Source: Bacteriovorax sp. BSW11_IV (GTDB taxonomy: Bacteria; Bdellovibrionota; Bacteriovoracia; Bacteriovoracales; Bacteriovoracaceae). From it: a stretch of DNA of 54,292 nt. A program made the translations under genes and the position numbers. Under the pieces are notes generated by a model, which was not told where the DNA came from, ran no database searches, and saw only the letters and a list, made by a program, of their open reading frames with translations. The stretch is from positions 1 to 54,292 of the forward strand of contig NZ_AUNE01000055.1 in NCBI RefSeq assembly GCF_000447755.1, given 5' to 3'. Positions 1 through 54,292 of this stretch are shown here, piece after piece; position 1 is the stretch's first letter, and the number at the start of each line of letters is the position of its first letter.

Positions 1-345
1 ATCCATTGTGACGTTTTCGTCCCAAGTAATACATCCTTCTACTGTAGATTCCTTAACTTCTGCTGGGAAGTCGATGCCACTAATAGTGAACTTCTTGTAT
101 TGAACTCTTTTCCCAAGTGCGCTTTCTTTAAAACATGCAAAAAGTGTATAGGTTTTTGAAGTAATTGTGTGAAGAGATGTATCGGATTCACGCAATTTTT
201 GGACTGACTCAATTCTAAGGCCTGTTAGAGCAAGACGCTCTGTTTGTGCTGTTGCAAGGGCCTCTTTTTTTTCTTCGACTCCTGCAGAACAACCAAATAG
301 TGCCACAAAGCTTAAACCTAGTAGTAAGCTTTTAGAAAATTTCAT
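1..345 (-). CDS. Lipoprotein, C-terminus beyond window edge
   Basis: The visible 115 codons start at an ATG at 345 and run off the left edge in frame. The N-terminus reads MKFSKSLLLGLSFVALFGCS: a short basic start, a hydrophobic stretch and a lipobox-like LFGC, so it should be a lipid-anchored exported protein with Cys19 as the modified residue. After that comes a charged segment rich in Glu/Lys/Ala, then a beta-type region containing one further Cys pair. Its start overlaps the end of the upstream outer-membrane barrel gene by 14 bp, which implies co-transcription. I recognise no family; a periplasmic or outer-membrane partner of the barrel is an inference from position only. Confidence 0.75.
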   Translation of the reverse strand, partial: MKFSKSLLLGLSFVALFGCSAGVEEKKEALATAQTERLALTGLRIESVQKLRESDTSLHTITSKTYTLFACFKESALGKRVQYKKFTISGIDFPAEVKESTVEGCITWDENVTMD

Positions 346-1456
346 ATCCCTTCCTTAGTTCAATTTCGATGATTTCTTGTTTATCTTGGTAGAAATTATT
401 GTTGATTGGTGTAGCGTTTAGATATTTTACTTTTACAGTGAGATCATTTGAGATGTTTTTAAAAGACAGAGACGTTAGATTCGATTCGTAATTACCTTCA
501 TGGGCCTTGTTCAAGTAAATCGAAGGTGCGGCATCAGATTCTACTTTAATGGCGTTAAAACTAAGTTCGGTTTCCCAGTTTTCTTTTGTGTACTTCGCGC
601 CTAGAATCAGGATTTGTCCCCTGTTTTGACCAGTAGGTGCACCGTTGTTAATACTTTGATGGACACCTAGATGAAGATCCAAGTTCCTCGTTAAATGAAA
701 ATCTGCCAGTACAGACATGTCCCAGCCGACAAATGAGTAGTTGAATTCAGCATTCGTTTTTGATTGGCCAAAAACACTATTTCCATAGAACTGTGAATTG
801 TAAGCTGCGTCTGTACTTAGTTTGTCATAGGCAAAGTGACCAACTGTCGCCTCAAGTGTAAGGTCACTTCTTTGGCTTCTTACTGCCACATATTCACGAG
901 CAAAAAATGGTGAACCATCTTCAATTTTTCCAATACCGTCTTTATTTGCTTCTGATTTTGGTTTTGCTTGAGTTGCTCCAGCGAAAACTTCAATTTCGCT
1001 GATATTGAATTTAATTTCTTCGTTAATTGCTAGAAATGATTTTTTTCCAACCACTAGAGGGGCCTGTTGGATACCTTGATTAATGGCACCGGCCTTTAGT
1101 GAGATGAAGTCCTGGTAGTTGTAAGAAAGATAAGCGTCTCTTAGGCGTGTTCCATCATAGGCAGTGACGCGATTATTTTCGTATACGCTATTTGAAGAAC
1201 CTGTACCAAAATTTAATTCACCGTTAAAGTTTGCTTTTAAACCTTCGGCCACATTGAAGCTTCCCTCTAAACCAATGCTTGTGTTGATAACACTTGATTT
1301 GTTATTCACACTTTCTAGGTTTGTTCCTACCATCGCAAAATTAAATTTCGCATTTTCAATGGTGTCAGTAAGTTTCGTCTGCAGTGTTTGAGAAGTCGCA
1401 TTGGCGTTAAGAGCGGCCAATGAAAGAGAAGCGAGTAGTAGGTGTTTAATGCTCAC
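332..1456 (-). CDS. Outer-membrane beta-barrel (porin-like) protein
   Basis: This 374-residue protein starts at a GTG (1456) with AGGGA a few bases upstream. Residues 1-21 form a signal peptide ending in an ANA-type cleavage site. The rest alternates polar and hydrophobic residues as amphipathic strands, with Tyr/Phe/Asn-rich turns, and ends in Phe after a short basic segment (RKGYEIF), the usual BAM signal of outer-membrane barrels. Length and composition fit a 14- to 16-strand porin, but I cannot name the substrate. It lies downstream of the truC-like gene and overlaps the following lipoprotein gene, so the two are probably made together. Confidence 0.7.
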   Translation of the reverse strand: MSIKHLLLASLSLAALNANATSQTLQTKLTDTIENAKFNFAMVGTNLESVNNKSSVINTSIGLEGSFNVAEGLKANFNGELNFGTGSSNSVYENNRVTAYDGTRLRDAYLSYNYQDFISLKAGAINQGIQQAPLVVGKKSFLAINEEIKFNISEIEVFAGATQAKPKSEANKDGIGKIEDGSPFFAREYVAVRSQRSDLTLEATVGHFAYDKLSTDAAYNSQFYGNSVFGQSKTNAEFNYSFVGWDMSVLADFHLTRNLDLHLGVHQSINNGAPTGQNRGQILILGAKYTKENWETELSFNAIKVESDAAPSIYLNKAHEGNYESNLTSLSFKNISNDLTVKVKYLNATPINNNFYQDKQEIIEIELRKGYEIF

Positions 1457-1541
1457 GTAATTCCCTGAGAGATAACTAATGTTTGTTATTAGCCTCGCTT
1501 ATAGCAGAGAATGAGCTTAAACTCTTGTAAACTTGTAATTT

Positions 1542-2285
1542 TTACAGAGATAATTCGTCTAATTTTTCGCTTAATGGACCCTTTTCGCTTTGCAAATATT
1601 CAAAATGAAAAGGATTTTTGTCGAGTTTGGCCAAAACTTCATTGAGTTCTTCATCAAGCGGACAATCTACATCTATGAGCACCCCATTGCTTAGGGTGAT
1701 TTTAAATTTATGGCAATGAAGAAAAAGTCTGTTGAGTCCGTAGTGTTCTTGGAAGTAGTGGTTGATTGGCCCTCTTCCATATTTTACGTCACCAATAAGA
1801 TTGTGACTTCTGCGCGAGAAGTGACGGCGAATCTGGTGCTTGCGCCCAGTTTTAATTTCGATATCAACGAGGGTGCAATCTCCATAAGGTCTAATGGGGT
1901 CAAATATAGTAATGGCCTTTCTTTTAAAGCCACCTTTTTCTCTAAGTTCAAAATCGTAGACACCAGATACGGGCAGTACACCTTTTACCAGTGCTTGATA
2001 ACATTTCTTTGTATCTTCACTATGCCAAGCATCTTGGGCCAAGGGCACATATTTTCCTTTAAGAGCAAAGAGAACGGGGCCAGAAACAGGGCCATCCAGA
2101 CGATGAATGGGGTAGACAAGCTGGCCCACTTTATCGCGTACTAGGGCCATTAAAGAGCCTTCACTCTTAGCTGCGCCTCTGCCCTTATAGGGATGAACGA
2201 CTAGATGTGCGGGCTTTCTTGCCACAACAAACTCGTCGGACTCATACAAGAGCTCAATATCAGATGGTTGCCAAATCTTTTCCAT
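1542..2285 (-). CDS. truC: tRNA pseudouridine synthase, TruC-like
   Basis: This is an RluA-family pseudouridine synthase of 247 residues. The family catalytic motif is visible as HRLDGPVSGP near residue 60, with the catalytic Asp in HRLD. A second family segment, GRKHQIRRHF near residue 145, is followed by an HxxIGDxxYGxGxxN-type stretch and RLFLHCHKF. This arrangement, with the RRHF and GDxxYG pattern and the short length without an S4 domain, is typical of TruC, which modifies U65 of some tRNAs. The usual Arg-Pro-Thr after HRLD is Gly-Pro-Val here. No strong Shine-Dalgarno is seen before the ATG at 2285. RluA-type paralogues remain possible. Confidence 0.8.
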   Translation of the reverse strand: MEKIWQPSDIELLYESDEFVVARKPAHLVVHPYKGRGAAKSEGSLMALVRDKVGQLVYPIHRLDGPVSGPVLFALKGKYVPLAQDAWHSEDTKKCYQALVKGVLPVSGVYDFELREKGGFKRKAITIFDPIRPYGDCTLVDIEIKTGRKHQIRRHFSRRSHNLIGDVKYGRGPINHYFQEHYGLNRLFLHCHKFKITLSNGVLIDVDCPLDEELNEVLAKLDKNPFHFEYLQSEKGPLSEKLDELSL

Positions 2286-2443
2286 AGGTCACACTATGGC
2301 ATAATTTGACAGTTAAAGCGAGGAAATATCAATGTTTTGACTTCTCAAACGGTTACGGGGGCCGTAACTTTTTTATAGGATATATTTTTAATTAACGCTA
2401 TGTGTTAATTTTTGCACAATTAATAAATAGACATGAGGTTACG

Positions 2444-3304
2444 ATGAAAAAGATTTGGGTATTGCCGCTTGCCATAACGGCCCTTTTACAAATGAGTGTA
2501 AACGCTAAAACTCTTATTATTTCCGATATCGACGATACGATTAAAAGAACTCATGTTAAGGGTTCAAAAGTTGATGGTCTTAAATTAACAAATCAATATG
2601 AAGGTCTAAGCTATATTTATAATGCTCTTCTTTGCAAAGATTTAGAAGGGGATAAGTTTGAATTTTGTGTAAGCAATCAAGGCCTTGGTCACTCTGAAGA
2701 GACTCAACTTGTTTACGTAACAGGGGCCCCTGGGTCTTTAAGATCTCTTGGTCGAGAATTTATTCAAATGTCTGACTTTCCTGTTGGCGTTGTTAAAGGT
2801 AGAGAGAGTTCACGCATTTCTACAAAAGATTTTAAAATTGCCACAATTAGAGAAATTTTAAATGCCATGCCTGAGTACAATGACGTTGTCATGATCGGTG
2901 ATAATGGTGAGTATGATGCTCTTGTATACAACACAATTGAAAAAGAATTTCCAACAAGAAATATCACTTCATATATCCATACTGTTTACTCTGTGTCTCC
3001 TTTTGCAAAAGAAAAAGGGGCCAAGTTGTATGAGAATCAAAAGTCATATTTAACTTCGGCAGATCTAGGGCTTAATCTTCTGGCCAGTGGACTTATTAAA
3101 GAATCAGAACTTCGAAAGGCCGCTCTAGTTGCACAAAAGGCCATTTTGTCTAACGATGAAGATGAAATTGAAAAAGTGATCCCTGAATGGACAGTTTGTA
3201 GCTACTTCTACAAAACTTATGAAGCTCCTTCAGTAAAAATTGAACCTTCACTGCAAGTGATTATCAATACAATTGAAAAACAAGTTAAGAAAATTTGTAA
3301 ATAA
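2444..3304 (+). CDS. Secreted APP1-like (DUF2183) HAD phosphatase
   Basis: This 286-residue protein is read from the ATG at 2444, which has GAGG about 6 bases upstream; the reading frame is open 14 codons further up without a ribosome site. A signal peptide ends near VNA-KTL. It is followed at once by the HAD-type nucleophile motif ISDIDDTIKRT, the hallmark of the phosphatidate phosphatase APP1 catalytic domain. Later motifs are VYVTGAPGSL and VMIGDNGEYD, matching HAD motifs II and IV. The likely reaction is phosphate removal from a phosphatidate-like lipid in the periplasm or outside the cell. It converges on a START-domain lipid-binding gene with a shared terminator, which fits a lipid theme. 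Confidence 0.75.
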   Translation: MKKIWVLPLAITALLQMSVNAKTLIISDIDDTIKRTHVKGSKVDGLKLTNQYEGLSYIYNALLCKDLEGDKFEFCVSNQGLGHSEETQLVYVTGAPGSLRSLGREFIQMSDFPVGVVKGRESSRISTKDFKIATIREILNAMPEYNDVVMIGDNGEYDALVYNTIEKEFPTRNITSYIHTVYSVSPFAKEKGAKLYENQKSYLTSADLGLNLLASGLIKESELRKAALVAQKAILSNDEDEIEKVIPEWTVCSYFYKTYEAPSVKIEPSLQVIINTIEKQVKKICK

Positions 3305-3308
3305 TCTT

Positions 3309-3346
3309 AAAAAAATGGCCCTATTCTTTATGGGCCATTTTTTTTT
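3309..3346. terminator. Bidirectional rho-independent terminator
   Basis: A 13-bp perfect stem (AAAAAAATGGCCC at 3309-3321 with GGGCCATTTTTTT at 3332-3344) has a 10-base loop and T-runs on both strands. It lies just after the APP1-like gene and contains the stop codon of the convergent START-domain gene, so it serves both. Confidence 0.9.
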
Positions 3347-4034
3347 CTAGAATTTTTCTCAATCTTTTCTCTAAATCAGTAATGCCAGGCAATTGTTCAG
3401 GAGAAAACTCATTAGATCTTTTTTCAAGTGACTTTAAAAAATCATAAGGCATCTTCTGTTGCATGATGTTGACAAGCCATTTCGGAATAGAGCCTTTTGG
3501 ATCAACAAGAATAATGAGTTCAACCCATGTGTTCTTTTCATCTACTGGTCTAAAGGCCATGGTTCCATACTCAATGACAGCACGAACTCTATCTTTTTTT
3601 ATTGGGGCCCCTGGAAATTCCACTGAGCGAGTCTCAACAATTAGGTATCCTTCTTCTTCATCGAGAAATAATTTATTTGTTAAAACCAAATCGCGATCTG
3701 TCACTGGCCAAGGAAGATCATTATCGTTGTAGGTTATGGCCTCTACATCAGAGTGGTTTTTTAATAAAGTTTTCTCTGACATATTTGGTGCCCATTCAAT
3801 TGTTTTTTCTACTTCACGAAGGTTGCCAAGAATTGGGCCTAGGGGAGCATTTAACACACCTACGGCCTTAAAGACTACGAGGGCACTATTTTTTGGTTTG
3901 TGGGAATAAACAGTAATATTATGTTTTTCATAAATTTTATGCCAATCACTATTATCGTAAGGACGATCTTTATAGGTAAGAGCAAGAGCGCTCACAGAGA
4001 GCTGTAGTAAAATAAAGGCGAGTATCGTCTTCAA
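3321..4034 (-). CDS. Periplasmic START-domain lipid-binding protein
   Basis: The preferred start is the TTG at 4034: it has AAGGA 8 bases upstream and gives the clean signal peptide MKTILAFILLQLSVSALA. Longer starts (ATG 4067, TTG 4091) lack a ribosome site. The mature protein of about 220 residues matches the StAR-related lipid-transfer fold: a W near the N-terminus, an ITVYSHK-type strand, YNDNDLPWPVTDRDLVL and a C-terminal amphipathic helix. The DLPWPVxxRD pattern is typical of bacterial START proteins. It probably binds a lipid or other hydrophobic ligand in the periplasm. Its stop codon lies inside the terminator shared with the convergent APP1-like phosphatase gene. Confidence 0.8.
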   Translation of the reverse strand: MKTILAFILLQLSVSALALTYKDRPYDNSDWHKIYEKHNITVYSHKPKNSALVVFKAVGVLNAPLGPILGNLREVEKTIEWAPNMSEKTLLKNHSDVEAITYNDNDLPWPVTDRDLVLTNKLFLDEEEGYLIVETRSVEFPGAPIKKDRVRAVIEYGTMAFRPVDEKNTWVELIILVDPKGSIPKWLVNIMQQKMPYDFLKSLEKRSNEFSPEQLPGITDLEKRLRKILEKKMAHKE

Positions 4035-4125
4035 GTTAGGAATCCTTCTTAATGAGTTCGCGTTCATTTTAGCAAAGGGCCTAGGTTTCAAAAAGAAAAA
4101 AAGAAAGGGAATTACTTAGCGCTAA

Positions 4126-4152
4126 ATAAAAAAAGCTCCTAGAGAGGAGCTT
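4126..4152 (-). terminator. Terminator of the tRNA gene
   Basis: An 8-bp stem (AAGCTCCT 4133-4140 and AGGAGCTT 4145-4152, 4-base loop) is followed on the minus strand by a T-run. It sits 33 bp downstream of the tRNA. Confidence 0.85.
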
Positions 4153-4185
4153 GATATATAAAGAAAAATTTTGTTTAAAAAGAAA

Positions 4186-4262
4186 TGGTGGCTCGGGGCA
4201 GAGTTGAACTGCCGACCTATGGGTTATGAATCCATCGCTCTCACCAACTGAGCTACCAAGCC
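4186..4262 (-). tRNA. tRNA-Met (anticodon CAT), elongator type
   Basis: The 77 bases fold as a cloverleaf with an encoded CCA. The acceptor stem is GGCTTGG/CCGAGCC with one T-G pair, the D-arm is GCTC/GAGC, the anticodon loop is TTCATAA, and the T-arm is GGCAG/CTGCC with loop TTCAACT. G1-C72 is paired, unlike initiator tRNA. The T4/T5 acceptor bases and the AGTTGGTGA D-loop resemble elongator tRNA-Met more than the lysidine-modified tRNA-Ile2. One A31-C39 mismatch sits at the base of the anticodon loop. Confidence 0.9.
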
Positions 4263-4357
4263 ATTCATTTTGTACATCGGATATTAAAGTTCCCCAGAGT
4301 TTCTGTCAACAATAATATTTCAAAAAGTTATGAATTTTTTTATACTTACGCTCTTTG

Positions 4358-6034
4358 TTAATCCTGATAAAAAATATTGTCGTAGAATTTCTCAATATAT
4401 TTTATCACTTCACTCAGAGTGTTAATTAATATTGGGTAATGGATATAATCGTTCGAAGAGACGCTCTTCTCGTTGAGTAAAAGTCTTCTGTCTTTTAAAG
4501 GCGACATTGTCCACATAGGCCAAGCAATGAGATCCTCTTTTAAATGAGCGTTGGGATTGCCACTTTTAATAAAGCCGTCAATATACGTTGCAAAGTCCTC
4601 ACGCATTTTTTCACGGGATTCTCTATTGTTTTCATTCCATGCAAAATTAGCGAAGTTAGGTCTATTGTTTTCAAAGTTTCCAAGGTAGAAAATCGCATCC
4701 ATTCCATGCAAGCTTCCTAGTACTTTGTCCCAAGGTGTTGGCAGTTGATTCCATTCAAAGTGATAGCGATAAAGGGCAGGCACAAAATTGGCCACATACG
4801 CGTTGATACTATCGAGTAGTGCATGCAGTGTCGCTGTACCGTTCTGTACAAGAAGAGCATATTCTTTTTGCGACTTCATAGTGATGAGGTCATTAAATTC
4901 TAACTCTGGTTTTGTTTCATCAATCATGAGATCAAAAAGTTCTTCGATATTTATTTTTAACGTCGCCCCGGCCACAACGGCCGAAAACTCGTCTTTAGTT
5001 GCTCCAATCATAAGAGGGACGCGATTAAATTGTCCTGCAAGCAAAGAGGCCCAGCCACCGCGTGGTAGAACGATACCATCATTGAAGTGTTGAAAGGGAA
5101 CAGGGCCAAGATCGATGGCCACAATATCGTCTGCAGAAACTGTTTGTAGAAAGTCGTTCATCCACTCTTTTGATTTTCCTTTGATAAATTCTTTGGCATC
5201 AATATTGGGATACTTTTTCTCAATGAGCTTGTGAACAATAAGTTCTGATTTCTTTTTGGCCAGTGTCATAGGGTAAGTGTTGGGCAGTCCTGCACTACAG
5301 ATTGCTTTGTGAAAAAGATCTTTGGCCATAGGGGATTGGATAAGGCCCCAAACGTTCATGCAACCCGCACTTTGACCTGCAATTGTAATATTATTTTCAT
5401 CACCACCAAAGGCCTTAGCGTTTTCTTTTATCCACTTAAGAGCACTAATAAGATCAAGGGTGACAAGGTTAGGAGAGTGATCTTTTTGTTCTGTGCTCGG
5501 TGTGTATTCATTTAAAAATGCACCAAAATGACCAAGTCTATAATTTACAGAAACAAAAACCGCATCGTGGCGATCTGCAAAATAGGCACCTCGATAATTT
5601 GGGTCTGAACTTTTTCCTTTATAATTTGAGCCACCGTGAATCCAAAAAAAGATTGGTTTTTTCGCAGATGTCTTTTTAGGCGTCCAGATATTGAGAAATA
5701 AGCAGTCTTCACTACCATACGGTTTTGACAGCTCTGAGGAACTTTCTACAGCAAAGATATTTCCTATTTGCTTACATGCGCTTCCATAGTTTTTTGCCAT
5801 CAAAGGCATGATCCACGGTTTTGTCTGTCTCGGGGCCTTAAATCGAAGCTTGCCAACTGGGGCCTGGGCGTAGGGAATACCTTTGAAACTAATTGTATTG
5901 TTCTCATCATCATTTCCTACGATGACGCCCTTTGAGCTCAATACTGTTTTTCTAGAAAAGCTCTGCGCAAAACATGTTTGGCCAGTGGTGAGAGCTGATA
6001 TTAAAATAAAGAGAGTGATTGCGGTTTTTTTCAT
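4358..6034 (-). CDS. Secreted type B carboxylesterase
   Basis: This is a 558-residue alpha/beta-hydrolase of the carboxylesterase/para-nitrobenzyl esterase family. The signal peptide (MKKTAITLFILISALTTG..CFA) points to export. The nucleophile elbow GQSAGCMNVWG is near residue 220, the oxyanion loop IHGGSNYKGK near 130, the acidic residue in GATKDEFSAV near 350, and the catalytic His in GSLHGMDAIFYLG near 445. The early motif GIPYAQAPVGKLRF is diagnostic of the family. An AGGAAG ribosome site precedes the ATG at 6034. It would cleave carboxylic esters of unknown substrate outside the cytoplasm, consistent with the other hydrolases in the window. Confidence 0.92.
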   Translation of the reverse strand: MKKTAITLFILISALTTGQTCFAQSFSRKTVLSSKGVIVGNDDENNTISFKGIPYAQAPVGKLRFKAPRQTKPWIMPLMAKNYGSACKQIGNIFAVESSSELSKPYGSEDCLFLNIWTPKKTSAKKPIFFWIHGGSNYKGKSSDPNYRGAYFADRHDAVFVSVNYRLGHFGAFLNEYTPSTEQKDHSPNLVTLDLISALKWIKENAKAFGGDENNITIAGQSAGCMNVWGLIQSPMAKDLFHKAICSAGLPNTYPMTLAKKKSELIVHKLIEKKYPNIDAKEFIKGKSKEWMNDFLQTVSADDIVAIDLGPVPFQHFNDGIVLPRGGWASLLAGQFNRVPLMIGATKDEFSAVVAGATLKINIEELFDLMIDETKPELEFNDLITMKSQKEYALLVQNGTATLHALLDSINAYVANFVPALYRYHFEWNQLPTPWDKVLGSLHGMDAIFYLGNFENNRPNFANFAWNENNRESREKMREDFATYIDGFIKSGNPNAHLKEDLIAWPMWTMSPLKDRRLLLNEKSVSSNDYIHYPILINTLSEVIKYIEKFYDNIFYQD

Positions 6035-6102
6035 AATGTCTTCCTGTGTGTGACCTCATTTAATCCCAATTAAAATAGGCCTGTAAATAAAAAAACCAAG
6101 AA

Positions 6103-6132
6103 ATGACACCTCTAGTTTTGCTGTGCTATAAA
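6103..6132 (+). promoter_or_regulatory. Candidate sigma70 promoter for tilS
   Basis: ATGACA (6103-6108) and TATAAA (6127-6132) are separated by 18 bases. The expected transcription start lies around 6139, exactly at the chosen tilS ATG, so the mRNA would be leaderless. This argues against the in-frame upstream ATG at 6103. Confidence 0.5.
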
Positions 6133-6138
6133 TTCATT

Positions 6139-7287
6139 ATGAGTAATGTTGATCACCATGCTTTCTATGTCCATGAATTTATGACTAAGCACCATTTATA
6201 TCCTGCCAATGGTCATATTTATCTTGCACTGAGTGCAGGTGTTGACTCTATGGTTTTATTTCATTTACTGCTTCAATTACGAAATTGGGGTAAATTTCAA
6301 AAGTTAACCTGTCTCCATGTAAATCACGGCACAAGAAAAGAATGCGATAGCGAAGAGAGCTATATTCGAAAGATTTGTCTCGACAACGATGTCCCATTAA
6401 ATGTGACCCACTTAAATTTGCAACATGATATGGCCAATTTTGAAATGATGGCCAGAAAGCTGCGCTATGATTTTTTTAATTCGCAAATGACGCCAACATC
6501 CCATCTTTGTCTTGGTCATCATATTGATGATTCTTTTGAATGGCATCTCATGAAAAAGTTCTCATCGGCCAGAGAGGTTTTAGGGATGGCCTGTTTGGCG
6601 GGAAATAAAGCAAGACCTTTAATGTGTCTGACCAAAAAGCAAATTGTCTCTTATGCCAAAGTTAAAAACATTAAATGGTTTGAGGATAGTTCTAATAGAG
6701 ATCTATGTTTCGAGAGAAATTATCTGCGCGAAAAAATCATTAAACCACTTGTTAAAAAATATCCAAAGGCCCTAAAAAACTATGTTCTTTGGGCCAATAG
6801 CAAAGTGCATAAGGCAACTGATACTGATGTTCATGAATATCTCGCCCCTCATTATTCTTATCTTTTTTATAAAAGAAGTGGGCTTTCAAATAATGAACTT
6901 GAACGCCTAAAATCTCATATACAAAGATTATCATCAAAGACAAAGGGGAAGATTCACACTCAATTATTGAAAGTGAACGAAATGATTGCCCATGGCAAGA
7001 TGGGGCCTTTGCATCTTAGTGGTGGTGTCCGCCTTTATGTTCTTGCCCAGATGATTGTTCTTCTAAAAGAAGGCGAACAATATTCTCTCGTACAAGAAAC
7101 GCAGATTCCTCACGGATATATTCCGCTATTTGTCACAACAAAAAAAGACTCTGCGTTAAAGAATCATCCGTTAAAAACATTATTAATGGTTCACAATAAT
7201 CTTTATGTTGAATCATTTGGTCGCCTATATTTCGCACAGCGAAGCTCTAGTAATAATGGGAAAAAAGTCTTCTTTTTTCTAAAATAA
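6139..7287 (+). CDS. tilS: tRNA(Ile)-lysidine synthase
   Basis: TilS attaches lysine to C34 of the CAU anticodon of tRNA-Ile2, changing it from Met to Ile decoding. The PP-loop is visible as [16 protein letters not shown] near residue 35; the usual SGG is SAG here. It is followed by [16 protein letters not shown] and [13 protein letters not shown], and later by [19 protein letters not shown], all at family-typical spacing. At 382 residues it has the catalytic part plus a short C-terminal domain. The ATG at 6139 is chosen because a promoter occupies the preceding 36 bases and neither ATG has a ribosome site. ftsH follows after 143 bp, a common bacterial neighbourhood. Confidence 0.9.
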
Positions 7288-7430
7288 TTGAAATAGCTCA
7301 TCTTGACGTTCCTAAATCCGATATCATTTTAGATGAGAAATCCTTGATTCTTCGTGAATGGCCCCATAGAATAGTAGCCAATTACTTAATTTTAGGGACG
7401 ATTAGAAACTGCAATTTTTTAAGGAAAGAA

Positions 7431-9329
7431 ATGAAACAACAACAAAAAACCGTTCTTATGTGGATCTTCTTGGTTTTGATGATGGCCTTGGTTGCCAAAG
7501 TCGCTACTGAAAAACCACAAAACATTAAAGCGATTAAATATCCTGACTTCATTCAGGCGGTTGAATCAAAACATGTGGAAAATGTAACTTTCCGCGGCAA
7601 AAATACAATCGTTGGTAAGTTCAAAGACTCTTACGACAATGGTTCTTACTTCCGTTTAACGGGAAGTACAGGTGATGAGACTTTCAAAATTTTGAAAGAC
7701 AACAGCATCTTTCCTGAGTACGAAGAAGATGAGAAGCCAGGCCTTTTCCAATCTCTTCTCATTAATTGGGGACCGATGATTATTCTTTTAATTATCTTCT
7801 TCTTTTTCATGCGCCAAATTCAATCTGGTGGTGGCAAGGCCATGAGTTTTGGAAAGTCAAAAGCGAGAATGCTTACAGCAAATGATAAGAAGGTAACATT
7901 TACTGATGTGTCAGGTGTTGAAGAAGCAAAAGAAGAACTTGCAGAAGTTGTAGACTTTCTACGCGATCCAAAAAAATATACTTCTCTTGGTGGGAAAATC
8001 CCTAAGGGTGTTATCCTTGTAGGTCCTCCAGGGACAGGTAAAACTTTACTTGCAAGAGCTGTTGCAGGTGAAGCTAACGTGCCTTTCTTTTCTATTTCAG
8101 GTTCAGACTTCGTAGAAATGTTCGTTGGGGTTGGGGCGAGCCGTGTAAGAGATTTATTTGAGCAAGGTAAGAAACATGCTCCATGTATCATCTTTATCGA
8201 TGAGATCGATGCTGTCGGTCGTCACAGAGGACATGGTATGGGTGGTGGTCACGATGAGCGTGAGCAGACACTTAACCAACTTCTTGTCGAGATGGACGGA
8301 TTTGAATCAAATGAAGGTGTTATCCTAATAGCTGCTACAAACCGAATTGACGTTCTAGACCCTGCTCTTCTTAGACCTGGTCGTTTTGATAGACGTGTAA
8401 CAGTTGGACCTCCAGATGTTCGCGGACGTCTTGGTATATTAAAAGTTCACACAAGAAAAACACCTCTTAATGAAGATGTTGATCTTGAAGTTATTGCTAA
8501 AGGAACTCCTGGTTTTACGGGGGCTGACCTTGCCAATCTTGTTAACGAAGCTGCACTTATGGCCGCTCGTCATAACAAGAAAAAACTTTCAAATAGTGAT
8601 TTTGAAATGGCCAAAGATAAAGTTCTAATGGGACCAGAGAGAAAATCAATGGTGATCTCAGATGCTGAAAAGAGAATCACTGCTTATCACGAAGCGGGTC
8701 ACACTCTTGTTGGTATGCACTTGCCGCAGACTGATCCTATTCATAAAGTATCAATTATGCCACGTGGTGGCGCCCTTGGTGTTACACAAACTCTGCCAAG
8801 CGAAGATCGTCTTAACCTTACAAAAGAAAAAGGTGAAAACCTGATTGCTTTTATTATGGGTGGGCGTTGTGCTGAAGAAATTGTGTTTGATGAAATCACA
8901 AATGGTGCTTCAAACGATATTGAAAAGGCCACTCAAATTGCTCACCACATGGTTTGTTCATGGGGGATGAGTGAGAAAATGGGGCCTAGAAATTACTCTA
9001 ATCCTGGATCAAATCCATTTGGTGGACGCCAGATGGAATCAATTGGTTACTCTGAGAAGACGGCCCAAGAGATCGACGGTGAAATTCACGCTTTAATTGA
9101 TAATAACTATAAGCTTGCGAAGCAAATTCTTATTGATCACAGAGGGGCCCTTGATCGTCTTGCTGAAGGTCTTATTGTTTGGGAAACATTAGATCACAAA
9201 CAAGTTCAAGATCTTATTGATGGAAAAGATATTGGTGTTCCATTAATTGATACAGATACTGTAGTTAATAACAACGCTGAAGCTAGCGATGAAAAACCAC
9301 AAAGTAAGGACGATCCAGCGATCGCTTAA
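7431..9329 (+). CDS. ftsH: ATP-dependent zinc metalloprotease FtsH
   Basis: FtsH is a membrane-anchored AAA+ protease that degrades membrane and regulatory proteins. The ATG at 7431 has AAGGAAAG upstream and gives a protein of 632 residues; the frame is open further upstream without support. Two N-terminal membrane helices (about residues 7-24 and 103-123) flank a periplasmic domain. Walker A GPPGTGKT is near 200, Walker B IIFIDEID near 255, the second region of homology ([20 protein letters not shown]) near 303-322, and the zinc site HEAGH near 420. All key residues are present. folP begins 2 bp after the stop, so they form an operon. Confidence 0.98.
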
Positions 9330-9331
9330 TT

Positions 9332-10210
9332 ATGGATAATTTCAAAATGATGGGAGTGCTTAATCTCACTCCCGACTCTTTTTCTGATGGGGGAGAGTTA
9401 AGCTCTCAAGCATCACTTGAAAATAAATTAGACGCCATGATTTCTCATGGCGTTCATGTTTTTGACTTCGGTGCCGAAAGCACTGCGCCCATGAATCACG
9501 CCATTTCAAATCATGAAGAATTGGCGCGATTTGAAAACTTACTTTTTAAAACTGTTGAGAAGCGCCCAGATTTGATTAAAGGCAAGCGCATTTCTATTGA
9601 TTCTTATAGACCATGGGTTTTTAAAAAGGTTTATGATTTTCTTATGCCCTTTGGCCCTTCTGAATTAATTTTTAATGATGTCTCTGGTGTCATTGATGAT
9701 GAACTAAGAGAACTTTTTGTATCTTGCCCTAAGGCCAATGTGGTTTACAGTCATACTCATGTGCCAACTCGAGAAGAGACATGTGATCATATGAGATATC
9801 TTCTTGATGATCTTGAGGCCTCAGATATTTTAGAAACTTTTTCTGTGGCCTGTGAAGAATTTGAAAGAATGGGCGTGAGTGATAGATTGTATTTTGATCC
9901 ATGTTTTGGCTTTAGCAAATCAAGCGATCAAAATATAGTTCTTCTAAATGAATTGTCACTGTTAATTCGCCATTTCAATGAAGAGCAAGGGCTGCAAAAA
10001 AAATGGGTTTTAGGGATTTCTCGCAAGTCTTTTTTACAAGGACTCACCGGGTTGTCCGATAAGAAATTGGCGCAAAAAGATAGTGAGTTTTTTCACTTTG
10101 GTCTTTTGACAAAGTGGTTTGAGGATCTTCCTGATGGCAATGAGTATCTCATTCGTCTTCACGACCCAAAAGTCTTTAATTATGCGAAGGCCTTTGTGGA
10201 AAATCTGTAA
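9332..10210 (+). CDS. folP: Dihydropteroate synthase
   Basis: This enzyme joins 6-hydroxymethyl-7,8-dihydropterin pyrophosphate to p-aminobenzoate in folate synthesis and is the sulfonamide target. The diagnostic motif MGVLNLTPDSFSDGG is at residues 7-21, FGAESTAP follows near 48, RISIDSYRP near 90 and ILNDVSG-type LIFNDVSGV near 115. The C-terminal pterin-phosphate site is GISRKSFLQGLTG near 230. Length of 292 residues is close to the usual 280. The family DxGxxSTRPG motif is altered to FGAESTAPMN, so the Arg usually found there is missing. The gene starts 2 bp after ftsH, the order seen in E. coli. Confidence 0.92.
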   Translation: MDNFKMMGVLNLTPDSFSDGGELSSQASLENKLDAMISHGVHVFDFGAESTAPMNHAISNHEELARFENLLFKTVEKRPDLIKGKRISIDSYRPWVFKKVYDFLMPFGPSELIFNDVSGVIDDELRELFVSCPKANVVYSHTHVPTREETCDHMRYLLDDLEASDILETFSVACEEFERMGVSDRLYFDPCFGFSKSSDQNIVLLNELSLLIRHFNEEQGLQKKWVLGISRKSFLQGLTGLSDKKLAQKDSEFFHFGLLTKWFEDLPDGNEYLIRLHDPKVFNYAKAFVENL

Positions 10211-10282
10211 TTTAGAGCGTGTAATTTATTCAATTTCACTCTCGTATAGTGTCTATTTTTCATTTTCCTATATGATGGCCCC

Positions 10283-11167
10283 ATGAGAAATTGGGGCCTT
10301 TTTATTTTTATTCTTCTTCTTATTCCCTGTCATTTTACAATGGCCGTGAATATTCATAAGGCCATTTATGGCCGAGATGATCGCTATAATGCCAATTCTC
10401 CAGTTCTAAAGGCCATGCACCTGCGTACAATTCGTGCAACGGCCGCACAAGTTAATAAACGTATGCTTAAGGATTTTGAACAAACAGCGTTCTATAAATT
10501 AACCTCGAAAGACTATAAAACACTTCGCAATCTGTGCCCAGGCGAAGAAGAAATGTTTAAAGATGAGATGTCTGGATTGGATTGTTCTGGGTTTCTTGTT
10601 GGTGAAGATACGCTTATTAGTGCAGCTCACTGTTTTAAAAGTTCATTTAAATGTAGAGGCTATTCATGGGTCTTCGACTTTAAATCCGATATCCTTCATA
10701 CTCGTGGACATGCCTATATTGAAAAAAGAAATGTCTATGACTGCAAAGAAGTCCTCCACAAAGAACAAGATTCTGAAAAAGGAATTGATTACGTTATTGT
10801 AAAACTTGATCGCAAAGTTGAAGGTCGCCCTTTTCTTAAACTTCAATCTCATGAGCTTATTAGCGACAATGCTAAGCTGTTTACCGTAGGTCATCCTTCT
10901 GGCCTACCTGTTAAAGTCGCGCTTAATGGCCATGTTATCAATAATGAATTTGATCATTATTTCACCACTGATCTCGATACTTTTGTGGGTAATTCAGGCT
11001 CACCTGTGCTTAATGAAGACACAGGACTTGTTGAAGGAATTCTTACGCGAGGTCATCTCGATTTTTCCTATGATAAAGATTTGAGATGCAATAAAGTCAT
11101 TCATTGTACGGCACAAACTTGTGACGGTGAAGCCGTTATGAGAGCAAGCGCTATTTCTGGCCTTTAA
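10283..11167 (+). CDS. Secreted trypsin-like (S1) serine protease
   Basis: The protein has 294 residues with a signal peptide (MRNWGLFIFILLLIPCHF) and a chymotrypsin-fold triad: His in LISAAHCF near 115, Asp in GIDYVIVKLDRK near 170, and Ser in VGNSGSPVLNE near 237. A propeptide of about 75 residues precedes the catalytic domain, ending before CSGFLVGEDT. The V8/glutamyl-endopeptidase branch of S1 fits better than vertebrate trypsins. It is a paralogue of the gene at 11911: shared segments include IYGxDxR at the mature N-terminus and KLDRKVEGR after the Asp. No clear ribosome site precedes the ATG. Base use is rich in GGCC, unlike its paralogue. Confidence 0.88.
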   Translation: MRNWGLFIFILLLIPCHFTMAVNIHKAIYGRDDRYNANSPVLKAMHLRTIRATAAQVNKRMLKDFEQTAFYKLTSKDYKTLRNLCPGEEEMFKDEMSGLDCSGFLVGEDTLISAAHCFKSSFKCRGYSWVFDFKSDILHTRGHAYIEKRNVYDCKEVLHKEQDSEKGIDYVIVKLDRKVEGRPFLKLQSHELISDNAKLFTVGHPSGLPVKVALNGHVINNEFDHYFTTDLDTFVGNSGSPVLNEDTGLVEGILTRGHLDFSYDKDLRCNKVIHCTAQTCDGEAVMRASAISGL

Positions 11168-11192
11168 AATAATCTCCTGTTAACATTTTTGT

Positions 11193-11576
11193 ATGAGTAT
11201 TCGTTTTGGGCAACTTGCCCTTTATTCAAAAAATAAAACAGAACTAGCACATTTTTTGTCTGAGCTCCTAGAGATGGAAATTAAAAGTGCTGGTGAAGGC
11301 GTACGTCTAATTGCCGATGATATTTCTATAATCATCTTCGATGATCCGCGTTCAAATCCTGCCAATATGAATATGATGGTAGATTTCTTTGTTGATTCCA
11401 AAGAAGAGCTCAGTGAACTCGCCAACAAGGCCCAATTCTTTGCTTATCGCTTTGGACTTCTTGCAGAGGGTCAAGATGTAGGGGAGATAGTAGGCCCAAT
11501 TCGGGGTATAGGCCCACTATCCTATTTTTTTGCCACCGATACCGATGGCCGCAAGTGGAAATTCTCTCACCGCTAA
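11193..11576 (+). CDS. VOC (glyoxalase-fold) family protein
   Basis: This 127-residue protein starts 25 bp after the protease gene. It shows the VOC pattern: an N-terminal FGQLALYSKNKTELAHFLSE segment (first beta-alpha unit), a central strand with DDISIIIFDDP, and a C-terminal YFFATDTDGRKWKFS, matching the DPDGxxWEF ending of glyoxalase/bleomycin-resistance proteins. Metal ligands cannot be assigned securely, so it may bind a ligand rather than catalyse. No substrate can be named. The short spacing to the protease gene suggests co-transcription, without a clear functional link. Confidence 0.65.
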   Translation: MSIRFGQLALYSKNKTELAHFLSELLEMEIKSAGEGVRLIADDISIIIFDDPRSNPANMNMMVDFFVDSKEELSELANKAQFFAYRFGLLAEGQDVGEIVGPIRGIGPLSYFFATDTDGRKWKFSHR

Positions 11577-11910
11577 GAAATCGTCTGTCATTTCTGTCAT
11601 CTTGACTGAAAATTGATCCTAAAACCATGAACAACACTGAACATTAATGACAGAAAATCACATGTCATTTCCAACAATTTATTACATTTGAGCGACTGTT
11701 TTTGTCGGTTTTTAAAAGTAAGACTATGGCGAATCTGTCATTTCAAGCACTTGTCACAAAATTTGTGAATGACGCGCTATTTTTAACTATTAGGTTTGTG
11801 TTAGTGTTAGGTTTAGTGAAACTAATGTAAGAACTTGTAAGTTGTCATAATCGTGTGCCAACTGTTTAATGCCTCAACACCACGACAATGCTCTATACGG
11901 GGAGACACGA
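11577..11910 (+). promoter_or_regulatory. Intergenic region with TGTCATTTC repeats and a palindrome
   Basis: No gene is seen in these 334 bases. They contain TGTCATTTC at 11586-11594, 11663-11671 and 11736-11744, a variant TGTCATCTT in direct tandem at 11595-11603, and the inverted core AATGACA at 11646-11652. A perfect 15-bp palindrome TCACAAA-A-TTTGTGA spans 11754-11768. Copies are about 77 and 73 bp apart. This looks like an operator array upstream of the protease gene at 11911. Confidence 0.5.
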
Positions 11911-12777
11911 ATGGCATTAAGGATGATAATTTCAATCGCACTACTAGCAATGGCAACGGAAGCAATCGCAGTAGATAAAGTGATTTACGGAGATGATAAC
12001 CGTAAAGATCTTTACGAGGTAACTGACCCGTTATACCTCGAACTAGCTGAATCTACAGCAGGTATGGTTTCTGAAAGAAGTATCGTAGAACAAGAAGATG
12101 GCACAATCTCTTTCAAGGGAAGAACTCTAGCTCAAAGAGGAATCTGTGCTTCAGAAAAATTTGCAGAACAAGAAACAGTTTCAACATGTTCTGGTTTTCT
12201 AGTGGCCCCAGATGTTTTAGTGACTGCTGGTCACTGTGTGAAGAACGAGTGGGATTGTAAGTCACAAAGATGGGTTTTTGGAATCGCTCATAAAGATTCT
12301 GCAGATGATAAAATCACAGTAACAAAAGAAGATGTTTACAGCTGCAGCGAAATCATTTCTCGCGACCTAAATAGAGGGACGAAAATGGATTACGCTGTAA
12401 TTAAGCTTGATAGAAAAGTAGAAGGAAGAAAACCACTAAAGTTAAGAACTGAAGGAGAGATCGAAAAAGAAACAGGACTTGTTCTTATCGGTCACCCAAC
12501 GGGTCTTCCAACTAAAGTAGCTGACGGTGCTTATGTAAGAAACACTGATAATGAAATCTTCTTCCAAGCTAATACTGATTCTTTCAGTGGGAACTCTGGA
12601 TCAGCAGTATTCAATGCTGAAACTGGTGAAGTTGAAGGGATCCTTGTTCGTGGTGAAGATGACTATGTTTACAACAAAGATAAAGGTTGTCGCGAGCCAA
12701 AGAAATGTGAAATGGGTGAGTGTCGCGGAGAAGATGTTACGCGTATCACGGCCATCGCAGCTCTAAAAAGTCTTTAA
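11911..12777 (+). CDS. Secreted trypsin-like (S1) serine protease
   Basis: The ATG at 11911 has GGGGAGA 6 bases upstream and opens a signal peptide (MALRMIISIALLAMATEAIA), giving 288 residues. The triad is His in VTAGHCVK, Asp in KMDYAVIKLDRK and Ser in SGNSGSAVFN. Cys residues around these motifs suggest at least three disulfides. It is a paralogue of the protease at 10283, sharing VIYGDDNR and the GHPTGLPTKVA segment. Codon use differs: it is rich in A-ending codons and has only about two GGCC sites, against about ten in the paralogue, which suggests higher expression or a different history. A repeat-rich region lies upstream and a terminator follows. Confidence 0.88.
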   Translation: MALRMIISIALLAMATEAIAVDKVIYGDDNRKDLYEVTDPLYLELAESTAGMVSERSIVEQEDGTISFKGRTLAQRGICASEKFAEQETVSTCSGFLVAPDVLVTAGHCVKNEWDCKSQRWVFGIAHKDSADDKITVTKEDVYSCSEIISRDLNRGTKMDYAVIKLDRKVEGRKPLKLRTEGEIEKETGLVLIGHPTGLPTKVADGAYVRNTDNEIFFQANTDSFSGNSGSAVFNAETGEVEGILVRGEDDYVYNKDKGCREPKKCEMGECRGEDVTRITAIAALKSL

Positions 12778-12805
12778 TTAAAATTCACAAAACAGTTACA
12801 GATTT

Positions 12806-12835
12806 AAAAGGTCAGGTTAATCCTGGCCTTTTTTA
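12806..12835 (+). terminator. Rho-independent terminator after the protease gene
   Basis: Stem AAAAGGTCAGG / CCTGGCCTTTT (one T-G pair) with a short TTAAT loop and a following T-run, 29 bp after the stop codon at 12777. Confidence 0.88.
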
Positions 12836-13019
12836 TTTCCAATTTTATTTCCCATAAAATTTAGTGGTGTCAGACGTTCAACACCAACCACCGACATTTT
12901 GACTCTAGGGCCAAGATAATTATGGGTAAATCTTCAATATATCGTGACTTGCACTTGGCATGAAACGTGCTTTAATAAATGGCAAGAGGGACCAGGATGG
13001 AACCTTGAAGGATTCACGG

Positions 13020-14504
13020 ATGAAGAATGTTTTGGTATTTGGAATACTCCTTGTTGGTAGTCATTGGTCCACTGAAACGTGGGCCAATACTCTTCCTAAA
13101 AAGTTCATTATTAAATACAAAAATTCTGAAAAAATTGTACGCCTCTCCCATGATCCACGTGAAATTCAAAAATCAACTTCAGGATTAATTTCATCGAGCT
13201 CTGTGGCCTCTGATGATGTTGAGTATGTAGAAGAGGATATTGTCCTCAATCGTTTTACAATCCCAGGTCAAGATTTTGGTAGTCGTGACACTTACTACTA
13301 TTCTCAGTGGGCACTTGGTAACTCTGGTGCGGCCATTCGTGCTCCTCAGGCATGGGATATAACAACTGGTAGTTCTTCTGTTGTTGTCGCAATTATTGAC
13401 TCGGGAATCACGGCCCATTCGGATATTTCATCAAAAATTGTTCCTGGTTATGACTTCATTAGTGATGCTGACATGGCCCGCGATGGAGGAGGACGTGATA
13501 GTGATCCTACTGATACTGGTGATTATATAAGTTCAACAGATCCTTGTTACAAAGGATATTATGAGTCTTCAAGCTGGCATGGTACTCACGTTGCTGGTAT
13601 CGTTGCGGCCAATACAGCTAATGGCAAAGGTGTCGCTGGCGTTTCATGGGGCTCAAGAATTCAACCTGTGCGTGTTCTAGGAAGATGTGGGGGCTACACT
13701 TCCGATATTGCAGATGCCATTCGTTGGGCCTCTGGTGGTAGTGTAAGTGGAGTTCCCACAAATTCAACTCCTGCAAAAGTCATCAATCTCAGTTTAGGTG
13801 GTCAAGGTACTTGTCCGCAATATCTTCAATCGGCCATTAACGATGCAAGAAGTAGAGGATCTGTTGTTGTCGTCGCGGCAGGAAATAGTTCTTTGAATCT
13901 TGATAGCAATGATGTTACCCCCGCCAATTGCAATGGCGTTATTCGTGTGGCCAGTAGTGATAATCAGGGGTCACTAAGTTCGTTTTCAAATTTTGGATCA
14001 AATGTTGATATCATGGCCCCTGGTGAAAATATTTACAGTCTTATGAACTCAGGATCGTCTGTTGCTGCTAACGAGTCCTACACTTCTTATTCTGGGACAA
14101 GTATGGCGGCCCCAATTGTATCGGGAGTCGTGGCCCTTATGATGTCAGTGAATGATTCTTTGTATCCAAATCAATATAAGTCAATTCTTAAAGAAATTGC
14201 TAATCAGAGTTACTCTTGTTACGGCAAAGATTGTGGCGCAGGTATAGTCGACGCTTATGAAGCGGTTTTATTGGCCCAAGACACCGTGGCCGATTCTAGT
14301 GTGGGAGACGATACAACAGTTGTTCGCTCTCCATTATCTTCAGAGGCCGAGGTTGTCACCAAGTCATCGGGTGGAGGCTTTTGTGGAAGTGTCGCCTACT
14401 CTGATAGTGATAACTTTCCATGGAGCTTTGTGGTTCTTTCTTTTGTTGCCATTTTCATTACTCTCTCAAGAAGAAAATTAGGCCGCGTACAGTCGGGGCA
14501 ATAA
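13020..14504 (+). CDS. Subtilase (S8) with C-terminal sorting-like tail
   Basis: The ATG at 13020 has AAGGA 7 bases upstream and gives 494 residues. After a signal peptide ending near TWA comes an I9-like propeptide (KFIIKYK ... VEYVEEDIV). The catalytic domain has Asp in VVAIIDSGI near 125, His in WHGTHVAGIVA near 187, the oxyanion Asn in VVAAGNSS near 285 and Ser in SGTSMAAPIVSG near 362. The last 40 residues are a Ser/Gly-rich linker, GGGFCGSVA, one membrane helix (WSFVVLSFVAIFITL) and SRRKLGR, a tripartite tail like MYXO-CTERM or GlyGly-CTERM. It would hold the protease at the cell surface. The end overlaps the convergent kinase gene by 27 bp. Confidence 0.92.
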   Translation: MKNVLVFGILLVGSHWSTETWANTLPKKFIIKYKNSEKIVRLSHDPREIQKSTSGLISSSSVASDDVEYVEEDIVLNRFTIPGQDFGSRDTYYYSQWALGNSGAAIRAPQAWDITTGSSSVVVAIIDSGITAHSDISSKIVPGYDFISDADMARDGGGRDSDPTDTGDYISSTDPCYKGYYESSSWHGTHVAGIVAANTANGKGVAGVSWGSRIQPVRVLGRCGGYTSDIADAIRWASGGSVSGVPTNSTPAKVINLSLGGQGTCPQYLQSAINDARSRGSVVVVAAGNSSLNLDSNDVTPANCNGVIRVASSDNQGSLSSFSNFGSNVDIMAPGENIYSLMNSGSSVAANESYTSYSGTSMAAPIVSGVVALMMSVNDSLYPNQYKSILKEIANQSYSCYGKDCGAGIVDAYEAVLLAQDTVADSSVGDDTTVVRSPLSSEAEVVTKSSGGGFCGSVAYSDSDNFPWSFVVLSFVAIFITLSRRKLGRVQSGQ

Positions 14505-15560
14505 AAGAGCTATAGTTGTCTTGTCTTCATCACAGGTAATATCAATGCTCCCTTGATGAAGTTCAGTGATCGTCTCATTGATTCCCATGTGTCCATTAAA
14601 AAGTAAGCTTTTGTCCTTCAAAATATTTTCATTATTTAAATATTTATTGATCCCATAATCTTCAATGATAAATTTATTATGATCCCCATCTTCTTGGAAG
14701 CCGATATAGATTGTTCCTTCAGGTGTATGTCCAATGGTATTGGCGATAATTTGTAGTAAGCATTCTCCAAAGTGGGTTTCATCAATTTTTACAGTGGCCT
14801 CTCGAGGAGAGTCTCGAAAAATAAGTTGGATGTGTCTGTTGTTTTTATCCAACATTTTATAGGCCCTAGGTCGTAAGTCTCTAAGGAAGTTTTGTACACT
14901 TACATCTTTCAATTTTAAAGTCATGTTTCCTGATTCTAATTCAATTGAAGTGATTAAATCATCAACAAGTTCATTGAGAATACGAGCATTTTTCATAATA
15001 AGATTGGTGTTATACATAACTTCACTGGCCACAGCACCGCGCTCTCTGGTGAGTCCTGCAAACCCTAAAATGGCCGTCAGTGGAGTTTTAAATTCATTCG
15101 AAATTCTAGCAAGAAGACGATTTTTTAGTTTTTCGACATTAAATTTCTCACTTAAAGTTAGCAGAAGCTGTTTGAGTGTAAGGTAGTCTAAATTCGCATG
15201 TTGATAGGTTAATTTTCCATGAGGTGGAATTTCTCTAAATACTTCTTCGAGTCTTCCGGGACCATCATTTGAGACAAAAAGAAATTCTATTAGCGTATAA
15301 GTATCTCTGATTTCTTTAAGATCTTTCAACTCATCCTCTGTGACATCGAGATTACTAAAGAGGATAATTTCAAATGGAGAGTTGTAAGAGCCAATTTGAT
15401 TGAGGGCCTCGTTAATATTACTTACGCCTATAGCGATGAACTGATGTATTGTTTCACTACTGCTTGTTGTGAGAAGATCTGTATTGATGATTTTAATTTT
15501 TTCTAAATAATCATCAAGAACTTCTTTCTGACTTTCTACAATTAGGATTTGGTGTTTCAT
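14478..15560 (-). CDS. Histidine-kinase-like protein without phosphoacceptor His
   Basis: Read from the ATG at 15560 (MKHQILIVES) it has 360 residues; an upstream ATG at 15596 has no ribosome site. The first 120 residues look like a receiver-type domain with IVES in place of the acidic VDD. Then comes a HisKA dimerisation region with ISNEFKTPLTAILGF near 160, where the phosphoacceptor His of the usual SHELRTPL is Asn (codon AAT). A HATPase domain follows: IIANTIGHTPEG (N box, Asn present), IIEDYGIN (G1) and GHMGINETI (G2). It probably acts as a non-phosphorylating partner or regulator of another kinase. It follows a response regulator gene by 45 bp. Confidence 0.8.
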   Translation of the reverse strand: MKHQILIVESQKEVLDDYLEKIKIINTDLLTTSSSETIHQFIAIGVSNINEALNQIGSYNSPFEIILFSNLDVTEDELKDLKEIRDTYTLIEFLFVSNDGPGRLEEVFREIPPHGKLTYQHANLDYLTLKQLLLTLSEKFNVEKLKNRLLARISNEFKTPLTAILGFAGLTRERGAVASEVMYNTNLIMKNARILNELVDDLITSIELESGNMTLKLKDVSVQNFLRDLRPRAYKMLDKNNRHIQLIFRDSPREATVKIDETHFGECLLQIIANTIGHTPEGTIYIGFQEDGDHNKFIIEDYGINKYLNNENILKDKSLLFNGHMGINETITELHQGSIDITCDEDKTTIALLLPRLYAA

Positions 15561-15605
15561 AGGAATCTCTTTGTTTTTGGATTCTTTTTCATGCATGTCT
15601 TATGG

Positions 15606-16244
15606 TCAACTTGCGCGTTTGTAATTGTGTCTGCAGGTTATGTGAATGAGATCATCTTCAATTTGGCAATCTTCAACGATGCAATCGAGGACATCTATGT
15701 TGCCGGTATAAGGACGTAGACCTCGGCTCTTGAGTTTTATATGTGATTGTAATGGCAACTCTTCTTTAGTTAATAATTCTATATTTTTTTCGTTAAAGTG
15801 AACAATTTTAAAATCGTTAATAATGTCAGTCACTTCATAAAGAGTAATGTAGCACTCAGTGGCCTTCATCGGTGAGAGGATATTGTGATTGATTCGCTCT
15901 AATAAGCAGGTTTTGTCCTGATTTTTCAAAATATAATCGGTGGCCCCTGACTCAAAAGCATCATTGACTATTTTTTCATTACTACTTGAACTTAAAATTG
16001 CAATATTCAGTTTGTTCGTAAGTTGATTTCTTTTTAATTGTTTTAAAAGTTCTAACCCATTACGACTTGGCATCATAACATCAATGAGAATCAAATCTAA
16101 TTTTGGATTTTGATTCATTTCATTGTAGGCCTTATCAGTATCGTTAAAATAGCAGACCTCATGGCCATCTCCTTCAAGAATTTTTGAAAGGAGTTTAGCG
16201 TAATCAAGGTCGTCATCAACAATAAGTATTCTACTTCTTCCCAT
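15606..16244 (-). CDS. Response regulator with unassigned C-terminal domain
   Basis: This 212-residue protein has an intact receiver: ILIVDDDLDY with the acidic pocket, the phospho-Asp in LILIDVMMPSRNG near 55, Ser/Thr in ILSSSS near 84 and Lys in YILKNQD near 107. Residues 125-212 form a beta-rich domain with no DNA-binding helix pattern; a PilZ-like barrel is possible, but the RxxxR and DxSxxG motifs of c-di-GMP binders are not evident. It lies between an OmpR-type regulator and the His-less kinase gene on the same strand, so the three probably act in one pathway. Confidence 0.8.
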   Translation of the reverse strand: MGRSRILIVDDDLDYAKLLSKILEGDGHEVCYFNDTDKAYNEMNQNPKLDLILIDVMMPSRNGLELLKQLKRNQLTNKLNIAILSSSSNEKIVNDAFESGATDYILKNQDKTCLLERINHNILSPMKATECYITLYEVTDIINDFKIVHFNEKNIELLTKEELPLQSHIKLKSRGLRPYTGNIDVLDCIVEDCQIEDDLIHITCRHNYKRAS

Positions 16245-16336
16245 GATGAGAACTCCTTAGCTATTGATCATATTAAACAAAAAGATCATGTGAACTATGT
16301 GAAGAAGTATAAATATGGATTGAAAATTGGAATGTA

Positions 16337-16360
16337 GAGGGAGTGTTTAACAACTCCCTC
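16337..16360 (-). terminator. Strong intergenic hairpin without T-run
   Basis: Perfect 8-bp inverted repeat GAGGGAGT (16337-16344) / ACTCCCTC (16353-16360) between two minus-strand response regulator genes. No T-run follows on either strand, so it may be an mRNA stabiliser or attenuator rather than a classical terminator. Confidence 0.5.
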
Positions 16361-16384
16361 AATACAGGCTATTAGCGTATTATT

Positions 16385-17065
16385 TTAAAGTGAGACGATT
16401 TTATATCCTTCACCATAGACTGATTTTATGGCGAAATTTGAAGGACGAATTTTTCTTCTAATACTTGAAATATAGGTATCGATCATTCTATCGTTGACTC
16501 TATCATTGCCAGGAGCGATGTGATTAAGAATTTTTTCGCGCGATAGAACTCTTTGTGCATTTTTTAACAACAGGTGAATGATTTTAAACTCACTTGAAGT
16601 AAAATGAATTTTTTCACCTTTAATTAATACTTCTTGAGATGGAATATTCAATGAGATGTCATTGTAGTCGACGACCTCAAGTTGAGTGTCGACTTTGAGG
16701 TTGCGAAGAACAGTGTTGGCAACTTCTCTTAATTCCTCAGGTTCAAATGGTTTTTCCAAGTAGTGAACGGCACCAAGTTTGTATCCGGTGATTCTTGAAT
16801 TACTGCCTGTTTTTGCAGAGAGAAAAATCACAGGTACATTTTTTAATTCTTCGTTAGATTTTAGTTGGCTGCATAGTTCGTACCCACTTGAGTCTTCAAG
16901 CATGATATCTAAAATGATCAAATTTGGTTTAAATTCCCATGCTTTTTCTAAGCACTCTTCGGCCGAGGCCACGGCCTCTACGGTATAACTAGGATCTAGG
17001 ATCTTCTTTACAAGGACCCTAACATCTTCATTATCATCGACCACCAATATTTTAGATTTCAACAT
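16385..17065 (-). CDS. OmpR/PhoB-family response regulator
   Basis: The 226-residue protein has a complete receiver and a winged-helix DNA-binding domain. Receiver: ILVVDDNEDV, phospho-Asp in LIILDIMLEDSSG near 53, Ser in VIFLSAKTG, Lys in YLEKPFEPEEL near 105. Output domain from about 130: FTSSEFKIIHLLLKN, RVLSREKILNHI and DRMIDTYISSIRRKI, the usual recognition helix pattern. It would bind tandem direct repeats as a dimer and change transcription. No intact kinase with a phosphoacceptor His is adjacent; the nearest kinase-like gene (15560) lacks it, so the phosphodonor is probably elsewhere. Confidence 0.93.
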   Translation of the reverse strand: MLKSKILVVDDNEDVRVLVKKILDPSYTVEAVASAEECLEKAWEFKPNLIILDIMLEDSSGYELCSQLKSNEELKNVPVIFLSAKTGSNSRITGYKLGAVHYLEKPFEPEELREVANTVLRNLKVDTQLEVVDYNDISLNIPSQEVLIKGEKIHFTSSEFKIIHLLLKNAQRVLSREKILNHIAPGNDRVNDRMIDTYISSIRRKIRPSNFAIKSVYGEGYKIVSL

Positions 17066-17192
17066 ACATCACATAACCTGTTTATTTTTGTTAATAGTCT
17101 TTTCATAAATTATAAATGATTTAATGGCCTATAAAATTAAGAGAACCTTAAAATTTTAACATTTCACTATGTTTCTTATTTATTTTTAGCGT

Positions 17193-18158
17193 CTAAACTA
17201 CTGAACATTCGAGTTTTTCGCCATTTAATCCTTGGATGATATTTCTTGCGCAAATGAGGGCCATTTCTTGACGGGCGGTGACCGTGGCCGAGCCAATATG
17301 GGGAAGAACAAGACAATTTGGCAGTTTTAAAAGTTCGCTGTTCATACTCATGGGTTCTGGATTGGTGACATCAAGTCCTGCGGCGAAGAGAGTTCCATTT
17401 GTTAAAAAATGATGGAGGGCCTTTTCATCATGAATTTCCCCGCGCGCGGTATTGATAAAAATAGATCCTTTTTTCATTAGGGCAAAGTTTTTTTGGTTGA
17501 ATAGATTGCGTGTATTTTCTGTCAGCGGGCAGTGAACGCTGACAATATCGGCCATTTGTAGGGCCTCATTGAGCTCGACTCTTCTTGCTTGTGTACTTTT
17601 TTCAAAGTCTTTTTTATCTGATTGGGCCGTGTAAAGGATGTTCATGCCAAATCCTTTATTTAATATTTCTCCCATGCGCTGACCTATGCGACCAGCACCA
17701 ATGATAGCAGCACACTTGCCATAAAGTTCCATTCCAAGAAAACCCATTGGTTCCCAATTATTCCATTGACCACTTTTGACATTCTGAGTGGCGCTTTGCA
17801 AGTTGCGAGCACAAGCGAGCAATAGAGTCATGGCCAACTCGGCCGTGGCGTGAGTGAGAACATCAGGAGTGTTGCCCACTTGGATGCCTAGGGTTTTAGC
17901 AAAAGCACTGTCAATATTGTTGTGACCCACAGCGAAGTTACTGATGACTTTTAAGTGGGAATTGGCCGCAAGAAAATCTTTGTCTATTTTGTCGCTAAGC
18001 ATCGTGATAAGACCTGTAGAGCGTTGAGCGAGATCGTGAAGTTCTCTGGAGCTTAGTGGTCTATCTTCTGAATTTTCGATGACATTGATGCCTTGCTCCT
18101 TCAATTTTTTCATAGCAAGTTCAGGAATTCTTCTTGTGATTAATACACTTTGGGTCAT
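17193..18158 (-). CDS. D-2-hydroxyacid dehydrogenase (glyoxylate/hydroxypyruvate reductase-like)
   Basis: This NAD(P)-dependent dehydrogenase has 321 residues. The Rossmann motif is IIGAGRIGQRMGEIL near 152. Catalytic residues are Arg in INTARGEIHD near 236, Glu in DVTNPEP near 266 and His in LPHIGSAT near 285. The N-terminal FAVGHNNID segment matches the GYDNID-type signature of the GRHPR/GhrB branch. It would reduce glyoxylate or hydroxypyruvate, though formate, phosphoglycerate or lactate relatives share the motifs. GGAG lies about 10 bases before the ATG at 18158. It is divergent from the subtilase gene at 18281 and stands alone as a transcription unit. Confidence 0.88.
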   Translation of the reverse strand: MTQSVLITRRIPELAMKKLKEQGINVIENSEDRPLSSRELHDLAQRSTGLITMLSDKIDKDFLAANSHLKVISNFAVGHNNIDSAFAKTLGIQVGNTPDVLTHATAELAMTLLLACARNLQSATQNVKSGQWNNWEPMGFLGMELYGKCAAIIGAGRIGQRMGEILNKGFGMNILYTAQSDKKDFEKSTQARRVELNEALQMADIVSVHCPLTENTRNLFNQKNFALMKKGSIFINTARGEIHDEKALHHFLTNGTLFAAGLDVTNPEPMSMNSELLKLPNCLVLPHIGSATVTARQEMALICARNIIQGLNGEKLECSVV

Positions 18159-18280
18159 CTTTATATGTCTCCGCGTTAGTGTTAGAAAATGAGAGTTTAC
18201 ATAGCTTTAGCGAGAATGACATAATTCTAACTTGATACACGCAATCTGAAAATCAAGATTATATTCAAAAGGAGCACACT

Positions 18281-19651
18281 TTGTTGAAATCCCTTTTAAC
18301 AACACTATTTTTGGCCACAATGAGTACTCAATCTTTGGCCGCTACAATCGCTATTATTGATTCTGGTACTGATATGAAGCACCAAGATATCGCCCCAATT
18401 GCATGGACAAACTCTGTAGATACTACTGTGAATAATCGTGATGAAGACCGTAATGGCTACCAAGACGATATTTATGGATGGAACTTCGCTGAAGGTAATA
18501 ATCTTGTTATCGATTACAAGTACCTAGGTCTTCTAAATGATGACATTAGAAACTTCTTTGCTATTCAAACTAAAATGTTTCTTGGAACTGTAACTGAAGA
18601 AGAAATGAGTTGGGTAAGAGCAAAAGTGAATGATGCTGATTTTATCGCTCGCATTTCTAAGTATGGTAACTTTATGCACGGAACTCACGTTGCAGGTATT
18701 GCTACTCGTGATATTCAAAGTTCAAAAATGTTTGCTGTAAAACTTATCCCTACAGAAGTTAATCTTCCAGGTGATAAGGCCGCTAGTTTTTTCCCTATGT
18801 CTGTAAATTCAACTGATAAGGGACTAGGCGAGAAGCTGGTTAAAATGGGACTTAAGCAACTGGCCAAGGCACAGATGACAATGATGGAAGAGATCGCTGC
18901 TTACGTTGATGGACACAAGGCCGATGTTGCCAACGGTTCATTTGGTACAGGATTTAACCAAGCAAAACAAATTGTAGAAATGGTTCTTAAAGATGTTCTT
19001 AGAACGAAGCCATCTGATGAACAAGTAGATGAGTATGCAAAATATTTCGTAAATCAACTTGTCGAAAATGGTCGTAAAATGATGGATGCTGCTCCAAATA
19101 CACTATTTGTATTTGCTGCTGGTAATGATGGTATGAATAATGATTTATACCCAACTTCACCAACAAATATTCAAGCTCCAAATGAGATTTCTGTTGCTGC
19201 AACACTTGATTTTAACTCACTAGCTCCTTTTTCAAATTACGGTGAAAGAGAAGTTGATGTTGCTGCTCCTGGTGTTTCGATTGAATCGGCCGTTCCAGGG
19301 GATCAATACTTGAAAGTATCGGGAACTTCACAAGCTGCTCCTTATGTAGCGAATGTGGCCGCTCTTATTCTTGAAAAAAACTCGGCCTTAAGGCCTGTTC
19401 AAGTAAAAGAAATTATCATGGCGACAGTTGATGTGAAGTCTTGGTTAGGTGGAAAAGTTAAAACTTCTGGTATCGTTAATAAAGAAAGAGCTGTAGTTGC
19501 AGCTGAGCTTTCAAAGTCAGTAAGTCTTTCAGAAGCGATTTCAAGATCTCTTAATACTGTTTCTGATGTAGAAAGTGATGAGAAGTCGATGTTTGATATT
19601 GAATATATCGAAGGATCTGTACTTCCGCTTCCATCTGAATTTAAATTATAA
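18281..19651 (+). CDS. Secreted subtilase (S8) without visible propeptide
   Basis: Starts at a TTG (18281; the next codon is also TTG) with AAAAGGAG just upstream, giving 456 residues. A signal peptide of about 20 residues is followed directly by the catalytic Asp strand IAIIDSGTDM near 25, so the usual I9 propeptide is absent. His is in MHGTHVAGIA near 132, the oxyanion Asn in FVFAAGNDG near 283 and Ser in SGTSQAAPYVAN near 350. A stretch of about 100 residues, with an uncommon helical insert, separates Asp and His, and a Lys/Glu-rich insert follows His. How folding is assisted without a propeptide is unclear. A terminator follows. Confidence 0.9.
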   Translation: MLKSLLTTLFLATMSTQSLAATIAIIDSGTDMKHQDIAPIAWTNSVDTTVNNRDEDRNGYQDDIYGWNFAEGNNLVIDYKYLGLLNDDIRNFFAIQTKMFLGTVTEEEMSWVRAKVNDADFIARISKYGNFMHGTHVAGIATRDIQSSKMFAVKLIPTEVNLPGDKAASFFPMSVNSTDKGLGEKLVKMGLKQLAKAQMTMMEEIAAYVDGHKADVANGSFGTGFNQAKQIVEMVLKDVLRTKPSDEQVDEYAKYFVNQLVENGRKMMDAAPNTLFVFAAGNDGMNNDLYPTSPTNIQAPNEISVAATLDFNSLAPFSNYGEREVDVAAPGVSIESAVPGDQYLKVSGTSQAAPYVANVAALILEKNSALRPVQVKEIIMATVDVKSWLGGKVKTSGIVNKERAVVAAELSKSVSLSEAISRSLNTVSDVESDEKSMFDIEYIEGSVLPLPSEFKL

Positions 19652-19673
19652 TTTGAGTTTTAAATTCAAAATG

Positions 19674-19700
19674 AAAAGGCCCTCTAAAAGGGCCTTTTTT
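19674..19700. terminator. Bidirectional terminator ending the lipid cluster
   Basis: Stem AAAAGGCCC (19674-19682) / GGGCCTTTT (19690-19698), 7-base loop and T-runs on both sides. It closes the subtilase gene on plus and the TPMT-like gene on minus, whose stop codon is at 19699. Confidence 0.92.
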
Positions 19701-20364
19701 ATTTTTGAGCCAAATGGTAGACAACAAATTGAGTTTTTGTTGCACCTGCATTTTGATGGCGTTTAGGAACGACAGAATCACCTCTGTTAAGAATTTCAAT
19801 CGAATAATGATTCTCAAATAAGTTCATGATTTCATCTTCTAAAATTGAAAATGGCGGGCCCACGTCAGGGACTTGAGTCTGTTCATAAGTTTGCATAAGA
19901 ATCTTTGTATCTCCACTTGAAAGATTGCAAAGATGTTGCGCATACTTTTGTCGCATCTCTTTTGGAAGTGCAACAATACTTGCTCTGTCATATACGTCAA
20001 ATTTACCAAGATCTTCTTTTGTGAGATCAAAGAAAGAGCCCAAGTACAGAGCTATATTTTTACTTCTATAAATTGAGAATTTTTCATTTTTTTCAATTTC
20101 AAAAGAAAGACTGTTTTCAATAAAAAAATCCTCTACGGCCTTTTCTGCAATTTCAACTCCAATGACATTGTGGCCATTCTCTAATAGCCATAGCATATCG
20201 AGAGATTTTCCACATAGGGGAACAAAAACATTTTTAGTCTTGTTAAATATCTTTGGTCCAATAGTTGTTAACACTTTATTTGGGGCACTTTGATGAAAAC
20301 CAGTCATGCCTTTATCCCATGCTTCTATCCAAAAATCTTTTTCCACTTTTAGGCCTTTATTCAC
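19699..20364 (-). CDS. Thiopurine S-methyltransferase-like enzyme
   Basis: A 221-residue class I SAM methyltransferase of the TPMT family. Diagnostic segments are DFWIEAWDKGMTGFH near residue 10, VFVPLCGKSLDMLWL near 47 (SAM site) and HNVIGVEIAEKAV near 69. In bacteria the family methylates thiols, selenite or tellurite compounds, or halides. The GTG start at 20364 lies inside the end of the PEP-utilising gene (8-bp overlap), so it is the last gene of the five-gene minus-strand lipid operon and the operon terminator follows. A role in methylating a product of that pathway is an inference from position. Confidence 0.85.
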   Translation of the reverse strand: MNKGLKVEKDFWIEAWDKGMTGFHQSAPNKVLTTIGPKIFNKTKNVFVPLCGKSLDMLWLLENGHNVIGVEIAEKAVEDFFIENSLSFEIEKNEKFSIYRSKNIALYLGSFFDLTKEDLGKFDVYDRASIVALPKEMRQKYAQHLCNLSSGDTKILMQTYEQTQVPDVGPPFSILEDEIMNLFENHYSIEILNRGDSVVPKRHQNAGATKTQFVVYHLAQK

Positions 20365-23038
20365 TAAGGATTTCGATTAATCCTGTTTCTCCATTAATTT
20401 CAACCATCATACCGCTTTTCAATCTCTTTGTCAGATCCTTCACACTTACAATTGTTGGTAGTCCCATTTCCCTTGCCACTATGGCAGAGTGGGAGAGTAG
20501 TCCGCCCCTTTCCACAAGGAGGGCACTAATCGATGGATATAGCGGAATCCAGCCTGGGTCAGTTCTTTTAGCGACAACAATTTCTCCATTTAAAACTAAG
20601 TCGTCTTCTGGACCGTTGATTACTTTAATCACGCCTCGAATAACTCCTGGGCAGCAGCCGATACCGCGCATTTGATTTTCTTTCAAATCTCCAAGTTCAA
20701 TAGGTGTTGGTTCTTCAAAAATATTATTGTGCCAATAAACAGGACCTCGAGTATGAAAGCGTGGTTTAGGATCTTCGCTATTTTCATACTCATGAAATTC
20801 TTTCTTTCGAATATTTATAAGCGCTCTTAAATCTCGTGTCGGCATTGTTCCTTCAAGTCCGGCCTTAAGTTCTTGTAGAGTAATGAAAAAGATATCTTCG
20901 CGATTGTCGATAATATTTCTTTTTGTATAGTCACTGCCAATGGCATAGAACATTCTTCTCACAATTCCATAGACACGTGTGCGACAAAAACGTGTGTTTT
21001 CTCTATTCATCACGGCCTTTCTTGCATGTTTTAGCGACCATTTATAGATCAATCCTTTAAGACCAGAAATATTCTTTGATAACATTTCTTCAGCATTGTT
21101 TCTGATAGCCTTTTCTCTTTTTTCAAATTCATGTAAATCAGTTTGACCAGAGTTGATGATATTCTTTAGAAATATAAAGAAAAGAGAAGGGTCTTGGTAA
21201 AGGTCTTTTTGTTCAAGTTTCATCTCACTCATACATCTAAAACCGTAACGATCAATATAGTCTGTGACAATTTTATGGAAACTTTGAAATTTACTCTGGC
21301 GTAAAAGTTCAATTAAAATATCATTGTCATGTTCAAAGAGAAATTCTCTGAGTTCAATGTCTTTTTCAACAACTCCCGCAATCCTTATGAGCTCTTTTGT
21401 CGGCATGGCTGATTCAAGATTTCCATTTCCTGCTAGAAGATCATTATGGAAATTTGCCCCTAGGTGTGATAGCCACGTCTCTGTGAGTTTTTTAAATATT
21501 CCAAAGTGCACCATACATAGAAAGTCATTAATGATTGGAGCATGCCAGCGCCATAGCATTTCTTTTTCAAGATCATGGTATTTAAGATAGATGGCGTCCG
21601 CTGGCATGGACTCAAAATCAATTTTCTTATACTTTTCATAAGTTTTATAGAAATAATCGAGAAAATTATCGACAACATTTTGTGCATTAAGATGGAAGTA
21701 AAAAAACTTCATTCCCGTTAAAATTTTTCTAATTTTAGAACCTAAAGTATTTTGAAATGATGGAGGTCTTACTCTGTCAGCGATCTCATTTTGAAGGGCC
21801 TCATTTGTCCCCATCATTGTTTCCATAAAGGCCCTGTTGTACTTGTAGCCAGGTAGAATACTTGTCAGTTTGTACCAGTTTAATAAATTGTAATAAACAC
21901 GACCATTGAAATGTCCGAGCATATTTTTTAAGAAAAAATCCATTTCCTTTATATGCTTGTGTGGGACCATTAAGACTTCACAAAATTGAACATACACTTG
22001 GTGATACACATAATGGGCAAAACCAAACGTTAATGGCCTTGTTATGCCTCCGTAGCTTTCGACAATATTGGAGTTGTCCCACATATACAGTTGTCCTTTT
22101 GAACAAGCTACTTCTGTCGTAATTGGTCTTGCTTGCAAGATATAGATCTTTCCATCTTTTATGGCCCATTCAATATCTTGAGGGAAGTGATATAAATCTT
22201 CAATCCTCATACCAAGTATATATAATTGCCCCAGTTCGGTACTATTAAGAGATGAAGCATCCATTAAAGAGTCAGGAACACTGGCTTCTTTTGGTGCCTG
22301 ATTTATATGATCAGCGAGGAGTTTCTTTTCTTTTTTTACAATTTCTTGATTATTAAGGGCACCGTTTTCTTTATTAAGTGCATATGTATCGGCATCTAAG
22401 AGTCCGCTTACCAAACCCTCGCCAACACCATAAACGGAATTAATAAGCATCTCATCACCACTGGTTGTAACAGGGTTTGCTGTAAACATAACTCCACTTT
22501 TATCAGGATCAATCATTTCTTGAATAACAAGCGAGACTTGAATATTTTCATTTTTAAGATTGTTTTCCCTTCTATAGCTTAAACAACGATGACCAAAGGC
22601 CGAGGTCCAGCATTTTTTTATGGCCTTTAAGAATTTATCTTCTTCGCTGATATAGAGATGGCTCTCTAGCATACCTGCAAAAGAGTGGGCGCCTCCATCT
22701 TCATCGAGGGCCGATGATCTAACGGCGATAACTTTATCTCCAAAGCCTCTTTTAAGTTCTAAGAGAAACGCTGTGAGCTTTTCATCTATTGGAGTTTGAT
22801 CAATCAATATTTCAATTTGCTTTGCTTTGTCTTCTTCACTTATGTCCATGAGAAGTATGTCCGCTATTTTTATGTCTAGTCCGCTCGTTTTTGCAAAGTG
22901 GTTAAAACTGTGTGGTGTAAGTACTTTAAATTCTGGTACTGGAAGTCCTGCTCTTCCAAGAATGTAGAGATTTAACCCTTTTCCGCCACAGTATTTTTTT
23001 GCAATAAATGAATCACTGTTTTTGTCGATAATAATCAT
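20357..23038 (-). CDS. PEP synthase / rifampicin-phosphotransferase-like enzyme
   Basis: This 893-residue protein combines an N-terminal ATP-grasp domain of the PPDK_N type with a C-terminal phosphohistidine swivel domain. The N-terminal part has GGKGLNLYILGRAGLPVP, VRSSALDEDGGAHSFAGM near 110 and SGVMFTANPVT near 180. The swivel domain has GGLLSHSAIVAREMGLPTIV near 845, with the catalytic His in LSH. There is no C-terminal PEP/pyruvate TIM barrel, so it matches Rph-type phosphotransferases rather than true PpsA. The central 400 residues, which in Rph hold the substrate domain, are unlike those I know. It sits in a lipid operon, so the target may be a hydroxyl on a lipid or isoprenoid; that is inference. 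Confidence 0.82.
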   Translation of the reverse strand: MIIIDKNSDSFIAKKYCGGKGLNLYILGRAGLPVPEFKVLTPHSFNHFAKTSGLDIKIADILLMDISEEDKAKQIEILIDQTPIDEKLTAFLLELKRGFGDKVIAVRSSALDEDGGAHSFAGMLESHLYISEEDKFLKAIKKCWTSAFGHRCLSYRRENNLKNENIQVSLVIQEMIDPDKSGVMFTANPVTTSGDEMLINSVYGVGEGLVSGLLDADTYALNKENGALNNQEIVKKEKKLLADHINQAPKEASVPDSLMDASSLNSTELGQLYILGMRIEDLYHFPQDIEWAIKDGKIYILQARPITTEVACSKGQLYMWDNSNIVESYGGITRPLTFGFAHYVYHQVYVQFCEVLMVPHKHIKEMDFFLKNMLGHFNGRVYYNLLNWYKLTSILPGYKYNRAFMETMMGTNEALQNEIADRVRPPSFQNTLGSKIRKILTGMKFFYFHLNAQNVVDNFLDYFYKTYEKYKKIDFESMPADAIYLKYHDLEKEMLWRWHAPIINDFLCMVHFGIFKKLTETWLSHLGANFHNDLLAGNGNLESAMPTKELIRIAGVVEKDIELREFLFEHDNDILIELLRQSKFQSFHKIVTDYIDRYGFRCMSEMKLEQKDLYQDPSLFFIFLKNIINSGQTDLHEFEKREKAIRNNAEEMLSKNISGLKGLIYKWSLKHARKAVMNRENTRFCRTRVYGIVRRMFYAIGSDYTKRNIIDNREDIFFITLQELKAGLEGTMPTRDLRALINIRKKEFHEYENSEDPKPRFHTRGPVYWHNNIFEEPTPIELGDLKENQMRGIGCCPGVIRGVIKVINGPEDDLVLNGEIVVAKRTDPGWIPLYPSISALLVERGGLLSHSAIVAREMGLPTIVSVKDLTKRLKSGMMVEINGETGLIEILSE

Positions 23039-23048
23039 TCTCTATTTC

Positions 23049-23903
23049 CTAGAAAGTAAGAGTTATATTTGTAATAAAAAATAAAATTATAAAAATTGAA
23101 CTAATTGAGCGAAAAAGTTTTCCTGCCCAAATTTTATCTGTCATTAAGTAGGGAAGCATTAAAATGAATGAAGTTAAAACAACGCCAATCAATCTGTAAG
23201 ATAGTTCATTGTTGTGAGCAAGTGTTACTAAATAGGTTGCGACCAAAATCTGACTAAACGTAAGAATGAAGGCCCCTGCTTTTCCAAAAATATTACTGTA
23301 GGTCTGAACCTTCTTCTCTTCAGAATTAGTAAATGTTTTGCGTCCAAATTCGAAAACGTTGAAACAAAAATAACAAGCAAGTGAACTTTGCCAGAAATTT
23401 AAAGGATTGTCTGTAAAGGCGCTAAAAGTTCTTAATGAGAGAAGGACAACTACAAATGTATGAGTTAGTGCATAAGTTGTAAGTTTGTTCTCTAAAAACT
23501 TTGAGATAAAAAACTCTTTATACATAAGCAGTGAATAGCTCCATGCCAAAAGGGTAAACATCTTGGTTGTTCCAGATTCATTCATTGTTAGTATGAATTC
23601 AAATACAAAAGTGGCCACAATGGCCATTCTCACATCTTTTAAAGTTAGTAGCCCTCTGGGAAGTGGGCGAGTAGGGTTATTTATAAGATCCGTTTGATAA
23701 TCTTTAATTTCATCATAAAGTCTCAGTTTAAAGAAAAATGATAGACAAAAGAGTAGTCCCCATAAACTTTTTGGGTTTCCAAAAAGGCCGATTGCCCCAC
23801 CCATTGCTAGATGATAGAGAACAAATAGGCCGATCATAACGATATGAATTGCAGGATCAAATCTCTCATTTGTAAATTGAATGAAGGCCCTCATTTTTCC
23901 CAT
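23049..23903 (-). CDS. UbiA-superfamily membrane prenyltransferase-like protein
   Basis: The 284-residue protein has about eight or nine membrane helices. The Asp-rich loop of UbiA enzymes is present as RLYDEIKDYQTDLINNPTRP near residues 60-80 followed by LPRG, matching the NDxxDxxxD-type motif, with the NPTRPLPRG pattern conserved. The second Asp motif is degenerate (FEFGRKTFTNSEEKK near 190). UbiA enzymes transfer an isoprenyl chain from a diphosphate to an acceptor within the membrane. The ATG shares one base with the stop of the ligase gene upstream (TAATG), so the two are translationally coupled. The acceptor is unknown. Confidence 0.78.
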   Translation of the reverse strand: MGKMRAFIQFTNERFDPAIHIVMIGLFVLYHLAMGGAIGLFGNPKSLWGLLFCLSFFFKLRLYDEIKDYQTDLINNPTRPLPRGLLTLKDVRMAIVATFVFEFILTMNESGTTKMFTLLAWSYSLLMYKEFFISKFLENKLTTYALTHTFVVVLLSLRTFSAFTDNPLNFWQSSLACYFCFNVFEFGRKTFTNSEEKKVQTYSNIFGKAGAFILTFSQILVATYLVTLAHNNELSYRLIGVVLTSFILMLPYLMTDKIWAGKLFRSISSIFIILFFITNITLTF

Positions 23904-26266
23904 TAAAGTATCTCTCTTAGTTTATTGTATTCAACTTTTGAGTGGTGACGTGGGTCCATTGGAATATTTTCTACACAAATAATCTTATCTACTGGAATGG
24001 CATTTTTATTCATCAGTCTCATGATTTCTTTGTGGGCCAACTCTTCATTATATTGATCCAAGTTCTTCTCGTTGATCGAATAAACACAATATGTGGCCTC
24101 ACCTAGTTCACTATGTTCTACACCCAAATAGGCCGCATGTTTAACAAATGGTAGTCTTTTCAAAATCACTTCTGCTCTTACAGGAAAAAGGTATTCACCA
24201 TCTCTTTGAATGGCATTATGGATGCGCCCTACAAGCCATAGGTTGCCATCATGATCCATTTTTCCCAGATCCCCAGTTCTGTGCCAAATAAGACCTTGAT
24301 GGTCCTTGATTTTACTTTTCTTAAAGGCGTCTTCATTGTTGTAATAGCGCTCACACACGTGCTCACCTTGAACAATAATTTCACCAACTTCGCCCTGGGC
24401 CCTTTCCCATTGTGCCCATTGCTGATCACTATGTATTTCGATAGGTCCTTTTTCAATTTTGATGAATTTTACTTTTAATCCTTCGTCAAAATGACCAACA
24501 TTGACCCCTTCTTCAACAAATTCTACATCTCGCTCAGAGCTTTCTTTTAACATGTCATTATCTGCAATATGGGCCATCGGTTCAACTTCAGTTGAACCAT
24601 AAAGGACAAGCACTTGTGCAGAAGGTGCGGCCTTTTTCATATTTCTTACATCATCTTTTGAGACAGGTGCTCCTCCCGTAATAATTCTTCTGATATTTGG
24701 AAGAGTTAAATTGTTGTCATTACAAAATTTTGAAAGTCCATTCATTAAGGAAGGTGATAGGGTTGTACAAGATACATTTTGTGTCGATATTTGTGTGTAG
24801 AGAATCATGGCATCCATTGGATTTGGCACACCTACATCAATGGCCGGTAAAATAGTTGATACGCCAGCTGCTATATTGTTTAATGAGAAAATTGGAAATG
24901 CTGGAATGTCACAATCATTTGTCTCATAAGGGATATGGCGGTTGAGGGCATAGTGTTGTGAGGCCAAAAAGCGATGTGAGCGATCCGCCCCTTTTGGTGT
25001 TCCCGATGATCCGGTTGTAAATGTAATGAGTGCTGTATGCTCTTTTTCAACTGCCTCAATATCGGCCCACTCATTACTTGAAATCAGCTTTTCAAAACTA
25101 GTTGTGTATTCGTTATCAGTTTGTCCCACTGAAATTTTTGTTGCGATGGCATCAATCGCATTAACGCCTTTTAAGTATTGGAAGGCCTTTTCTATACTAA
25201 TAATGGCCACGGGATCAACGACCTTTGCAGAAACATCGAGCTGATCTTTTCTGGCCCAGCTGTCTAGAAAGACTGCGATGGCCCCAATCTTTTGTAGCGC
25301 AAACATAGTCGTATACATCGGAAACGACATCGGAATAAAGACAATAACGCGATCACCTTTTTTTATCCCAAGTTTTTTTAGTCCACCGGCCACAATTCCA
25401 ACGGCCTTATGAAGATCCATAAAAGATGCATGCTGATGTTCAAGTTTATCAGCTTCTTTGTGTGCAAATTTTAAAATGTTTTCATAAGGAACCCAAGAAA
25501 GAACATTTTTGTCTGGCATTTTTTTGATATGCTCTTCTAGGAATGAGCAGACGTTATTCATCTTATGCTCACCTGGATAATAACCTTTTTTTGGTGCTTC
25601 TAATGCGCCATGAATAAAAGATACGCAGGCCTGTGTGGCAGTCCAAGGCAGGGCGTGTCCCATTCCTTCAAGTTTTAATTCATCTGTTAGAACGATTTTT
25701 TCTTTTAGTCTTTCAATTTGCTTAGTTGGCATAATTGATTGATCAGCATCACCATAGATGAGATAAATTTTTATTTTATGTTTGTTTAAATTTTTTAATT
25801 CTTTTTCAATCTCTTCTAAAGAGACTTGCTTTTCATTGATACTATTAATTAACAGATCGACATCGAGGTAGTTTTTTGAACATTCTCTGTAGCTTTGGGG
25901 AACGTCCTGTGGCGAAGCTGTCTTTAAGAGCATATCTTCAATACTTTTATTCATTGCTTTACTAATTAGTGCGCGACCAACTACTGGCATGTTGATTAAT
26001 GCGAGTTTTAAAGCTGACTCTTTTCTTGGGAAAATATAGGGAGCGATTAATATGAGGGCCTGTGTATTTTCAGGGTTTCGGTTTGCTCTTTTAATGGCGC
26101 TCAAGCATCCGAACGAATATCCAAGTTCAACTGTTTGTGTAAGAGATGGCGTTATGTCGTTCTTAGTATTAAATGTTACCTTTGCTTTGAGTTTATCTTT
26201 TAACAAGGAAAAGTCATGAGGATGACCAGGGGAGCCGTGGTGGATATTGACTGTAATTTCGCTCAT
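23903..26266 (-). CDS. Alpha/beta-hydrolase fused to acyl-AMP ligase (OleB-OleC-like)
   Basis: This 787-residue protein has two parts. Residues 1 to about 215 are an alpha/beta-hydrolase with nucleophile GYSFG (Ser51), Asp in YGDADQS and His in GMGHALPW. The rest is an ANL-type adenylating enzyme: P-loop TFTTGSSGTPKGADR near 415, YGSTEVEP near 550, RTGDLGKMDHDG near 668 and a C-terminal DPRHHSKVEYNKL with the catalytic Lys. The C-terminal D-RH-K pattern recalls OleC, the beta-lactone synthetase, and the order hydrolase-ligase recalls the OleBC fusion of actinobacteria. The thiolase OleA is absent nearby. A fatty acyl or hydroxyacyl substrate is likely. ATGA overlap with the formyltransferase gene. 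Confidence 0.82.
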   Translation of the reverse strand: MSEITVNIHHGSPGHPHDFSLLKDKLKAKVTFNTKNDITPSLTQTVELGYSFGCLSAIKRANRNPENTQALILIAPYIFPRKESALKLALINMPVVGRALISKAMNKSIEDMLLKTASPQDVPQSYRECSKNYLDVDLLINSINEKQVSLEEIEKELKNLNKHKIKIYLIYGDADQSIMPTKQIERLKEKIVLTDELKLEGMGHALPWTATQACVSFIHGALEAPKKGYYPGEHKMNNVCSFLEEHIKKMPDKNVLSWVPYENILKFAHKEADKLEHQHASFMDLHKAVGIVAGGLKKLGIKKGDRVIVFIPMSFPMYTTMFALQKIGAIAVFLDSWARKDQLDVSAKVVDPVAIISIEKAFQYLKGVNAIDAIATKISVGQTDNEYTTSFEKLISSNEWADIEAVEKEHTALITFTTGSSGTPKGADRSHRFLASQHYALNRHIPYETNDCDIPAFPIFSLNNIAAGVSTILPAIDVGVPNPMDAMILYTQISTQNVSCTTLSPSLMNGLSKFCNDNNLTLPNIRRIITGGAPVSKDDVRNMKKAAPSAQVLVLYGSTEVEPMAHIADNDMLKESSERDVEFVEEGVNVGHFDEGLKVKFIKIEKGPIEIHSDQQWAQWERAQGEVGEIIVQGEHVCERYYNNEDAFKKSKIKDHQGLIWHRTGDLGKMDHDGNLWLVGRIHNAIQRDGEYLFPVRAEVILKRLPFVKHAAYLGVEHSELGEATYCVYSINEKNLDQYNEELAHKEIMRLMNKNAIPVDKIICVENIPMDPRHHSKVEYNKLREIL

Positions 26267-27006
26267 AGTTTTATTTTCCTTTTAATTTTTGTTATTTGTT
26301 TTAAAGTTGGTGTTTTGTAATAAATGATATTTTCACTGGTGTTAGTTGTGCCATATAGTTCGCGCTTATTTGAAATGATATCAATGACTCTTTCACAGCA
26401 ATTTGCTTCTAGCTCCATGCTCTTTTTTTGATACTCAATAAAAGAATGAATTTCATTTTTCTTAGAGACAATCTGTTGTTGGAGAATTCTTCCATCATCA
26501 AGTTTTGGCGTCATTTCATGGATGGTAAATCCTGCATCTTTATTTTGGTACAAAGACTGTAGATCACACAATGTTCCCCTTTGATCGGGAAGAAGACCAT
26601 GATGAATATTTATGCACCCAATAGTAGGGGCCTTCAAAATGGCCTTTTTGTAAATGTAGCGCGTTCTTGAATTGATGATGAGATCAATGCTTTGGTTTTT
26701 TACGAAATTTATAAATTCATCGCAATTCACCGTCTTAAATTCATGAAATGAAGCATTGTAACCAATCGCCAACTTTTCTCTTTGTTGGTGATAGTGCCTA
26801 TTTAAGAGTTGGTTTTTGATTAGATTGGCCCCTGTTTTTCTTGCGCCCGCAAGCATGAGTGCCAGTCCTTTTAGGACATGTTCGTTGGTACTATTATCTA
26901 AGACTATGAGGTAGTGAATCTTGCCTGATGCCAAGAGGAGTTCAATAAATTTTGAATAATTGTTCTCTATAAAGGTCACTTTACTCGTAATGAGGGCCGT
27001 TTTCAT
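26263..27006 (-). CDS. Formyltransferase-family enzyme (Fmt/PurN-like)
   Basis: The start is the ATG at 27006, with AAAGGAA 5 bases upstream, giving 247 residues; a longer frame to 27084 has no ribosome site. The formyltransferase catalytic segment is CINIHHGLLPDQRGTL near 140, holding the Asn and His of the N-H-D triad, and the Asp is in KLDDGRILQQ near 180. The short C-terminal extension lacks the tRNA-binding domain of methionyl-tRNA formyltransferase. It is the first gene of the minus-strand lipid operon and overlaps the ligase gene by 4 bp. It may formylate an amino group on a sugar or lipid head group, as ArnA-type enzymes do; substrate unknown. Confidence 0.82.
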   Translation of the reverse strand: MKTALITSKVTFIENNYSKFIELLLASGKIHYLIVLDNSTNEHVLKGLALMLAGARKTGANLIKNQLLNRHYHQQREKLAIGYNASFHEFKTVNCDEFINFVKNQSIDLIINSRTRYIYKKAILKAPTIGCINIHHGLLPDQRGTLCDLQSLYQNKDAGFTIHEMTPKLDDGRILQQQIVSKKNEIHSFIEYQKKSMELEANCCERVIDIISNKRELYGTTNTSENIIYYKTPTLKQITKIKRKIKL

Positions 27007-27137
27007 ATAATTCCTTTGCCTTATTGTAGCTTCTGGCCGCTTTATTTTTAACCATACAGTAAATTTTATAGGGAGCTGTATCATCTAATTACAGGTTCTT
27101 ATACAATGGGCCAACACACAGAAACTTGGATACCACC

Positions 27138-28103
27138 ATGCAAGAAATTAGTATTTATATAAATGCAAAGTCGAGCACTTCGGATCGTTTTGATTGGCAA
27201 AAAGGCCTTGAAGAAGTTCTTTTTCGCTCTCAGCTCAATTTTAGAAGTCCCACCACGATTGCTGAATTAGAAGAAGGTCTAGAAAGTGATGCCAAAAGAG
27301 GTGTTGATTCTATTATCTCCATTGGTGGTGATGGCACAGTTAATACTATGATTCAAAAACTTGCGGGTACTAATTTAAATCTTTACGTTGCCCCAGGGGG
27401 AACGGCCAATGACCTTGCAAGCGAGCTTAATTCAAAGCGAGTAATGAAAGATCTTTCACATGTTGTTCGCGCCAAAAATACAAAAAAAATGGATCTCATC
27501 AATATTAATGGCCGCTATATGGCCACCAATGGTGGTATTGGTTTTGCGGCCAACGTTGCTGAAAAAATAAATGATCTAAGAAAGAAATTTCCGGCCTTTA
27601 AAAGACTTATGGGAGTTACGGGAAGGGCGATTTATCCCTTCATGGCCGCGAGCGAGTTTTTAAGTATTAATTATAAAATTTATGAATTTTATATTGAAAG
27701 TGAACAGTTCACAGGCAAAGTGAGATCCCCCCTTATTATGGTGAATAACCAGAAAACAATCGGGCAAACATTTGAAGTGGCACCACAGACTAAAAATGAT
27801 GATGGAAGCTTTAACGTGACTATTCTCACGCATAATAATAGAGCAAAACTTGCCAATTGTATGATTCGCCTTGCCAGCGGAGCTGATCCGGCCCTTGATC
27901 CAAATATTATTACTTTTGAAACGAAGAAAATGTCTATTACAAACCTAACTGATGAAAAACTATCTTTCTTTGGTGACGGTGAGGTTTTTGATAACCTACA
28001 AAATACTTCTCACTTTGAAATTAGTGTCCTTGAAAAAGGTCTTAATGTTTTTTATAACGATCTCGATCCCTATGCACAAGGGATGGAGGTTCATCTTTCA
28101 TGA
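27138..28103 (+). CDS. Diacylglycerol/sphingoid-base kinase family (YegS/LCB5-like) protein
   Basis: The 321-residue protein starts at the ATG at 27138 (a TTG lies 4 codons upstream; neither has a clear ribosome site). The lipid-kinase catalytic motif SIIGGDGTVNTMI-type sequence (GGDGTVN) is near residue 60, and the nucleotide loop APGGTANDLASEL near 85. The C-terminal region has FFGDGE, the strand that returns to the active site. It would phosphorylate a lipid alcohol such as diacylglycerol, a sphingoid base or a fatty alcohol glyceride on the membrane. It is the first gene of the plus-strand lipid operon, overlapping the next by ATGA, and diverges from the formyltransferase gene. Confidence 0.85.
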   Translation: MQEISIYINAKSSTSDRFDWQKGLEEVLFRSQLNFRSPTTIAELEEGLESDAKRGVDSIISIGGDGTVNTMIQKLAGTNLNLYVAPGGTANDLASELNSKRVMKDLSHVVRAKNTKKMDLININGRYMATNGGIGFAANVAEKINDLRKKFPAFKRLMGVTGRAIYPFMAASEFLSINYKIYEFYIESEQFTGKVRSPLIMVNNQKTIGQTFEVAPQTKNDDGSFNVTILTHNNRAKLANCMIRLASGADPALDPNIITFETKKMSITNLTDEKLSFFGDGEVFDNLQNTSHFEISVLEKGLNVFYNDLDPYAQGMEVHLS

Positions 28104-29128
28104 GAGACTTCCTCTTAACTGGTGCAAGCGGCCATATTGGTGAATCTGTTCTTAATCATCTTCATCTTGTAGATGATATTCGTCTTCATTGTCCCTTACG
28201 TCCAAATACATTTGATCGTCTATCTGAGAAGCTAAAAAGCAAATATCCGAGTGTTGAATTCTTTGCCTGTGAGCTTTCAGATATTGAATTAATCGAATAT
28301 ATGGAACAGAAATCTTTTGAAGGTATTATCCATATTGCTGGTCTATATGATTTAGATGCAAATAATGGAGATCTTTATTTGAGTAATGTTGTGGCGTCAA
28401 TGGGTTTAGTGAATGTTTGTAATCGGCTAAAAATATCTCGCTTCTTACATATTAGTACTGTTGCCGTGGCCGGTAGTATTAAGTCTGAATTAAAAGAATC
28501 TCCGCTTAAAAATAAAGACAAATTCTACAATGAATATGAACGAACAAAATATATGGCGGAGGATTTTATTGTTAATTCTCTCCATCCTGATTGTTCACTA
28601 ACAGTCATGAGACCGGGGATTGTTCTTGGTAGTAGTGATGCTTCAGTTCAAATTAAATTAGACGGTCCATATTTTGTTATTAATTACATTAATCAGTTCA
28701 AGAATATTTTAAAAAAATTATTCTTTCTTTATTTTCCCTATAATCCCATTAGTGTGATGCCTTTTTGTAATGTCGACATGGTTACTCAGGCGATCTGTTC
28801 ATGGATTGTTGAAAAGAAAGAGTATGAAAAATATTATAATATTGTTTTTAACAACAACCCTAATGTTGAAATTTTTCTGAAAGAAGTTCTTGCTGCTTTT
28901 GATATTCGTTTAAAACTTATACCAACTAGAAAGATTACACTTTTAAAAAAAGTTTTACCCTATGTGAATATACCAGCAAATCTTTATGATTATCTATTCT
29001 ATGGACCGACCATTTCTAATGAATTATTTCAACGAGATTTTTCAAAGGTTGCGACCAATTATGAAGATTACTTCGATTCTTTTATTAGTAATTATAAAGC
29101 ACAAAACAAAGGCCTAGCAGGTGAGTAA
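28100..29128 (+). CDS. SDR of the thioester-reductase / epimerase type
   Basis: An extended short-chain dehydrogenase of 342 residues. The nucleotide motif TGASGHIG is at residues 7-14, STVAVAG near 115 provides the catalytic Ser/Thr, and the YxxxK pair is in YERTKYMAE near 146. VMRPGIVLG is near 170. The pattern fits the NAD_binding_4/thioester-reductase and fatty-acyl-reductase branch as well as sugar epimerases. A C-terminal region of about 120 residues, hydrophobic and aromatic, may bind an acyl chain. It overlaps the kinase gene (ATGA) and the acyl-ACP reductase gene (8 bp), so it is likely to act on the aldehyde or keto product. Confidence 0.78.
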   Translation: MRDFLLTGASGHIGESVLNHLHLVDDIRLHCPLRPNTFDRLSEKLKSKYPSVEFFACELSDIELIEYMEQKSFEGIIHIAGLYDLDANNGDLYLSNVVASMGLVNVCNRLKISRFLHISTVAVAGSIKSELKESPLKNKDKFYNEYERTKYMAEDFIVNSLHPDCSLTVMRPGIVLGSSDASVQIKLDGPYFVINYINQFKNILKKLFFLYFPYNPISVMPFCNVDMVTQAICSWIVEKKEYEKYYNIVFNNNPNVEIFLKEVLAAFDIRLKLIPTRKITLLKKVLPYVNIPANLYDYLFYGPTISNELFQRDFSKVATNYEDYFDSFISNYKAQNKGLAGE

Positions 29129-31166
29129 AACAATTAAGCACCTTGTCTCTGTCTCTTTTGGGATGGAAGACTATAATTATGATAAAATTGTAGAATTTGG
29201 AGGTGAAAAATTTCGTATCACTCAATATTCAACCAATTTTAATCTCGATTCAACTCTAGCTCTTATAAAAAAATATGACGGTAATTGTGATGCTTTTTGT
29301 ATTTCAGGCATACCTTCGCAAATTACTTATGGAAAAAATAAGTATTTTACTCACCCTCAAAGTTCAAAAGTAAAGGCCAGTGCATTTGAAACTCCAATAT
29401 TTGATGGACAGGCCCTTAAAGATATTTATATCCCTTATGTTTTAAGAAAAGATATTGTGGCCCGCTCTAATTTTTATCAGGGTCAAAGCTTCGCACTCTA
29501 TTCAGGTGCCCTGTCGCGCAGAGAGGCCGAAGTCCTATCTGAGTCGGGAGTTTCTTTTACTTTGGCCGATATGTATTTCTTCTTAAAAATACCCAAACTA
29601 TTAAAGTCACTTTCTTCATTAAATCTTCTTATTGGTTCACTTGTTCCTTTTATGAAGAAAAAAACTCTAAGAAGAAGCCGATTATCATTATTTAGTACAA
29701 ACACTCCTAATATGAGTGAGTTTTTTAATAATGACGTTTTTGTCGGTACGGAAGCTTCATTTAACTATATCGATCTCACACACCTAAAAGGGAAATCTGT
29801 TGTTCTTGACATGGTAACTCCGCAGATTACTCGAAAATTTCAGGCAGCTGGTGTTGCAGATGTTTCTTCCCTCCTAGATCCAAGCATTGGTCTTGATGGC
29901 CTAAACTTTTCCATAATTGAGGCCCTAATTTACCTGCAGTCAAAGCAAAGTGAGCTTAGAGAAAAGGATATTTTAAGTTGGATTGAATCTCAAAATACTA
30001 AAGTTCACGCCATTGAACTCTCGCCAAAAAGTGTCGATGACAAATCGCGATTCGCGTTTATTATTCATCCTCTTTCTGGTGAATATTTACTGAAGCATCC
30101 ACTTCTTAGAAAACTTCCTCGCAGTAAGTTTATGACGAAAATGGCCGAAGATGCTTTTTCTTATATGCCTGGTTTTTACTATGGAAGTATTAAAAATATC
30201 ACTAGTAAAAAAAATGGTAAAACTGTAGAGGGTCTTGTTTACGCTGTGACTGAGACGCCTAAAAAATTAATGCAAAAAAATCCAGAGAGCGTTTATAAAA
30301 AACTTGTCTCTCTATCATATGATGCCAAAAACCATGGCGCTTCGATAATAGGTCTAGGAGCTTATACAAAGATTGTTGGTGATGCAGGGGTTACTGTAAA
30401 CAATAGAAGTCCAATACCTGTGACGACTGGTAATTCATTGTCGGCCTGCTCGACTTTGTGGGCAGCAAAATATGCGATTGATAAACTTGGTTTTGTTCCT
30501 AAGGAAGATGGCCGTTATCAAGGTCGTGCCATGGTCGTTGGTGCCACTGGTAGTATTGGGGCCGTGAGTGCGAAAGTATTGTGTAAGAATTGGAAAGAAA
30601 TTATTTTGGTTGCCCCAAGGGCCCATAAACTTCTTGAACTTAAAGAAGAAATTTTAAAGCTTTTTCCGGCAATGGAAATTCGTATCGGTACTAATCCTGA
30701 TGAGTTTTCTCATGAAACGGATCTCATTATTACAACGACCAGTGGTCAAGGGGAGAAAATTTTAGACATCTCTCAAGTTAAGGCCGGTGCCGTAATATGT
30801 GATGTCTCTCGCCCTTTTGATATTAGCAAAGAAGAGGCCTTAACCAGACCAGATGTTATGGTTGTGGCCTCGGGTGAAGTTCTTTTGCCTGGTGAAGTTG
30901 AAATGAAAATTGATATTGGCCTTGAGGGTGATATGGTTTATGCCTGTCTTGCTGAAACGGCACTATTGGCCCTAGAGGGCCGCTATGAATCTTTCACACT
31001 TTCGCGAAGAATCGATTATAATAAAGTTATTGAAATAGATCGCATGGCGCGTGAACATGGTGTTCGTTTGGCCACGATTATGGGTCATAATGGTGTGTTA
31101 ACGGACGAAGAATTTGATTTGTGTCGTGAGCATGCGCTAGTAAAAAGGGAGTCTACTTGTGACTAA
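29121..31166 (+). CDS. Long-chain acyl-ACP reductase (AAR) with extra N-terminal domain
   Basis: A GTG start yields 681 residues. The last 340 match cyanobacterial acyl-ACP reductase, which makes fatty aldehydes from acyl-ACP. Residues in order: AFIIHPLSGEYL near 310, NHGASIIGLGAYTKI near 405, VTTGNSLSA near 438, the NADPH loop VVGATGSIG near 473, and YACLAETALLALEGRY near 608, where Cys matches the acyl-thioester Cys of the cyanobacterial enzyme; RxxHGxxLA ends the domain. The first 300 residues are an additional domain starting KHLVSVSFGMEDYNYD, with DAFCISGIPSQI and TPIFDGQALKD, which from memory resembles proteins annotated as quinate 5-dehydrogenase. The normal AAR is about 340 residues, so this is a fusion. 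Confidence 0.85.
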   Translation: MSKTIKHLVSVSFGMEDYNYDKIVEFGGEKFRITQYSTNFNLDSTLALIKKYDGNCDAFCISGIPSQITYGKNKYFTHPQSSKVKASAFETPIFDGQALKDIYIPYVLRKDIVARSNFYQGQSFALYSGALSRREAEVLSESGVSFTLADMYFFLKIPKLLKSLSSLNLLIGSLVPFMKKKTLRRSRLSLFSTNTPNMSEFFNNDVFVGTEASFNYIDLTHLKGKSVVLDMVTPQITRKFQAAGVADVSSLLDPSIGLDGLNFSIIEALIYLQSKQSELREKDILSWIESQNTKVHAIELSPKSVDDKSRFAFIIHPLSGEYLLKHPLLRKLPRSKFMTKMAEDAFSYMPGFYYGSIKNITSKKNGKTVEGLVYAVTETPKKLMQKNPESVYKKLVSLSYDAKNHGASIIGLGAYTKIVGDAGVTVNNRSPIPVTTGNSLSACSTLWAAKYAIDKLGFVPKEDGRYQGRAMVVGATGSIGAVSAKVLCKNWKEIILVAPRAHKLLELKEEILKLFPAMEIRIGTNPDEFSHETDLIITTTSGQGEKILDISQVKAGAVICDVSRPFDISKEEALTRPDVMVVASGEVLLPGEVEMKIDIGLEGDMVYACLAETALLALEGRYESFTLSRRIDYNKVIEIDRMAREHGVRLATIMGHNGVLTDEEFDLCREHALVKRESTCD

Positions 31167-32253
31167 AAAGTATTTTAGCGAGCTAAATTACAGTCTAGGT
31201 AATGAAGATACACGCCTTGAAGTGGCCATGGTGAAAAAACTTTCGCCTAAAAATATTTTCGCAATTGCTGGATGTGGGTCCCGCGCTTTACCATTGGTTT
31301 TAGATGGCGTTAAAAGACTCGTTTGTGCAGATGTCTCACAAAATCAGCTCTACATCACAGAACTTCGTCGTGAGACCATTCGCCATTTTACTTTTCAAGA
31401 TTTTCTTTTATTTTGGGGTTTTCCCCCTTATGGCTCATATGATTATTCTCACAAAAGACGTGAGCTTTTCTATACCTTGAGTCTGTCAGATGAGGCCAAC
31501 GTCTATTTTTTAGAATTATTCAAAGATAATGGCTGGAAGTCGATCCTTTACTTAGGTAAGTGGGAGAAGACGTTTAAGGTTCTCGCAAAAATTAATCGTT
31601 CAATTTTAGGTAAAAATTATGATCGCATTTTCAATTTTTATCATATTGGTGATCAGGCCCGATATTATGAGAATGATTTTCCATTTAAGAAATGGCAAAT
31701 GGTGCTCTTTGTTTTAGGTAATAAAGCGATGTTTAATGCTCTTTTATATAAGGGAGACTTTATTAAAAAGAACGTTTCCGAGAGCTACCTTGATTATTAT
31801 CAAAATGCTTTTGAACACCTTATGACTGAACAGCTGGCCCGCGAAAGTTATTTCATGCATCTTTGTTTTTTCGGTGAAATCTCTCATGCTGATGGTAATC
31901 CTGTCGAGGCCACTGAGGAAAACTTTAATACTGTTAAAAAGAATCTCGCAGAGGCAAAAGTCGATTTAGTGGCCACAGATATGGTGAGTGCCATTAAAAA
32001 TGAAGGGCCTTTTGACTTTTTGTCTTTATCTGATGTTCCAAGTTATTTTGCAGGGGATCTCGAGAAGAATTTTCTCCAAGATATAAGGCCAGGTTTGGCC
32101 CCTGGGGCCGTTTTAGTGATTCGCTCATACCTTCGTATACCTGAGGCCGATGAATCGGGCTTTGTGGATATTACGCCTCAGTTTGGACCTGAGATATTCG
32201 ATGAAAAGGTTCAAATGTATAAAGTTAAAGTTTTAAAATTTACTGGTGAATAA
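31159..32253 (+). CDS. BtaA-like (DUF3419) aminocarboxypropyl transferase
   Basis: The 364-residue protein starts at GTG 31159, inside the end of the reductase gene. Its first part is ELNYSLGNEDTRLEVAM, then FAIAGCGSRALPLVLDG (SAM loop) and VCADVSQNQLYITELRRETI, matching the BtaA/DUF3419 pattern of Y-x-x-x-W/N-EDxRL, a Gly-rich loop, then D-x-x-x-x-Q. The later SDVPSYF matches the SD motif of the family. BtaA transfers the 3-amino-3-carboxypropyl group of SAM to diacylglycerol in betaine lipid synthesis. No BtaB methyltransferase is adjacent, so the product may stay a homoserine-type lipid or a different acceptor may be used. It ends the plus operon before a terminator. Confidence 0.78.
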   Translation: MTKKYFSELNYSLGNEDTRLEVAMVKKLSPKNIFAIAGCGSRALPLVLDGVKRLVCADVSQNQLYITELRRETIRHFTFQDFLLFWGFPPYGSYDYSHKRRELFYTLSLSDEANVYFLELFKDNGWKSILYLGKWEKTFKVLAKINRSILGKNYDRIFNFYHIGDQARYYENDFPFKKWQMVLFVLGNKAMFNALLYKGDFIKKNVSESYLDYYQNAFEHLMTEQLARESYFMHLCFFGEISHADGNPVEATEENFNTVKKNLAEAKVDLVATDMVSAIKNEGPFDFLSLSDVPSYFAGDLEKNFLQDIRPGLAPGAVLVIRSYLRIPEADESGFVDITPQFGPEIFDEKVQMYKVKVLKFTGE

Positions 32254-32256
32254 AAA

Positions 32257-32286
32257 AAGGCCTCCCAATGGGAGGCCTTATTATTT
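32257..32286. terminator. Bidirectional terminator between lipid operon and nrdA
   Basis: Perfect 10-bp stem AAGGCCTCCC (32257-32266) / GGGAGGCCTT (32270-32279) with a 3-base loop. On minus it has a long T-run and ends nrdA; on plus it ends the lipid operon. Confidence 0.93.
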
Positions 32287-32301
32287 GCATAGCTTTTTGA
32301 A

Positions 32302-34659
32302 TTATGATCCACACATCTCGCATGACTCTGGATTATCCAGTGAACATACAAGTGCTGCCATATTTTCTTCTACAGTCTTTTTCTTGTTTTCAACTGTGAA
32401 CTTAACAGCGTTAACAGCAGCGCGTGATCTCAGGTAGTACATACCTGTCTTTAGACCAGCTTTCCAAGAATAGAAGTGCATAGAAGAAAGCTTACCAAAG
32501 TTAGGGTCTTGCATGTGAACGTTTAATGATTGTCCTTGGTCGATGAATGGTGCACGACCTGCTGACATGTCAATTACAGCTCTTTGCTTAATTTCCCAAA
32601 CAGTTTTATATAGCTCTTTTAGATCCTCAGGAATTGCTTGAATACTTTGAATTGAACCATTGTTTGCAATGATTTCAGTTCTGATTTCTTCATTCCATAG
32701 ACCAGCTTCAATTAAATCTCTTACTAGGTATTTGTTAACAACGGCAAACTCACCAGAAAGAACACGTCTAACATAAATATTAGAAGTGATCGGCTCAAAA
32801 CACTCGTTGTTTCCAAGAATTTGAGAAGTTGATGCTGTTGGCATTGGAGCAACAAGTAGAGAGTTTCTTACTCCGTGCTCAAGTACTTCGCTTCTTAGTG
32901 CTTCCCAGTTCCAACGACCACTTTGTGGTTTTACACCCCAAAGATCAAATTGGAATTGACCTTGAGAAATTGGAGAACCTTGGAAAGTCTCGTAAGCACC
33001 ATCTTTGATCGCCATATCTTTTGAAGCTGTTACCGCTGCAAAGTAGATTGTTTCAAAGATGTCGTTATTTAGTGTAAGGGCCGCTTCAGACTCGAATGGA
33101 AGTCTCATCATAAAGAATGTATCAGCAAGACCTTGAACACCAAGACCAATTGGTCTGTGTCTCATATTTGAGTTACGGGCTTCAATTACTGGGTAGTAGT
33201 TGATGTCGATAACTCTGTTAAGGTTTTGAGTCATTCTGTAAACGATATTGTATAGACCCTCGAAATCGTAAACAGGCTTTCCTTCTTCAATTTTAACAAA
33301 TTTGTTAAGAGCAACTGAAGCAAGGTTACAAACTGCAACTTCATCTGGTGAAGTATATTCCATGATTTCTGTACAAAGGTTAGATGACTTAATCGTACCA
33401 AGATTTTTTTGGTTTGATTTTTCGTTAACTGAATCTTTGTAAAGCATGTATGGGTAACCAGTTTCAATTTGTGATTCAAGAACAGCAAACCATAGGTCTT
33501 GAGCACGAACTGTCTTTTTACCTTTTCCTTCTTTTTCATAACGAGTGTATAGAGCATCAAATTCAGCCCCATAACAGTCTGATAGACCTGGACACTCGTG
33601 AGGACACATAAGAGTCCATGGACCATCTTCTTCAACACGCTTCATGAATAGGTCTGGAATCCAAAGACCGTAAGAAAGATCTCTTGCTCTTTGCTCTTCC
33701 GCACCTGTGTTTTTTCTTAGTTCTAAGAAATCATGAATATCTGCGTGCCATGGCTCAAGGTAAATCGCAAATGAACCTTTACGCTTACCACCACCTTGGT
33801 CTACATATCTAGCAGTGTCGTTGAATACTTTAAGCATTGGAACAATACCGTTACTTGTTCCGTTAGTTCCTTTGATGAAAGAACCTTTTGCTCTAATATT
33901 GTGGATAGACACCCCAATACCACCGGCCGATTGAGAAATAAGCGCCGTTTGCTTTAGAGTATCGTAAATACCTTCAATAGAGTCACCTTTCATTGTCAGA
34001 AGGAAACAGCTTGAAAGTTGTGGCTTGTTTGTTCCAGAGTTAAATAGTGTCGGAGTTGCGTGAGTAAAAAGCTTCTTCGACATACCTGTGTAAGTTTCAA
34101 GGGCCGCATCAAGATCATTCATGTGCATACCAACAGAAACTCTCATTAGCATTTGACCTGGTCTTTCAACAATTTTACCGTCCATTTTTAGGAGGTATGA
34201 TTTCTCAAGTGTTTTGAAACCGAAGTAATCGTAGCTAAAATCTCTTTTATCAACAATTGCTTTATCAAGTCTTTCTGCGTTTGCCATAACTGTTTCGTAA
34301 AGTTCTTTAGAAACTAGGGGAGCGTGCTCACCGTTAGCTGGGTTTACGAAGCTGTACATAGCTTTAATATTTTCAGAGAAGCATCCCTTTGTTTCTTTGT
34401 GTAGGTTAGAAACAGCTATTCTACCAGCAAGGATAGAGTAGTCTGGGTGCTTCGTCGAAAGATAGGCCGCAGTCTCAGCAGCAAGCTTATCTAGCTCTTG
34501 AGTTGTGATTCCGTCGTAGATTCCTTCGATTACTTTTTGAGTAATAAGAGTCGGGTCTACAAAATTTCTGTCTAATTTGAATGATAGAGCTTCAATTCTA
34601 TCAGTAATTTTATCAAATTTGATTGGCTCTCTTTCACCACTTCTTGTTATAACGTACAT
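32302..34659 (-). CDS. nrdA: Ribonucleoside-diphosphate reductase, large subunit (class Ia)
   Basis: This reduces ribonucleotides to deoxyribonucleotides. The 785 residues carry an N-terminal ATP-cone ([17 protein letters not shown]) and the full catalytic set: [19 protein letters not shown] near 217, [11 protein letters not shown] and CNLASVALN, and [12 protein letters not shown]-type [15 protein letters not shown] near 605. The C-terminus ends ESCEMCGS, the redox-active Cys pair. Long stretches match eukaryotic RRM1 as I recall it, for example [20 protein letters not shown] and IDINYYPV. It follows nrdB by 3 bp. GGCC sites are rare here (about four in 2.4 kb), in contrast to neighbours. Confidence 0.97.
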
Positions 34660-34662
34660 TTT

Positions 34663-35631
34663 TTAGAACTCCGCATCTAATGTAAAAGTTTGTTGTTGTT
34701 TGTCCCCAAGAACACCTGGTCTTTGGTACTCAGATACTCTTTTTTCGAAGAAGTTTGTTTTTCCTTCTAAAGAGATAAGCTCCATCCAATCAAATGGATT
34801 CGCAGTACCGTAAACTTTCTTACAACCAAGTCTTTCTAGCCAGTAGTCGGCCACAAACTCAATGTACTTGGCCATCATGTCAGCGTTCATACCAATAAGT
34901 GATACTGGTAGGGCCTCAGTGATGAATTCTTTTTCAATTTCTACGGCCTCAGTAAGAATCTGAGTGATTGTTTCTTTAGTTGCTTGTTCTTCTTCTGATA
35001 GAAGTGAGTGGATCAAACAAGCGAATTCGCAGTGAAGACCTTCGTCTCTCGAAATAAATTCGTTAGAAGTACAAAGACCTGGCATTAGTCCACGTTTTTT
35101 CAACCAATAGATAGAACAGAAAGAACCTGAGAAGAAGATACCTTCTACTGCTGCAAAACCTACAAGTCTTTCTGCAAATTTGTTTTTAGAACCAATCCAT
35201 TTCATGGCCCATTTTGCTTTCTTAGAAACACAGTCAAAGTGTTCTACGGCGTGGAAGAGTTTGTCTTTTTGAACCGCGTCTTTAACATAAGTGTCAATTA
35301 GAAGTGAGTATGTTTCTGAGTGGATATTTTCCATGGCTATTTGGAAACCATAGAAGCATCTCGCCTCAGGAATTTGAACGTCGTTGTAAAAACGAAGAGC
35401 AAGGTTTTCATTCACGATACCGTCACTCGCTGCAAAGAATGCTAGAACGTGAGTAATGAAATGCTTCTCGTTGTCGTTAAGCTTTTCCCAGTCTGCAAGA
35501 TCTGGAATCAGGTCGATTTCTTCTGCTGTCCAGAATACTGCCATGTGTTTTTTGTACATTTCCCAGATTGATTGGTATTTAATTGGGAAAAGAACAAAGC
35601 GGTCTTCATTTGGAGCTAAAATTGGATCCAC
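34663..35631 (-). CDS. nrdB: Ribonucleoside-diphosphate reductase, small subunit (class Ia)
   Basis: The 322-residue radical-bearing subunit starts at a GTG (35631) with a strong AAGGAGG site. It is of the eukaryotic R2 type: [20 protein letters not shown] at the N-terminus, [17 protein letters not shown], and [16 protein letters not shown] near 120, where the Tyr corresponds to the radical-bearing Tyr (so it is not the Tyr-less class Ic). Iron ligands lie in [10 protein letters not shown] and [11 protein letters not shown]. The C-terminus FTLDAEF is the docking tail for the large subunit. nrdB precedes nrdA in the operon, which probably starts about 350 bp upstream at candidate NrdR boxes. 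Confidence 0.97.
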
Positions 35632-35986
35632 AATGCCTCCTTACGTGTGTCTCTAATGTCTGTGTATCTCATTAATTTTGTCGTGTGTGTAGTTGACTGA
35701 AAGAGTTGGTTGCTGTTGTGTTTTTTCGCAATCTTAATTTTTTCTAGTCATAGGAAAAGAGTAGCAGGAGATCACAATTTTTCAACGATAAAAGTCTGAG
35801 AAATTGTATGTGCATAGGGTTAAGTTAAAAATAAATTTTTATTTTTCCCTTTACATGCTCTAAACCCCTGTATTTATCGGTATTGCAAGCATTATTATTT
35901 TTTTATTAGCACTGTAAAAATTTTTTAAAATTTCCTTACTTTGTTCAATATTTAGGCGTTTTCGGTGCGTCTAGCGCATTGTGTTT
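35632..35986 (-). other. Long AT-rich leader region upstream of nrdB
   Basis: No convincing gene is seen on either strand in these 355 bases. They lie between nrdB and the candidate NrdR boxes. If transcription starts at the boxes, this is an unusually long 5' leader; I see no recognisable riboswitch. A second promoter within it cannot be excluded. Confidence 0.5.
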
Positions 35987-36035
35987 ATACAATATGTAGA
36001 GGTGGCGCAAGGTGTAAGGGCACTAGATATTGTGT
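35984..36035 (-). promoter_or_regulatory. Two candidate NrdR boxes with overlapping promoter
   Basis: Comparison with the NrdR consensus acaCwAtATaTwGtgt gives a strong match (14 of 16) at 36020-36035, GCACTAGATATTGTGT, and a weaker one (12 of 16) at 35987-36002, ATACAATATGTAGAGG. They start 33 bp apart, about three helical turns, as expected for paired NrdR boxes. A minus-strand TATAAA (35989-35984) overlaps the weaker box, with CTTGCG 16 bases upstream as a possible -35. Repression of nrdBA by NrdR is the expected function. Confidence 0.6.
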
Positions 36036-36129
36036 TGTCCAAGTTTTGAAGGGCCCAATTTGAAGAAAATTAAACCCTGCGAAATAAAAACCGATGAGAC
36101 AATTAACCAAAACCTGAAGGATGAAGTTA

Positions 36130-36525
36130 ATGGAAAGGCCAGACTTAATTATCGTTGATGATGACAAATTTATGGGCAAAGTTTTTAGTTCAATGCTCAA
36201 AGATCACAAGTTAAATTATACTTTTTTCAGTGATCCAGAACTGGCCCTCGCCGCTATTTTAGAGCATAGACCAAAGTGTGTTCTCATTGATTTCAATATG
36301 CCTGTTCTAAACGGTCAAGACTTAATCGTTAAACTTAGTGAAAATCATATTTTTCAACATTCTTCCATTTATCTCATCACAGCTGATTCCCTTACACAAA
36401 TGGATAAGGTGCGAATGATGACTCTTGGTTTTGAAAAGATTATTGATAAGAATTCATTACAAAAAGATACTTTTTTGGATGCTCTTAGCGAAGTTTTAGG
36501 CGAAGTTGAGAAGAAGGCCTCTTAG
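36130..36525 (+). CDS. Stand-alone response regulator receiver
   Basis: The ATG at 36130 is preferred because AAGGA lies 8 bases upstream; the in-frame ATG at 36121 abuts that site. The 131 residues form one receiver domain and no output domain. The acidic pair is in LIIVDDDKFM, the phospho-Asp in VLIDFNMPVLNGQ near 52, Thr in YLITADSLT near 81 and the Lys in KIIDKNSLQ near 104. It may act by protein contact like CheY or Spo0F. The partner cannot be inferred from the neighbours (nrdBA divergent, recombinase convergent). Confidence 0.88.
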   Translation: MERPDLIIVDDDKFMGKVFSSMLKDHKLNYTFFSDPELALAAILEHRPKCVLIDFNMPVLNGQDLIVKLSENHIFQHSSIYLITADSLTQMDKVRMMTLGFEKIIDKNSLQKDTFLDALSEVLGEVEKKAS

Positions 36526-36536
36526 TTTTTGAGGCC
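36516..36536. terminator. Weak convergent hairpin
   Basis: GGCCTC (36516-36521) / GAGGCC (36531-36536) surrounds the receiver stop codon and the end of the convergent recombinase gene. The stem is only 6 bp and T-runs are poor, so termination is uncertain. Confidence 0.4.
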
Positions 36537-37499
36537 CTAAAAATCCAGTTTATGCACTGGAGAGTCGGATAATTTCTTTCTTCTTTTGTCGTATTCTTGA
36601 GTTGTTTTAACAGAGGAGTGGTTTACTTCTCTGGCAACGGTATAAATATCCACACCGAGTTCAAGTAATTCTCCGATGAAAGTCGCTCGACAAGAATGGG
36701 GGCTTACTTTGAAAAAGATGCCAATCTTCTTAGCGTAATATTGCAAGATTTCGTTGATGGTCTTTGGATTAAGAGGCCTATTAAGGTTTTCTGGGTTGCT
36801 AGGGTTCTTAGTTGGTTGAAACAACCAGTCATTGTCTTCTAACTTTCTACCAACATTTTCCATCCACGAAAAATAGCTTTCTAGCGCCTCTATTGCACTT
36901 GGGTGTAGTAGCTTTTGTCCTAGCTTTCCACCTTTACCTTTGAATTCAAGAATTGTATTGGGGCCGATACGCTTATAGTTTTTAAACTTTAAGTTTAACA
37001 CTTCACTCTTTCTTAGACCTGTCGTAAAAAAGGTAAGAAGAAGTGCTCGATGCATAGGGCCTGCGTGTTTGTTTTGATCGATTGAACCAAGCAGTTCTCG
37101 AACTTGATCCCCTGTGAGAGCATTGGTCGGTGTGATCACTTCTGTGCGAGGTCTTTTTACACTGGTGGCAGGATTAAATTCACTTTGTCCGCGCTCCACA
37201 AGATAATGAAAGTAGCTTGAAATACTCGCTAGCTTTCGACCAATAGTTTTTGGTGCACAAGCACTGCCATCGCGACCACCGGCCTCGGTTAAATAGTTTC
37301 TGTACTTAATAATATGGATGCGTTCAATTTTTTTATAATCAGAAATCTTAAAATAAAAATTAATCCATGACAAAAATTGTTCAATATCTCTCATGTAATT
37401 TGAACGGGTGTGCTCGGAAGTGAAGTTTTCAAAAAACTCTTCGAAGAGAATAAAATCGTGCTCTTTTTCTTTTGCTTGTTTTGTATGTACCTGGGCCAT
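36537..37499 (-). CDS. Tyrosine recombinase (XerC/XerD-like)
   Basis: A site-specific recombinase of 320 residues with an N-terminal SAM-like core-binding domain (FLSWINFYFKISDYKKIE) and a catalytic domain from about 125. Catalytic residues: Arg in TTGLRKSEVLNL near 165, Lys in EFKGKGGKLGQ, HxxR in SPHSCRATFIGE near 265, His in VAREVNHSSVKTT and the nucleophile Tyr in TTQEYDKRRK near 304. The motif order is complete, so it should be active. It may be the chromosome dimer resolvase or a relative. No inverted repeats, att sites or cargo genes flank it, so a mobile element is not supported. Confidence 0.88.
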   Translation of the reverse strand: MAQVHTKQAKEKEHDFILFEEFFENFTSEHTRSNYMRDIEQFLSWINFYFKISDYKKIERIHIIKYRNYLTEAGGRDGSACAPKTIGRKLASISSYFHYLVERGQSEFNPATSVKRPRTEVITPTNALTGDQVRELLGSIDQNKHAGPMHRALLLTFFTTGLRKSEVLNLKFKNYKRIGPNTILEFKGKGGKLGQKLLHPSAIEALESYFSWMENVGRKLEDNDWLFQPTKNPSNPENLNRPLNPKTINEILQYYAKKIGIFFKVSPHSCRATFIGELLELGVDIYTVAREVNHSSVKTTQEYDKRRKKLSDSPVHKLDF

Positions 37500-37579
37500 A
37501 CTAAAATTTTACATGGGAAAAACACAAGGGCAAAACACATGGGGGGACGGTAAAAATATCCCCCTTTGTGAATGATTAT

Positions 37580-38635
37580 TTAGGCCGGACTTAGGTTTCT
37601 AAAGTGATCTAGCAGATAAGAGTACTGTTGGCACAATTGTCCAAGAGTGTCGCTATCGCCTAGGCGACGAGAGCGCTTTTGTTCCATTAAGTTAGTGCGT
37701 AGTTGCTCAAAAATTGTCACAAGTCTATCGTTTAGGCCGCCATTTTCACTGCTCACAAGTTTTTTCTCCATTTGCACTTGTAGCTTGGCCAACTCTATAT
37801 CTTCTACGGCAGTAATCTTTAAATTTTTGGCCAGACCAAGCTTACTCAGTGTCCATATGATCCATTTGCTTGGATCAAAGTGAAACCACTTGATACCATT
37901 TCGGTAGTCTGTTTGAAATGTGTGGTGGAAATTGTGGTAACCCTCTCCGTATGTGAATATGGCCATGATCCAACTATCTTTGGCCGTGTGCTCACTAGAA
38001 TAAGTCACACTACCAACCATGTGACAAAGAGAGTTGATGAAAAATGTTGCATGGTGAACAAAAACTACTCTAAATAATCCTGCGAGTACAAAACCCTGAA
38101 GAAAACTTCCGAAGGCCATACCGATTAACCCTGGAAGAAAAAGTCCCATGAATGCGCATAGGGGTAGGTAGTATTTGTGCTGCCACATAACAAGCTTGTC
38201 ATTGACCAAATCCTTTGGAAATTGATTCATGTACTTTTCTTTTTCTTTTAAAAGTACCCAACCAATGTGAGCGTAAAAAAAGCCTTCTCCAATATTGTAC
38301 GGGTCTTCTTCTGTATCAACATTTGTGTGGTGGCGACGGTGGTCTGTGGCCCACTTCAAGCAAGAATTTTGAAAAGTTGCTGCTCCGAAAAGAAGAAAAA
38401 AAAGCTTAACACTCCAATGGGCCTTGTACGCCCTATGGGCAAATAATCGGTGATAGCCAGCTGTAATTGAAAATCCAGTCGCAAAGTAAAAGAAAATCAG
38501 TAAAGCATACTGAGGCATACTCACTGTTTGAGTTAAGAAGATGTAAGTCGTCAGTGTAATGGCCAAAATTGGTGTCACAATAAGGAACACTGTATTGGTC
38601 AAGTTTAAGTTTTTAAGCTGATAGCGCGTATTCAT
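37580..38635 (-). CDS. Membrane acyl-CoA/acyl-lipid fatty acid desaturase
   Basis: The ATG at 38635 has AAGGGAG 5 bases upstream and gives 351 residues. This is a stearoyl-CoA desaturase type enzyme: four membrane helices and three His boxes, HRLFAH (62-67), HRRHH (99-103) and GYHNFHHTF near 240, which bind two irons. The NVDTEEDP after the second box is typical of delta-9 desaturases. It introduces a cis double bond in a long acyl chain using oxygen. A C-terminal extension of about 70 residues is charged and probably cytoplasmic. It is monocistronic on minus. Confidence 0.92.
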   Translation of the reverse strand: MNTRYQLKNLNLTNTVFLIVTPILAITLTTYIFLTQTVSMPQYALLIFFYFATGFSITAGYHRLFAHRAYKAHWSVKLFFLLFGAATFQNSCLKWATDHRRHHTNVDTEEDPYNIGEGFFYAHIGWVLLKEKEKYMNQFPKDLVNDKLVMWQHKYYLPLCAFMGLFLPGLIGMAFGSFLQGFVLAGLFRVVFVHHATFFINSLCHMVGSVTYSSEHTAKDSWIMAIFTYGEGYHNFHHTFQTDYRNGIKWFHFDPSKWIIWTLSKLGLAKNLKITAVEDIELAKLQVQMEKKLVSSENGGLNDRLVTIFEQLRTNLMEQKRSRRLGDSDTLGQLCQQYSYLLDHFRNLSPA

Positions 38636-38853
38636 TGACACTCCCTTAGTCTGAATCACTTCTTCTTCATGGTAGCAAGCTGTGATGGCTTCGTTTGTAA
38701 AAGAATTGTAAAAGGGGGGGCAAATGTCTGAATTTAATAGAATAATCATTCAGTAAAGAATTTTAATGTTTGTTTGAGTTAATCTTACGCATAAAAACGA
38801 CGAAATGGTGGTTAAAATCATTTAGGAACATAATAATTATAATAATTTAACCT

Positions 38854-39282
38854 ATGAACAAAAAAAACATAATCCTCATCTCTAAAGAACAAACAAAAGA
38901 CTACGTGGTCTTTCATAACCAAACAAGTAAGCAAGATTGCTTTGAGTACGATCGTATGCAATTTACTTCCTTAGACGACTGGGGCTTTAGTCTTCTTTGT
39001 ACTAAAGGCAAGTGTGCAGTTGGGCATGCTCTTGATTTTTTCGTTTTTGATAGTGATTCATCATTAAAGAAAATGGGAAAAATGCCAAAGAATCACGATC
39101 TATTGAAGGCCGACTTGGATTTTCTTGCAAAAGTTGTGGCCGTAGAATCTGTTGATGATGAAATGGTCGAAATATCTTTTGAACTTCTCGATTGTAAAAA
39201 AGAAAAATGGGATGCCTTCTTAAAAAAATATAACTGGAAACAAGACAAAATCAATTACGTCTTTGATAAATTCCGTATCTGA
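38854..39282 (+). CDS. Small protein, possibly PilZ-like
   Basis: I do not firmly recognise this 142-residue protein. It has no signal peptide or membrane helix. It alternates strand-like segments (DYVVFHNQ, GFSLLCTKGKCAVGHALDFFVFD, LAKVVAVESVDDEMVEISFELL) with a C-terminal helix, a pattern seen in PilZ barrels, but the RxxxR and (D/N)xSxxG c-di-GMP motifs are not clear. It precedes the pseudo-receiver/TPR gene by 7 bp, and that gene's GAGGA ribosome site overlaps its end, so they form an operon. A role in signalling is inference. Confidence 0.6.
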   Translation: MNKKNIILISKEQTKDYVVFHNQTSKQDCFEYDRMQFTSLDDWGFSLLCTKGKCAVGHALDFFVFDSDSSLKKMGKMPKNHDLLKADLDFLAKVVAVESVDDEMVEISFELLDCKKEKWDAFLKKYNWKQDKINYVFDKFRI

Positions 39283-39289
39283 GGATTGT

Positions 39290-40633
39290 ATGGATCAAAA
39301 GCTTATTGAACTTATTAAGACATATGTGAAAGGGAAGAAATTTTTAGTGGTCGACAACACTAATGTTGGTAAGGCCTCTATTAAAAAAATGCTTCAACAA
39401 ACGGCCGTGAGCAAAAAGAATATTCTTACGGCATCCAACTTTGATGAGGCACAAGAACTTATTAAGCACCACAGACCTGAGTGGATTTTTTCTTGTTATA
39501 TGTGTTCTAATGAATCGTACGAGGGTATTTTGGACCTACATATGAAGGTTCGTCCTGAGAGATTAAATGCTGGCTTTATACTTCTTTCAGAAAATGATTC
39601 TTTGGAAATTGCTGTTAGAGTTGCGCAAAGTGAAGTCGATAAGCTGATTCTCATTCCGTTCACTGTGACTAATTTACAGCAAGAGTTTATTAAAGTCATG
39701 ATCCCAAAGGCAACGCCAACTCCATATCAAGTTCATGTGGAGCTTGCGAAGCAATTCTTTTTAACTGATCCAGATAAGGCCTATAACTATCTTCAAAAGG
39801 CCAAGGCCCTCGATCCAAAGCCTGCGGCCGCGTTTTATTATGAAGGGATGATGTATTTAAAAGATAAATCGCTTGATAAGGCCCGAGCAAGCTTTGAACA
39901 TGCTCTCAAATATCAGCCACTTCATTTTCAGACGTTAAGTGAGTTGTTTCAAATACTCGTTGTGCAAAAAGACAATCAAAAGGCCTACCGTATAGCTCGT
40001 TGTATGTTGGATAACTATCCTGTAAATCCAGAGCTTATTCCAAAGCTTAGTTGGCTATCTGTTGCCTGTGCAGAATACGATGATGTTTTTGAATATCACG
40101 ATGCTTATAAAAAAGTTAGAAACCCTGACAAGGAAATGAAAAACTATATTGCGGCCTCGCTCGCTATTTTTGGAAAGAAGGTTATTCAAGATAAATTTCG
40201 TCATCAAAAAGAGACGAGTACAGAGCTTTATTCGAAGGCCTTACAAGTTATTGACATGGCCAGTGCTATTTGTGAAGATCGACCTTTAATCTTTGCTGCA
40301 CTTGTAGAGGCACTTAATGAAGCAGGTGAGGCCGATAAGGTAGATAAAGTTTTAAGCCGTGCGCTTGAGCAATTTCCAGAATCTCGAGAGTTGAAAATAT
40401 TAGACATTATTACTTCAGATCTTAAAGCTCCTGCAGGAGAGAGTTTAAAAAGAGCAATGGATACGATTGGAACTGGATTGAAGGCACCAGAGCTTTACCA
40501 TATCGTTTTAAACCGAGCGATCGAAATGAAAATGAATAAATCTAAGTTACAAGAACATTTTGAAAATGCTTGTCGCGATTTTCCCGATAAGAAAGGTGAA
40601 TTTTCAGAAATTGTCGCGAGTTATCTCGTCTAA
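39290..40633 (+). CDS. Degenerate receiver plus TPR repeat protein
   Basis: The ATG at 39290 has GAGGA 4-5 bases upstream and gives 447 residues. Residues 20-125 have the receiver fold (KFLVVDNTNVGKASIKKML), but the acidic pair is D-N, the phospho-Asp strand is replaced by WIFSCYMCSNE, and the conserved Lys-Pro is replaced by LILIPFT, so phosphorylation is unlikely. From about 135 to 430 come TPR-like helical pairs, for example ELAKQFFLTDPDKAYNYLQK and YYEGMMYLKDKSLDKARASF. Such a protein would be a scaffold. It shares an operon with the preceding small protein and overlaps tcdA tail to tail by 30 bp. Confidence 0.8.
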   Translation: MDQKLIELIKTYVKGKKFLVVDNTNVGKASIKKMLQQTAVSKKNILTASNFDEAQELIKHHRPEWIFSCYMCSNESYEGILDLHMKVRPERLNAGFILLSENDSLEIAVRVAQSEVDKLILIPFTVTNLQQEFIKVMIPKATPTPYQVHVELAKQFFLTDPDKAYNYLQKAKALDPKPAAAFYYEGMMYLKDKSLDKARASFEHALKYQPLHFQTLSELFQILVVQKDNQKAYRIARCMLDNYPVNPELIPKLSWLSVACAEYDDVFEYHDAYKKVRNPDKEMKNYIAASLAIFGKKVIQDKFRHQKETSTELYSKALQVIDMASAICEDRPLIFAALVEALNEAGEADKVDKVLSRALEQFPESRELKILDIITSDLKAPAGESLKRAMDTIGTGLKAPELYHIVLNRAIEMKMNKSKLQEHFENACRDFPDKKGEFSEIVASYLV

Positions 40634-41380
40634 GATATAACTTGCGGCAAACATCCCAAAGCTCGCTGTGATAAAGCTTGCAGTTCCAAATCCTGTCTGG
40701 CAATCAAGTCTTGTGTCCGTTGCACTCATTGGTTTATGACAAGTTTCTCCATCTGCACTAGGGTACACTGCTCTTTCGAAAGAGTAGACACAGGGAATGT
40801 GAAATTTGCGATTTCTTGGAAAGTTGTGTTCGGTTCTAAGTCTTTTTCTTACGCGCGCAAGTAATTTGTCGTTGTAAGAATCACTGAGATCATCAATTTT
40901 AATTTTCGTGGGATCTTTTCTACCACCTGCTCCACCACAAACAAATAGGGGAAGCTTTCTCTTACGACACTCTACTATCAGATGAATTTTTGCTTCAAAT
41001 GAATCGATGGCATCGACAATATAGTCATACTTTGTCTCAAGAATTTTATCGGCATTCTTCTCACTGTAGAAGGCCTGAATTTCATGGACAGTGCATTCTG
41101 GATTAATAGAATGAATACGCTTTTTCATGATCTCTGTTTTCATGTGACCTACAGTTTCAGAAAGTGCATGAATCTGTCGGTTGATATTGCTCGTGCATAA
41201 ATCATCGAGATCAATTAGAGTTATTTCGTTAACTCCACTTCGCGCTAAGGCCTCGGCCACCCATGAGCCAACGCCACCGATACCAATAATGGCAACGTGG
41301 GATTTTTTAATCTTGTCCATGGCCATAGTTCCATAGAGTCGTTTTAGGCCAGAAAAGCGGTAGTCGTAAGAAGTATCCAT
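40604..41380 (-). CDS. tcdA: tRNA threonylcarbamoyladenosine dehydratase
   Basis: TcdA cyclises t6A37 in tRNA to ct6A using ATP. The E1/ThiF-like protein has 258 residues: YDYRFSGLKRLYG near the N-terminus, the ATP motif IIGIGGVGSWVAEALARSG near 33-51, LIDLDDLCTSNINRQIHA near 58 and VDAIDSFEAK near 125. The CGGAGGRKDPTKI segment near 150 and the C-terminal RLDCQTGFGTASFITASFG are typical of TcdA/CsdL rather than MoeB or ThiF, which carry zinc Cys pairs. Its end overlaps the convergent TPR gene by 30 bp. Confidence 0.92.
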   Translation of the reverse strand: MDTSYDYRFSGLKRLYGTMAMDKIKKSHVAIIGIGGVGSWVAEALARSGVNEITLIDLDDLCTSNINRQIHALSETVGHMKTEIMKKRIHSINPECTVHEIQAFYSEKNADKILETKYDYIVDAIDSFEAKIHLIVECRKRKLPLFVCGGAGGRKDPTKIKIDDLSDSYNDKLLARVRKRLRTEHNFPRNRKFHIPCVYSFERAVYPSADGETCHKPMSATDTRLDCQTGFGTASFITASFGMFAASYILDEITRDNF

Positions 41381-41401
41381 GATGCCTTAGTTAACACTTA
41401 T

Positions 41402-42523
41402 TCAATCTATTTTCCAGTAATTTTCCATGACTTGATAAAGCTCCATACCGTCGCGAATATTGCTAGATGTGTTGTGGTTGATAACTAAACAATCCTTATA
41501 AGCTTTATAGGGTGTCACAAGATTATCTAGATCATTGAAATTCAGAATCTCAAAAAGGGTTGTGTCTTTTTTTACAAGTTCTCCCACTTTCTTTGTGTAG
41601 TTTACAAGTCCACCTCTTGGGGCATAGTAGGTTTTGTAATCTTTTAGATGACAATAGTACTGATCGCCAACGGTTGGTGTAGAAAATGGATTTTTTGTTA
41701 ATACTTTTTTGTAGACTAAATATTGGCAAATTTTTGAGGCCTCAATTTTAGCTCTTTCCAGATCTATTAATTCTTCACCCTCAAGTTCTACTGTATAAGA
41801 GCTGAAGGGGATCTTGTAATCAATTTCATGTTCTTTGAGGGCCTTTTGCAAATGTACCCAAGGCATAAATGTCGCTTCATCCATCGCTGTGCCAAATTCA
41901 TTTGGGATGATGAGCATATGGTTGAATCCTAGGTGTTTTGATTCTTCTTCAAGAAAGGCGGGGACATAAAGGTAGTTTGTCGCAATTGGTCCCGTATGCA
42001 GATCGAGTACGATATCGGCGTCGCTGGCCAATTCCTGCAGATTTAAAAAGTGAATTGAATTTTCATTAGGACCATATGAACTGAGCGATTGTTTCATGGC
42101 CTGTATTTTTTCTTTGAGAAGCTTTTTTAATTTTTTTGATGTTGTAGCATCGTCTTTATGTTCTTTTGCTAAAGTGTTAAGGGCCTCTTCATTTTTTAAA
42201 ACATCTTTATACATGCGATTCCAATTGTCGCCTGTAATGGGATTAAAGCGCCCATAAGTCCATGTTCCCACCTTTTGATTTGAGCCAAGGGGGTTGGCCT
42301 GAGGAACGAGAACGATTTCACCTTGGATCAAAGAAAGGTTGTTTCTTAGGGCCTCAATGAGATGGTAAATCACAGCATTTCCTTGAACTTCGGCCCCGTG
42401 GACATTGGCCTGAATATAAACTTTTTTAGAGTTATCTTCGCATATTCCTTGCAGCTTTATTATTTTCAAAGAAAAATTATCGCCAGAACCAAGTTCATTT
42501 GTAATGAGTTTTTCCATTTTCAT
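41402..42523 (-). CDS. AstE/aspartoacylase-like zinc hydrolase (M14 family)
   Basis: The ATG at 42523 has AAGGGGTG about 5 bases upstream and gives 373 residues. It is a succinylglutamate desuccinylase/aspartoacylase-type carboxypeptidase fold. Zinc ligands are in QANVHGAEVQGNAV (HxxE) near 47 and the His of DLHTGPIATNYLY near 175. The substrate-binding Asn-Pro segment is PQANPLGSN near 90. The catalytic Glu is likely in TVELEGEE near 245. It would hydrolyse an N-acyl amino acid or a peptide. A CPRGG-type segment (APRGGLVNYTKKVGELVKK) looks like a biotinyl-lipoyl-like C-terminal domain seen in many AstE-like proteins. Substrate unknown. Confidence 0.82.
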   Translation of the reverse strand: MKMEKLITNELGSGDNFSLKIIKLQGICEDNSKKVYIQANVHGAEVQGNAVIYHLIEALRNNLSLIQGEIVLVPQANPLGSNQKVGTWTYGRFNPITGDNWNRMYKDVLKNEEALNTLAKEHKDDATTSKKLKKLLKEKIQAMKQSLSSYGPNENSIHFLNLQELASDADIVLDLHTGPIATNYLYVPAFLEEESKHLGFNHMLIIPNEFGTAMDEATFMPWVHLQKALKEHEIDYKIPFSSYTVELEGEELIDLERAKIEASKICQYLVYKKVLTKNPFSTPTVGDQYYCHLKDYKTYYAPRGGLVNYTKKVGELVKKDTTLFEILNFNDLDNLVTPYKAYKDCLVINHNTSSNIRDGMELYQVMENYWKID

Positions 42524-42637
42524 AATACACCCCTTGATCATCTATTATGGCCTAGGGCGAGAGTCTAGGTCACTAAAATTATTTGTTATTTAAATTATTG
42601 GATAAAATTAGTTGGAAATTATGCCGATACGAACAGC

Positions 42638-44125
42638 ATGAGAGAGCTAACTTTATTTTTATCACTATCATTGTTAATTAATTTTTTCGCTCATGCTGAA
42701 TCAGCGTCAGGGAAGCGAAAAAGTGATGACAAAAATGATAAAAGAGAACATTTCGTTATTTATAATAATCCAAAAAATATGATCTCAAAGGGCGTTGTTC
42801 TCTCATATAGTGAAACCTCCGATGAGTACACATTCATTATTCGTGGAAAGGCATATCGTTATCCGCGAGATGAGTATAAGCGTATGCTAAAGCGTCATAT
42901 GTTCGATGTTAATTCTGAAGATTATGAACAGCTCGAAAAAACTGTCGCTAAGCATGCGGCGATCTATCGCGTTCAAAATCCAAGTGAGAGAGAGTTGTTA
43001 GAAGAAGCGTTTCAAGTGCGTGACTATGCTCTTGGTCAAGTTGAGGCCAGAACAGGGGATTGCGATCCTAGCGCTGTTCAAAATCAAAAAGATCCGAGTT
43101 ATACAAATGTCGTTTATTCTGCAGATGCTGCAAAAATTGAAGAAGATAATGAAAAAATCATAGAAGCTGCTCTTGCGAATAGAGGATTTTTTCCTCTTGG
43201 AGAGTTGAGCGGAATGAAAATAGAGATCATGACCTCAAATGACAACTTCCTTCATGGAGCACTTTCAGAAAACGGGCTTGGTCTCACTCAATCGGGGAAA
43301 GGGATTGAAGGCGACGACCGCGGTAAAACTTTTGGCATCCAAGGAGAAGTTGCTCTTGATTTCACAGAAGGTGGAATTGCTATCAGAAAATATGCAAAGG
43401 GCTATGGAAAGAAAGTTCCGCAAGCAGAAGAAATTAAAATCGGTCAGCAAGTTTTTAAAACACAATTTAAAGATAAAGATGGCAGCGGTAGATATTACCA
43501 AGAGTTTCTCTCAATTGATGGTGTAGAGTTTGAAGTCGTTAAGAGTTTTCCTGCTCACAATGTTTACTTGAAATTTATTGGTAGACGTGAAGTTTTAGAC
43601 GATCAGAGTGGACTTGCGAAAACGATGCAAGAAAATTGGCACAAAAATGCTTCTGTTAAATATAATTATCTTGATCACAGAGATAAAGAGACTCGCTATT
43701 CAGCTGAAATTGGTGTTGGAAAAAGTTTTGATCTTGTGAAAAATGACAATTATTCTGTATCAACGAGTTTGGAGGCCACAAGAAATTTTTCAACATACGG
43801 TTCGAGTGATCAATATTATCGAGTAAAAGGAGACTTGAAGGCCGTTTATCTCGATGAAAATTCTAAAGGTGAAAAATTTCCTTCATGGGAGGCCAGATTC
43901 TATGTAGAGGGCAAGGCCTATGATGATAAAGAAGTTGATCATAGTTATGGCGTTGAAGTAACAAAGCGATTTAATGTCACTGATAATGGCTATCTTTATA
44001 TTAAAGGTGGTGTGGCCCACGAAGATGATCGCTACTCAAGACAATATGCCGATGAAGAGATGAGACGCAAAGGGAGTCTAGATCTTCAGCATTATATCGG
44101 AGCGGGTTTTGAATATCGCTTCTAA
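42638..44125 (+). CDS. Putative outer-membrane protein, tandem paralogue 1
   Basis: I do not recognise the family. The 495-residue protein has a signal peptide (MRELTLFLSLSLLINFFAHA). Residues 20-150 form an acidic/basic helical domain (YRYPRDEYKRMLKRHMFDVN). Residues 330-495 show alternating strands with Tyr-rich turns and end in AGFEYRF, the terminal Phe of an outer-membrane barrel. The gene downstream has the same layout and obvious similarity in the N-terminal domain, such as the DEY..YxRxxYxRxLxRHxF pattern. A small barrel with a periplasmic N-terminal domain is likely. Confidence 0.7.
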   Translation: MRELTLFLSLSLLINFFAHAESASGKRKSDDKNDKREHFVIYNNPKNMISKGVVLSYSETSDEYTFIIRGKAYRYPRDEYKRMLKRHMFDVNSEDYEQLEKTVAKHAAIYRVQNPSERELLEEAFQVRDYALGQVEARTGDCDPSAVQNQKDPSYTNVVYSADAAKIEEDNEKIIEAALANRGFFPLGELSGMKIEIMTSNDNFLHGALSENGLGLTQSGKGIEGDDRGKTFGIQGEVALDFTEGGIAIRKYAKGYGKKVPQAEEIKIGQQVFKTQFKDKDGSGRYYQEFLSIDGVEFEVVKSFPAHNVYLKFIGRREVLDDQSGLAKTMQENWHKNASVKYNYLDHRDKETRYSAEIGVGKSFDLVKNDNYSVSTSLEATRNFSTYGSSDQYYRVKGDLKAVYLDENSKGEKFPSWEARFYVEGKAYDDKEVDHSYGVEVTKRFNVTDNGYLYIKGGVAHEDDRYSRQYADEEMRRKGSLDLQHYIGAGFEYRF

Positions 44126-45323
44126 AACGCTAGTCATATCAGTTCTTTTAGTTAGTATAAGTGCTTTTGCCAAGACGCAAACGATCTTGAAGAAGAAGAA
44201 TTTTGTCATTACCTATGATGAAAGTCTTGATGAATACAAAGTTAAAGATGGTGCTAAATTCTACTATTACAGCAGAAGAAATTATGAGCGGCTTTTACAG
44301 CGTCATTATTTTTCGGTTAATCAGCATGAGTACGAAGAACTTCGCGACTCCCTTAAAAAGTTTCATTTATTAAAAAAACTGACTAATCCAAGCGATGAAG
44401 ATTTATTGAATGATGCCTTCACGATGCGTGATCAGGCCTTTATGGTCCTCGATCGAGAGGTTACTAATCCTTGTAATCGAAAATTAGATTTGAATTATAA
44501 ACCTAATGTTGTTCTTACCATGAAGGGTGAAACGACATCTCTTGATAAATTGTATAACGATACTTTTCAAGAAAAAATATTCAATAATAAAGAAGGCTAT
44601 ATCCTGTTAAATGATTATTTTAAAGGCCTTAAAATTGAAGAGAAAAAAGATGAAGGGATTTCTTTTACATTAGGGCAAGGTCAAATTTATCAGGCCCATA
44701 TCGAACAAGTCAGTGACGATGGCCCTGAGCAAACGAGAGAAACAGTAGAAATTTCTGGAACAAAATTTGAAATACGCCGAGGTCAAAATAATCAAGATAT
44801 TTATCTAAGAGTTATCGGTAAGCAAGGCGCCAACAATATGGACTCAGACAGAGAACTTAAAAAGGCACTGGACGATCAATCTTTGACAGAGGTCGATCAC
44901 GATGAAATCAGAGGTAAAATAAATGTCGCAGCAGAGATTAACTTAGGCAATAGATTTAGTCTTTTTGAAGATGGTACAAATGAAGTTGTAACAGACTTTT
45001 CGGTTGGTAGACAAGTTGGACTTGTAGGAGAGACTGAAGGTTATACGCGTATGCGTGGTGATATTCGCTATCGCTATGTCCAACGTGATGAGAATAAAGA
45101 AGAGGTCGCTTCAGTTGAGGCCCGTATTTATTATGATAAACAGTATTATGATTCTAACGAAGAGTCCTCTCCTTATGGTGTTGAGATTAAAAGATCCTAC
45201 AAAGTTGGCGAAAATAGCAACTTCTATATTGAAGGTGGGCTTCATCGCAGGGAAAATAGCGCCGATAGAGGAAAACTCCATTGGGACAAATCACTTTCAA
45301 TTGGTTATGAATACAAATTCTAA
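44109..45323 (+). CDS. Putative outer-membrane protein, tandem paralogue 2
   Basis: The TTG at 44109 lies within the end of the previous gene (17-bp overlap), with GGAG about 8 bases upstream, so translation is coupled. The 404 residues begin with a signal peptide (MNIASKTLVISVLLVSISAFA) and end in SIGYEYKF. The N-terminal 130 residues resemble those of the preceding gene, including RNYERLLQRHYFSVN and a Cys pair region. The C-terminal 150 residues are strand-rich with a GGLHRR-type turn. The two are likely to form a hetero-complex in the outer membrane. No function can be named. The gene end overlaps the convergent lysA by 4 bp. Confidence 0.7.
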   Translation: MNIASKTLVISVLLVSISAFAKTQTILKKKNFVITYDESLDEYKVKDGAKFYYYSRRNYERLLQRHYFSVNQHEYEELRDSLKKFHLLKKLTNPSDEDLLNDAFTMRDQAFMVLDREVTNPCNRKLDLNYKPNVVLTMKGETTSLDKLYNDTFQEKIFNNKEGYILLNDYFKGLKIEEKKDEGISFTLGQGQIYQAHIEQVSDDGPEQTRETVEISGTKFEIRRGQNNQDIYLRVIGKQGANNMDSDRELKKALDDQSLTEVDHDEIRGKINVAAEINLGNRFSLFEDGTNEVVTDFSVGRQVGLVGETEGYTRMRGDIRYRYVQRDENKEEVASVEARIYYDKQYYDSNEESSPYGVEIKRSYKVGENSNFYIEGGLHRRENSADRGKLHWDKSLSIGYEYKF

Positions 45324-46525
45324 ACCAGCCAGTCTGAACTCGTTTTAATCGTTCTAGGCGTCATCATATCACCGTTATAGTATACAACTTCGGCCGGCAG
45401 GTCATGGCATAGGAAAAATGGCATGGCCTCTGTAAAGCCATAGGCACCACACTGAGAGAAAACTAGCCAATCACCTTCACAAATATCTTCAGGCAATTCA
45501 AAAGTTCCAAGCATATCAATTGCCGTGCATAGCGGTCCATGGATTTGAAAACTCTTTTTTGGGGCACTACTATCTCTGAAGAGTTCACAAGGAAAACCTT
45601 GGTGAACTAGTGCCGGACGTGCAATGTGATTAATACCACCATCAAGAACTAAAATATTTTGACCACGAACAATTTTTTTATCAACGACTTTTGTCATGTA
45701 GTGACCTGAACCACCTACAGCATAGCGACCGAGCTCCATCCAAATTGTTTTGAGTTGGTATTTCTCTTTGATACGTTGAAGAATTTTTGTGACGTCTTTG
45801 AAGTCTAATGATCTTGTGTCATTTTCATAGGCGATGCCAAGTCCGCCACCAAGATCAATGATATTGAGGGGGATTTCCATTTTTGATGCGAAGGCCACCA
45901 TGTCGCTGGCCGTGCGATCCCAAATTTTTTCAAGCTTATCCAGCTCAAGCAAATTTCCCCATTGGAAAACGTGACATCCTTGAATATCTAGATGGGTCAC
46001 TTTTGAACGATCTAATTTCAACCACTCACTCTCATCAAGTCCAAACGGAGTTATGGCATTACCTCCGAGAACGGATTTGCCTTCATCCCACGCAAGTTGT
46101 ACGCGAAGAAGAACCTTTGGTTTTACATTCGATTCTTTTGCAATCTCATCAAGCCAATAGGCCTGATTAAGAGATTCTAAGACGATGACATTAATCTCAT
46201 TATCAATAAGAGATTTTAAATAGGCCTTGCCTTTTGCTGGACCTGTCGAGAGTATATCTTCTGGTTCAACACCTGAAGAGAGCACTTGATCAAGCTCTCC
46301 AAGGCTTGCTACGTCAACTCCGAAATTGAGATTGCGAAAAATTTTAAGAATGGCCGATAACGGATTGGCCTTACAGGCATACCAGAGCTTCATATCTGAG
46401 TCTTTAACCTCATCCATATAAGTGAGATGGGCCTTAAGATGATCAAGATCGTAAAAGAAAAAACTAGAATCGAGTCTTTTCATGACTTTTTCGAGTTTCT
46501 TTTTATGCTCTGGCCTTAGATACAT
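45320..46525 (-). CDS. lysA: Diaminopimelate decarboxylase (fold-type III PLP enzyme)
   Basis: LysA decarboxylates meso-diaminopimelate to lysine, using PLP. The 401 residues have the PLP Lys in LWYACKANPLSAIL near 48, the Gly-rich phosphate site IIDLGGGLGIAYEN near 217, and the Cys of the partner site in HGPLCTAIDMLG near 335. Carboxynorspermidine decarboxylase belongs to the same family and is a possible alternative. The position as last gene of a lysC-dap operon favours LysA. AAGGAAAG precedes the ATG. It is separated from dapD by 16 bp. Confidence 0.88.
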   Translation of the reverse strand: MYLRPEHKKKLEKVMKRLDSSFFFYDLDHLKAHLTYMDEVKDSDMKLWYACKANPLSAILKIFRNLNFGVDVASLGELDQVLSSGVEPEDILSTGPAKGKAYLKSLIDNEINVIVLESLNQAYWLDEIAKESNVKPKVLLRVQLAWDEGKSVLGGNAITPFGLDESEWLKLDRSKVTHLDIQGCHVFQWGNLLELDKLEKIWDRTASDMVAFASKMEIPLNIIDLGGGLGIAYENDTRSLDFKDVTKILQRIKEKYQLKTIWMELGRYAVGGSGHYMTKVVDKKIVRGQNILVLDGGINHIARPALVHQGFPCELFRDSSAPKKSFQIHGPLCTAIDMLGTFELPEDICEGDWLVFSQCGAYGFTEAMPFFLCHDLPAEVVYYNGDMMTPRTIKTSSDWLV

Positions 46526-46541
46526 GAACTTTCCTTATCTT

Positions 46542-47306
46542 TTATCTTAAAAAATCTTCGAGCTTAAGTGAACTTTCACTTTTCTCGTCTCTATATTTAA
46601 TAATCATGGCGCAATTAAGTGAAAGACCCATTTCTTTTGCCCAAGAAAGTTTGTCGTTAACAGGTCTTGAACCAGGAACTACGATAGCATTTTCAGGAAT
46701 TGGTTCTCCTTGTTCAAGAACTCTGCCATTGACACAGTCATAAACTGGAATTGATTTTGAAAGTACAACACCAGGAGCGATAACAGCACCTTTTAGAACC
46801 TGTACACCTTCAACGATAACAACACCCGCACCAATGAAAGCACCATCTTCAATAACAACTGGGGCAAGACCAATAGGTTCAAGAACTCCACCAATTTGCA
46901 CACCTGCAGATAGGTGGACATTTTTGCCAATTTGAGCGCATGATCCAACAAGGGCATGTGAATCAACCATTGTTCCTTCGTCAACAAATGCGCCAATATT
47001 AATATAGGCAGGAGGCATGATGATGACACCCTTAGAAACATATGCACCACGTCTTACACTTGATCCCCCTGGAACCATGCGAACTCCACGCTCTGGCGTG
47101 AAAGTTTGTGGCATAATATTGTGCTTATCCACAAATCCTGGATAGTGGTGAGAAGAGGCCTCAATATTTTCACCGGCCTTAAACGCTGCAAGAATGGCCT
47201 GCTTCACTTCTACGTTTGCAACCCACTTTCCATCAACTTTTTGTGCAGCTCTTACTTCACCTTTTTCAAGCTTTTCTAGCATTTCTTTCCAATTTAAATC
47301 ACTCAT
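46542..47306 (-). CDS. dapD: Tetrahydrodipicolinate N-succinyltransferase
   Basis: DapD adds succinyl from succinyl-CoA to tetrahydrodipicolinate in the succinylase branch of lysine synthesis. The 254 residues form a left-handed beta helix of hexapeptide repeats (GAYVSKGVIIMPPAYINIGA, then GTMVDSHALVGSCAQIGKNV). VPGGSSVRRGAYV and LSAGVQIGGVLEP are the diagnostic family motifs. The choice of DapD shows that this organism uses the succinylated route rather than the aminotransferase or dehydrogenase route, though dapC and dapE are not in the window. An AAAAGGA site precedes the ATG at 47306. Confidence 0.95.
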   Translation of the reverse strand: MSDLNWKEMLEKLEKGEVRAAQKVDGKWVANVEVKQAILAAFKAGENIEASSHHYPGFVDKHNIMPQTFTPERGVRMVPGGSSVRRGAYVSKGVIIMPPAYINIGAFVDEGTMVDSHALVGSCAQIGKNVHLSAGVQIGGVLEPIGLAPVVIEDGAFIGAGVVIVEGVQVLKGAVIAPGVVLSKSIPVYDCVNGRVLEQGEPIPENAIVVPGSRPVNDKLSWAKEMGLSLNCAMIIKYRDEKSESSLKLEDFLR

Positions 47307-47321
47307 ATTGAATCCTTTTAT

Positions 47322-48209
47322 TTAATTATTGTTGGCATACCATTGTTTAACCATGCGATCACACTCCATGATTGGGGCCACATCTGCAAGGTCTCTTGCA
47401 TCAAGGGGTAATCTCATTGTGTTGTTCTTAATAACGCCTGTAGCGTTCATAAGAGCTTTTACTGGCACTGGATTTGATGCGAGAAAAAGCGAGTTGCATG
47501 AGTTCTTCCACATTTTTTCATCACTACCGAGTGTGTTGTTTAAACATTTTTTTACAAATAGATTTGTTTCTTTTGGCCACGAATTACCCGCTACAGATAC
47601 AAGACCATAAGCGCCAAGAGGAGCGTAGTCAGGCATTAGACCATCATCGCCAGAGAAGACCTTCCCCTTTCCTGAACACGCGCTTACATACTTTGCAAAT
47701 TTTTCAGGACTACCACTGGCCTCTTTAATGGCCCAAAAGTTTTTATGATCGCGCAGCATTTCTACTGTTTTGTAAGAGAGTTCTCCACCTGTTCTGCCTG
47801 GAACATTATAAAGCATTACTGGACGAGTTGATCTATCCATGAGCGCTTTGAACCATTCATATTGTCCCATAGTTCCCGGCTTTGCATACATTGGAGTTAC
47901 CATGAGGTAAGCATCAAGTTTTAACGTTTCTAGGTAAGAAACCCAATTAAGAGTCTCCCTCATATTAACGCCACCAACTCCACACATGATAGGATTTCTA
48001 AGTCCCAGACCTAGTGTAAAATTAAGAATATCTTTTTTCTCATCTTCATCTAAATTGAGCGCTTCACCAGTAGAACCAAGAATAAGAATTCCGTTGTTGG
48101 CCTCATCTTGAAGTCTTAAAACTTTTTCAAGTGAAGGATAGTCGACACTTGAGTCGCTATTCATTGGGGTAATGACTGCTGTCCAAAGCGTAATATCGTT
48201 TAGTCCCAT
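47322..48209 (-). CDS. dapA: 4-hydroxy-tetrahydrodipicolinate synthase
   Basis: DapA condenses pyruvate and aspartate semialdehyde. The ATG at 48209 has GGAGAG 4 bases upstream (a frame-open ATG at 48221 is less well placed), giving 295 residues. The Schiff-base Lys is in FWAIKEASGSPEKF near 163, the Tyr in MLYNVPGRTGG near 136, and GSTGEALNLDEDE near 45 forms the active-site turn (GTTGE in most homologues). Length and motifs match the usual N-acetylneuraminate lyase/DapA fold; the operon position makes DapA the right member. Confidence 0.93.
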   Translation of the reverse strand: MGLNDITLWTAVITPMNSDSSVDYPSLEKVLRLQDEANNGILILGSTGEALNLDEDEKKDILNFTLGLGLRNPIMCGVGGVNMRETLNWVSYLETLKLDAYLMVTPMYAKPGTMGQYEWFKALMDRSTRPVMLYNVPGRTGGELSYKTVEMLRDHKNFWAIKEASGSPEKFAKYVSACSGKGKVFSGDDGLMPDYAPLGAYGLVSVAGNSWPKETNLFVKKCLNNTLGSDEKMWKNSCNSLFLASNPVPVKALMNATGVIKNNTMRLPLDARDLADVAPIMECDRMVKQWYANNN

Positions 48210-48223
48210 AATTCTCTCCATGA

Positions 48224-48889
48224 TTATTTCAGTAATTCTTTTAATGATAAACTTTGAAAGTTGTGTAGGCCAATATTTAAGTCTCTAACTTTTTCACAGG
48301 CCCACAGGGCACCTTCAGCAAAGATCTTTCTATCTAAGGCCTCATGGCGCAATGTGATTTTCTCGTTTGCAGTTGTGAAGGTTAGGATATGATCTCCAAT
48401 AACATCACCAGTGCGCTCTGAAGTAATCTCTACATCATCATTAACCCAATCTTTCCATGTGAGTGCTGTCCCCGAAGGGGCATCGAGTTTTTTCGTATGA
48501 TGAACTTCGTGAATTGAAAAAGAGTAATCGTTAAATAAGTTTCTTGCTTTTGATAAGGTGTTTATCATCTCGTGCACAAGGTTCATCCCGAGGCTGAAAT
48601 TAGTTGCATAAACCCACGGTGCTGTGAGACCCTGAATGAGTTCATCAGTCCATTTAAAACCAGTTGAACCTGTAACTACGGGGATTCCTGAGCTTTTGAT
48701 TATCTCTATATTATCAACAAAGACATCACCTGGTAAAAAACTTAGAATAACGTCGTGTAAGCGAAGTTGTTCCACTGTCATTGGGTTAGAACGATCAAAA
48801 ACGGTATAAGTGTGGGGGAGGTTGTTGTCATTGATAAGCTCAATAACTTTTCCTCCCGTTTTTCCTTTGCCTAAAAGTGCAATTTTCAT
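48224..48889 (-). CDS. dapB: 4-hydroxy-tetrahydrodipicolinate reductase (short form)
   Basis: DapB reduces the DapA product with NAD(P)H. The N-terminus MKIALLGKGKTGGKVIELI holds the dinucleotide loop with GKGKTGG replacing the more common GxxGRMG. The signature VHHTKKLDAPSGTAL near 128-143 contains the catalytic His and Lys. At 221 residues it is about 50 shorter than the E. coli enzyme, as in some short DapB forms. It overlaps lysC by 4 bp (ATGA) and precedes dapA by 14 bp. Confidence 0.92.
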   Translation of the reverse strand: MKIALLGKGKTGGKVIELINDNNLPHTYTVFDRSNPMTVEQLRLHDVILSFLPGDVFVDNIEIIKSSGIPVVTGSTGFKWTDELIQGLTAPWVYATNFSLGMNLVHEMINTLSKARNLFNDYSFSIHEVHHTKKLDAPSGTALTWKDWVNDDVEITSERTGDVIGDHILTFTTANEKITLRHEALDRKIFAEGALWACEKVRDLNIGLHNFQSLSLKELLK

Positions 48890-50235
48890 GAAATGAATTC
48901 CCTGTGTAATCTTCTAATACTTTCATCGGCCGATTGAGAATCGACAGCAAAACAAAAGTTGTGCTTACTAGCGCCCAGACAGATCATACGAACGTTGATA
49001 TCGCCTAGTGATTTGAAAATACGAGCTGCTAATCCTGATGTGTGATTAATATTATTTCCAATTAACGACACAAGGGAAAGGTCTTTTTCAATTTTAATAT
49101 CACACAACTCTTGAAGCTCATCTAAAAGGTCTTGATTAGAAGCTGTCGCATTATCAATTGTCAGGGCCACAGAGATTTCAGATGTTGTAATTGAGTCAAC
49201 ACTCACGCGATGTGCATTAAAAATTTTAAAGATTTCGTAGAGAAAACCATGAGCATGAAGCATTTTTGGTGTTGATAAAGTAATGAGTGCCTGTTCTTTT
49301 CTTGTGGCCATAGCACGAATAAGAGGAGCATCCGTTGTCGATTTTTTTATCCATGTTCCTTTTTTCTCGGCCTCATAACTAGAACCCACAAAAACAGCAA
49401 CATTGGCGCGAAGGGCCGGTGTAAGTGTTGTCGGATGGAGGATCTTCGCACCAAATGTTGCAAGTTCTGCGGCTTCTGAAAATGTAATTTCATCTAATAA
49501 TTTAGCTTCGGGAACAACGCGTGGATCGGTTGTGGCAATACCTGCAACATCAGTCCAAATTTGAAGAACATCTGCACATACCCCTTCGGCCACGAGTGCA
49601 GCAGAATAATCACTACCGCCACGGCCTAGAGTTGTCGTTTCTCCATCGCGAGTTGCTCCGATGAAGCCTTGAGTAACATAGATAGTTCCACTTTTAAGTC
49701 CTGTAAGATATTGCTCACAAAGATTTCTAATGTCATTTGGTAGTGGCGTCGCCTTTCCAAATCTGTTATCTGTGCGAAGAACCTTTCTTACGTCGAGTAA
49801 TTCTACTTTATTATCTGTCGCAACTTGGGCCATGGCCTCTGTAAAAAGAAGAGAACTCATTCTTTCGCCTAATGCCTGAATACTATCAAAGGCCTTATTC
49901 GTAAGATCGCGAAGTAAGTTGATCCCGCGAGCAAGTGTTTCAAGTTCAAAAAATAGACCTTTGAGGTTCTCAAGAACATGATCATTTACTTTAAGATCAG
50001 CTGCTATTTGCAAATGTTTTTCTTTGATTTCACTAATGAGTTTTTCAGCATCATCCCACTGACCACTTTGTGAGAGTTTAGCAACTTGAATGAGGTTATT
50101 TGTTGTTCCATAAGTGGCCGAGACGACCACGATATTTCCCTTATGCTTCAATGCAACCTGCGCGCTTCTTAACATACATGTTGCATCGGCCATAGATGAC
50201 CCACCAAATTTAGAAACAATCAGCTCATTTTTCAT
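48886..50235 (-). CDS. lysC: Aspartate kinase (lysine-sensitive type)
   Basis: LysC phosphorylates aspartate, the first step to lysine. The ATG at 50235 has AAGGAGAG upstream and gives 449 residues, the same length as E. coli LysC. The N-terminal KFGGSSMADATCM is the kinase signature, with LGRGGSDYSAALVAEG near 220 and WTDVAGIATTDPRVV near 250. Two ACT domains follow from about 300 (ALITLSTPKMLHAHGF and LSLVSLIGNNINHTSG), consistent with feedback inhibition by an amino acid. It heads a lysC-dapB-dapA-dapD-lysA operon under a lysine riboswitch. Confidence 0.95.
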   Translation of the reverse strand: MKNELIVSKFGGSSMADATCMLRSAQVALKHKGNIVVVSATYGTTNNLIQVAKLSQSGQWDDAEKLISEIKEKHLQIAADLKVNDHVLENLKGLFFELETLARGINLLRDLTNKAFDSIQALGERMSSLLFTEAMAQVATDNKVELLDVRKVLRTDNRFGKATPLPNDIRNLCEQYLTGLKSGTIYVTQGFIGATRDGETTTLGRGGSDYSAALVAEGVCADVLQIWTDVAGIATTDPRVVPEAKLLDEITFSEAAELATFGAKILHPTTLTPALRANVAVFVGSSYEAEKKGTWIKKSTTDAPLIRAMATRKEQALITLSTPKMLHAHGFLYEIFKIFNAHRVSVDSITTSEISVALTIDNATASNQDLLDELQELCDIKIEKDLSLVSLIGNNINHTSGLAARIFKSLGDINVRMICLGASKHNFCFAVDSQSADESIRRLHREFIS

Positions 50236-50271
50236 GCTGCTCTCCTTCAAGCAATTAAAATCATTGTCCAA

Positions 50272-50364
50272 AGTAGTCTAGCGATGAATGTGGAATATTG
50301 AAATAGTGGAGGTTGAAATAAAGAGAAACAGTTTTTAAAATTGACTGCGTCTTAAGTTGACCCC
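50272..50364 (-). promoter_or_regulatory. Candidate expression platform between riboswitch and lysC
   Basis: No gene is seen here. GTGGAG at the 3' end of the aptamer (minus strand, 50378-50373) can pair with CTCCAC (50311-50306), extended by ATATT with AATAT further out, competing with aptamer stem P1. A weak hairpin CAGT...ACTG with a T-rich tail follows. Whether this gives termination or blocks translation is unclear. Confidence 0.4.
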
Positions 50365-50527
50365 CCAAAGTTCTCCACAATATCTCTTGTGACAGTCCTA
50401 GGGATTCAGCCCTAGTAACCAACAAGTATTTAACAACCTTAAAAACTTGTTTCGGCACGCTCTCCCTTCACTTGATGTCATCGACGGTTGATCTCGATCA
50501 AGCTATCTGAAGCATGCGCCTCTTTGG
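50365..50527 (-). promoter_or_regulatory. Lysine riboswitch (L-box)
   Basis: On the minus strand the aptamer runs from 50527 to 50365. Conserved parts are P1 (CCAAAG 50527-50522 with CTTTGG 50370-50365), AGAGGCGC (50523-50516), GGGAGAGCGTGCCGAA (50466-50451), a CTTGTTGG arm and GGACTGTCA (50398-50390). These match the order and spacing of the B. subtilis lysC element. It lies between the promoter and lysC, so lysine should switch off the operon. Confidence 0.93.
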
Positions 50528-50537
50528 TATTAGAAAA

Positions 50538-50566
50538 ATGATAGGGTGAATAACTAGACTTGACAA
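50538..50566 (-). promoter_or_regulatory. lysC operon promoter
   Basis: Minus-strand TTGTCA (50566-50561) and TATCAT (50543-50538) with a 17-base spacer. The expected start lies just before the riboswitch. Confidence 0.75.
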
Positions 50567-50590
50567 CCCCCAATGTACACAGAGTATCTT
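50560..50590 (+). promoter_or_regulatory. asd promoter (weak -10 fit)
   Basis: TTGACA (50560-50565) with TATCTT (50585-50590), 19-base spacer. Its -35 box overlaps the minus-strand lysC -35 box almost completely. Confidence 0.55.
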
Positions 50591-50616
50591 ATTTTCATGA
50601 CAAAAAAGGAGTCATT

Positions 50617-51726
50617 ATGAAAAAAGTTGGTTTAATCGGCTGGAGAGGTATGGTGGGAAGCGTTCTTATGGACAGAATGCACGCAGAAAATGACTTCTCT
50701 CATTTCGATCCGTATTTCTTTACGACATCGCAATTTGGACAAAGTGGTCCTGAAATAAATGGTAAAAGCAATCCATTAAAAGATGCGAATAATATTTCTG
50801 AACTAACTCAAATGGATATTATTCTGACTTGTCAGGGTGGTGATTATACAAAAGAAATCTACTCTAAGCTTAAAGAGACTGGTTGGAGTGGATATTGGAT
50901 TGATGCGGCATCGACACTGAGAATGGATAATGAGGCCATTATCATTCTTGATCCCGTAAACCAAAATGTAATTGATAAAGCTCTTAATGATGGTGTTAAA
51001 ACTTTTGTTGGCGGTAATTGTACCGTTTCTTTAATGCTCATGGGTCTTGCTCCACTTTTTAAAAATAATCTCGTCGAGTGGATGACAAGCATGACTTACC
51101 AGGCGGCCTCTGGAGGTGGTGCACGCCATATGAGAGAATTGTTAAAGCAATTTGAAATCATCGGCAATGGTATTAAAACTCTAAATGATGATCCAAAAAG
51201 TGATATTCTTGAAATCGAAAGAAACGTATCTTCGATGTTAAGAAGCGGTGAACTGCCAACTGAAAACTTTGGAGTCCCACTTGCCGCAAACCTTATTCCT
51301 TGGATTGATGTCCCTCTAGAAAATGGACAGTCAAAAGAAGAATGGAAGGCCATGGCCGAGACAAATAAAATTCTTGGCAATACAGGCAGCAATATAGTTC
51401 CCATTGATGGAACTTGTGTTCGAGTTGGTGCCCTAAGATGTCACTCACAGGCCATTACAATTAAGCTCACTAAAAACGTCGATATTAAAACTATTGAAGA
51501 GATGATTGCAACTGGTAATGACTGGGTTGAGTTCGTACCAAACGATAGAGCTTTAAGCGCTCAAAAACTAACTCCTGCTTATGTGTCTGGAACCATGAAA
51601 ATTCCTGTGGGCCGTGTTCGTAAAATGAATATTGGACCAGAGTATTTGAATCTATATACATGTGGTGATCAGCTTCTTTGGGGGGCCGCGGAACCATTGA
51701 GAAGGGTTTTAAGACAAGTTCTTTAA
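50617..51726 (+). CDS. asd: Aspartate-semialdehyde dehydrogenase
   Basis: Asd makes aspartate semialdehyde, the branch point to lysine, threonine and methionine. The ATG at 50617 has AAGGAG 5 bases upstream and gives 369 residues, near E. coli Asd (367). [20 protein letters not shown] carries the NADP loop, [11 protein letters not shown] near 135 has the active Cys, and [14 protein letters not shown] near 162 and [11 protein letters not shown] near 270 the substrate residues. It is of the proteobacterial type. It is divergent from lysC and shares its regulatory region but not the riboswitch, which is transcribed only on minus. Confidence 0.97.
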
Positions 51727-51733
51727 TATGTAG

Positions 51734-51757
51734 AGGGGCCACTCGGGCCCCTTTTTT
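51734..51757 (+). terminator. asd terminator
   Basis: Stem AGGGGCC / GGCCCCT (51734-51740 and 51746-51752) with 5-base loop and a T-run, 8 bp after the stop. Confidence 0.93.
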
Positions 51758-52484
51758 AATGCATACTGCGTGATTGTCTCTTATCAGCATACTCTTTCTT
51801 TTTAACAGAAAGATTGTCGGCCAACAGAGCATCAGCTTTTGCAAAGGCATCCGTCACCAAATCGGAATAGAGCTTCGCTGTTACACTCACAGCGTATTTC
51901 ATCTCTTCTAATTCTTCTTGTGTTTTAATAAGGCCATCAATATATCCATGCATCATCTTTATGTGACCTTGATCGATTTTATGATGATCTTCAATAAATG
52001 ATAGTGCAGTATCAGGAACGCCAATTTCTTTAAAGGCCGCAATATACTCAGCTCCATATTGAGTTGGCATATACTCTAGATGAAAAAGATAGCCTAAGTA
52101 TCCAATTGGATTTCTAAATTGAATTTGATAATAAGCATAGGCCAAAAGCGCTGTCGTAATTGGTAAAGGATAACCCTCTACAATATTCTCCGTTTCATAT
52201 CCCAGTGCTTTGATATCATCTAAGGCCAATTGATCATGCCCAATCTCAGAGATGGCATGTTTATAAAAAGGCTTAATTTGCGATCTTTGATGATATTTAA
52301 AAAAGGCCGTTGCAAAAGTTTGAATCTGTGGATTCTCTCTTGTATGGTGATAAATCTGCTCCATCATGGCAGCATAATGCATTGGTGTCATTTCACGATC
52401 AAGGATACGTTTGAATCCTGTACTCGCGTGAACTTTTACCATTTCTTCTTTCCAAAAATTAAAAACCTGATCAAACATAGACAT
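51756..52484 (-). CDS. Haem-oxygenase-like di-iron oxidase/oxygenase family protein
   Basis: The all-helical protein of 242 residues follows the iron-containing redox enzyme (Haem_oxygenas_2/HDO) pattern. Likely iron ligands are Glu in AAMMEQIYHHTREN near 42, Glu/His/Asp in AISEIGHDQLALDD near 84 and the ExxHxxxxxxH set in FIEDHHKIDQGHIKMMHG near 175. Related enzymes include UndA (medium-chain fatty acid to 1-alkene), N-oxygenases and CADD. No haem-binding His is evident. It overlaps the acyltransferase gene by 14 bp, so both act together. Its substrate is unknown; an acyl-amino-acid made by the partner is a reasonable guess. Confidence 0.78.
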   Translation of the reverse strand: MSMFDQVFNFWKEEMVKVHASTGFKRILDREMTPMHYAAMMEQIYHHTRENPQIQTFATAFFKYHQRSQIKPFYKHAISEIGHDQLALDDIKALGYETENIVEGYPLPITTALLAYAYYQIQFRNPIGYLGYLFHLEYMPTQYGAEYIAAFKEIGVPDTALSFIEDHHKIDQGHIKMMHGYIDGLIKTQEELEEMKYAVSVTAKLYSDLVTDAFAKADALLADNLSVKKKEYADKRQSRSMH

Positions 52485-53133
52485 GATTAGACTCCATTAT
52501 ATTATTGTTAAACACATGAAGAGGACTCTCCAAATTGTGTGACTTTTCTTGCATGAGTACATGATAAAAAGGCGAGTTAATTGCTTTGAAGTAATCTTCA
52601 TCAAAATTGTTGCAAACAAAGATATTGATATCACCATACTCTGGATGGTGTGCTTTGTGAGAATGTACTAGACCATGACGAGTAAAGAATTTTACAAGAT
52701 GGTCGTTACAATCAATAAGCATATAAGGCGTATTAAATTTGAAATTCAATCGAAAACACTCTTCCATCAACATAAGGGGTGCTTCCAATAGCTGATTCTC
52801 TCTATCTGTAATGAGCTTACCGCAAAAAGAAACATCACCCCCACAAAAGTGATGGTACTGAGTGAAGTGAAAAATCTCATTGTAAGGAGCAATTGTTCCG
52901 CGCTTAATTTTGTTATAGCGAACGACACCAATGAGTTGATCATTTTCAAATATTCCCAAGTTCAAATTAGGAACATGATCCCATTCATCAACAATTATTT
53001 TGCGCTCATGATCTACATTCTTAAGGCCAGGACGGTTCATTTGTTCAACATAAACTTTGTAGCGAAAGCGATAAACCATGGCCAACTCAGCTGGAGTTGT
53101 TAGGCGATAGACGTGATGATTTAAATATTTCAC
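52471..53133 (-). CDS. FeeM/LuxI-like GNAT N-acyltransferase
   Basis: The GTG at 53133 has GGAGGA 5 bases upstream, giving 220 residues. The N-terminal AMVYRFRYKVYVEQM near 18-32 matches the LRxxVYVEE-type pattern of N-acyl-amino-acid synthases (FeeM) and autoinducer synthases, followed by DEWDHVPNLNLGIFENDQLIG-like strands (acyl donor side) and VVRYNKIKRG. The GNAT cofactor motif is weak, as in FeeM/LuxI, which use acyl-ACP. It would acylate an amino acid or amine. It overlaps the di-iron oxidase gene by 14 bp, so the two form an operon. Confidence 0.75.
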   Translation of the reverse strand: MKYLNHHVYRLTTPAELAMVYRFRYKVYVEQMNRPGLKNVDHERKIIVDEWDHVPNLNLGIFENDQLIGVVRYNKIKRGTIAPYNEIFHFTQYHHFCGGDVSFCGKLITDRENQLLEAPLMLMEECFRLNFKFNTPYMLIDCNDHLVKFFTRHGLVHSHKAHHPEYGDINIFVCNNFDEDYFKAINSPFYHVLMQEKSHNLESPLHVFNNNIMESNHVYV

Positions 53134-53366
53134 TGAATCCTCCGTGTTTCTAAAACTCGATGGACATAGTGTTCACATATTAAAAGGCCTAGGCCATATG
53201 GCCCAAGAACAAAGCGTTCGCTAGTAAAGAAGAGCATTATATTTCTCAAGAAACCTTGATTTTGAAGACCGTCGCCTAATAAAATGGACAGTTAAAATCT
53301 GTATTAAAGCGTCCAATTCGTTGAAATTTTGTTTAGTGTGCCATCATATTCCCGATAAGTAATATT
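53134..53366. promoter_or_regulatory. Divergent intergenic region with overlapping palindromes
   Basis: No gene seen. GGCCTAGGCC (53186-53195) overlaps GGCCATATGGCC (53192-53203), two perfect palindromes sharing a GGCC, between the divergent acyltransferase and repeat-protein genes. It may be an operator or simply reflect the high local GGCC content. Confidence 0.35.
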
Positions 53367-54152
53367 ATGGAAAGCATGAAAACATTATTTTTTACCCTTA
53401 GTTTATTCCTTACTCTTAACCCAGTTTTGGCCTCGGATGAAATCGTTGATTCAATGTCCGAAGAGCAAAAAGAACAATTTGTTCTGTGTGCTCATCAGGA
53501 TCAAAAATTTAATCATGGCCTTGGCACGCTCTACAATTTCTACGAAAAATACTACGATCGTTTTGTCGAGTATGAAGAGAGTCTTATTGCTAAGGGCAAG
53601 CTTAAACCTAGTCAAAGCTTTTCAAATATCGTTGCTCGCGGGGCCTACGACGCTGAAGAAGGACCACGCCAAGTTCCAACTAAAAAAGGTAACGGCGGTA
53701 AAGGATTCGCTTTTAGAAATGATCTCGCAGGCGGAGCTTACGACGCTGAAGAAGGTCCAAGACAAGTTCCAACCAAAAAAGGTAATGGTGGCAAAGGCCT
53801 CGTTTTTAGAAATGATCTCGCCGGCGGAGCCTACGACGCTGAGGAAGGGCCAAGACAAGTTCCAACTAAAAAAGGTAACGGCGGTAAAGGCCTCGTTTTT
53901 AGAAATGATCTCGCCGGCGGAGCTTACGATGCTGAAGAAGGTCCAAGACAAGTTCCAACTAAAAAAGGTAATGGTGGAAAAGGCTTCGTTTTTAGAAATG
54001 ATCTCGCTGGCGGAGCTTACGATGCTGAGGAAGGTCCAAGACAAGTTCCAACTAAAAAAGGTAATGGTGGCAAAGGCCTAACAGTTTTCACTGAAGATAC
54101 AACTCCACTGGTAAAACAAGTGCAGGTGAGAAGACTTTTTACTTTTAAATAG
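53367..54152 (+). CDS. Secreted protein with five 31-residue repeats
   Basis: I recognise no family. The 261-residue protein has a signal peptide (start ATG 53367 or 53376) and a domain of about 65 residues with one Cys. From 53640 it carries five tandem repeats of 31 residues, each beginning GAYDAEEGPRQVPTKKGNGG and ending KG-hydrophobic-FRNDLAG; the last is truncated after KG. Only two or three positions vary between copies. The codons differ at third positions, so the protein sequence is conserved by selection rather than by recent duplication. Each copy has an acidic half and a basic half with KK. A surface adhesin or a multi-copy precursor peptide are possibilities. Confidence 0.75.
   Translation: MESMKTLFFTLSLFLTLNPVLASDEIVDSMSEEQKEQFVLCAHQDQKFNHGLGTLYNFYEKYYDRFVEYEESLIAKGKLKPSQSFSNIVARGAYDAEEGPRQVPTKKGNGGKGFAFRNDLAGGAYDAEEGPRQVPTKKGNGGKGLVFRNDLAGGAYDAEEGPRQVPTKKGNGGKGLVFRNDLAGGAYDAEEGPRQVPTKKGNGGKGFVFRNDLAGGAYDAEEGPRQVPTKKGNGGKGLTVFTEDTTPLVKQVQVRRLFTFK
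53640..54077 (+). repeat. Tandem coding repeat, 93-bp period, five copies
   Basis: Copies start at 53640, 53733, 53826, 53919 and 54012; the fifth covers the first 66 bases. The period is a multiple of three and the frame is kept. Copies differ mostly at synonymous sites (for example GGGGCC, GGAGCT and GGAGCC for the same residues). Confidence 0.95.
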
Positions 54153-54154
54153 AT

Positions 54155-54292
54155 TTATTCGAAAACGGGAGTTAGCGAAACCGCCAATAAGTAAGGTCTG
54201 ACTTCGCTTGAATCAGTATGTTTAGCATTGGCCTTTTGAATTAGCTTCGCACGAAACTCTCCAATATAATCTTGGAGCTCGGCCAAATCACT
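54155..54292 (-). CDS. C-terminus of an unidentified protein
   Basis: The last 45 codons of a minus-strand frame enter from the right edge and stop with TAA at 54157-54155. The visible part reads like the end of a soluble protein with a helix (LAELQDYIGEFRAKLIQ) and a strand-like tail (PYLLAVSLTPVFE). No family can be assigned. The end lies 3 bp from the convergent repeat-protein stop codon. Confidence 0.55.
   Translation of the reverse strand, partial: SDLAELQDYIGEFRAKLIQKANAKHTDSSEVRPYLLAVSLTPVFE

Follow-up and report, generated by a model that had tools for sequence, protein, structure and literature searches.

What might two short operons, set back to back in a stretch of 54,292 nucleotides from Bacteriovorax sp. 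BSW11_IV (the window, for what follows), be making together, and do their genes belong together at all? A preliminary description of this DNA had read nine open reading frames, arranged in two divergent operons, as a single unit for an undescribed fatty-aldehyde or lipid pathway, and all nine were recovered, with a hairpin at each outer end of the pair of operons, as listed here under the letters used below.

19673-19699, no strand: bidirectional hairpin terminator closing the minus operon, 11-pair stem
19699-20364, minus: A, TPMT-family methyltransferase, accessory and outside the core
20357-23038, minus: B, PPDK_N and PEP-utilisers protein of the Rph/PigC/RedH kind, without the PEP C-terminal domain; core
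23049-23903, minus: C, atypical UbiA-fold membrane protein; core
23903-26266, minus: D, fusion of a Ser alpha/beta-hydrolase domain and an acyl-AMP ligase; ligase part core
26263-27006 (reading frame open to 27084), minus: E, formyltransferase, alternative to GNAT
27007-27137, no strand: divergent intergenic region with presumed promoters
27126-28103, plus: F, DAGK/YegS-family lipid kinase, start at TTG 27126 or ATG 27138
28100-29128, plus: G, SDR related to the N-terminal half of PRK07201
29121-31166, plus: H, AAR/PigE-like acyl-thioester reductase with an extra N-terminal domain
31159-32253, plus: I, DUF3419 (BtaA-related) protein; core
32257-32279, no strand: bidirectional hairpin terminator closing the plus operon, 10-pair stem

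The genes are tightly packed, with overlaps of 8 bp (A/B, G/H and H/I), 4 bp (D/E and F/G) and 1 bp (C/D) and a spacing of 10 bp between B and C. By alignment and sequence, the conserved start of E is ATG 27006; with an ATG of F at 27138, the two operons are separated by 27007-27137, which are the limits first proposed. The terminators had been called perfect, which holds for their stems but not for their T-tracts, since the better T-tract of the left hairpin serves the convergent plus-strand gene and that of the right hairpin the convergent nrdA. Terminator-like sites between 18500 and 34000 number 21 against a shuffle mean of 11.3 (sd 3.3), and promoter-like sites in the scanned region do not exceed shuffles (45 against 45.6). 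On either side lie housekeeping genes with no relation to the cluster, nrdA/nrdB to the right and genes for a 2-hydroxyacid dehydrogenase and a subtilase to the left.

Beyond this genome the order is kept rather than scattered: of 92 distinct loci, 77 carry F, G and H as an uninterrupted same-strand run, which in 44 also includes I; this count excludes 12 loci (L118, L126 and L132-L141, from other groups or with H alone in an unplaced MAG) and takes in a small number of MAGs whose label goes no further than 'Proteobacteria' ('Betaproteobacteria' in the case of L127). A contig search with the single H protein as query gave no relative, and one with an alignment gave 241 matches, of which 80 were kept. 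The conserved system consists of eight genes, B to I, so that the idea of one unit stands and its ninth member does not: the TPMT-like A, which scores 215.1 bits against TIGR03840 (just below the cut-off of 223.2), occurs in only 5 of the 92 loci, with one further incomplete match at the margin of L022, and is an occasional neighbour outside the conserved set.

Presence and absence point the same way. Among 290 genomes of the phylum, B and I are both present in 89; 7 have I without B, none has B without I (two do if the matches below 700 bits in G033 and G076, excluded here, are counted) and 194 have neither; H and B are both present in 79 (H only 8, B only 10, neither 193), so that B was not found in 8 of the 87 genomes with H, and H and I in 84 (H only 3, I only 12, neither 191). 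Among 62 good genomes of the family, B and I are both present in 32 and both missing in 30, with no genome holding one alone. For the family, H was counted at 400 bits or more or as fragments where a contig breaks off (45 of 95 genomes; 56 at E 0.001), and B at 838 bits or more or as high-scoring pieces, PPDK-like matches of 240-700 bits being counted as no B; the Fisher tests applied to both genome sets ignore phylogeny. In three relatives (G002, G086 and G079; L186-L188) an intact E-D-C-B operon lies away from F-G-H-I, and the co-occurrence is therefore not explained by linkage alone; the two halves are also apart, by coordinates, in G049 and G068. I consider it rather probable that B to I act as one pathway whose product, a lipid-like amphiphile of the envelope, is widespread in Bdellovibrionota.

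Which of the eight genes form the heart of this pathway can be read from the genomes that depart from the pattern. At an E threshold of 1e-30, seven genomes of f12 g61 and G075 gave no H, although all of them have the core, and in the three of their stretches that were inspected (L182-L184) B, C, D, GNAT and I still stand together; L184, from G075, retains F-G, and the two g61 stretches L182 and L183 are without G. Outside the phylum, a plasmid of the alphaproteobacterium Roseinatronobacter sp. S2 (L200) carries a core operon, C-B-I-?-GNAT-D, on which H gave no match and in which the GNAT-like gene is recognized at a Pfam E of 0.097 only. The aldehyde step is thus not core, so that of the aldehyde pathway first proposed the reductase H is retained and its central place is not, and the conserved core is C-D-B-I together with an N-acylating enzyme (E with the Ser-hydrolase, or GNAT). 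The fatty-aldehyde genes may provide a separate input or form a pathway of their own. Taken to its end, this would make the locus two modules kept close, one (F-G-H) for fatty alcohols or aldehydes of ordinary lipids and the other, C-D-B-I-(E or GNAT), for an unrelated small molecule, as the g61 stretches, G075 and the plasmid would allow, and as would the stretches from Marinobacter, Hahella, Pseudohalioglobus and Desulfobacteraceae that hold H without core genes; I regard this as unlikely, given that the 79 phylum genomes with H and B together face exceptions of 8 and 10, and that I ends the F-G-H operon in those 44 loci while tracking B.

With one eight-gene pathway as the preferred reading, the replacement of E by GNAT becomes informative. 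The two are mutually exclusive over 50 distinct loci (25 with E, 19 with GNAT, 6 with neither), a count from which B proteins of fewer than 600 residues are excluded and for which the GNAT profile, built from four members, finds relatives of these; two of the six (L162 and L164) have E and the hydrolase outside the first stretch, and the other four (L099, L110, L175, L180) were scored on the first stretch only. The hydrolase domain of D follows E in all 25 E-type clusters and occurs in 0 of the 19 GNAT-type ones, and E or GNAT directly adjoins I in, for example, L112, L115, L129, L116 and L100. On a quick tree of B, where two long branches meet, the exclusivity amounts to only two changes. The swap predicts that the product bears an amine which, depending on the lineage, carries a formyl or an acyl cap. 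E itself keeps N159, H161 and D196 (numbered from 27084) in 20 of 20 sequences, which corresponds to the Asn-His-Asp catalytic triad of N-formyltransferases.

The family assignments first made for the nine genes agree overall with the profile searches, with B and H refined. B passes the NCBIfam model for phosphoenolpyruvate synthase (NF004881, 1025 bits, cut-off 883), an enzyme in which a PEP/pyruvate-binding C-terminal domain follows the mobile domain; Pfam at E 0.001 finds in B only PPDK_N and the PEP-utilisers mobile domain, with that C-terminal domain absent, and as the mobile domain occupies residues 817-886 of 893 there is no space for it behind. What is left is the architecture of Rph, an ATP-binding domain and a mobile His domain, whose H850 is conserved in 45 of 45 sequences and is presumably the phospho-His. 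Scores lie below the cut-offs for rifamycin phosphotransferase (NF041857, 321 bits against 999), PigC (NF052631, 353 against 1300) and RedH (344 against 1350), and a ligase of the PigC/RedH kind is as possible for B as a phosphotransferase.

H consists of an extra N-terminal domain of about 300 residues, for which Foldseek gives weak rows to aspartate carbamoyltransferases (TM about 0.4), and an acyl-thioester reductase domain at about 310-670. The predicted model of residues 305-668 matches AAR (6jzq_B) with Z 33.2 over 326 aligned residues at 2.8 A, C609 aligns with C294 of AAR, and the catalytic Cys is present in 97 of 100 distinct H proteins. Fold, catalytic Cys and NAD-binding motif are thus common to H and the cyanobacterial acyl-ACP reductase, from which H differs by its extra domain, by a score of 46 bits against TIGR04058 (curated cut-off 450) and by the absence of ADO from the nine-gene set. 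The best solved sequence match is 4ppm (E 5e-39), listed as 'Aminotransferase' and taken here to be PigE, whose N-terminal region is homologous to H (162 bits to the PigE model, cut-off 850); H has no aminotransferase domain and ends after the reductase domain. Together with the kept Cys and a wax-ester operon in Pseudohalioglobus, the AAR/PigE fold makes H very probably an acyl-thioester-to-aldehyde reductase. In the available parts of one paper (PMC8341465), PigE is reported to reduce a thioester to an aldehyde on evidence from lysates and feeding, the purified enzyme with NAD(P)H having shown no reduction.

These likenesses invite a prodigiosin- or tambjamine-like pathway, in which B would be a PigC/TamQ-type ligase, H a PigE/TamH-type reductase and the product a lipid-tailed small molecule. 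B does hold the PPDK_N and mobile-His parts of PigC, the thioester-reductase part of PigE is homologous to the C-terminal half of H, and Pseudoalteromonas xiamenensis has B-like and H-like genes beside an annotated PigD gene. I nevertheless find this quite improbable: B scores far below the PigC and RedH cut-offs and H below that of PigE, B also matches rifamycin phosphotransferase, H lacks the aminotransferase, and the nine genes include no PigD and no bipyrrole or MBC genes while adding a UbiA protein, a DUF3419 protein, a formyltransferase (or GNAT) and a lipid kinase.

D, whose best NCBIfam match is PRK09274, keeps S51, D175, H204 and K777 invariant (16 of 16), and G keeps G8, G11, G14, S119, Y146 and K150 in 82 of 82 sequences, with 102 bits to PRK07201 (cut-off 549). 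As a hydrolase-ligase fusion with 246 and 222 bits to OleC models, D could be taken for an OleBC fusion and G, which matches OleD models weakly (40 and 26 bits), for OleD, in an Ole-type beta-lactone or olefin pathway; OleABCD and the lipstatin-type clusters, which are beta-lactone clusters, have in common with this locus an acyl-AMP ligase with OleC similarity, an SDR and a formyltransferase. This seems to me extremely improbable, since D falls far short of the OleC cut-offs (850 and 900), its hydrolase has an invariant Ser nucleophile where that of OleB is Asp, and no OleA (thiolase/KAS III) is among the nine genes. Four KAS III-type genes lie elsewhere in the source genome, and an OleA could be among them.

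The kinase F, with its GGDG conserved in 81 of 81 sequences, and the DUF3419 protein I bring the known lipid pathways into view. I exceeds the DUF3419 cut-off (110.5 bits against 28.2) as a distant member of the family to which BtaA belongs, and from this membership the preliminary description drew a homoserine head group, which for so distant a member is a tentative reading. Betaine-lipid (DGTS-type) or wax-ester synthesis with some extra genes would be another account, and Pseudohalioglobus L133 has, in a row, a full-length H homologue (37%), a G-related PRK07201 reductase and WS/DGAT, as in a wax-ester-type operon; an H gene and a G-like gene are also present in Haliea L139. The product of the L133 operon would be wax esters and its stretch is without B, C, D, E and I, four of which (B to E) neither pathway explains; a BtaB-like N-methyltransferase is not a regular member here, where only the sporadic TPMT-like A is nearby, and WS/DGAT gave no match in the source genome, though no control genome matched either. 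This account is very unlikely. DAGK-like kinases, SDRs and acyl ligases also resemble bacterial ceramide genes, and a sphingolipid pathway was set aside with serine palmitoyltransferase absent among the nine genes; plasmalogen desaturase (PF10520) had no match in the source genome, nor in any control. The Myxococcus ElbD/MXAN_1676 ether-lipid pathway similarly combines acyl activation with acyl reduction for unusual membrane lipids, and was rejected as having another gene set, as far as the consulted parts of PMC9131029 describe it.

C carries an invariant RxxDExKDxxxD motif and an invariant ExxRK (25 of 25) in place of the second Asp-rich motif usual in UbiA proteins. Its predicted model adopts the UbiA fold (DGGGP synthase 6m31, Z 18.9, 266 aligned, 4.2 A; UBIAD1, Z 18.0), and the modified first Asp-rich motif is likewise common to DGGGP synthase, UBIAD1 and the membrane PRTase 8j8j, from all of which ExxRK sets C apart. 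With 6m31 and UBIAD1 tied within Z 1, DGGGP synthase was not adopted as its function.

How, then, might the eight proteins work together? An acyl thioester would be loaded on Cys609 of H and reduced to a fatty aldehyde, which G could convert to the alcohol, and F would phosphorylate a lipid hydroxyl; the conserved core would supply and join the polar part, with I using SAM to place a 3-amino-3-carboxypropyl group on a hydroxyl, E (or GNAT in other lineages) capping its amine with a formyl (or acyl) group, D adenylating a carboxylate, and B, by phosphoryl transfer or PigC-like ligation, forming the final bond with the membrane-bound C. ABC/FtsX and LolA-like or MMPL proteins could then carry the product to the outer membrane: such genes stand beside some copies (16 of 50 distinct loci with B) and suggest export, and the transport-gene seeds had no match in this window. 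The lipid kinase, the reductases and these envelope-transport genes make a lipid-like product plausible, and the product is best read as an amphiphile that is exported and whose amino-acid group is capped. A bolder proposal, which I advance tentatively and hold at somewhat less than even chances, is a new class of exported lipid or lipopeptide-like molecule built by five putative core activities (an atypical UbiA, a PPDK-type ligase or phosphotransferase, an acyl-AMP ligase, a SAM-dependent DUF3419 enzyme and an N-formyl- or N-acyltransferase), found across the phylum (B and I together in 89 of its 290 sampled genomes) and on an alphaproteobacterial plasmid, and within the phylum usually coupled to the aldehyde/alcohol module.

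The preliminary description knew of no published counterpart, and none was among the matches listed in the literature searched by titles, abstract starts and passages; the consulted parts of PMC9131029, PMC8341465, PMC12228718 and PMC12419801 do not mention the eight-gene cluster. If the proposal is true, a lipid or natural-product pathway in a phylum that includes bacterial predators has been masked by labels such as 'phosphoenolpyruvate synthase', 'UbiA', 'DUF3419' and 'hypothetical', its product could have a role in the predator envelope or in dealings with prey, and a context would be gained for PPDK-type enzymes other than PEP synthases and for UbiA proteins that lack the second Asp motif. 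Two variants from the genome surveys may be added: G150 of f12 g61 has a piece of H and no B match, and in G011 a B-like gene of 602 bits, scored as no B in the family count, directly adjoins I.

The nine open reading frames of the cluster at 19674-32286, together with their overlaps and hairpin terminators, are present in the window sequence as the preliminary description had them: A (TPMT), B (PPDK_N/Rph-like), C (UbiA-like), D (hydrolase-acyl-AMP ligase) and E (formyltransferase) on the minus strand, and F (DAGK-type lipid kinase), G (SDR), H (probable acyl-thioester reductase) and gene I (DUF3419) on the plus strand. These limits are sensible because the genes on either side, in a genome of 3.65 Mb, encode a subtilase, a dehydrogenase and NrdAB; a fatty-acid desaturase gene (PF00487) lies 5 kb to the right, at 37580-38749. 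The simplest reading, favoured here with moderate confidence, is a single pathway leading to an exported amphiphile that carries a capped amino-acid group. The earlier proposal of one fatty-aldehyde/lipid pathway survives in outline, with one gene too many (the TPMT gene) and with its centre placed on the aldehyde half, which is the less conserved.

Gene order was compared in 141 loci, comprising the window, 40 stretches from the family (probably the Bacteriovoracaceae/Halobacteriovorax group of the phylum Bdellovibrionota, as named from relatives), the best 80 of 241 relatives in a named collection and 20 from other families of the phylum; merging those with H at least 97% identical gave 104 distinct loci, and excluding 12 of these (other groups, or an unplaced MAG with H alone) left 92. 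F-G-H is contiguous on one strand at 77 of the 92, F-G-H-I at 44, E-D-C-B at 27 and both blocks at 24; many of the 15 loci lacking F-G-H are truncated by contig ends, and three (L120, L127, L131) miss G and keep F-H-I. The blocks can also be separate, since genomes G002, G086 and G079 hold an intact E-D-C-B operon at a second site (L186, L187, L188), and the coordinates of E and B give the same picture in G049 and G068. H was found in 45 of 95 family genomes at a threshold chosen in this analysis, and E in 30 of the 95, every one of them with H.

Table. Co-occurrence of gene pairs, as genomes with both / first only / second only / neither. Fisher p-values for these counts ignore kinship and are not given here as probabilities.
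H and B, 95 family genomes: 41 / 4 / 4 / 46
H and I, 95 family genomes: 43 / 2 / 5 / 45
B and I, 95 family genomes: 45 / 0 / 3 / 47
B and I, 62 good family genomes: 32 / 0 / 0 / 30
H and B, 290 phylum genomes, excluding two B matches below 700 bits: 79 / 8 / 10 / 193
H and I, 290 phylum genomes: 84 / 3 / 12 / 191
B and I, 290 phylum genomes, with the same exclusion: 89 / 0 / 7 / 194 (B only becomes 2 if those two matches are counted)

Beyond this family, 14 genomes with H belong to genus g83, probably Bdellovibrio, of family f6, and nine of them are single contigs of 3.0-4.1 Mb. All eight genes occur in G136 (L162, L204) and G169 (L207) of g83, and in G209 (L164, L205) of genus g125.

What the proteins might do can be approached through their domains (Pfam/NCBIfam) and catalytic residues. 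H matches the N-terminal region of PigE and the cyanobacterial acyl-ACP reductase AAR, and its AlphaFold model (mean pLDDT 89.7) gives Z 33 both to AAR and to the carmabin terminal domain. Its C609, kept in 97 of 100 proteins, aligns with C294 of AAR (numbering counted along the alignment). PigE is reported to convert a thioester intermediate to an aldehyde in lysates, although the purified enzyme showed no activity, and PigE Cys296 occupies the place of AAR Cys294 (PMC8341465). G is an SDR/NAD_binding_4 protein with Y146 and K150 in 82 of 82. A role of H and G in taking an acyl group to aldehyde and then alcohol fits the gene rows of Pseudohalioglobus (L133), where the genes after H encode first a PRK07201 reductase (866 bits) and then a WS/DGAT (424 bits), and of Haliea (L139), where H stands with a G-like gene of 686 residues and a third gene. 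Marinobacter, Hahella, Ketobacter and Desulfobacteraceae also have full-length H, in stretches where the core genes are absent. Three Desulfobacterota MAGs (L138, ORF 12156-14240; L140, ORF 12566-14665; L141, ORF 5674-7758) carry tandem H pairs, with the catalytic Cys replaced by Gly (YAGLAET) in the second copy of all three; this copy may be a partner subunit that lacks catalysis. A free-standing version of the H N-terminal domain (about 310-330 residues) exists in G007 (L025:5887-6843), G020, G045, G053, G070 and G077; five of these genomes have full-length H elsewhere, and G077 has none.

A is a TPMT and F a DAGK protein with GGDG in 81 of 81. B combines PPDK_N with the PEP-utilisers mobile domain, H850 being kept in 45 of 45, and both phosphoryl transfer and ligation are candidates for its role. 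The same protein (20357-23038) scores above the NCBIfam cut-off for phosphoenolpyruvate synthase yet is without the PEP-binding domain, and the label is probably a misannotation common to other carriers. C falls just below the UbiA cut-off (33.9 against 34.2 bits), its predicted fold is UbiA-like (pLDDT 88.8; Z 18.9 to 6m31), and RxxDExKDxxxD is kept in 25 of 25 aligned members, with ExxRK replacing the second Asp motif. D joins an alpha/beta hydrolase to an AMP-binding domain (S51, D175, H204 and K777 in 16 of 16), E is a formyltransferase (N159, H161 and D196 in 20 of 20), and the DUF3419 protein I, judged by family only, would transfer 3-amino-3-carboxypropyl from SAM. The proposed order of the pathway steps is a guess.

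The core can be seen where H was not found. B and I occur in seven genomes of genus g61 (family f12) in which a search at E 1e-30 did not find H, two of them (L182, L183) having a DAGK, an FtsX protein and the gene order I-P450-D'-C'-B-GNAT; in G075, where H was likewise not found, the order is F-G-D'-C'-B-GNAT-I (L184). Among 50 distinct B loci, 25 have E, 19 a GNAT-family protein, six neither (in two of which E lies beyond the first stretch) and none both. The Ser-hydrolase domain occurs at 25 of 25 E-type loci against 0 of 19 GNAT-type, and P450 genes at 11 of the 19 GNAT-type loci, 1 of the 6 others and 0 of the 25 E-type loci. No fewer than two changes on the B tree are required to explain the E/GNAT labels. 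At L068, L069 and L074 the B protein belongs to the E-type clade yet is accompanied by GNAT and by C proteins just 24-26% identical to the window's C, so that C, D and either E or GNAT seem to be exchanged as one block. Some GNAT-type lineages (L048, L052) have the ligase and UbiA fused into a single protein.

As for export, LolA-like (PF17131), ABC and MacB/FtsX genes adjoin F-G-H or I in several lineages, and LolA/ABC/FtsX-type genes occur at 16 of 50 B-bearing distinct loci (first set); the corresponding seeds had no match anywhere in the window. MMPL proteins lie next to I (L184, L190), one gene off I (L197) or one gene off E (L187).

Within the open literature searched (subscription journals and preprints lay outside its scope), the cluster is undescribed among the papers listed: no paper was found for DUF3419 with UbiA, for Bdellovibrio with betaine lipid, for Bdellovibrio with biosynthetic gene cluster, lipid and formyltransferase, or for any three of acyl-ACP reductase, UbiA, phosphoenolpyruvate synthase and acyl-CoA ligase together, and the titles on Bdellovibrio and UbiA, PMC12419801 among them, point to other subjects.

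In the alphaproteobacterium Roseinatronobacter sp. S2, which lies outside the phylum, plasmid NZ_CP121116.1 carries, at 523-8507 of L200, six consecutive genes for UbiA, B, DUF3419, two hypothetical proteins and an AMP ligase, with profile scores of 86 (C), 635 (B), 62 (I) and 196 bits (D) and zero matches to H on the plasmid. Its UbiA has the DExKDxxxD...EIGRK motif, as in C, and the second hypothetical matches the GNAT profile (63 bits, E 2e-20; the Pfam GNAT model gives just E 0.097). Between DUF3419 and GNAT lies a 439-residue membrane protein (L200:4932-6248) that, by its signature, looks like a phytol/dolichol kinase; it had no Pfam match to that family and, if such a kinase, would stand in for F. 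In Streptomyces clavuligerus a B-like gene adjoins a weakly UbiA-like gene. In two Streptomyces (L201:7024-13702, L202:4669-13909) B-like genes adjoin AfsA-type hotdog and isoprenylcysteine-methyltransferase-like genes. On a Rhizobium plasmid (L199:1820-8158) another DUF3419 gene is lined up with genes for KAS III, an oxidoreductase, an MBL hydrolase and a 'CoF synthetase'; several unstudied pathways may use DUF3419.

What the first reader, a model, noticed from the sequence alone, without database searches (positions are those of the whole stretch)
51756..53133. FeeM-like acyltransferase paired with a haem-oxygenase-like di-iron enzyme
The two genes overlap by 14 bp. N-acyl-amino-acid synthases with LuxI-like N-termini make signal-like molecules, and HDO enzymes catalyse unusual oxidations including alkene formation from fatty acids and N-oxidation. 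The pair would give an oxidised N-acyl-amino-acid or a terminal alkene. I do not know a described two-gene system of this kind.
Basis: partly seen in the sequence, partly recalled or inferred. Interest (0 to 1): 0.66.

Follow-up and report, generated by a model that had tools for sequence, protein, structure and literature searches.

The report
Acyltransferase paired with di-iron oxidase
Two overlapping bacterial genes, one that should attach a fatty acid to an amine or amino acid and one that should oxidise something with a pair of iron atoms, travel together across distantly related bacteria (once fused into a single protein), so they very probably make an undescribed oxidised fatty amide.

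Summary
A FeeM-fold GNAT acyltransferase gene (52471-53133, -) overlaps by 14 bp a haem-oxygenase-like di-iron oxidase (HDO) gene (51756-52484, -). All six canonical HDO ligands are present. In 36 subfamily HDOs from Bdellovibrionota and Alpha- and Gammaproteobacteria, all 32 with intact ligands have a FeeM-like gene beside them (31 directly, one a gene away), in every orientation, including one fused gene. Three of the four HDOs with broken ligands do not. Eleven of those pairs came from a blind sample of 200 genomes.

Two things were not foreseen. In many relatives the FeeM-like partner carries a PilZ or cyclic-nucleotide-binding domain, or a nucleotide cyclase or histidine kinase is next door. 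The stand-alone GNATs, the window's included, lack the glutamate that is invariant in the PilZ-type synthases and is probably FeeM's catalytic one, so 'N-acyl-amino-acid synthase' is not established.

Most likely a two-step pathway: N-acylation, then oxidation of the conjugate with its carboxylate on iron. The rival order is amine oxidation first, then acylation. I found no published NAS-HDO system in the papers held. New variant of a known kind.

The parts
52471..53133 (-). FeeM-like GNAT acyltransferase gene (220 aa, GTG start)
   Evidence: ORF and translation; Pfam FeeM PF21926 E 2.1e-5, 24.8 bits vs cut-off 27; AF2 pLDDT 85.7; nearest solved structure FeeM 2g0b, VIA Z 17.4, Foldseek ranks 1-6
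51756..52484 (-). haem-oxygenase-like dimetal oxidase (HDO) gene, 242 aa; ligands E80, H83, E137, H167, D171, H174, plus MboA-type D84
   Evidence: PF14518 58 bits; AF2 pLDDT 91.4; 3dde Z 25.6, CtCADD Z about 22, HrmI Z about 20, UndA by Foldseek; ligand register to MboA and SznF and across 36 relatives
52471..52484 (-). 14-bp overlap of the two coding regions, suggesting translational coupling (inferred)
   Evidence: sequence read directly
53139..53143 (-). Shine-Dalgarno-like GGAGG, 5 nt before the GTG start of the GNAT gene
   Evidence: sequence read directly
52492..52495 (-). Shine-Dalgarno-like GGAG, 7 nt before the ATG of the HDO gene, inside the GNAT gene
   Evidence: sequence read directly

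Best explanation
The pair is a two-enzyme pathway. Step 1 (inferred from fold): the FeeM-fold GNAT transfers a fatty acyl group from acyl-ACP or acyl-CoA to the amine of an amino acid or similar small amine. Step 2 (inferred): the HDO loads two irons on E80/H83/E137/H167/D171/H174, binds the conjugate with its free carboxylate on Fe1 (as MboA, UndA, AetD, HrmI and PolF bind theirs), activates O2 and desaturates, decarboxylates or oxygenates the amino-acid part. The product would be an oxidised N-acyl amino acid or enamide. Shown here: the genes, folds (predicted), ligand set, strict co-occurrence, one fusion, and PilZ, cNMP-binding, cyclase or kinase partners in relatives. Not shown: substrates, reaction, order of steps, metal.
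For: GNAT model closest to FeeM, with AHL synthases TofI, LasI and BjaI also among the matches. HDO model 3dde/CADD/UndA-like with 3-His/3-carboxylate ligands in register with the MboA crystal ligands. Adjacency in the sister species, in swapped order in G360, in all 11 named Alpha- and Gammaproteobacterial loci, where the HDO-linked GNAT is also the best match in its whole genome, and in all 11 newly sampled alphaproteobacterial genomes. GNAT-HDO single ORF in L040. FeeM-PilZ partner in seven further Bdellovibrionota. Broken iron site goes with lost partner (Fisher p 5.6e-4, not corrected for phylogeny). Precedent for NAS plus an O2-dependent desaturating enzyme: TyzC-type nitroreductase beside the synthase in tyz and N-acyl-dehydrotyrosine loci (PMC12479983). 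A membrane FA desaturase is the third gene in L040, L042 and L009, pointing to a lipid product.
Against: No substrate or product is known. The GNAT falls just below Pfam's FeeM cut-off and lacks the Glu that is invariant in the PilZ-type synthases, so the acyl acceptor may not be an amino acid, and the donor may be a short acyl or acetyl group. HDO chemistry cannot be predicted from the ligand set (PMC13108848). In the window's genus the pair stands beside lysine-pathway genes only, without sensors.
Confidence: 0.55

Rival explanations
1. Reverse order: the HDO first N-oxygenates (or otherwise oxidises) a free amine such as lysine, as HrmI hydroxylates lysine N6, and the GNAT then acylates the oxidised amine to give a (fatty) hydroxamate or similar amide, as in hydroxamate siderophore pathways.
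For: HrmI, which yields N6-hydroxylysine, is among the structural matches (Z about 20, tied with many others). N-hydroxylase plus GNAT is the standard hydroxamate logic (general knowledge). In the window and in G002 the pair lies beside asd and the lysine/DAP cluster. It would also fit a GNAT without the NAS glutamate.
Against: The GNAT is nearest to FeeM, with AHL synthases close behind; these take long acyl chains, and no siderophore acyltransferase stood out in the searches used. The lysine neighbourhood is confined to this genus. No siderophore synthetase was noticed beside the pairs. The desaturase neighbours suggest a lipid.
Confidence: 0.25
2. Signal module (a statement about role, compatible with either order of steps): the oxidised acyl conjugate is a quorum-sensing-like autoinducer or intracellular lipid messenger, made under second-messenger control and sensed by the neighbouring kinase or cyclase.
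For: FeeM-PilZ fusions beside HDO in seven Bdellovibrionota, with a class III cyclase (GAF-cyclase in most) adjacent to the HDO or synthase in six of them (L081-L086) and beside the pair in G360. FeeM-like domain fused to a cNMP-binding domain in L047. Histidine kinase with five or more predicted TM segments divergent from HDO in alphaproteobacterial loci. Published NAS enzymes: NasP activated by cAMP, Nas343/354 with PilZ (PMC4897644).
Against: The sensor types differ from clade to clade and are absent in the window's genus. PilZ control could equally serve a surfactant or surface lipid. No receptor evidence.
Confidence: 0.2
3. UndA-like alkene formation: the HDO decarboxylates a fatty acid to a 1-alkene and the GNAT has an unrelated or supporting role.
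For: UndA is among the Foldseek matches (4wx0, 6p5q, 4wwj).
Against: 3dde and CtCADD rank above it and many heme oxygenases match equally well. A dedicated GNAT partner, even fused (L040), is not needed for UndA chemistry. By sequence the closest characterised relative is MboA, a peptide acetylenase.
Confidence: 0.05
4. Peptide tailoring: the pair modifies the repeat protein encoded divergently at 53367-54152 (or another ribosomal peptide).
For: The neighbour has a 93-bp repeat (4.8 copies), looks secreted, and has a repeat-bearing counterpart in G002. HDOs and GNATs both occur in RiPP pathways (HDO: PMC13108848; GNAT: general knowledge).
Against: No such repeat gene was seen beside the pair outside the genus. 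The protein looks Sec-exported.
Confidence: 0.03
5. Chance adjacency of two unrelated genes.
For: None beyond small-number worries within one genus.
Against: 32 of 32 intact subfamily HDOs have a FeeM-like gene next to them or one gene away, in all orientations and once fused. In 8 of 11 genomes it is the only match to that profile.
Confidence: 0.01

Closest known systems
[quoted passage not shown]
   Same: Nearest fold (2g0b, Z 17.4); Pfam FeeM matches 12 of 15 family members at E<=0.01; second-messenger control is known for NAS (NasP by cAMP, Nas343/354 with PilZ; PMC4897644) and PilZ and cNMP-binding fusions recur here.
   Different: Window protein below the Pfam cut-off; the Glu motif is lost in stand-alone HDO partners; known NAS enzymes are not described with an HDO in the papers searched.
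MboA, mangotoxin acetylenase (HDO; PMC13185094)
   Same: Closest characterised HDO by sequence (E 1e-6 single sequence, 4e-9 profile); same six ligands and the extra Asp after the ExxH histidine (D84 vs D90).
   Different: MboA acts on a ligase-made tripeptide with redox partner MboB. By alignment our protein keeps the Asn (N51) but has Q55 and L133 where MboA has Asp61 and Asp139 at the guanidinium; no MboB-like gene was seen next door.
Sden_3740 of Shewanella denitrificans (3dde)
   Same: Nearest solved structure (Z 25.6, rmsd 2.4 over 224 residues).
   Different: Uncharacterised; its gene neighbourhood was not examined here.
tyz/trz and N-acyl-dehydrotyrosine clusters (TyzA/NasY plus nitroreductase TyzC plus ThiF-like TyzB; PMC12479983)
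   Same: Logic: N-acyl amino acid synthase followed by an O2-using desaturating enzyme.
   Different: The oxidant is a flavin nitroreductase, not an HDO; no nitroreductase or ThiF gene beside the pairs in the neighbourhoods listed.
OlsB ornithine N-acyltransferases
   Same: Weak N-terminal match (E 0.0015; 6 of 15 members).
   Different: 18 bits against a cut-off of 350; no OlsA-like partner beside the pair.

Membership tests
Haem-oxygenase-like dimetal oxidases (HDO) | Seven-helix haem-oxygenase fold | tested here: met
   AF2 pLDDT 91.4; 3dde Z 25.6, CtCADD 22, HrmI 20
Haem-oxygenase-like dimetal oxidases (HDO) | 3-His/3-carboxylate ligand set (ExxH, E, HxxxDxxH) | tested here: met
   E80, H83, E137, H167, D171, H174 in register with MboA E86, H89, E143, H172, D176, H181; complete in 32 of 36 relatives
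Haem-oxygenase-like dimetal oxidases (HDO) | Binds two metals and performs an O2-dependent oxidation | not testable with these tools
   needs protein, metal analysis and assay
UndA fatty-acid decarboxylases | Conversion of a medium-chain fatty acid to a 1-alkene | not testable with these tools
   fold similarity only
[quoted passage not shown]
   2g0b Z 17.4; Foldseek ranks 1-6
[quoted passage not shown]
   24.8 bits for the window protein, although 12 of 15 family members match the model at E<=0.01
[quoted passage not shown]
   F103 in the window protein; I/Y/F/M/L in all 18 stand-alone HDO-linked GNATs, E in all 7 PilZ-fused ones. That this column is FeeM Glu95 is inferred; no direct alignment to FeeM was obtained
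[quoted passage not shown]
   needs expression and LC-MS
LuxI acyl-homoserine-lactone synthases | Pfam Autoind_synth (PF00765) match | tested here: not met
   not among window-protein matches up to E 1; 1 of 15 members at E 0.0014; fold similar (LasI Z 15.5)
OlsB ornithine N-acyltransferases | NCBIfam equivalog score (350 bits) | tested here: not met
   18.3 bits
tyz-type N-acyl amino acid oxidation clusters | Nitroreductase and ThiF-like cyclase beside the synthase | tested here: not met
   neighbours read as ORFs around the pair and scanned in part; none seen
Hydroxamate pathways (N-hydroxylase plus GNAT) | Downstream siderophore synthetase and N-oxygenase activity | tested here: inconclusive
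   no synthetase noticed in ORF lists of neighbours, not all scanned; activity not testable

The most novel reading that the evidence does not exclude
A new class of bacterial small-molecule signal: an HDO-oxidised N-acyl conjugate made by an obligate synthase-oxidase pair, produced under c-di-GMP or cyclic-nucleotide control (PilZ or cNMP-binding domains fused to the synthase, cyclase next door) and sensed by a dedicated membrane histidine kinase in Alphaproteobacteria, with the window's organism keeping a stripped-down version.
Probability: 0.2. Interest if true: 0.85.

Novelty: new variant of a known kind. Interest (0 to 1): 0.62.

Why it matters
About a dozen HDOs have known functions out of more than ten thousand predicted (PMC13108848). 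This pair gives one HDO subfamily a tightly linked partner enzyme, so its substrate becomes a testable guess. The GNAT-HDO fusion (L040) and the small two-gene size make heterologous expression simple. The PilZ, cyclase and kinase neighbours in relatives would tie the product to second-messenger signalling, and the physiological role of bacterial N-acyl amino acids is described as unclear (PMC4897644).

Tried and rejected
Pfam FeeM search of the whole own genome at E<=0.001 gave nothing, although the window GNAT is FeeM-like (24.8 bits); a FeeM-family search alone would have missed it. A search with the window GNAT as single sequence found only the sister species in its family; profiles were needed. 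About 245-aa proteins next to remoter HDOs of the same family (alignment A8) first looked like GNATs; profile comparison gave 2% probability and no convincing Pfam, PDB or NCBIfam match, so they are not counted as FeeM-like partners. A second set (A9) is GNAT-like (83%) but remote and also not counted. E42 in helix 1 was first considered a ligand; it is not conserved and the MboA structure does not need it. Direct mapping of FeeM Glu95 by PDB sequence searches failed. Literature searches for NAS with HDO, HDO with acyltransferase, and FeeM with diiron found no described pair; only open-licence papers are held. Craig 2011 on exosortase-linked synthases was not available. The Mantel correlation of GNAT and HDO distances (r 0.79 for 32 pairs, 0.47 for 17 alphaproteobacterial pairs) is confounded by species phylogeny and is not used as proof.

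Full report
Observation. The first matches Pfam FeeM just below its cut-off (24.8 vs 27 bits, E 2e-5) and the second matches Haem_oxygenas_2 far above its cut-off (58 vs 28.9 bits).

Folds. AlphaFold2 with a 15-sequence alignment gives confident models (HDO pLDDT 91.4, GNAT 85.7 with a disordered tail). [quoted passage not shown] all six best Foldseek matches), followed by other GNATs and AHL synthases within about one to three Z units. The HDO's closest is 3dde (Sden_3740, uncharacterised, Z 25.6), then Chlamydia CADD (Z 22) and, tied with haem oxygenases and TenA, HrmI; UndA appears in the Foldseek list.

Iron site. By sequence the closest characterised HDO is MboA (profile E 4e-9). The crystal ligands of MboA, E86, H89, E143, H172, D176 and H181 (PMC13185094), line up with E80, H83, E137, H167, D171 and H174, and MboA's optional ligand D90 with D84. 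The same profile aligns E137 and H167/D171/H174 to the corresponding SznF segment. In 36 subfamily members, 32 keep all six ligands.

Co-occurrence. The sister species G002 has the same pair at the same place beside asd. G360, in another family of the phylum, has it in the order HDO-GNAT. A scan of about 85,000 species genomes with the HDO alignment returned 12 loci, one of them G360 again; the other 11 are Alpha- and Gammaproteobacteria. All 12 have a GNAT of this family touching the HDO: upstream, downstream, or convergent, and in L040 in one 488-codon reading frame with it. In those 11 genomes the HDO-linked copy is the best match to the GNAT profile, and in eight it is the only one. As a test in which the GNAT played no part in the choice, 200 genomes of one alphaproteobacterial order were sampled with the HDO alone: 15 carry it, 11 of them new, and all 11 have the GNAT adjacent.

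Further Bdellovibrionota. Seven more genomes have a subfamily HDO beside a larger protein: N-terminal PilZ-like half and C-terminal FeeM domain (FeeM over the cut-off in those scanned). In G316 a cyclase gene lies between the two. Taken together, all 32 HDOs with a complete ligand set have a FeeM-like gene next to them (31) or one gene away (1). Of the four with broken ligand sets, three (G360 second copy, G318, G361) have none in the stretch examined, and the fourth (G362) has one that has itself drifted. Fisher p = 5.6e-4, not corrected for relatedness. The two genes therefore work together; this part I consider settled at about 0.95.

Sensors and lipids around the pair. In G363, G247, G200, G202, G168 and G316 a class III nucleotide cyclase, with a GAF domain, adjoins the HDO or the PilZ-FeeM gene; in G360 a cyclase follows the pair. 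In L047 the FeeM-like domain is fused to a cyclic-nucleotide-binding domain. In alphaproteobacterial loci a histidine kinase with at least five predicted membrane segments is divergent from the HDO. In L040 and L042, and next to a remoter HDO in L009, a membrane fatty-acid desaturase follows. Published synthases show that cAMP activates NasP and that Nas343/354 carry PilZ domains (PMC4897644), so a regulated FeeM is known; regulation plus an HDO is, as far as I could find, not. The window's own genus has none of these neighbours; the nearest cyclases in its genome are distant matches elsewhere.

A caveat about the enzyme name. All seven PilZ-FeeM proteins have Glu in the motif [VI]E[IVA][SA]R; all 18 stand-alone GNATs in the same alignment, including the window's F103, have a hydrophobic residue there. 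By position this is probably FeeM's catalytic Glu95, whose counterpart in Nas354 is essential (PMC4897644), but I could not align FeeM directly. The HDO shows a parallel split: R49-E50 is invariant in the intact HDOs with stand-alone partners and mostly replaced (G-L, G-R or K-Y; only G316 keeps R-E) with PilZ-type partners. [quoted passage not shown]

Mechanism. Most likely: acylation of an amino acid or amine by the GNAT, then oxidation of the conjugate by the HDO with its carboxylate on Fe1, by analogy with MboA and the other carboxylate-binding HDOs listed in PMC13185094. [quoted passage not shown] PMC12479983). The main rival is the reverse order, N-oxygenation by the HDO as in HrmI followed by acylation; the lysine-pathway neighbours in this genus make that worth testing. 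A terminal alkene (UndA-like) has no specific support.

Novelty. Each half belongs to, or closely resembles, a known kind; the obligate pair, its fusion and its second-messenger context were not found described in the open-licence papers searched. I rate it a new variant of a known kind, with a good chance of new chemistry.

Noticed in passing
L081 2982-4532, L082 3082-4611, L083 5770-7218, L084 3080-4582, L085 3582-5027, L086 7664-9226, L087 211-1599: PilZ-FeeM fusion proteins beside HDO genes in seven Bdellovibrionota genomes, most with a GAF-class III cyclase adjacent: a possible c-di-GMP- and cyclic-nucleotide-controlled acyl-amide pathway.
   Followed up: partly
window 53367-54152 (+): Secreted-looking protein with 4.8 copies of a 93-bp repeat (GAYDAEEGPRQVPTKKGNGGKG...), divergent from the GNAT gene; G002 has a counterpart with a different repeat at the same place (L002 2379-3119). 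No Pfam match.
   Followed up: partly
L015-L019, L021, L022, L024, L028, L030-L032, L074, L076, L078: A family of about 245-aa proteins with no convincing Pfam, NCBIfam or PDB match (alignment A8) adjoins HDO genes of remoter type in more than a dozen genomes of the phylum: a second, apparently undescribed HDO partner.
   Followed up: partly
L006, L007, L009, L010, L012, L013: Remoter HDOs with FeeM-like GNATs that keep the glutamate motif; some are followed by a hexapeptide-repeat-like (by eye) or membrane desaturase gene: probably further pathways of the same logic.
   Followed up: partly
window 20357-32253: Lipid- or metabolite-type gene group: PPDK-like, UbiA, hydrolase-AMP-ligase fusion, formyltransferase, DAG-kinase-like, NAD-dependent reductase, a 681-aa protein with a semialdehyde-dehydrogenase-like segment, and DUF3419 (BtaA-like).
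   Followed up: no
L020, L025: HDO genes between a PlsC-like acyltransferase gene and a TylF-like methyltransferase gene (by eye): a different HDO cluster in the same family of bacteria.
   Followed up: no
L037 / L090 (G362) 4217-5686: Pair in which the HDO has lost four iron ligands and the GNAT has also drifted: both genes appear to be decaying or repurposed together.
   Followed up: partly
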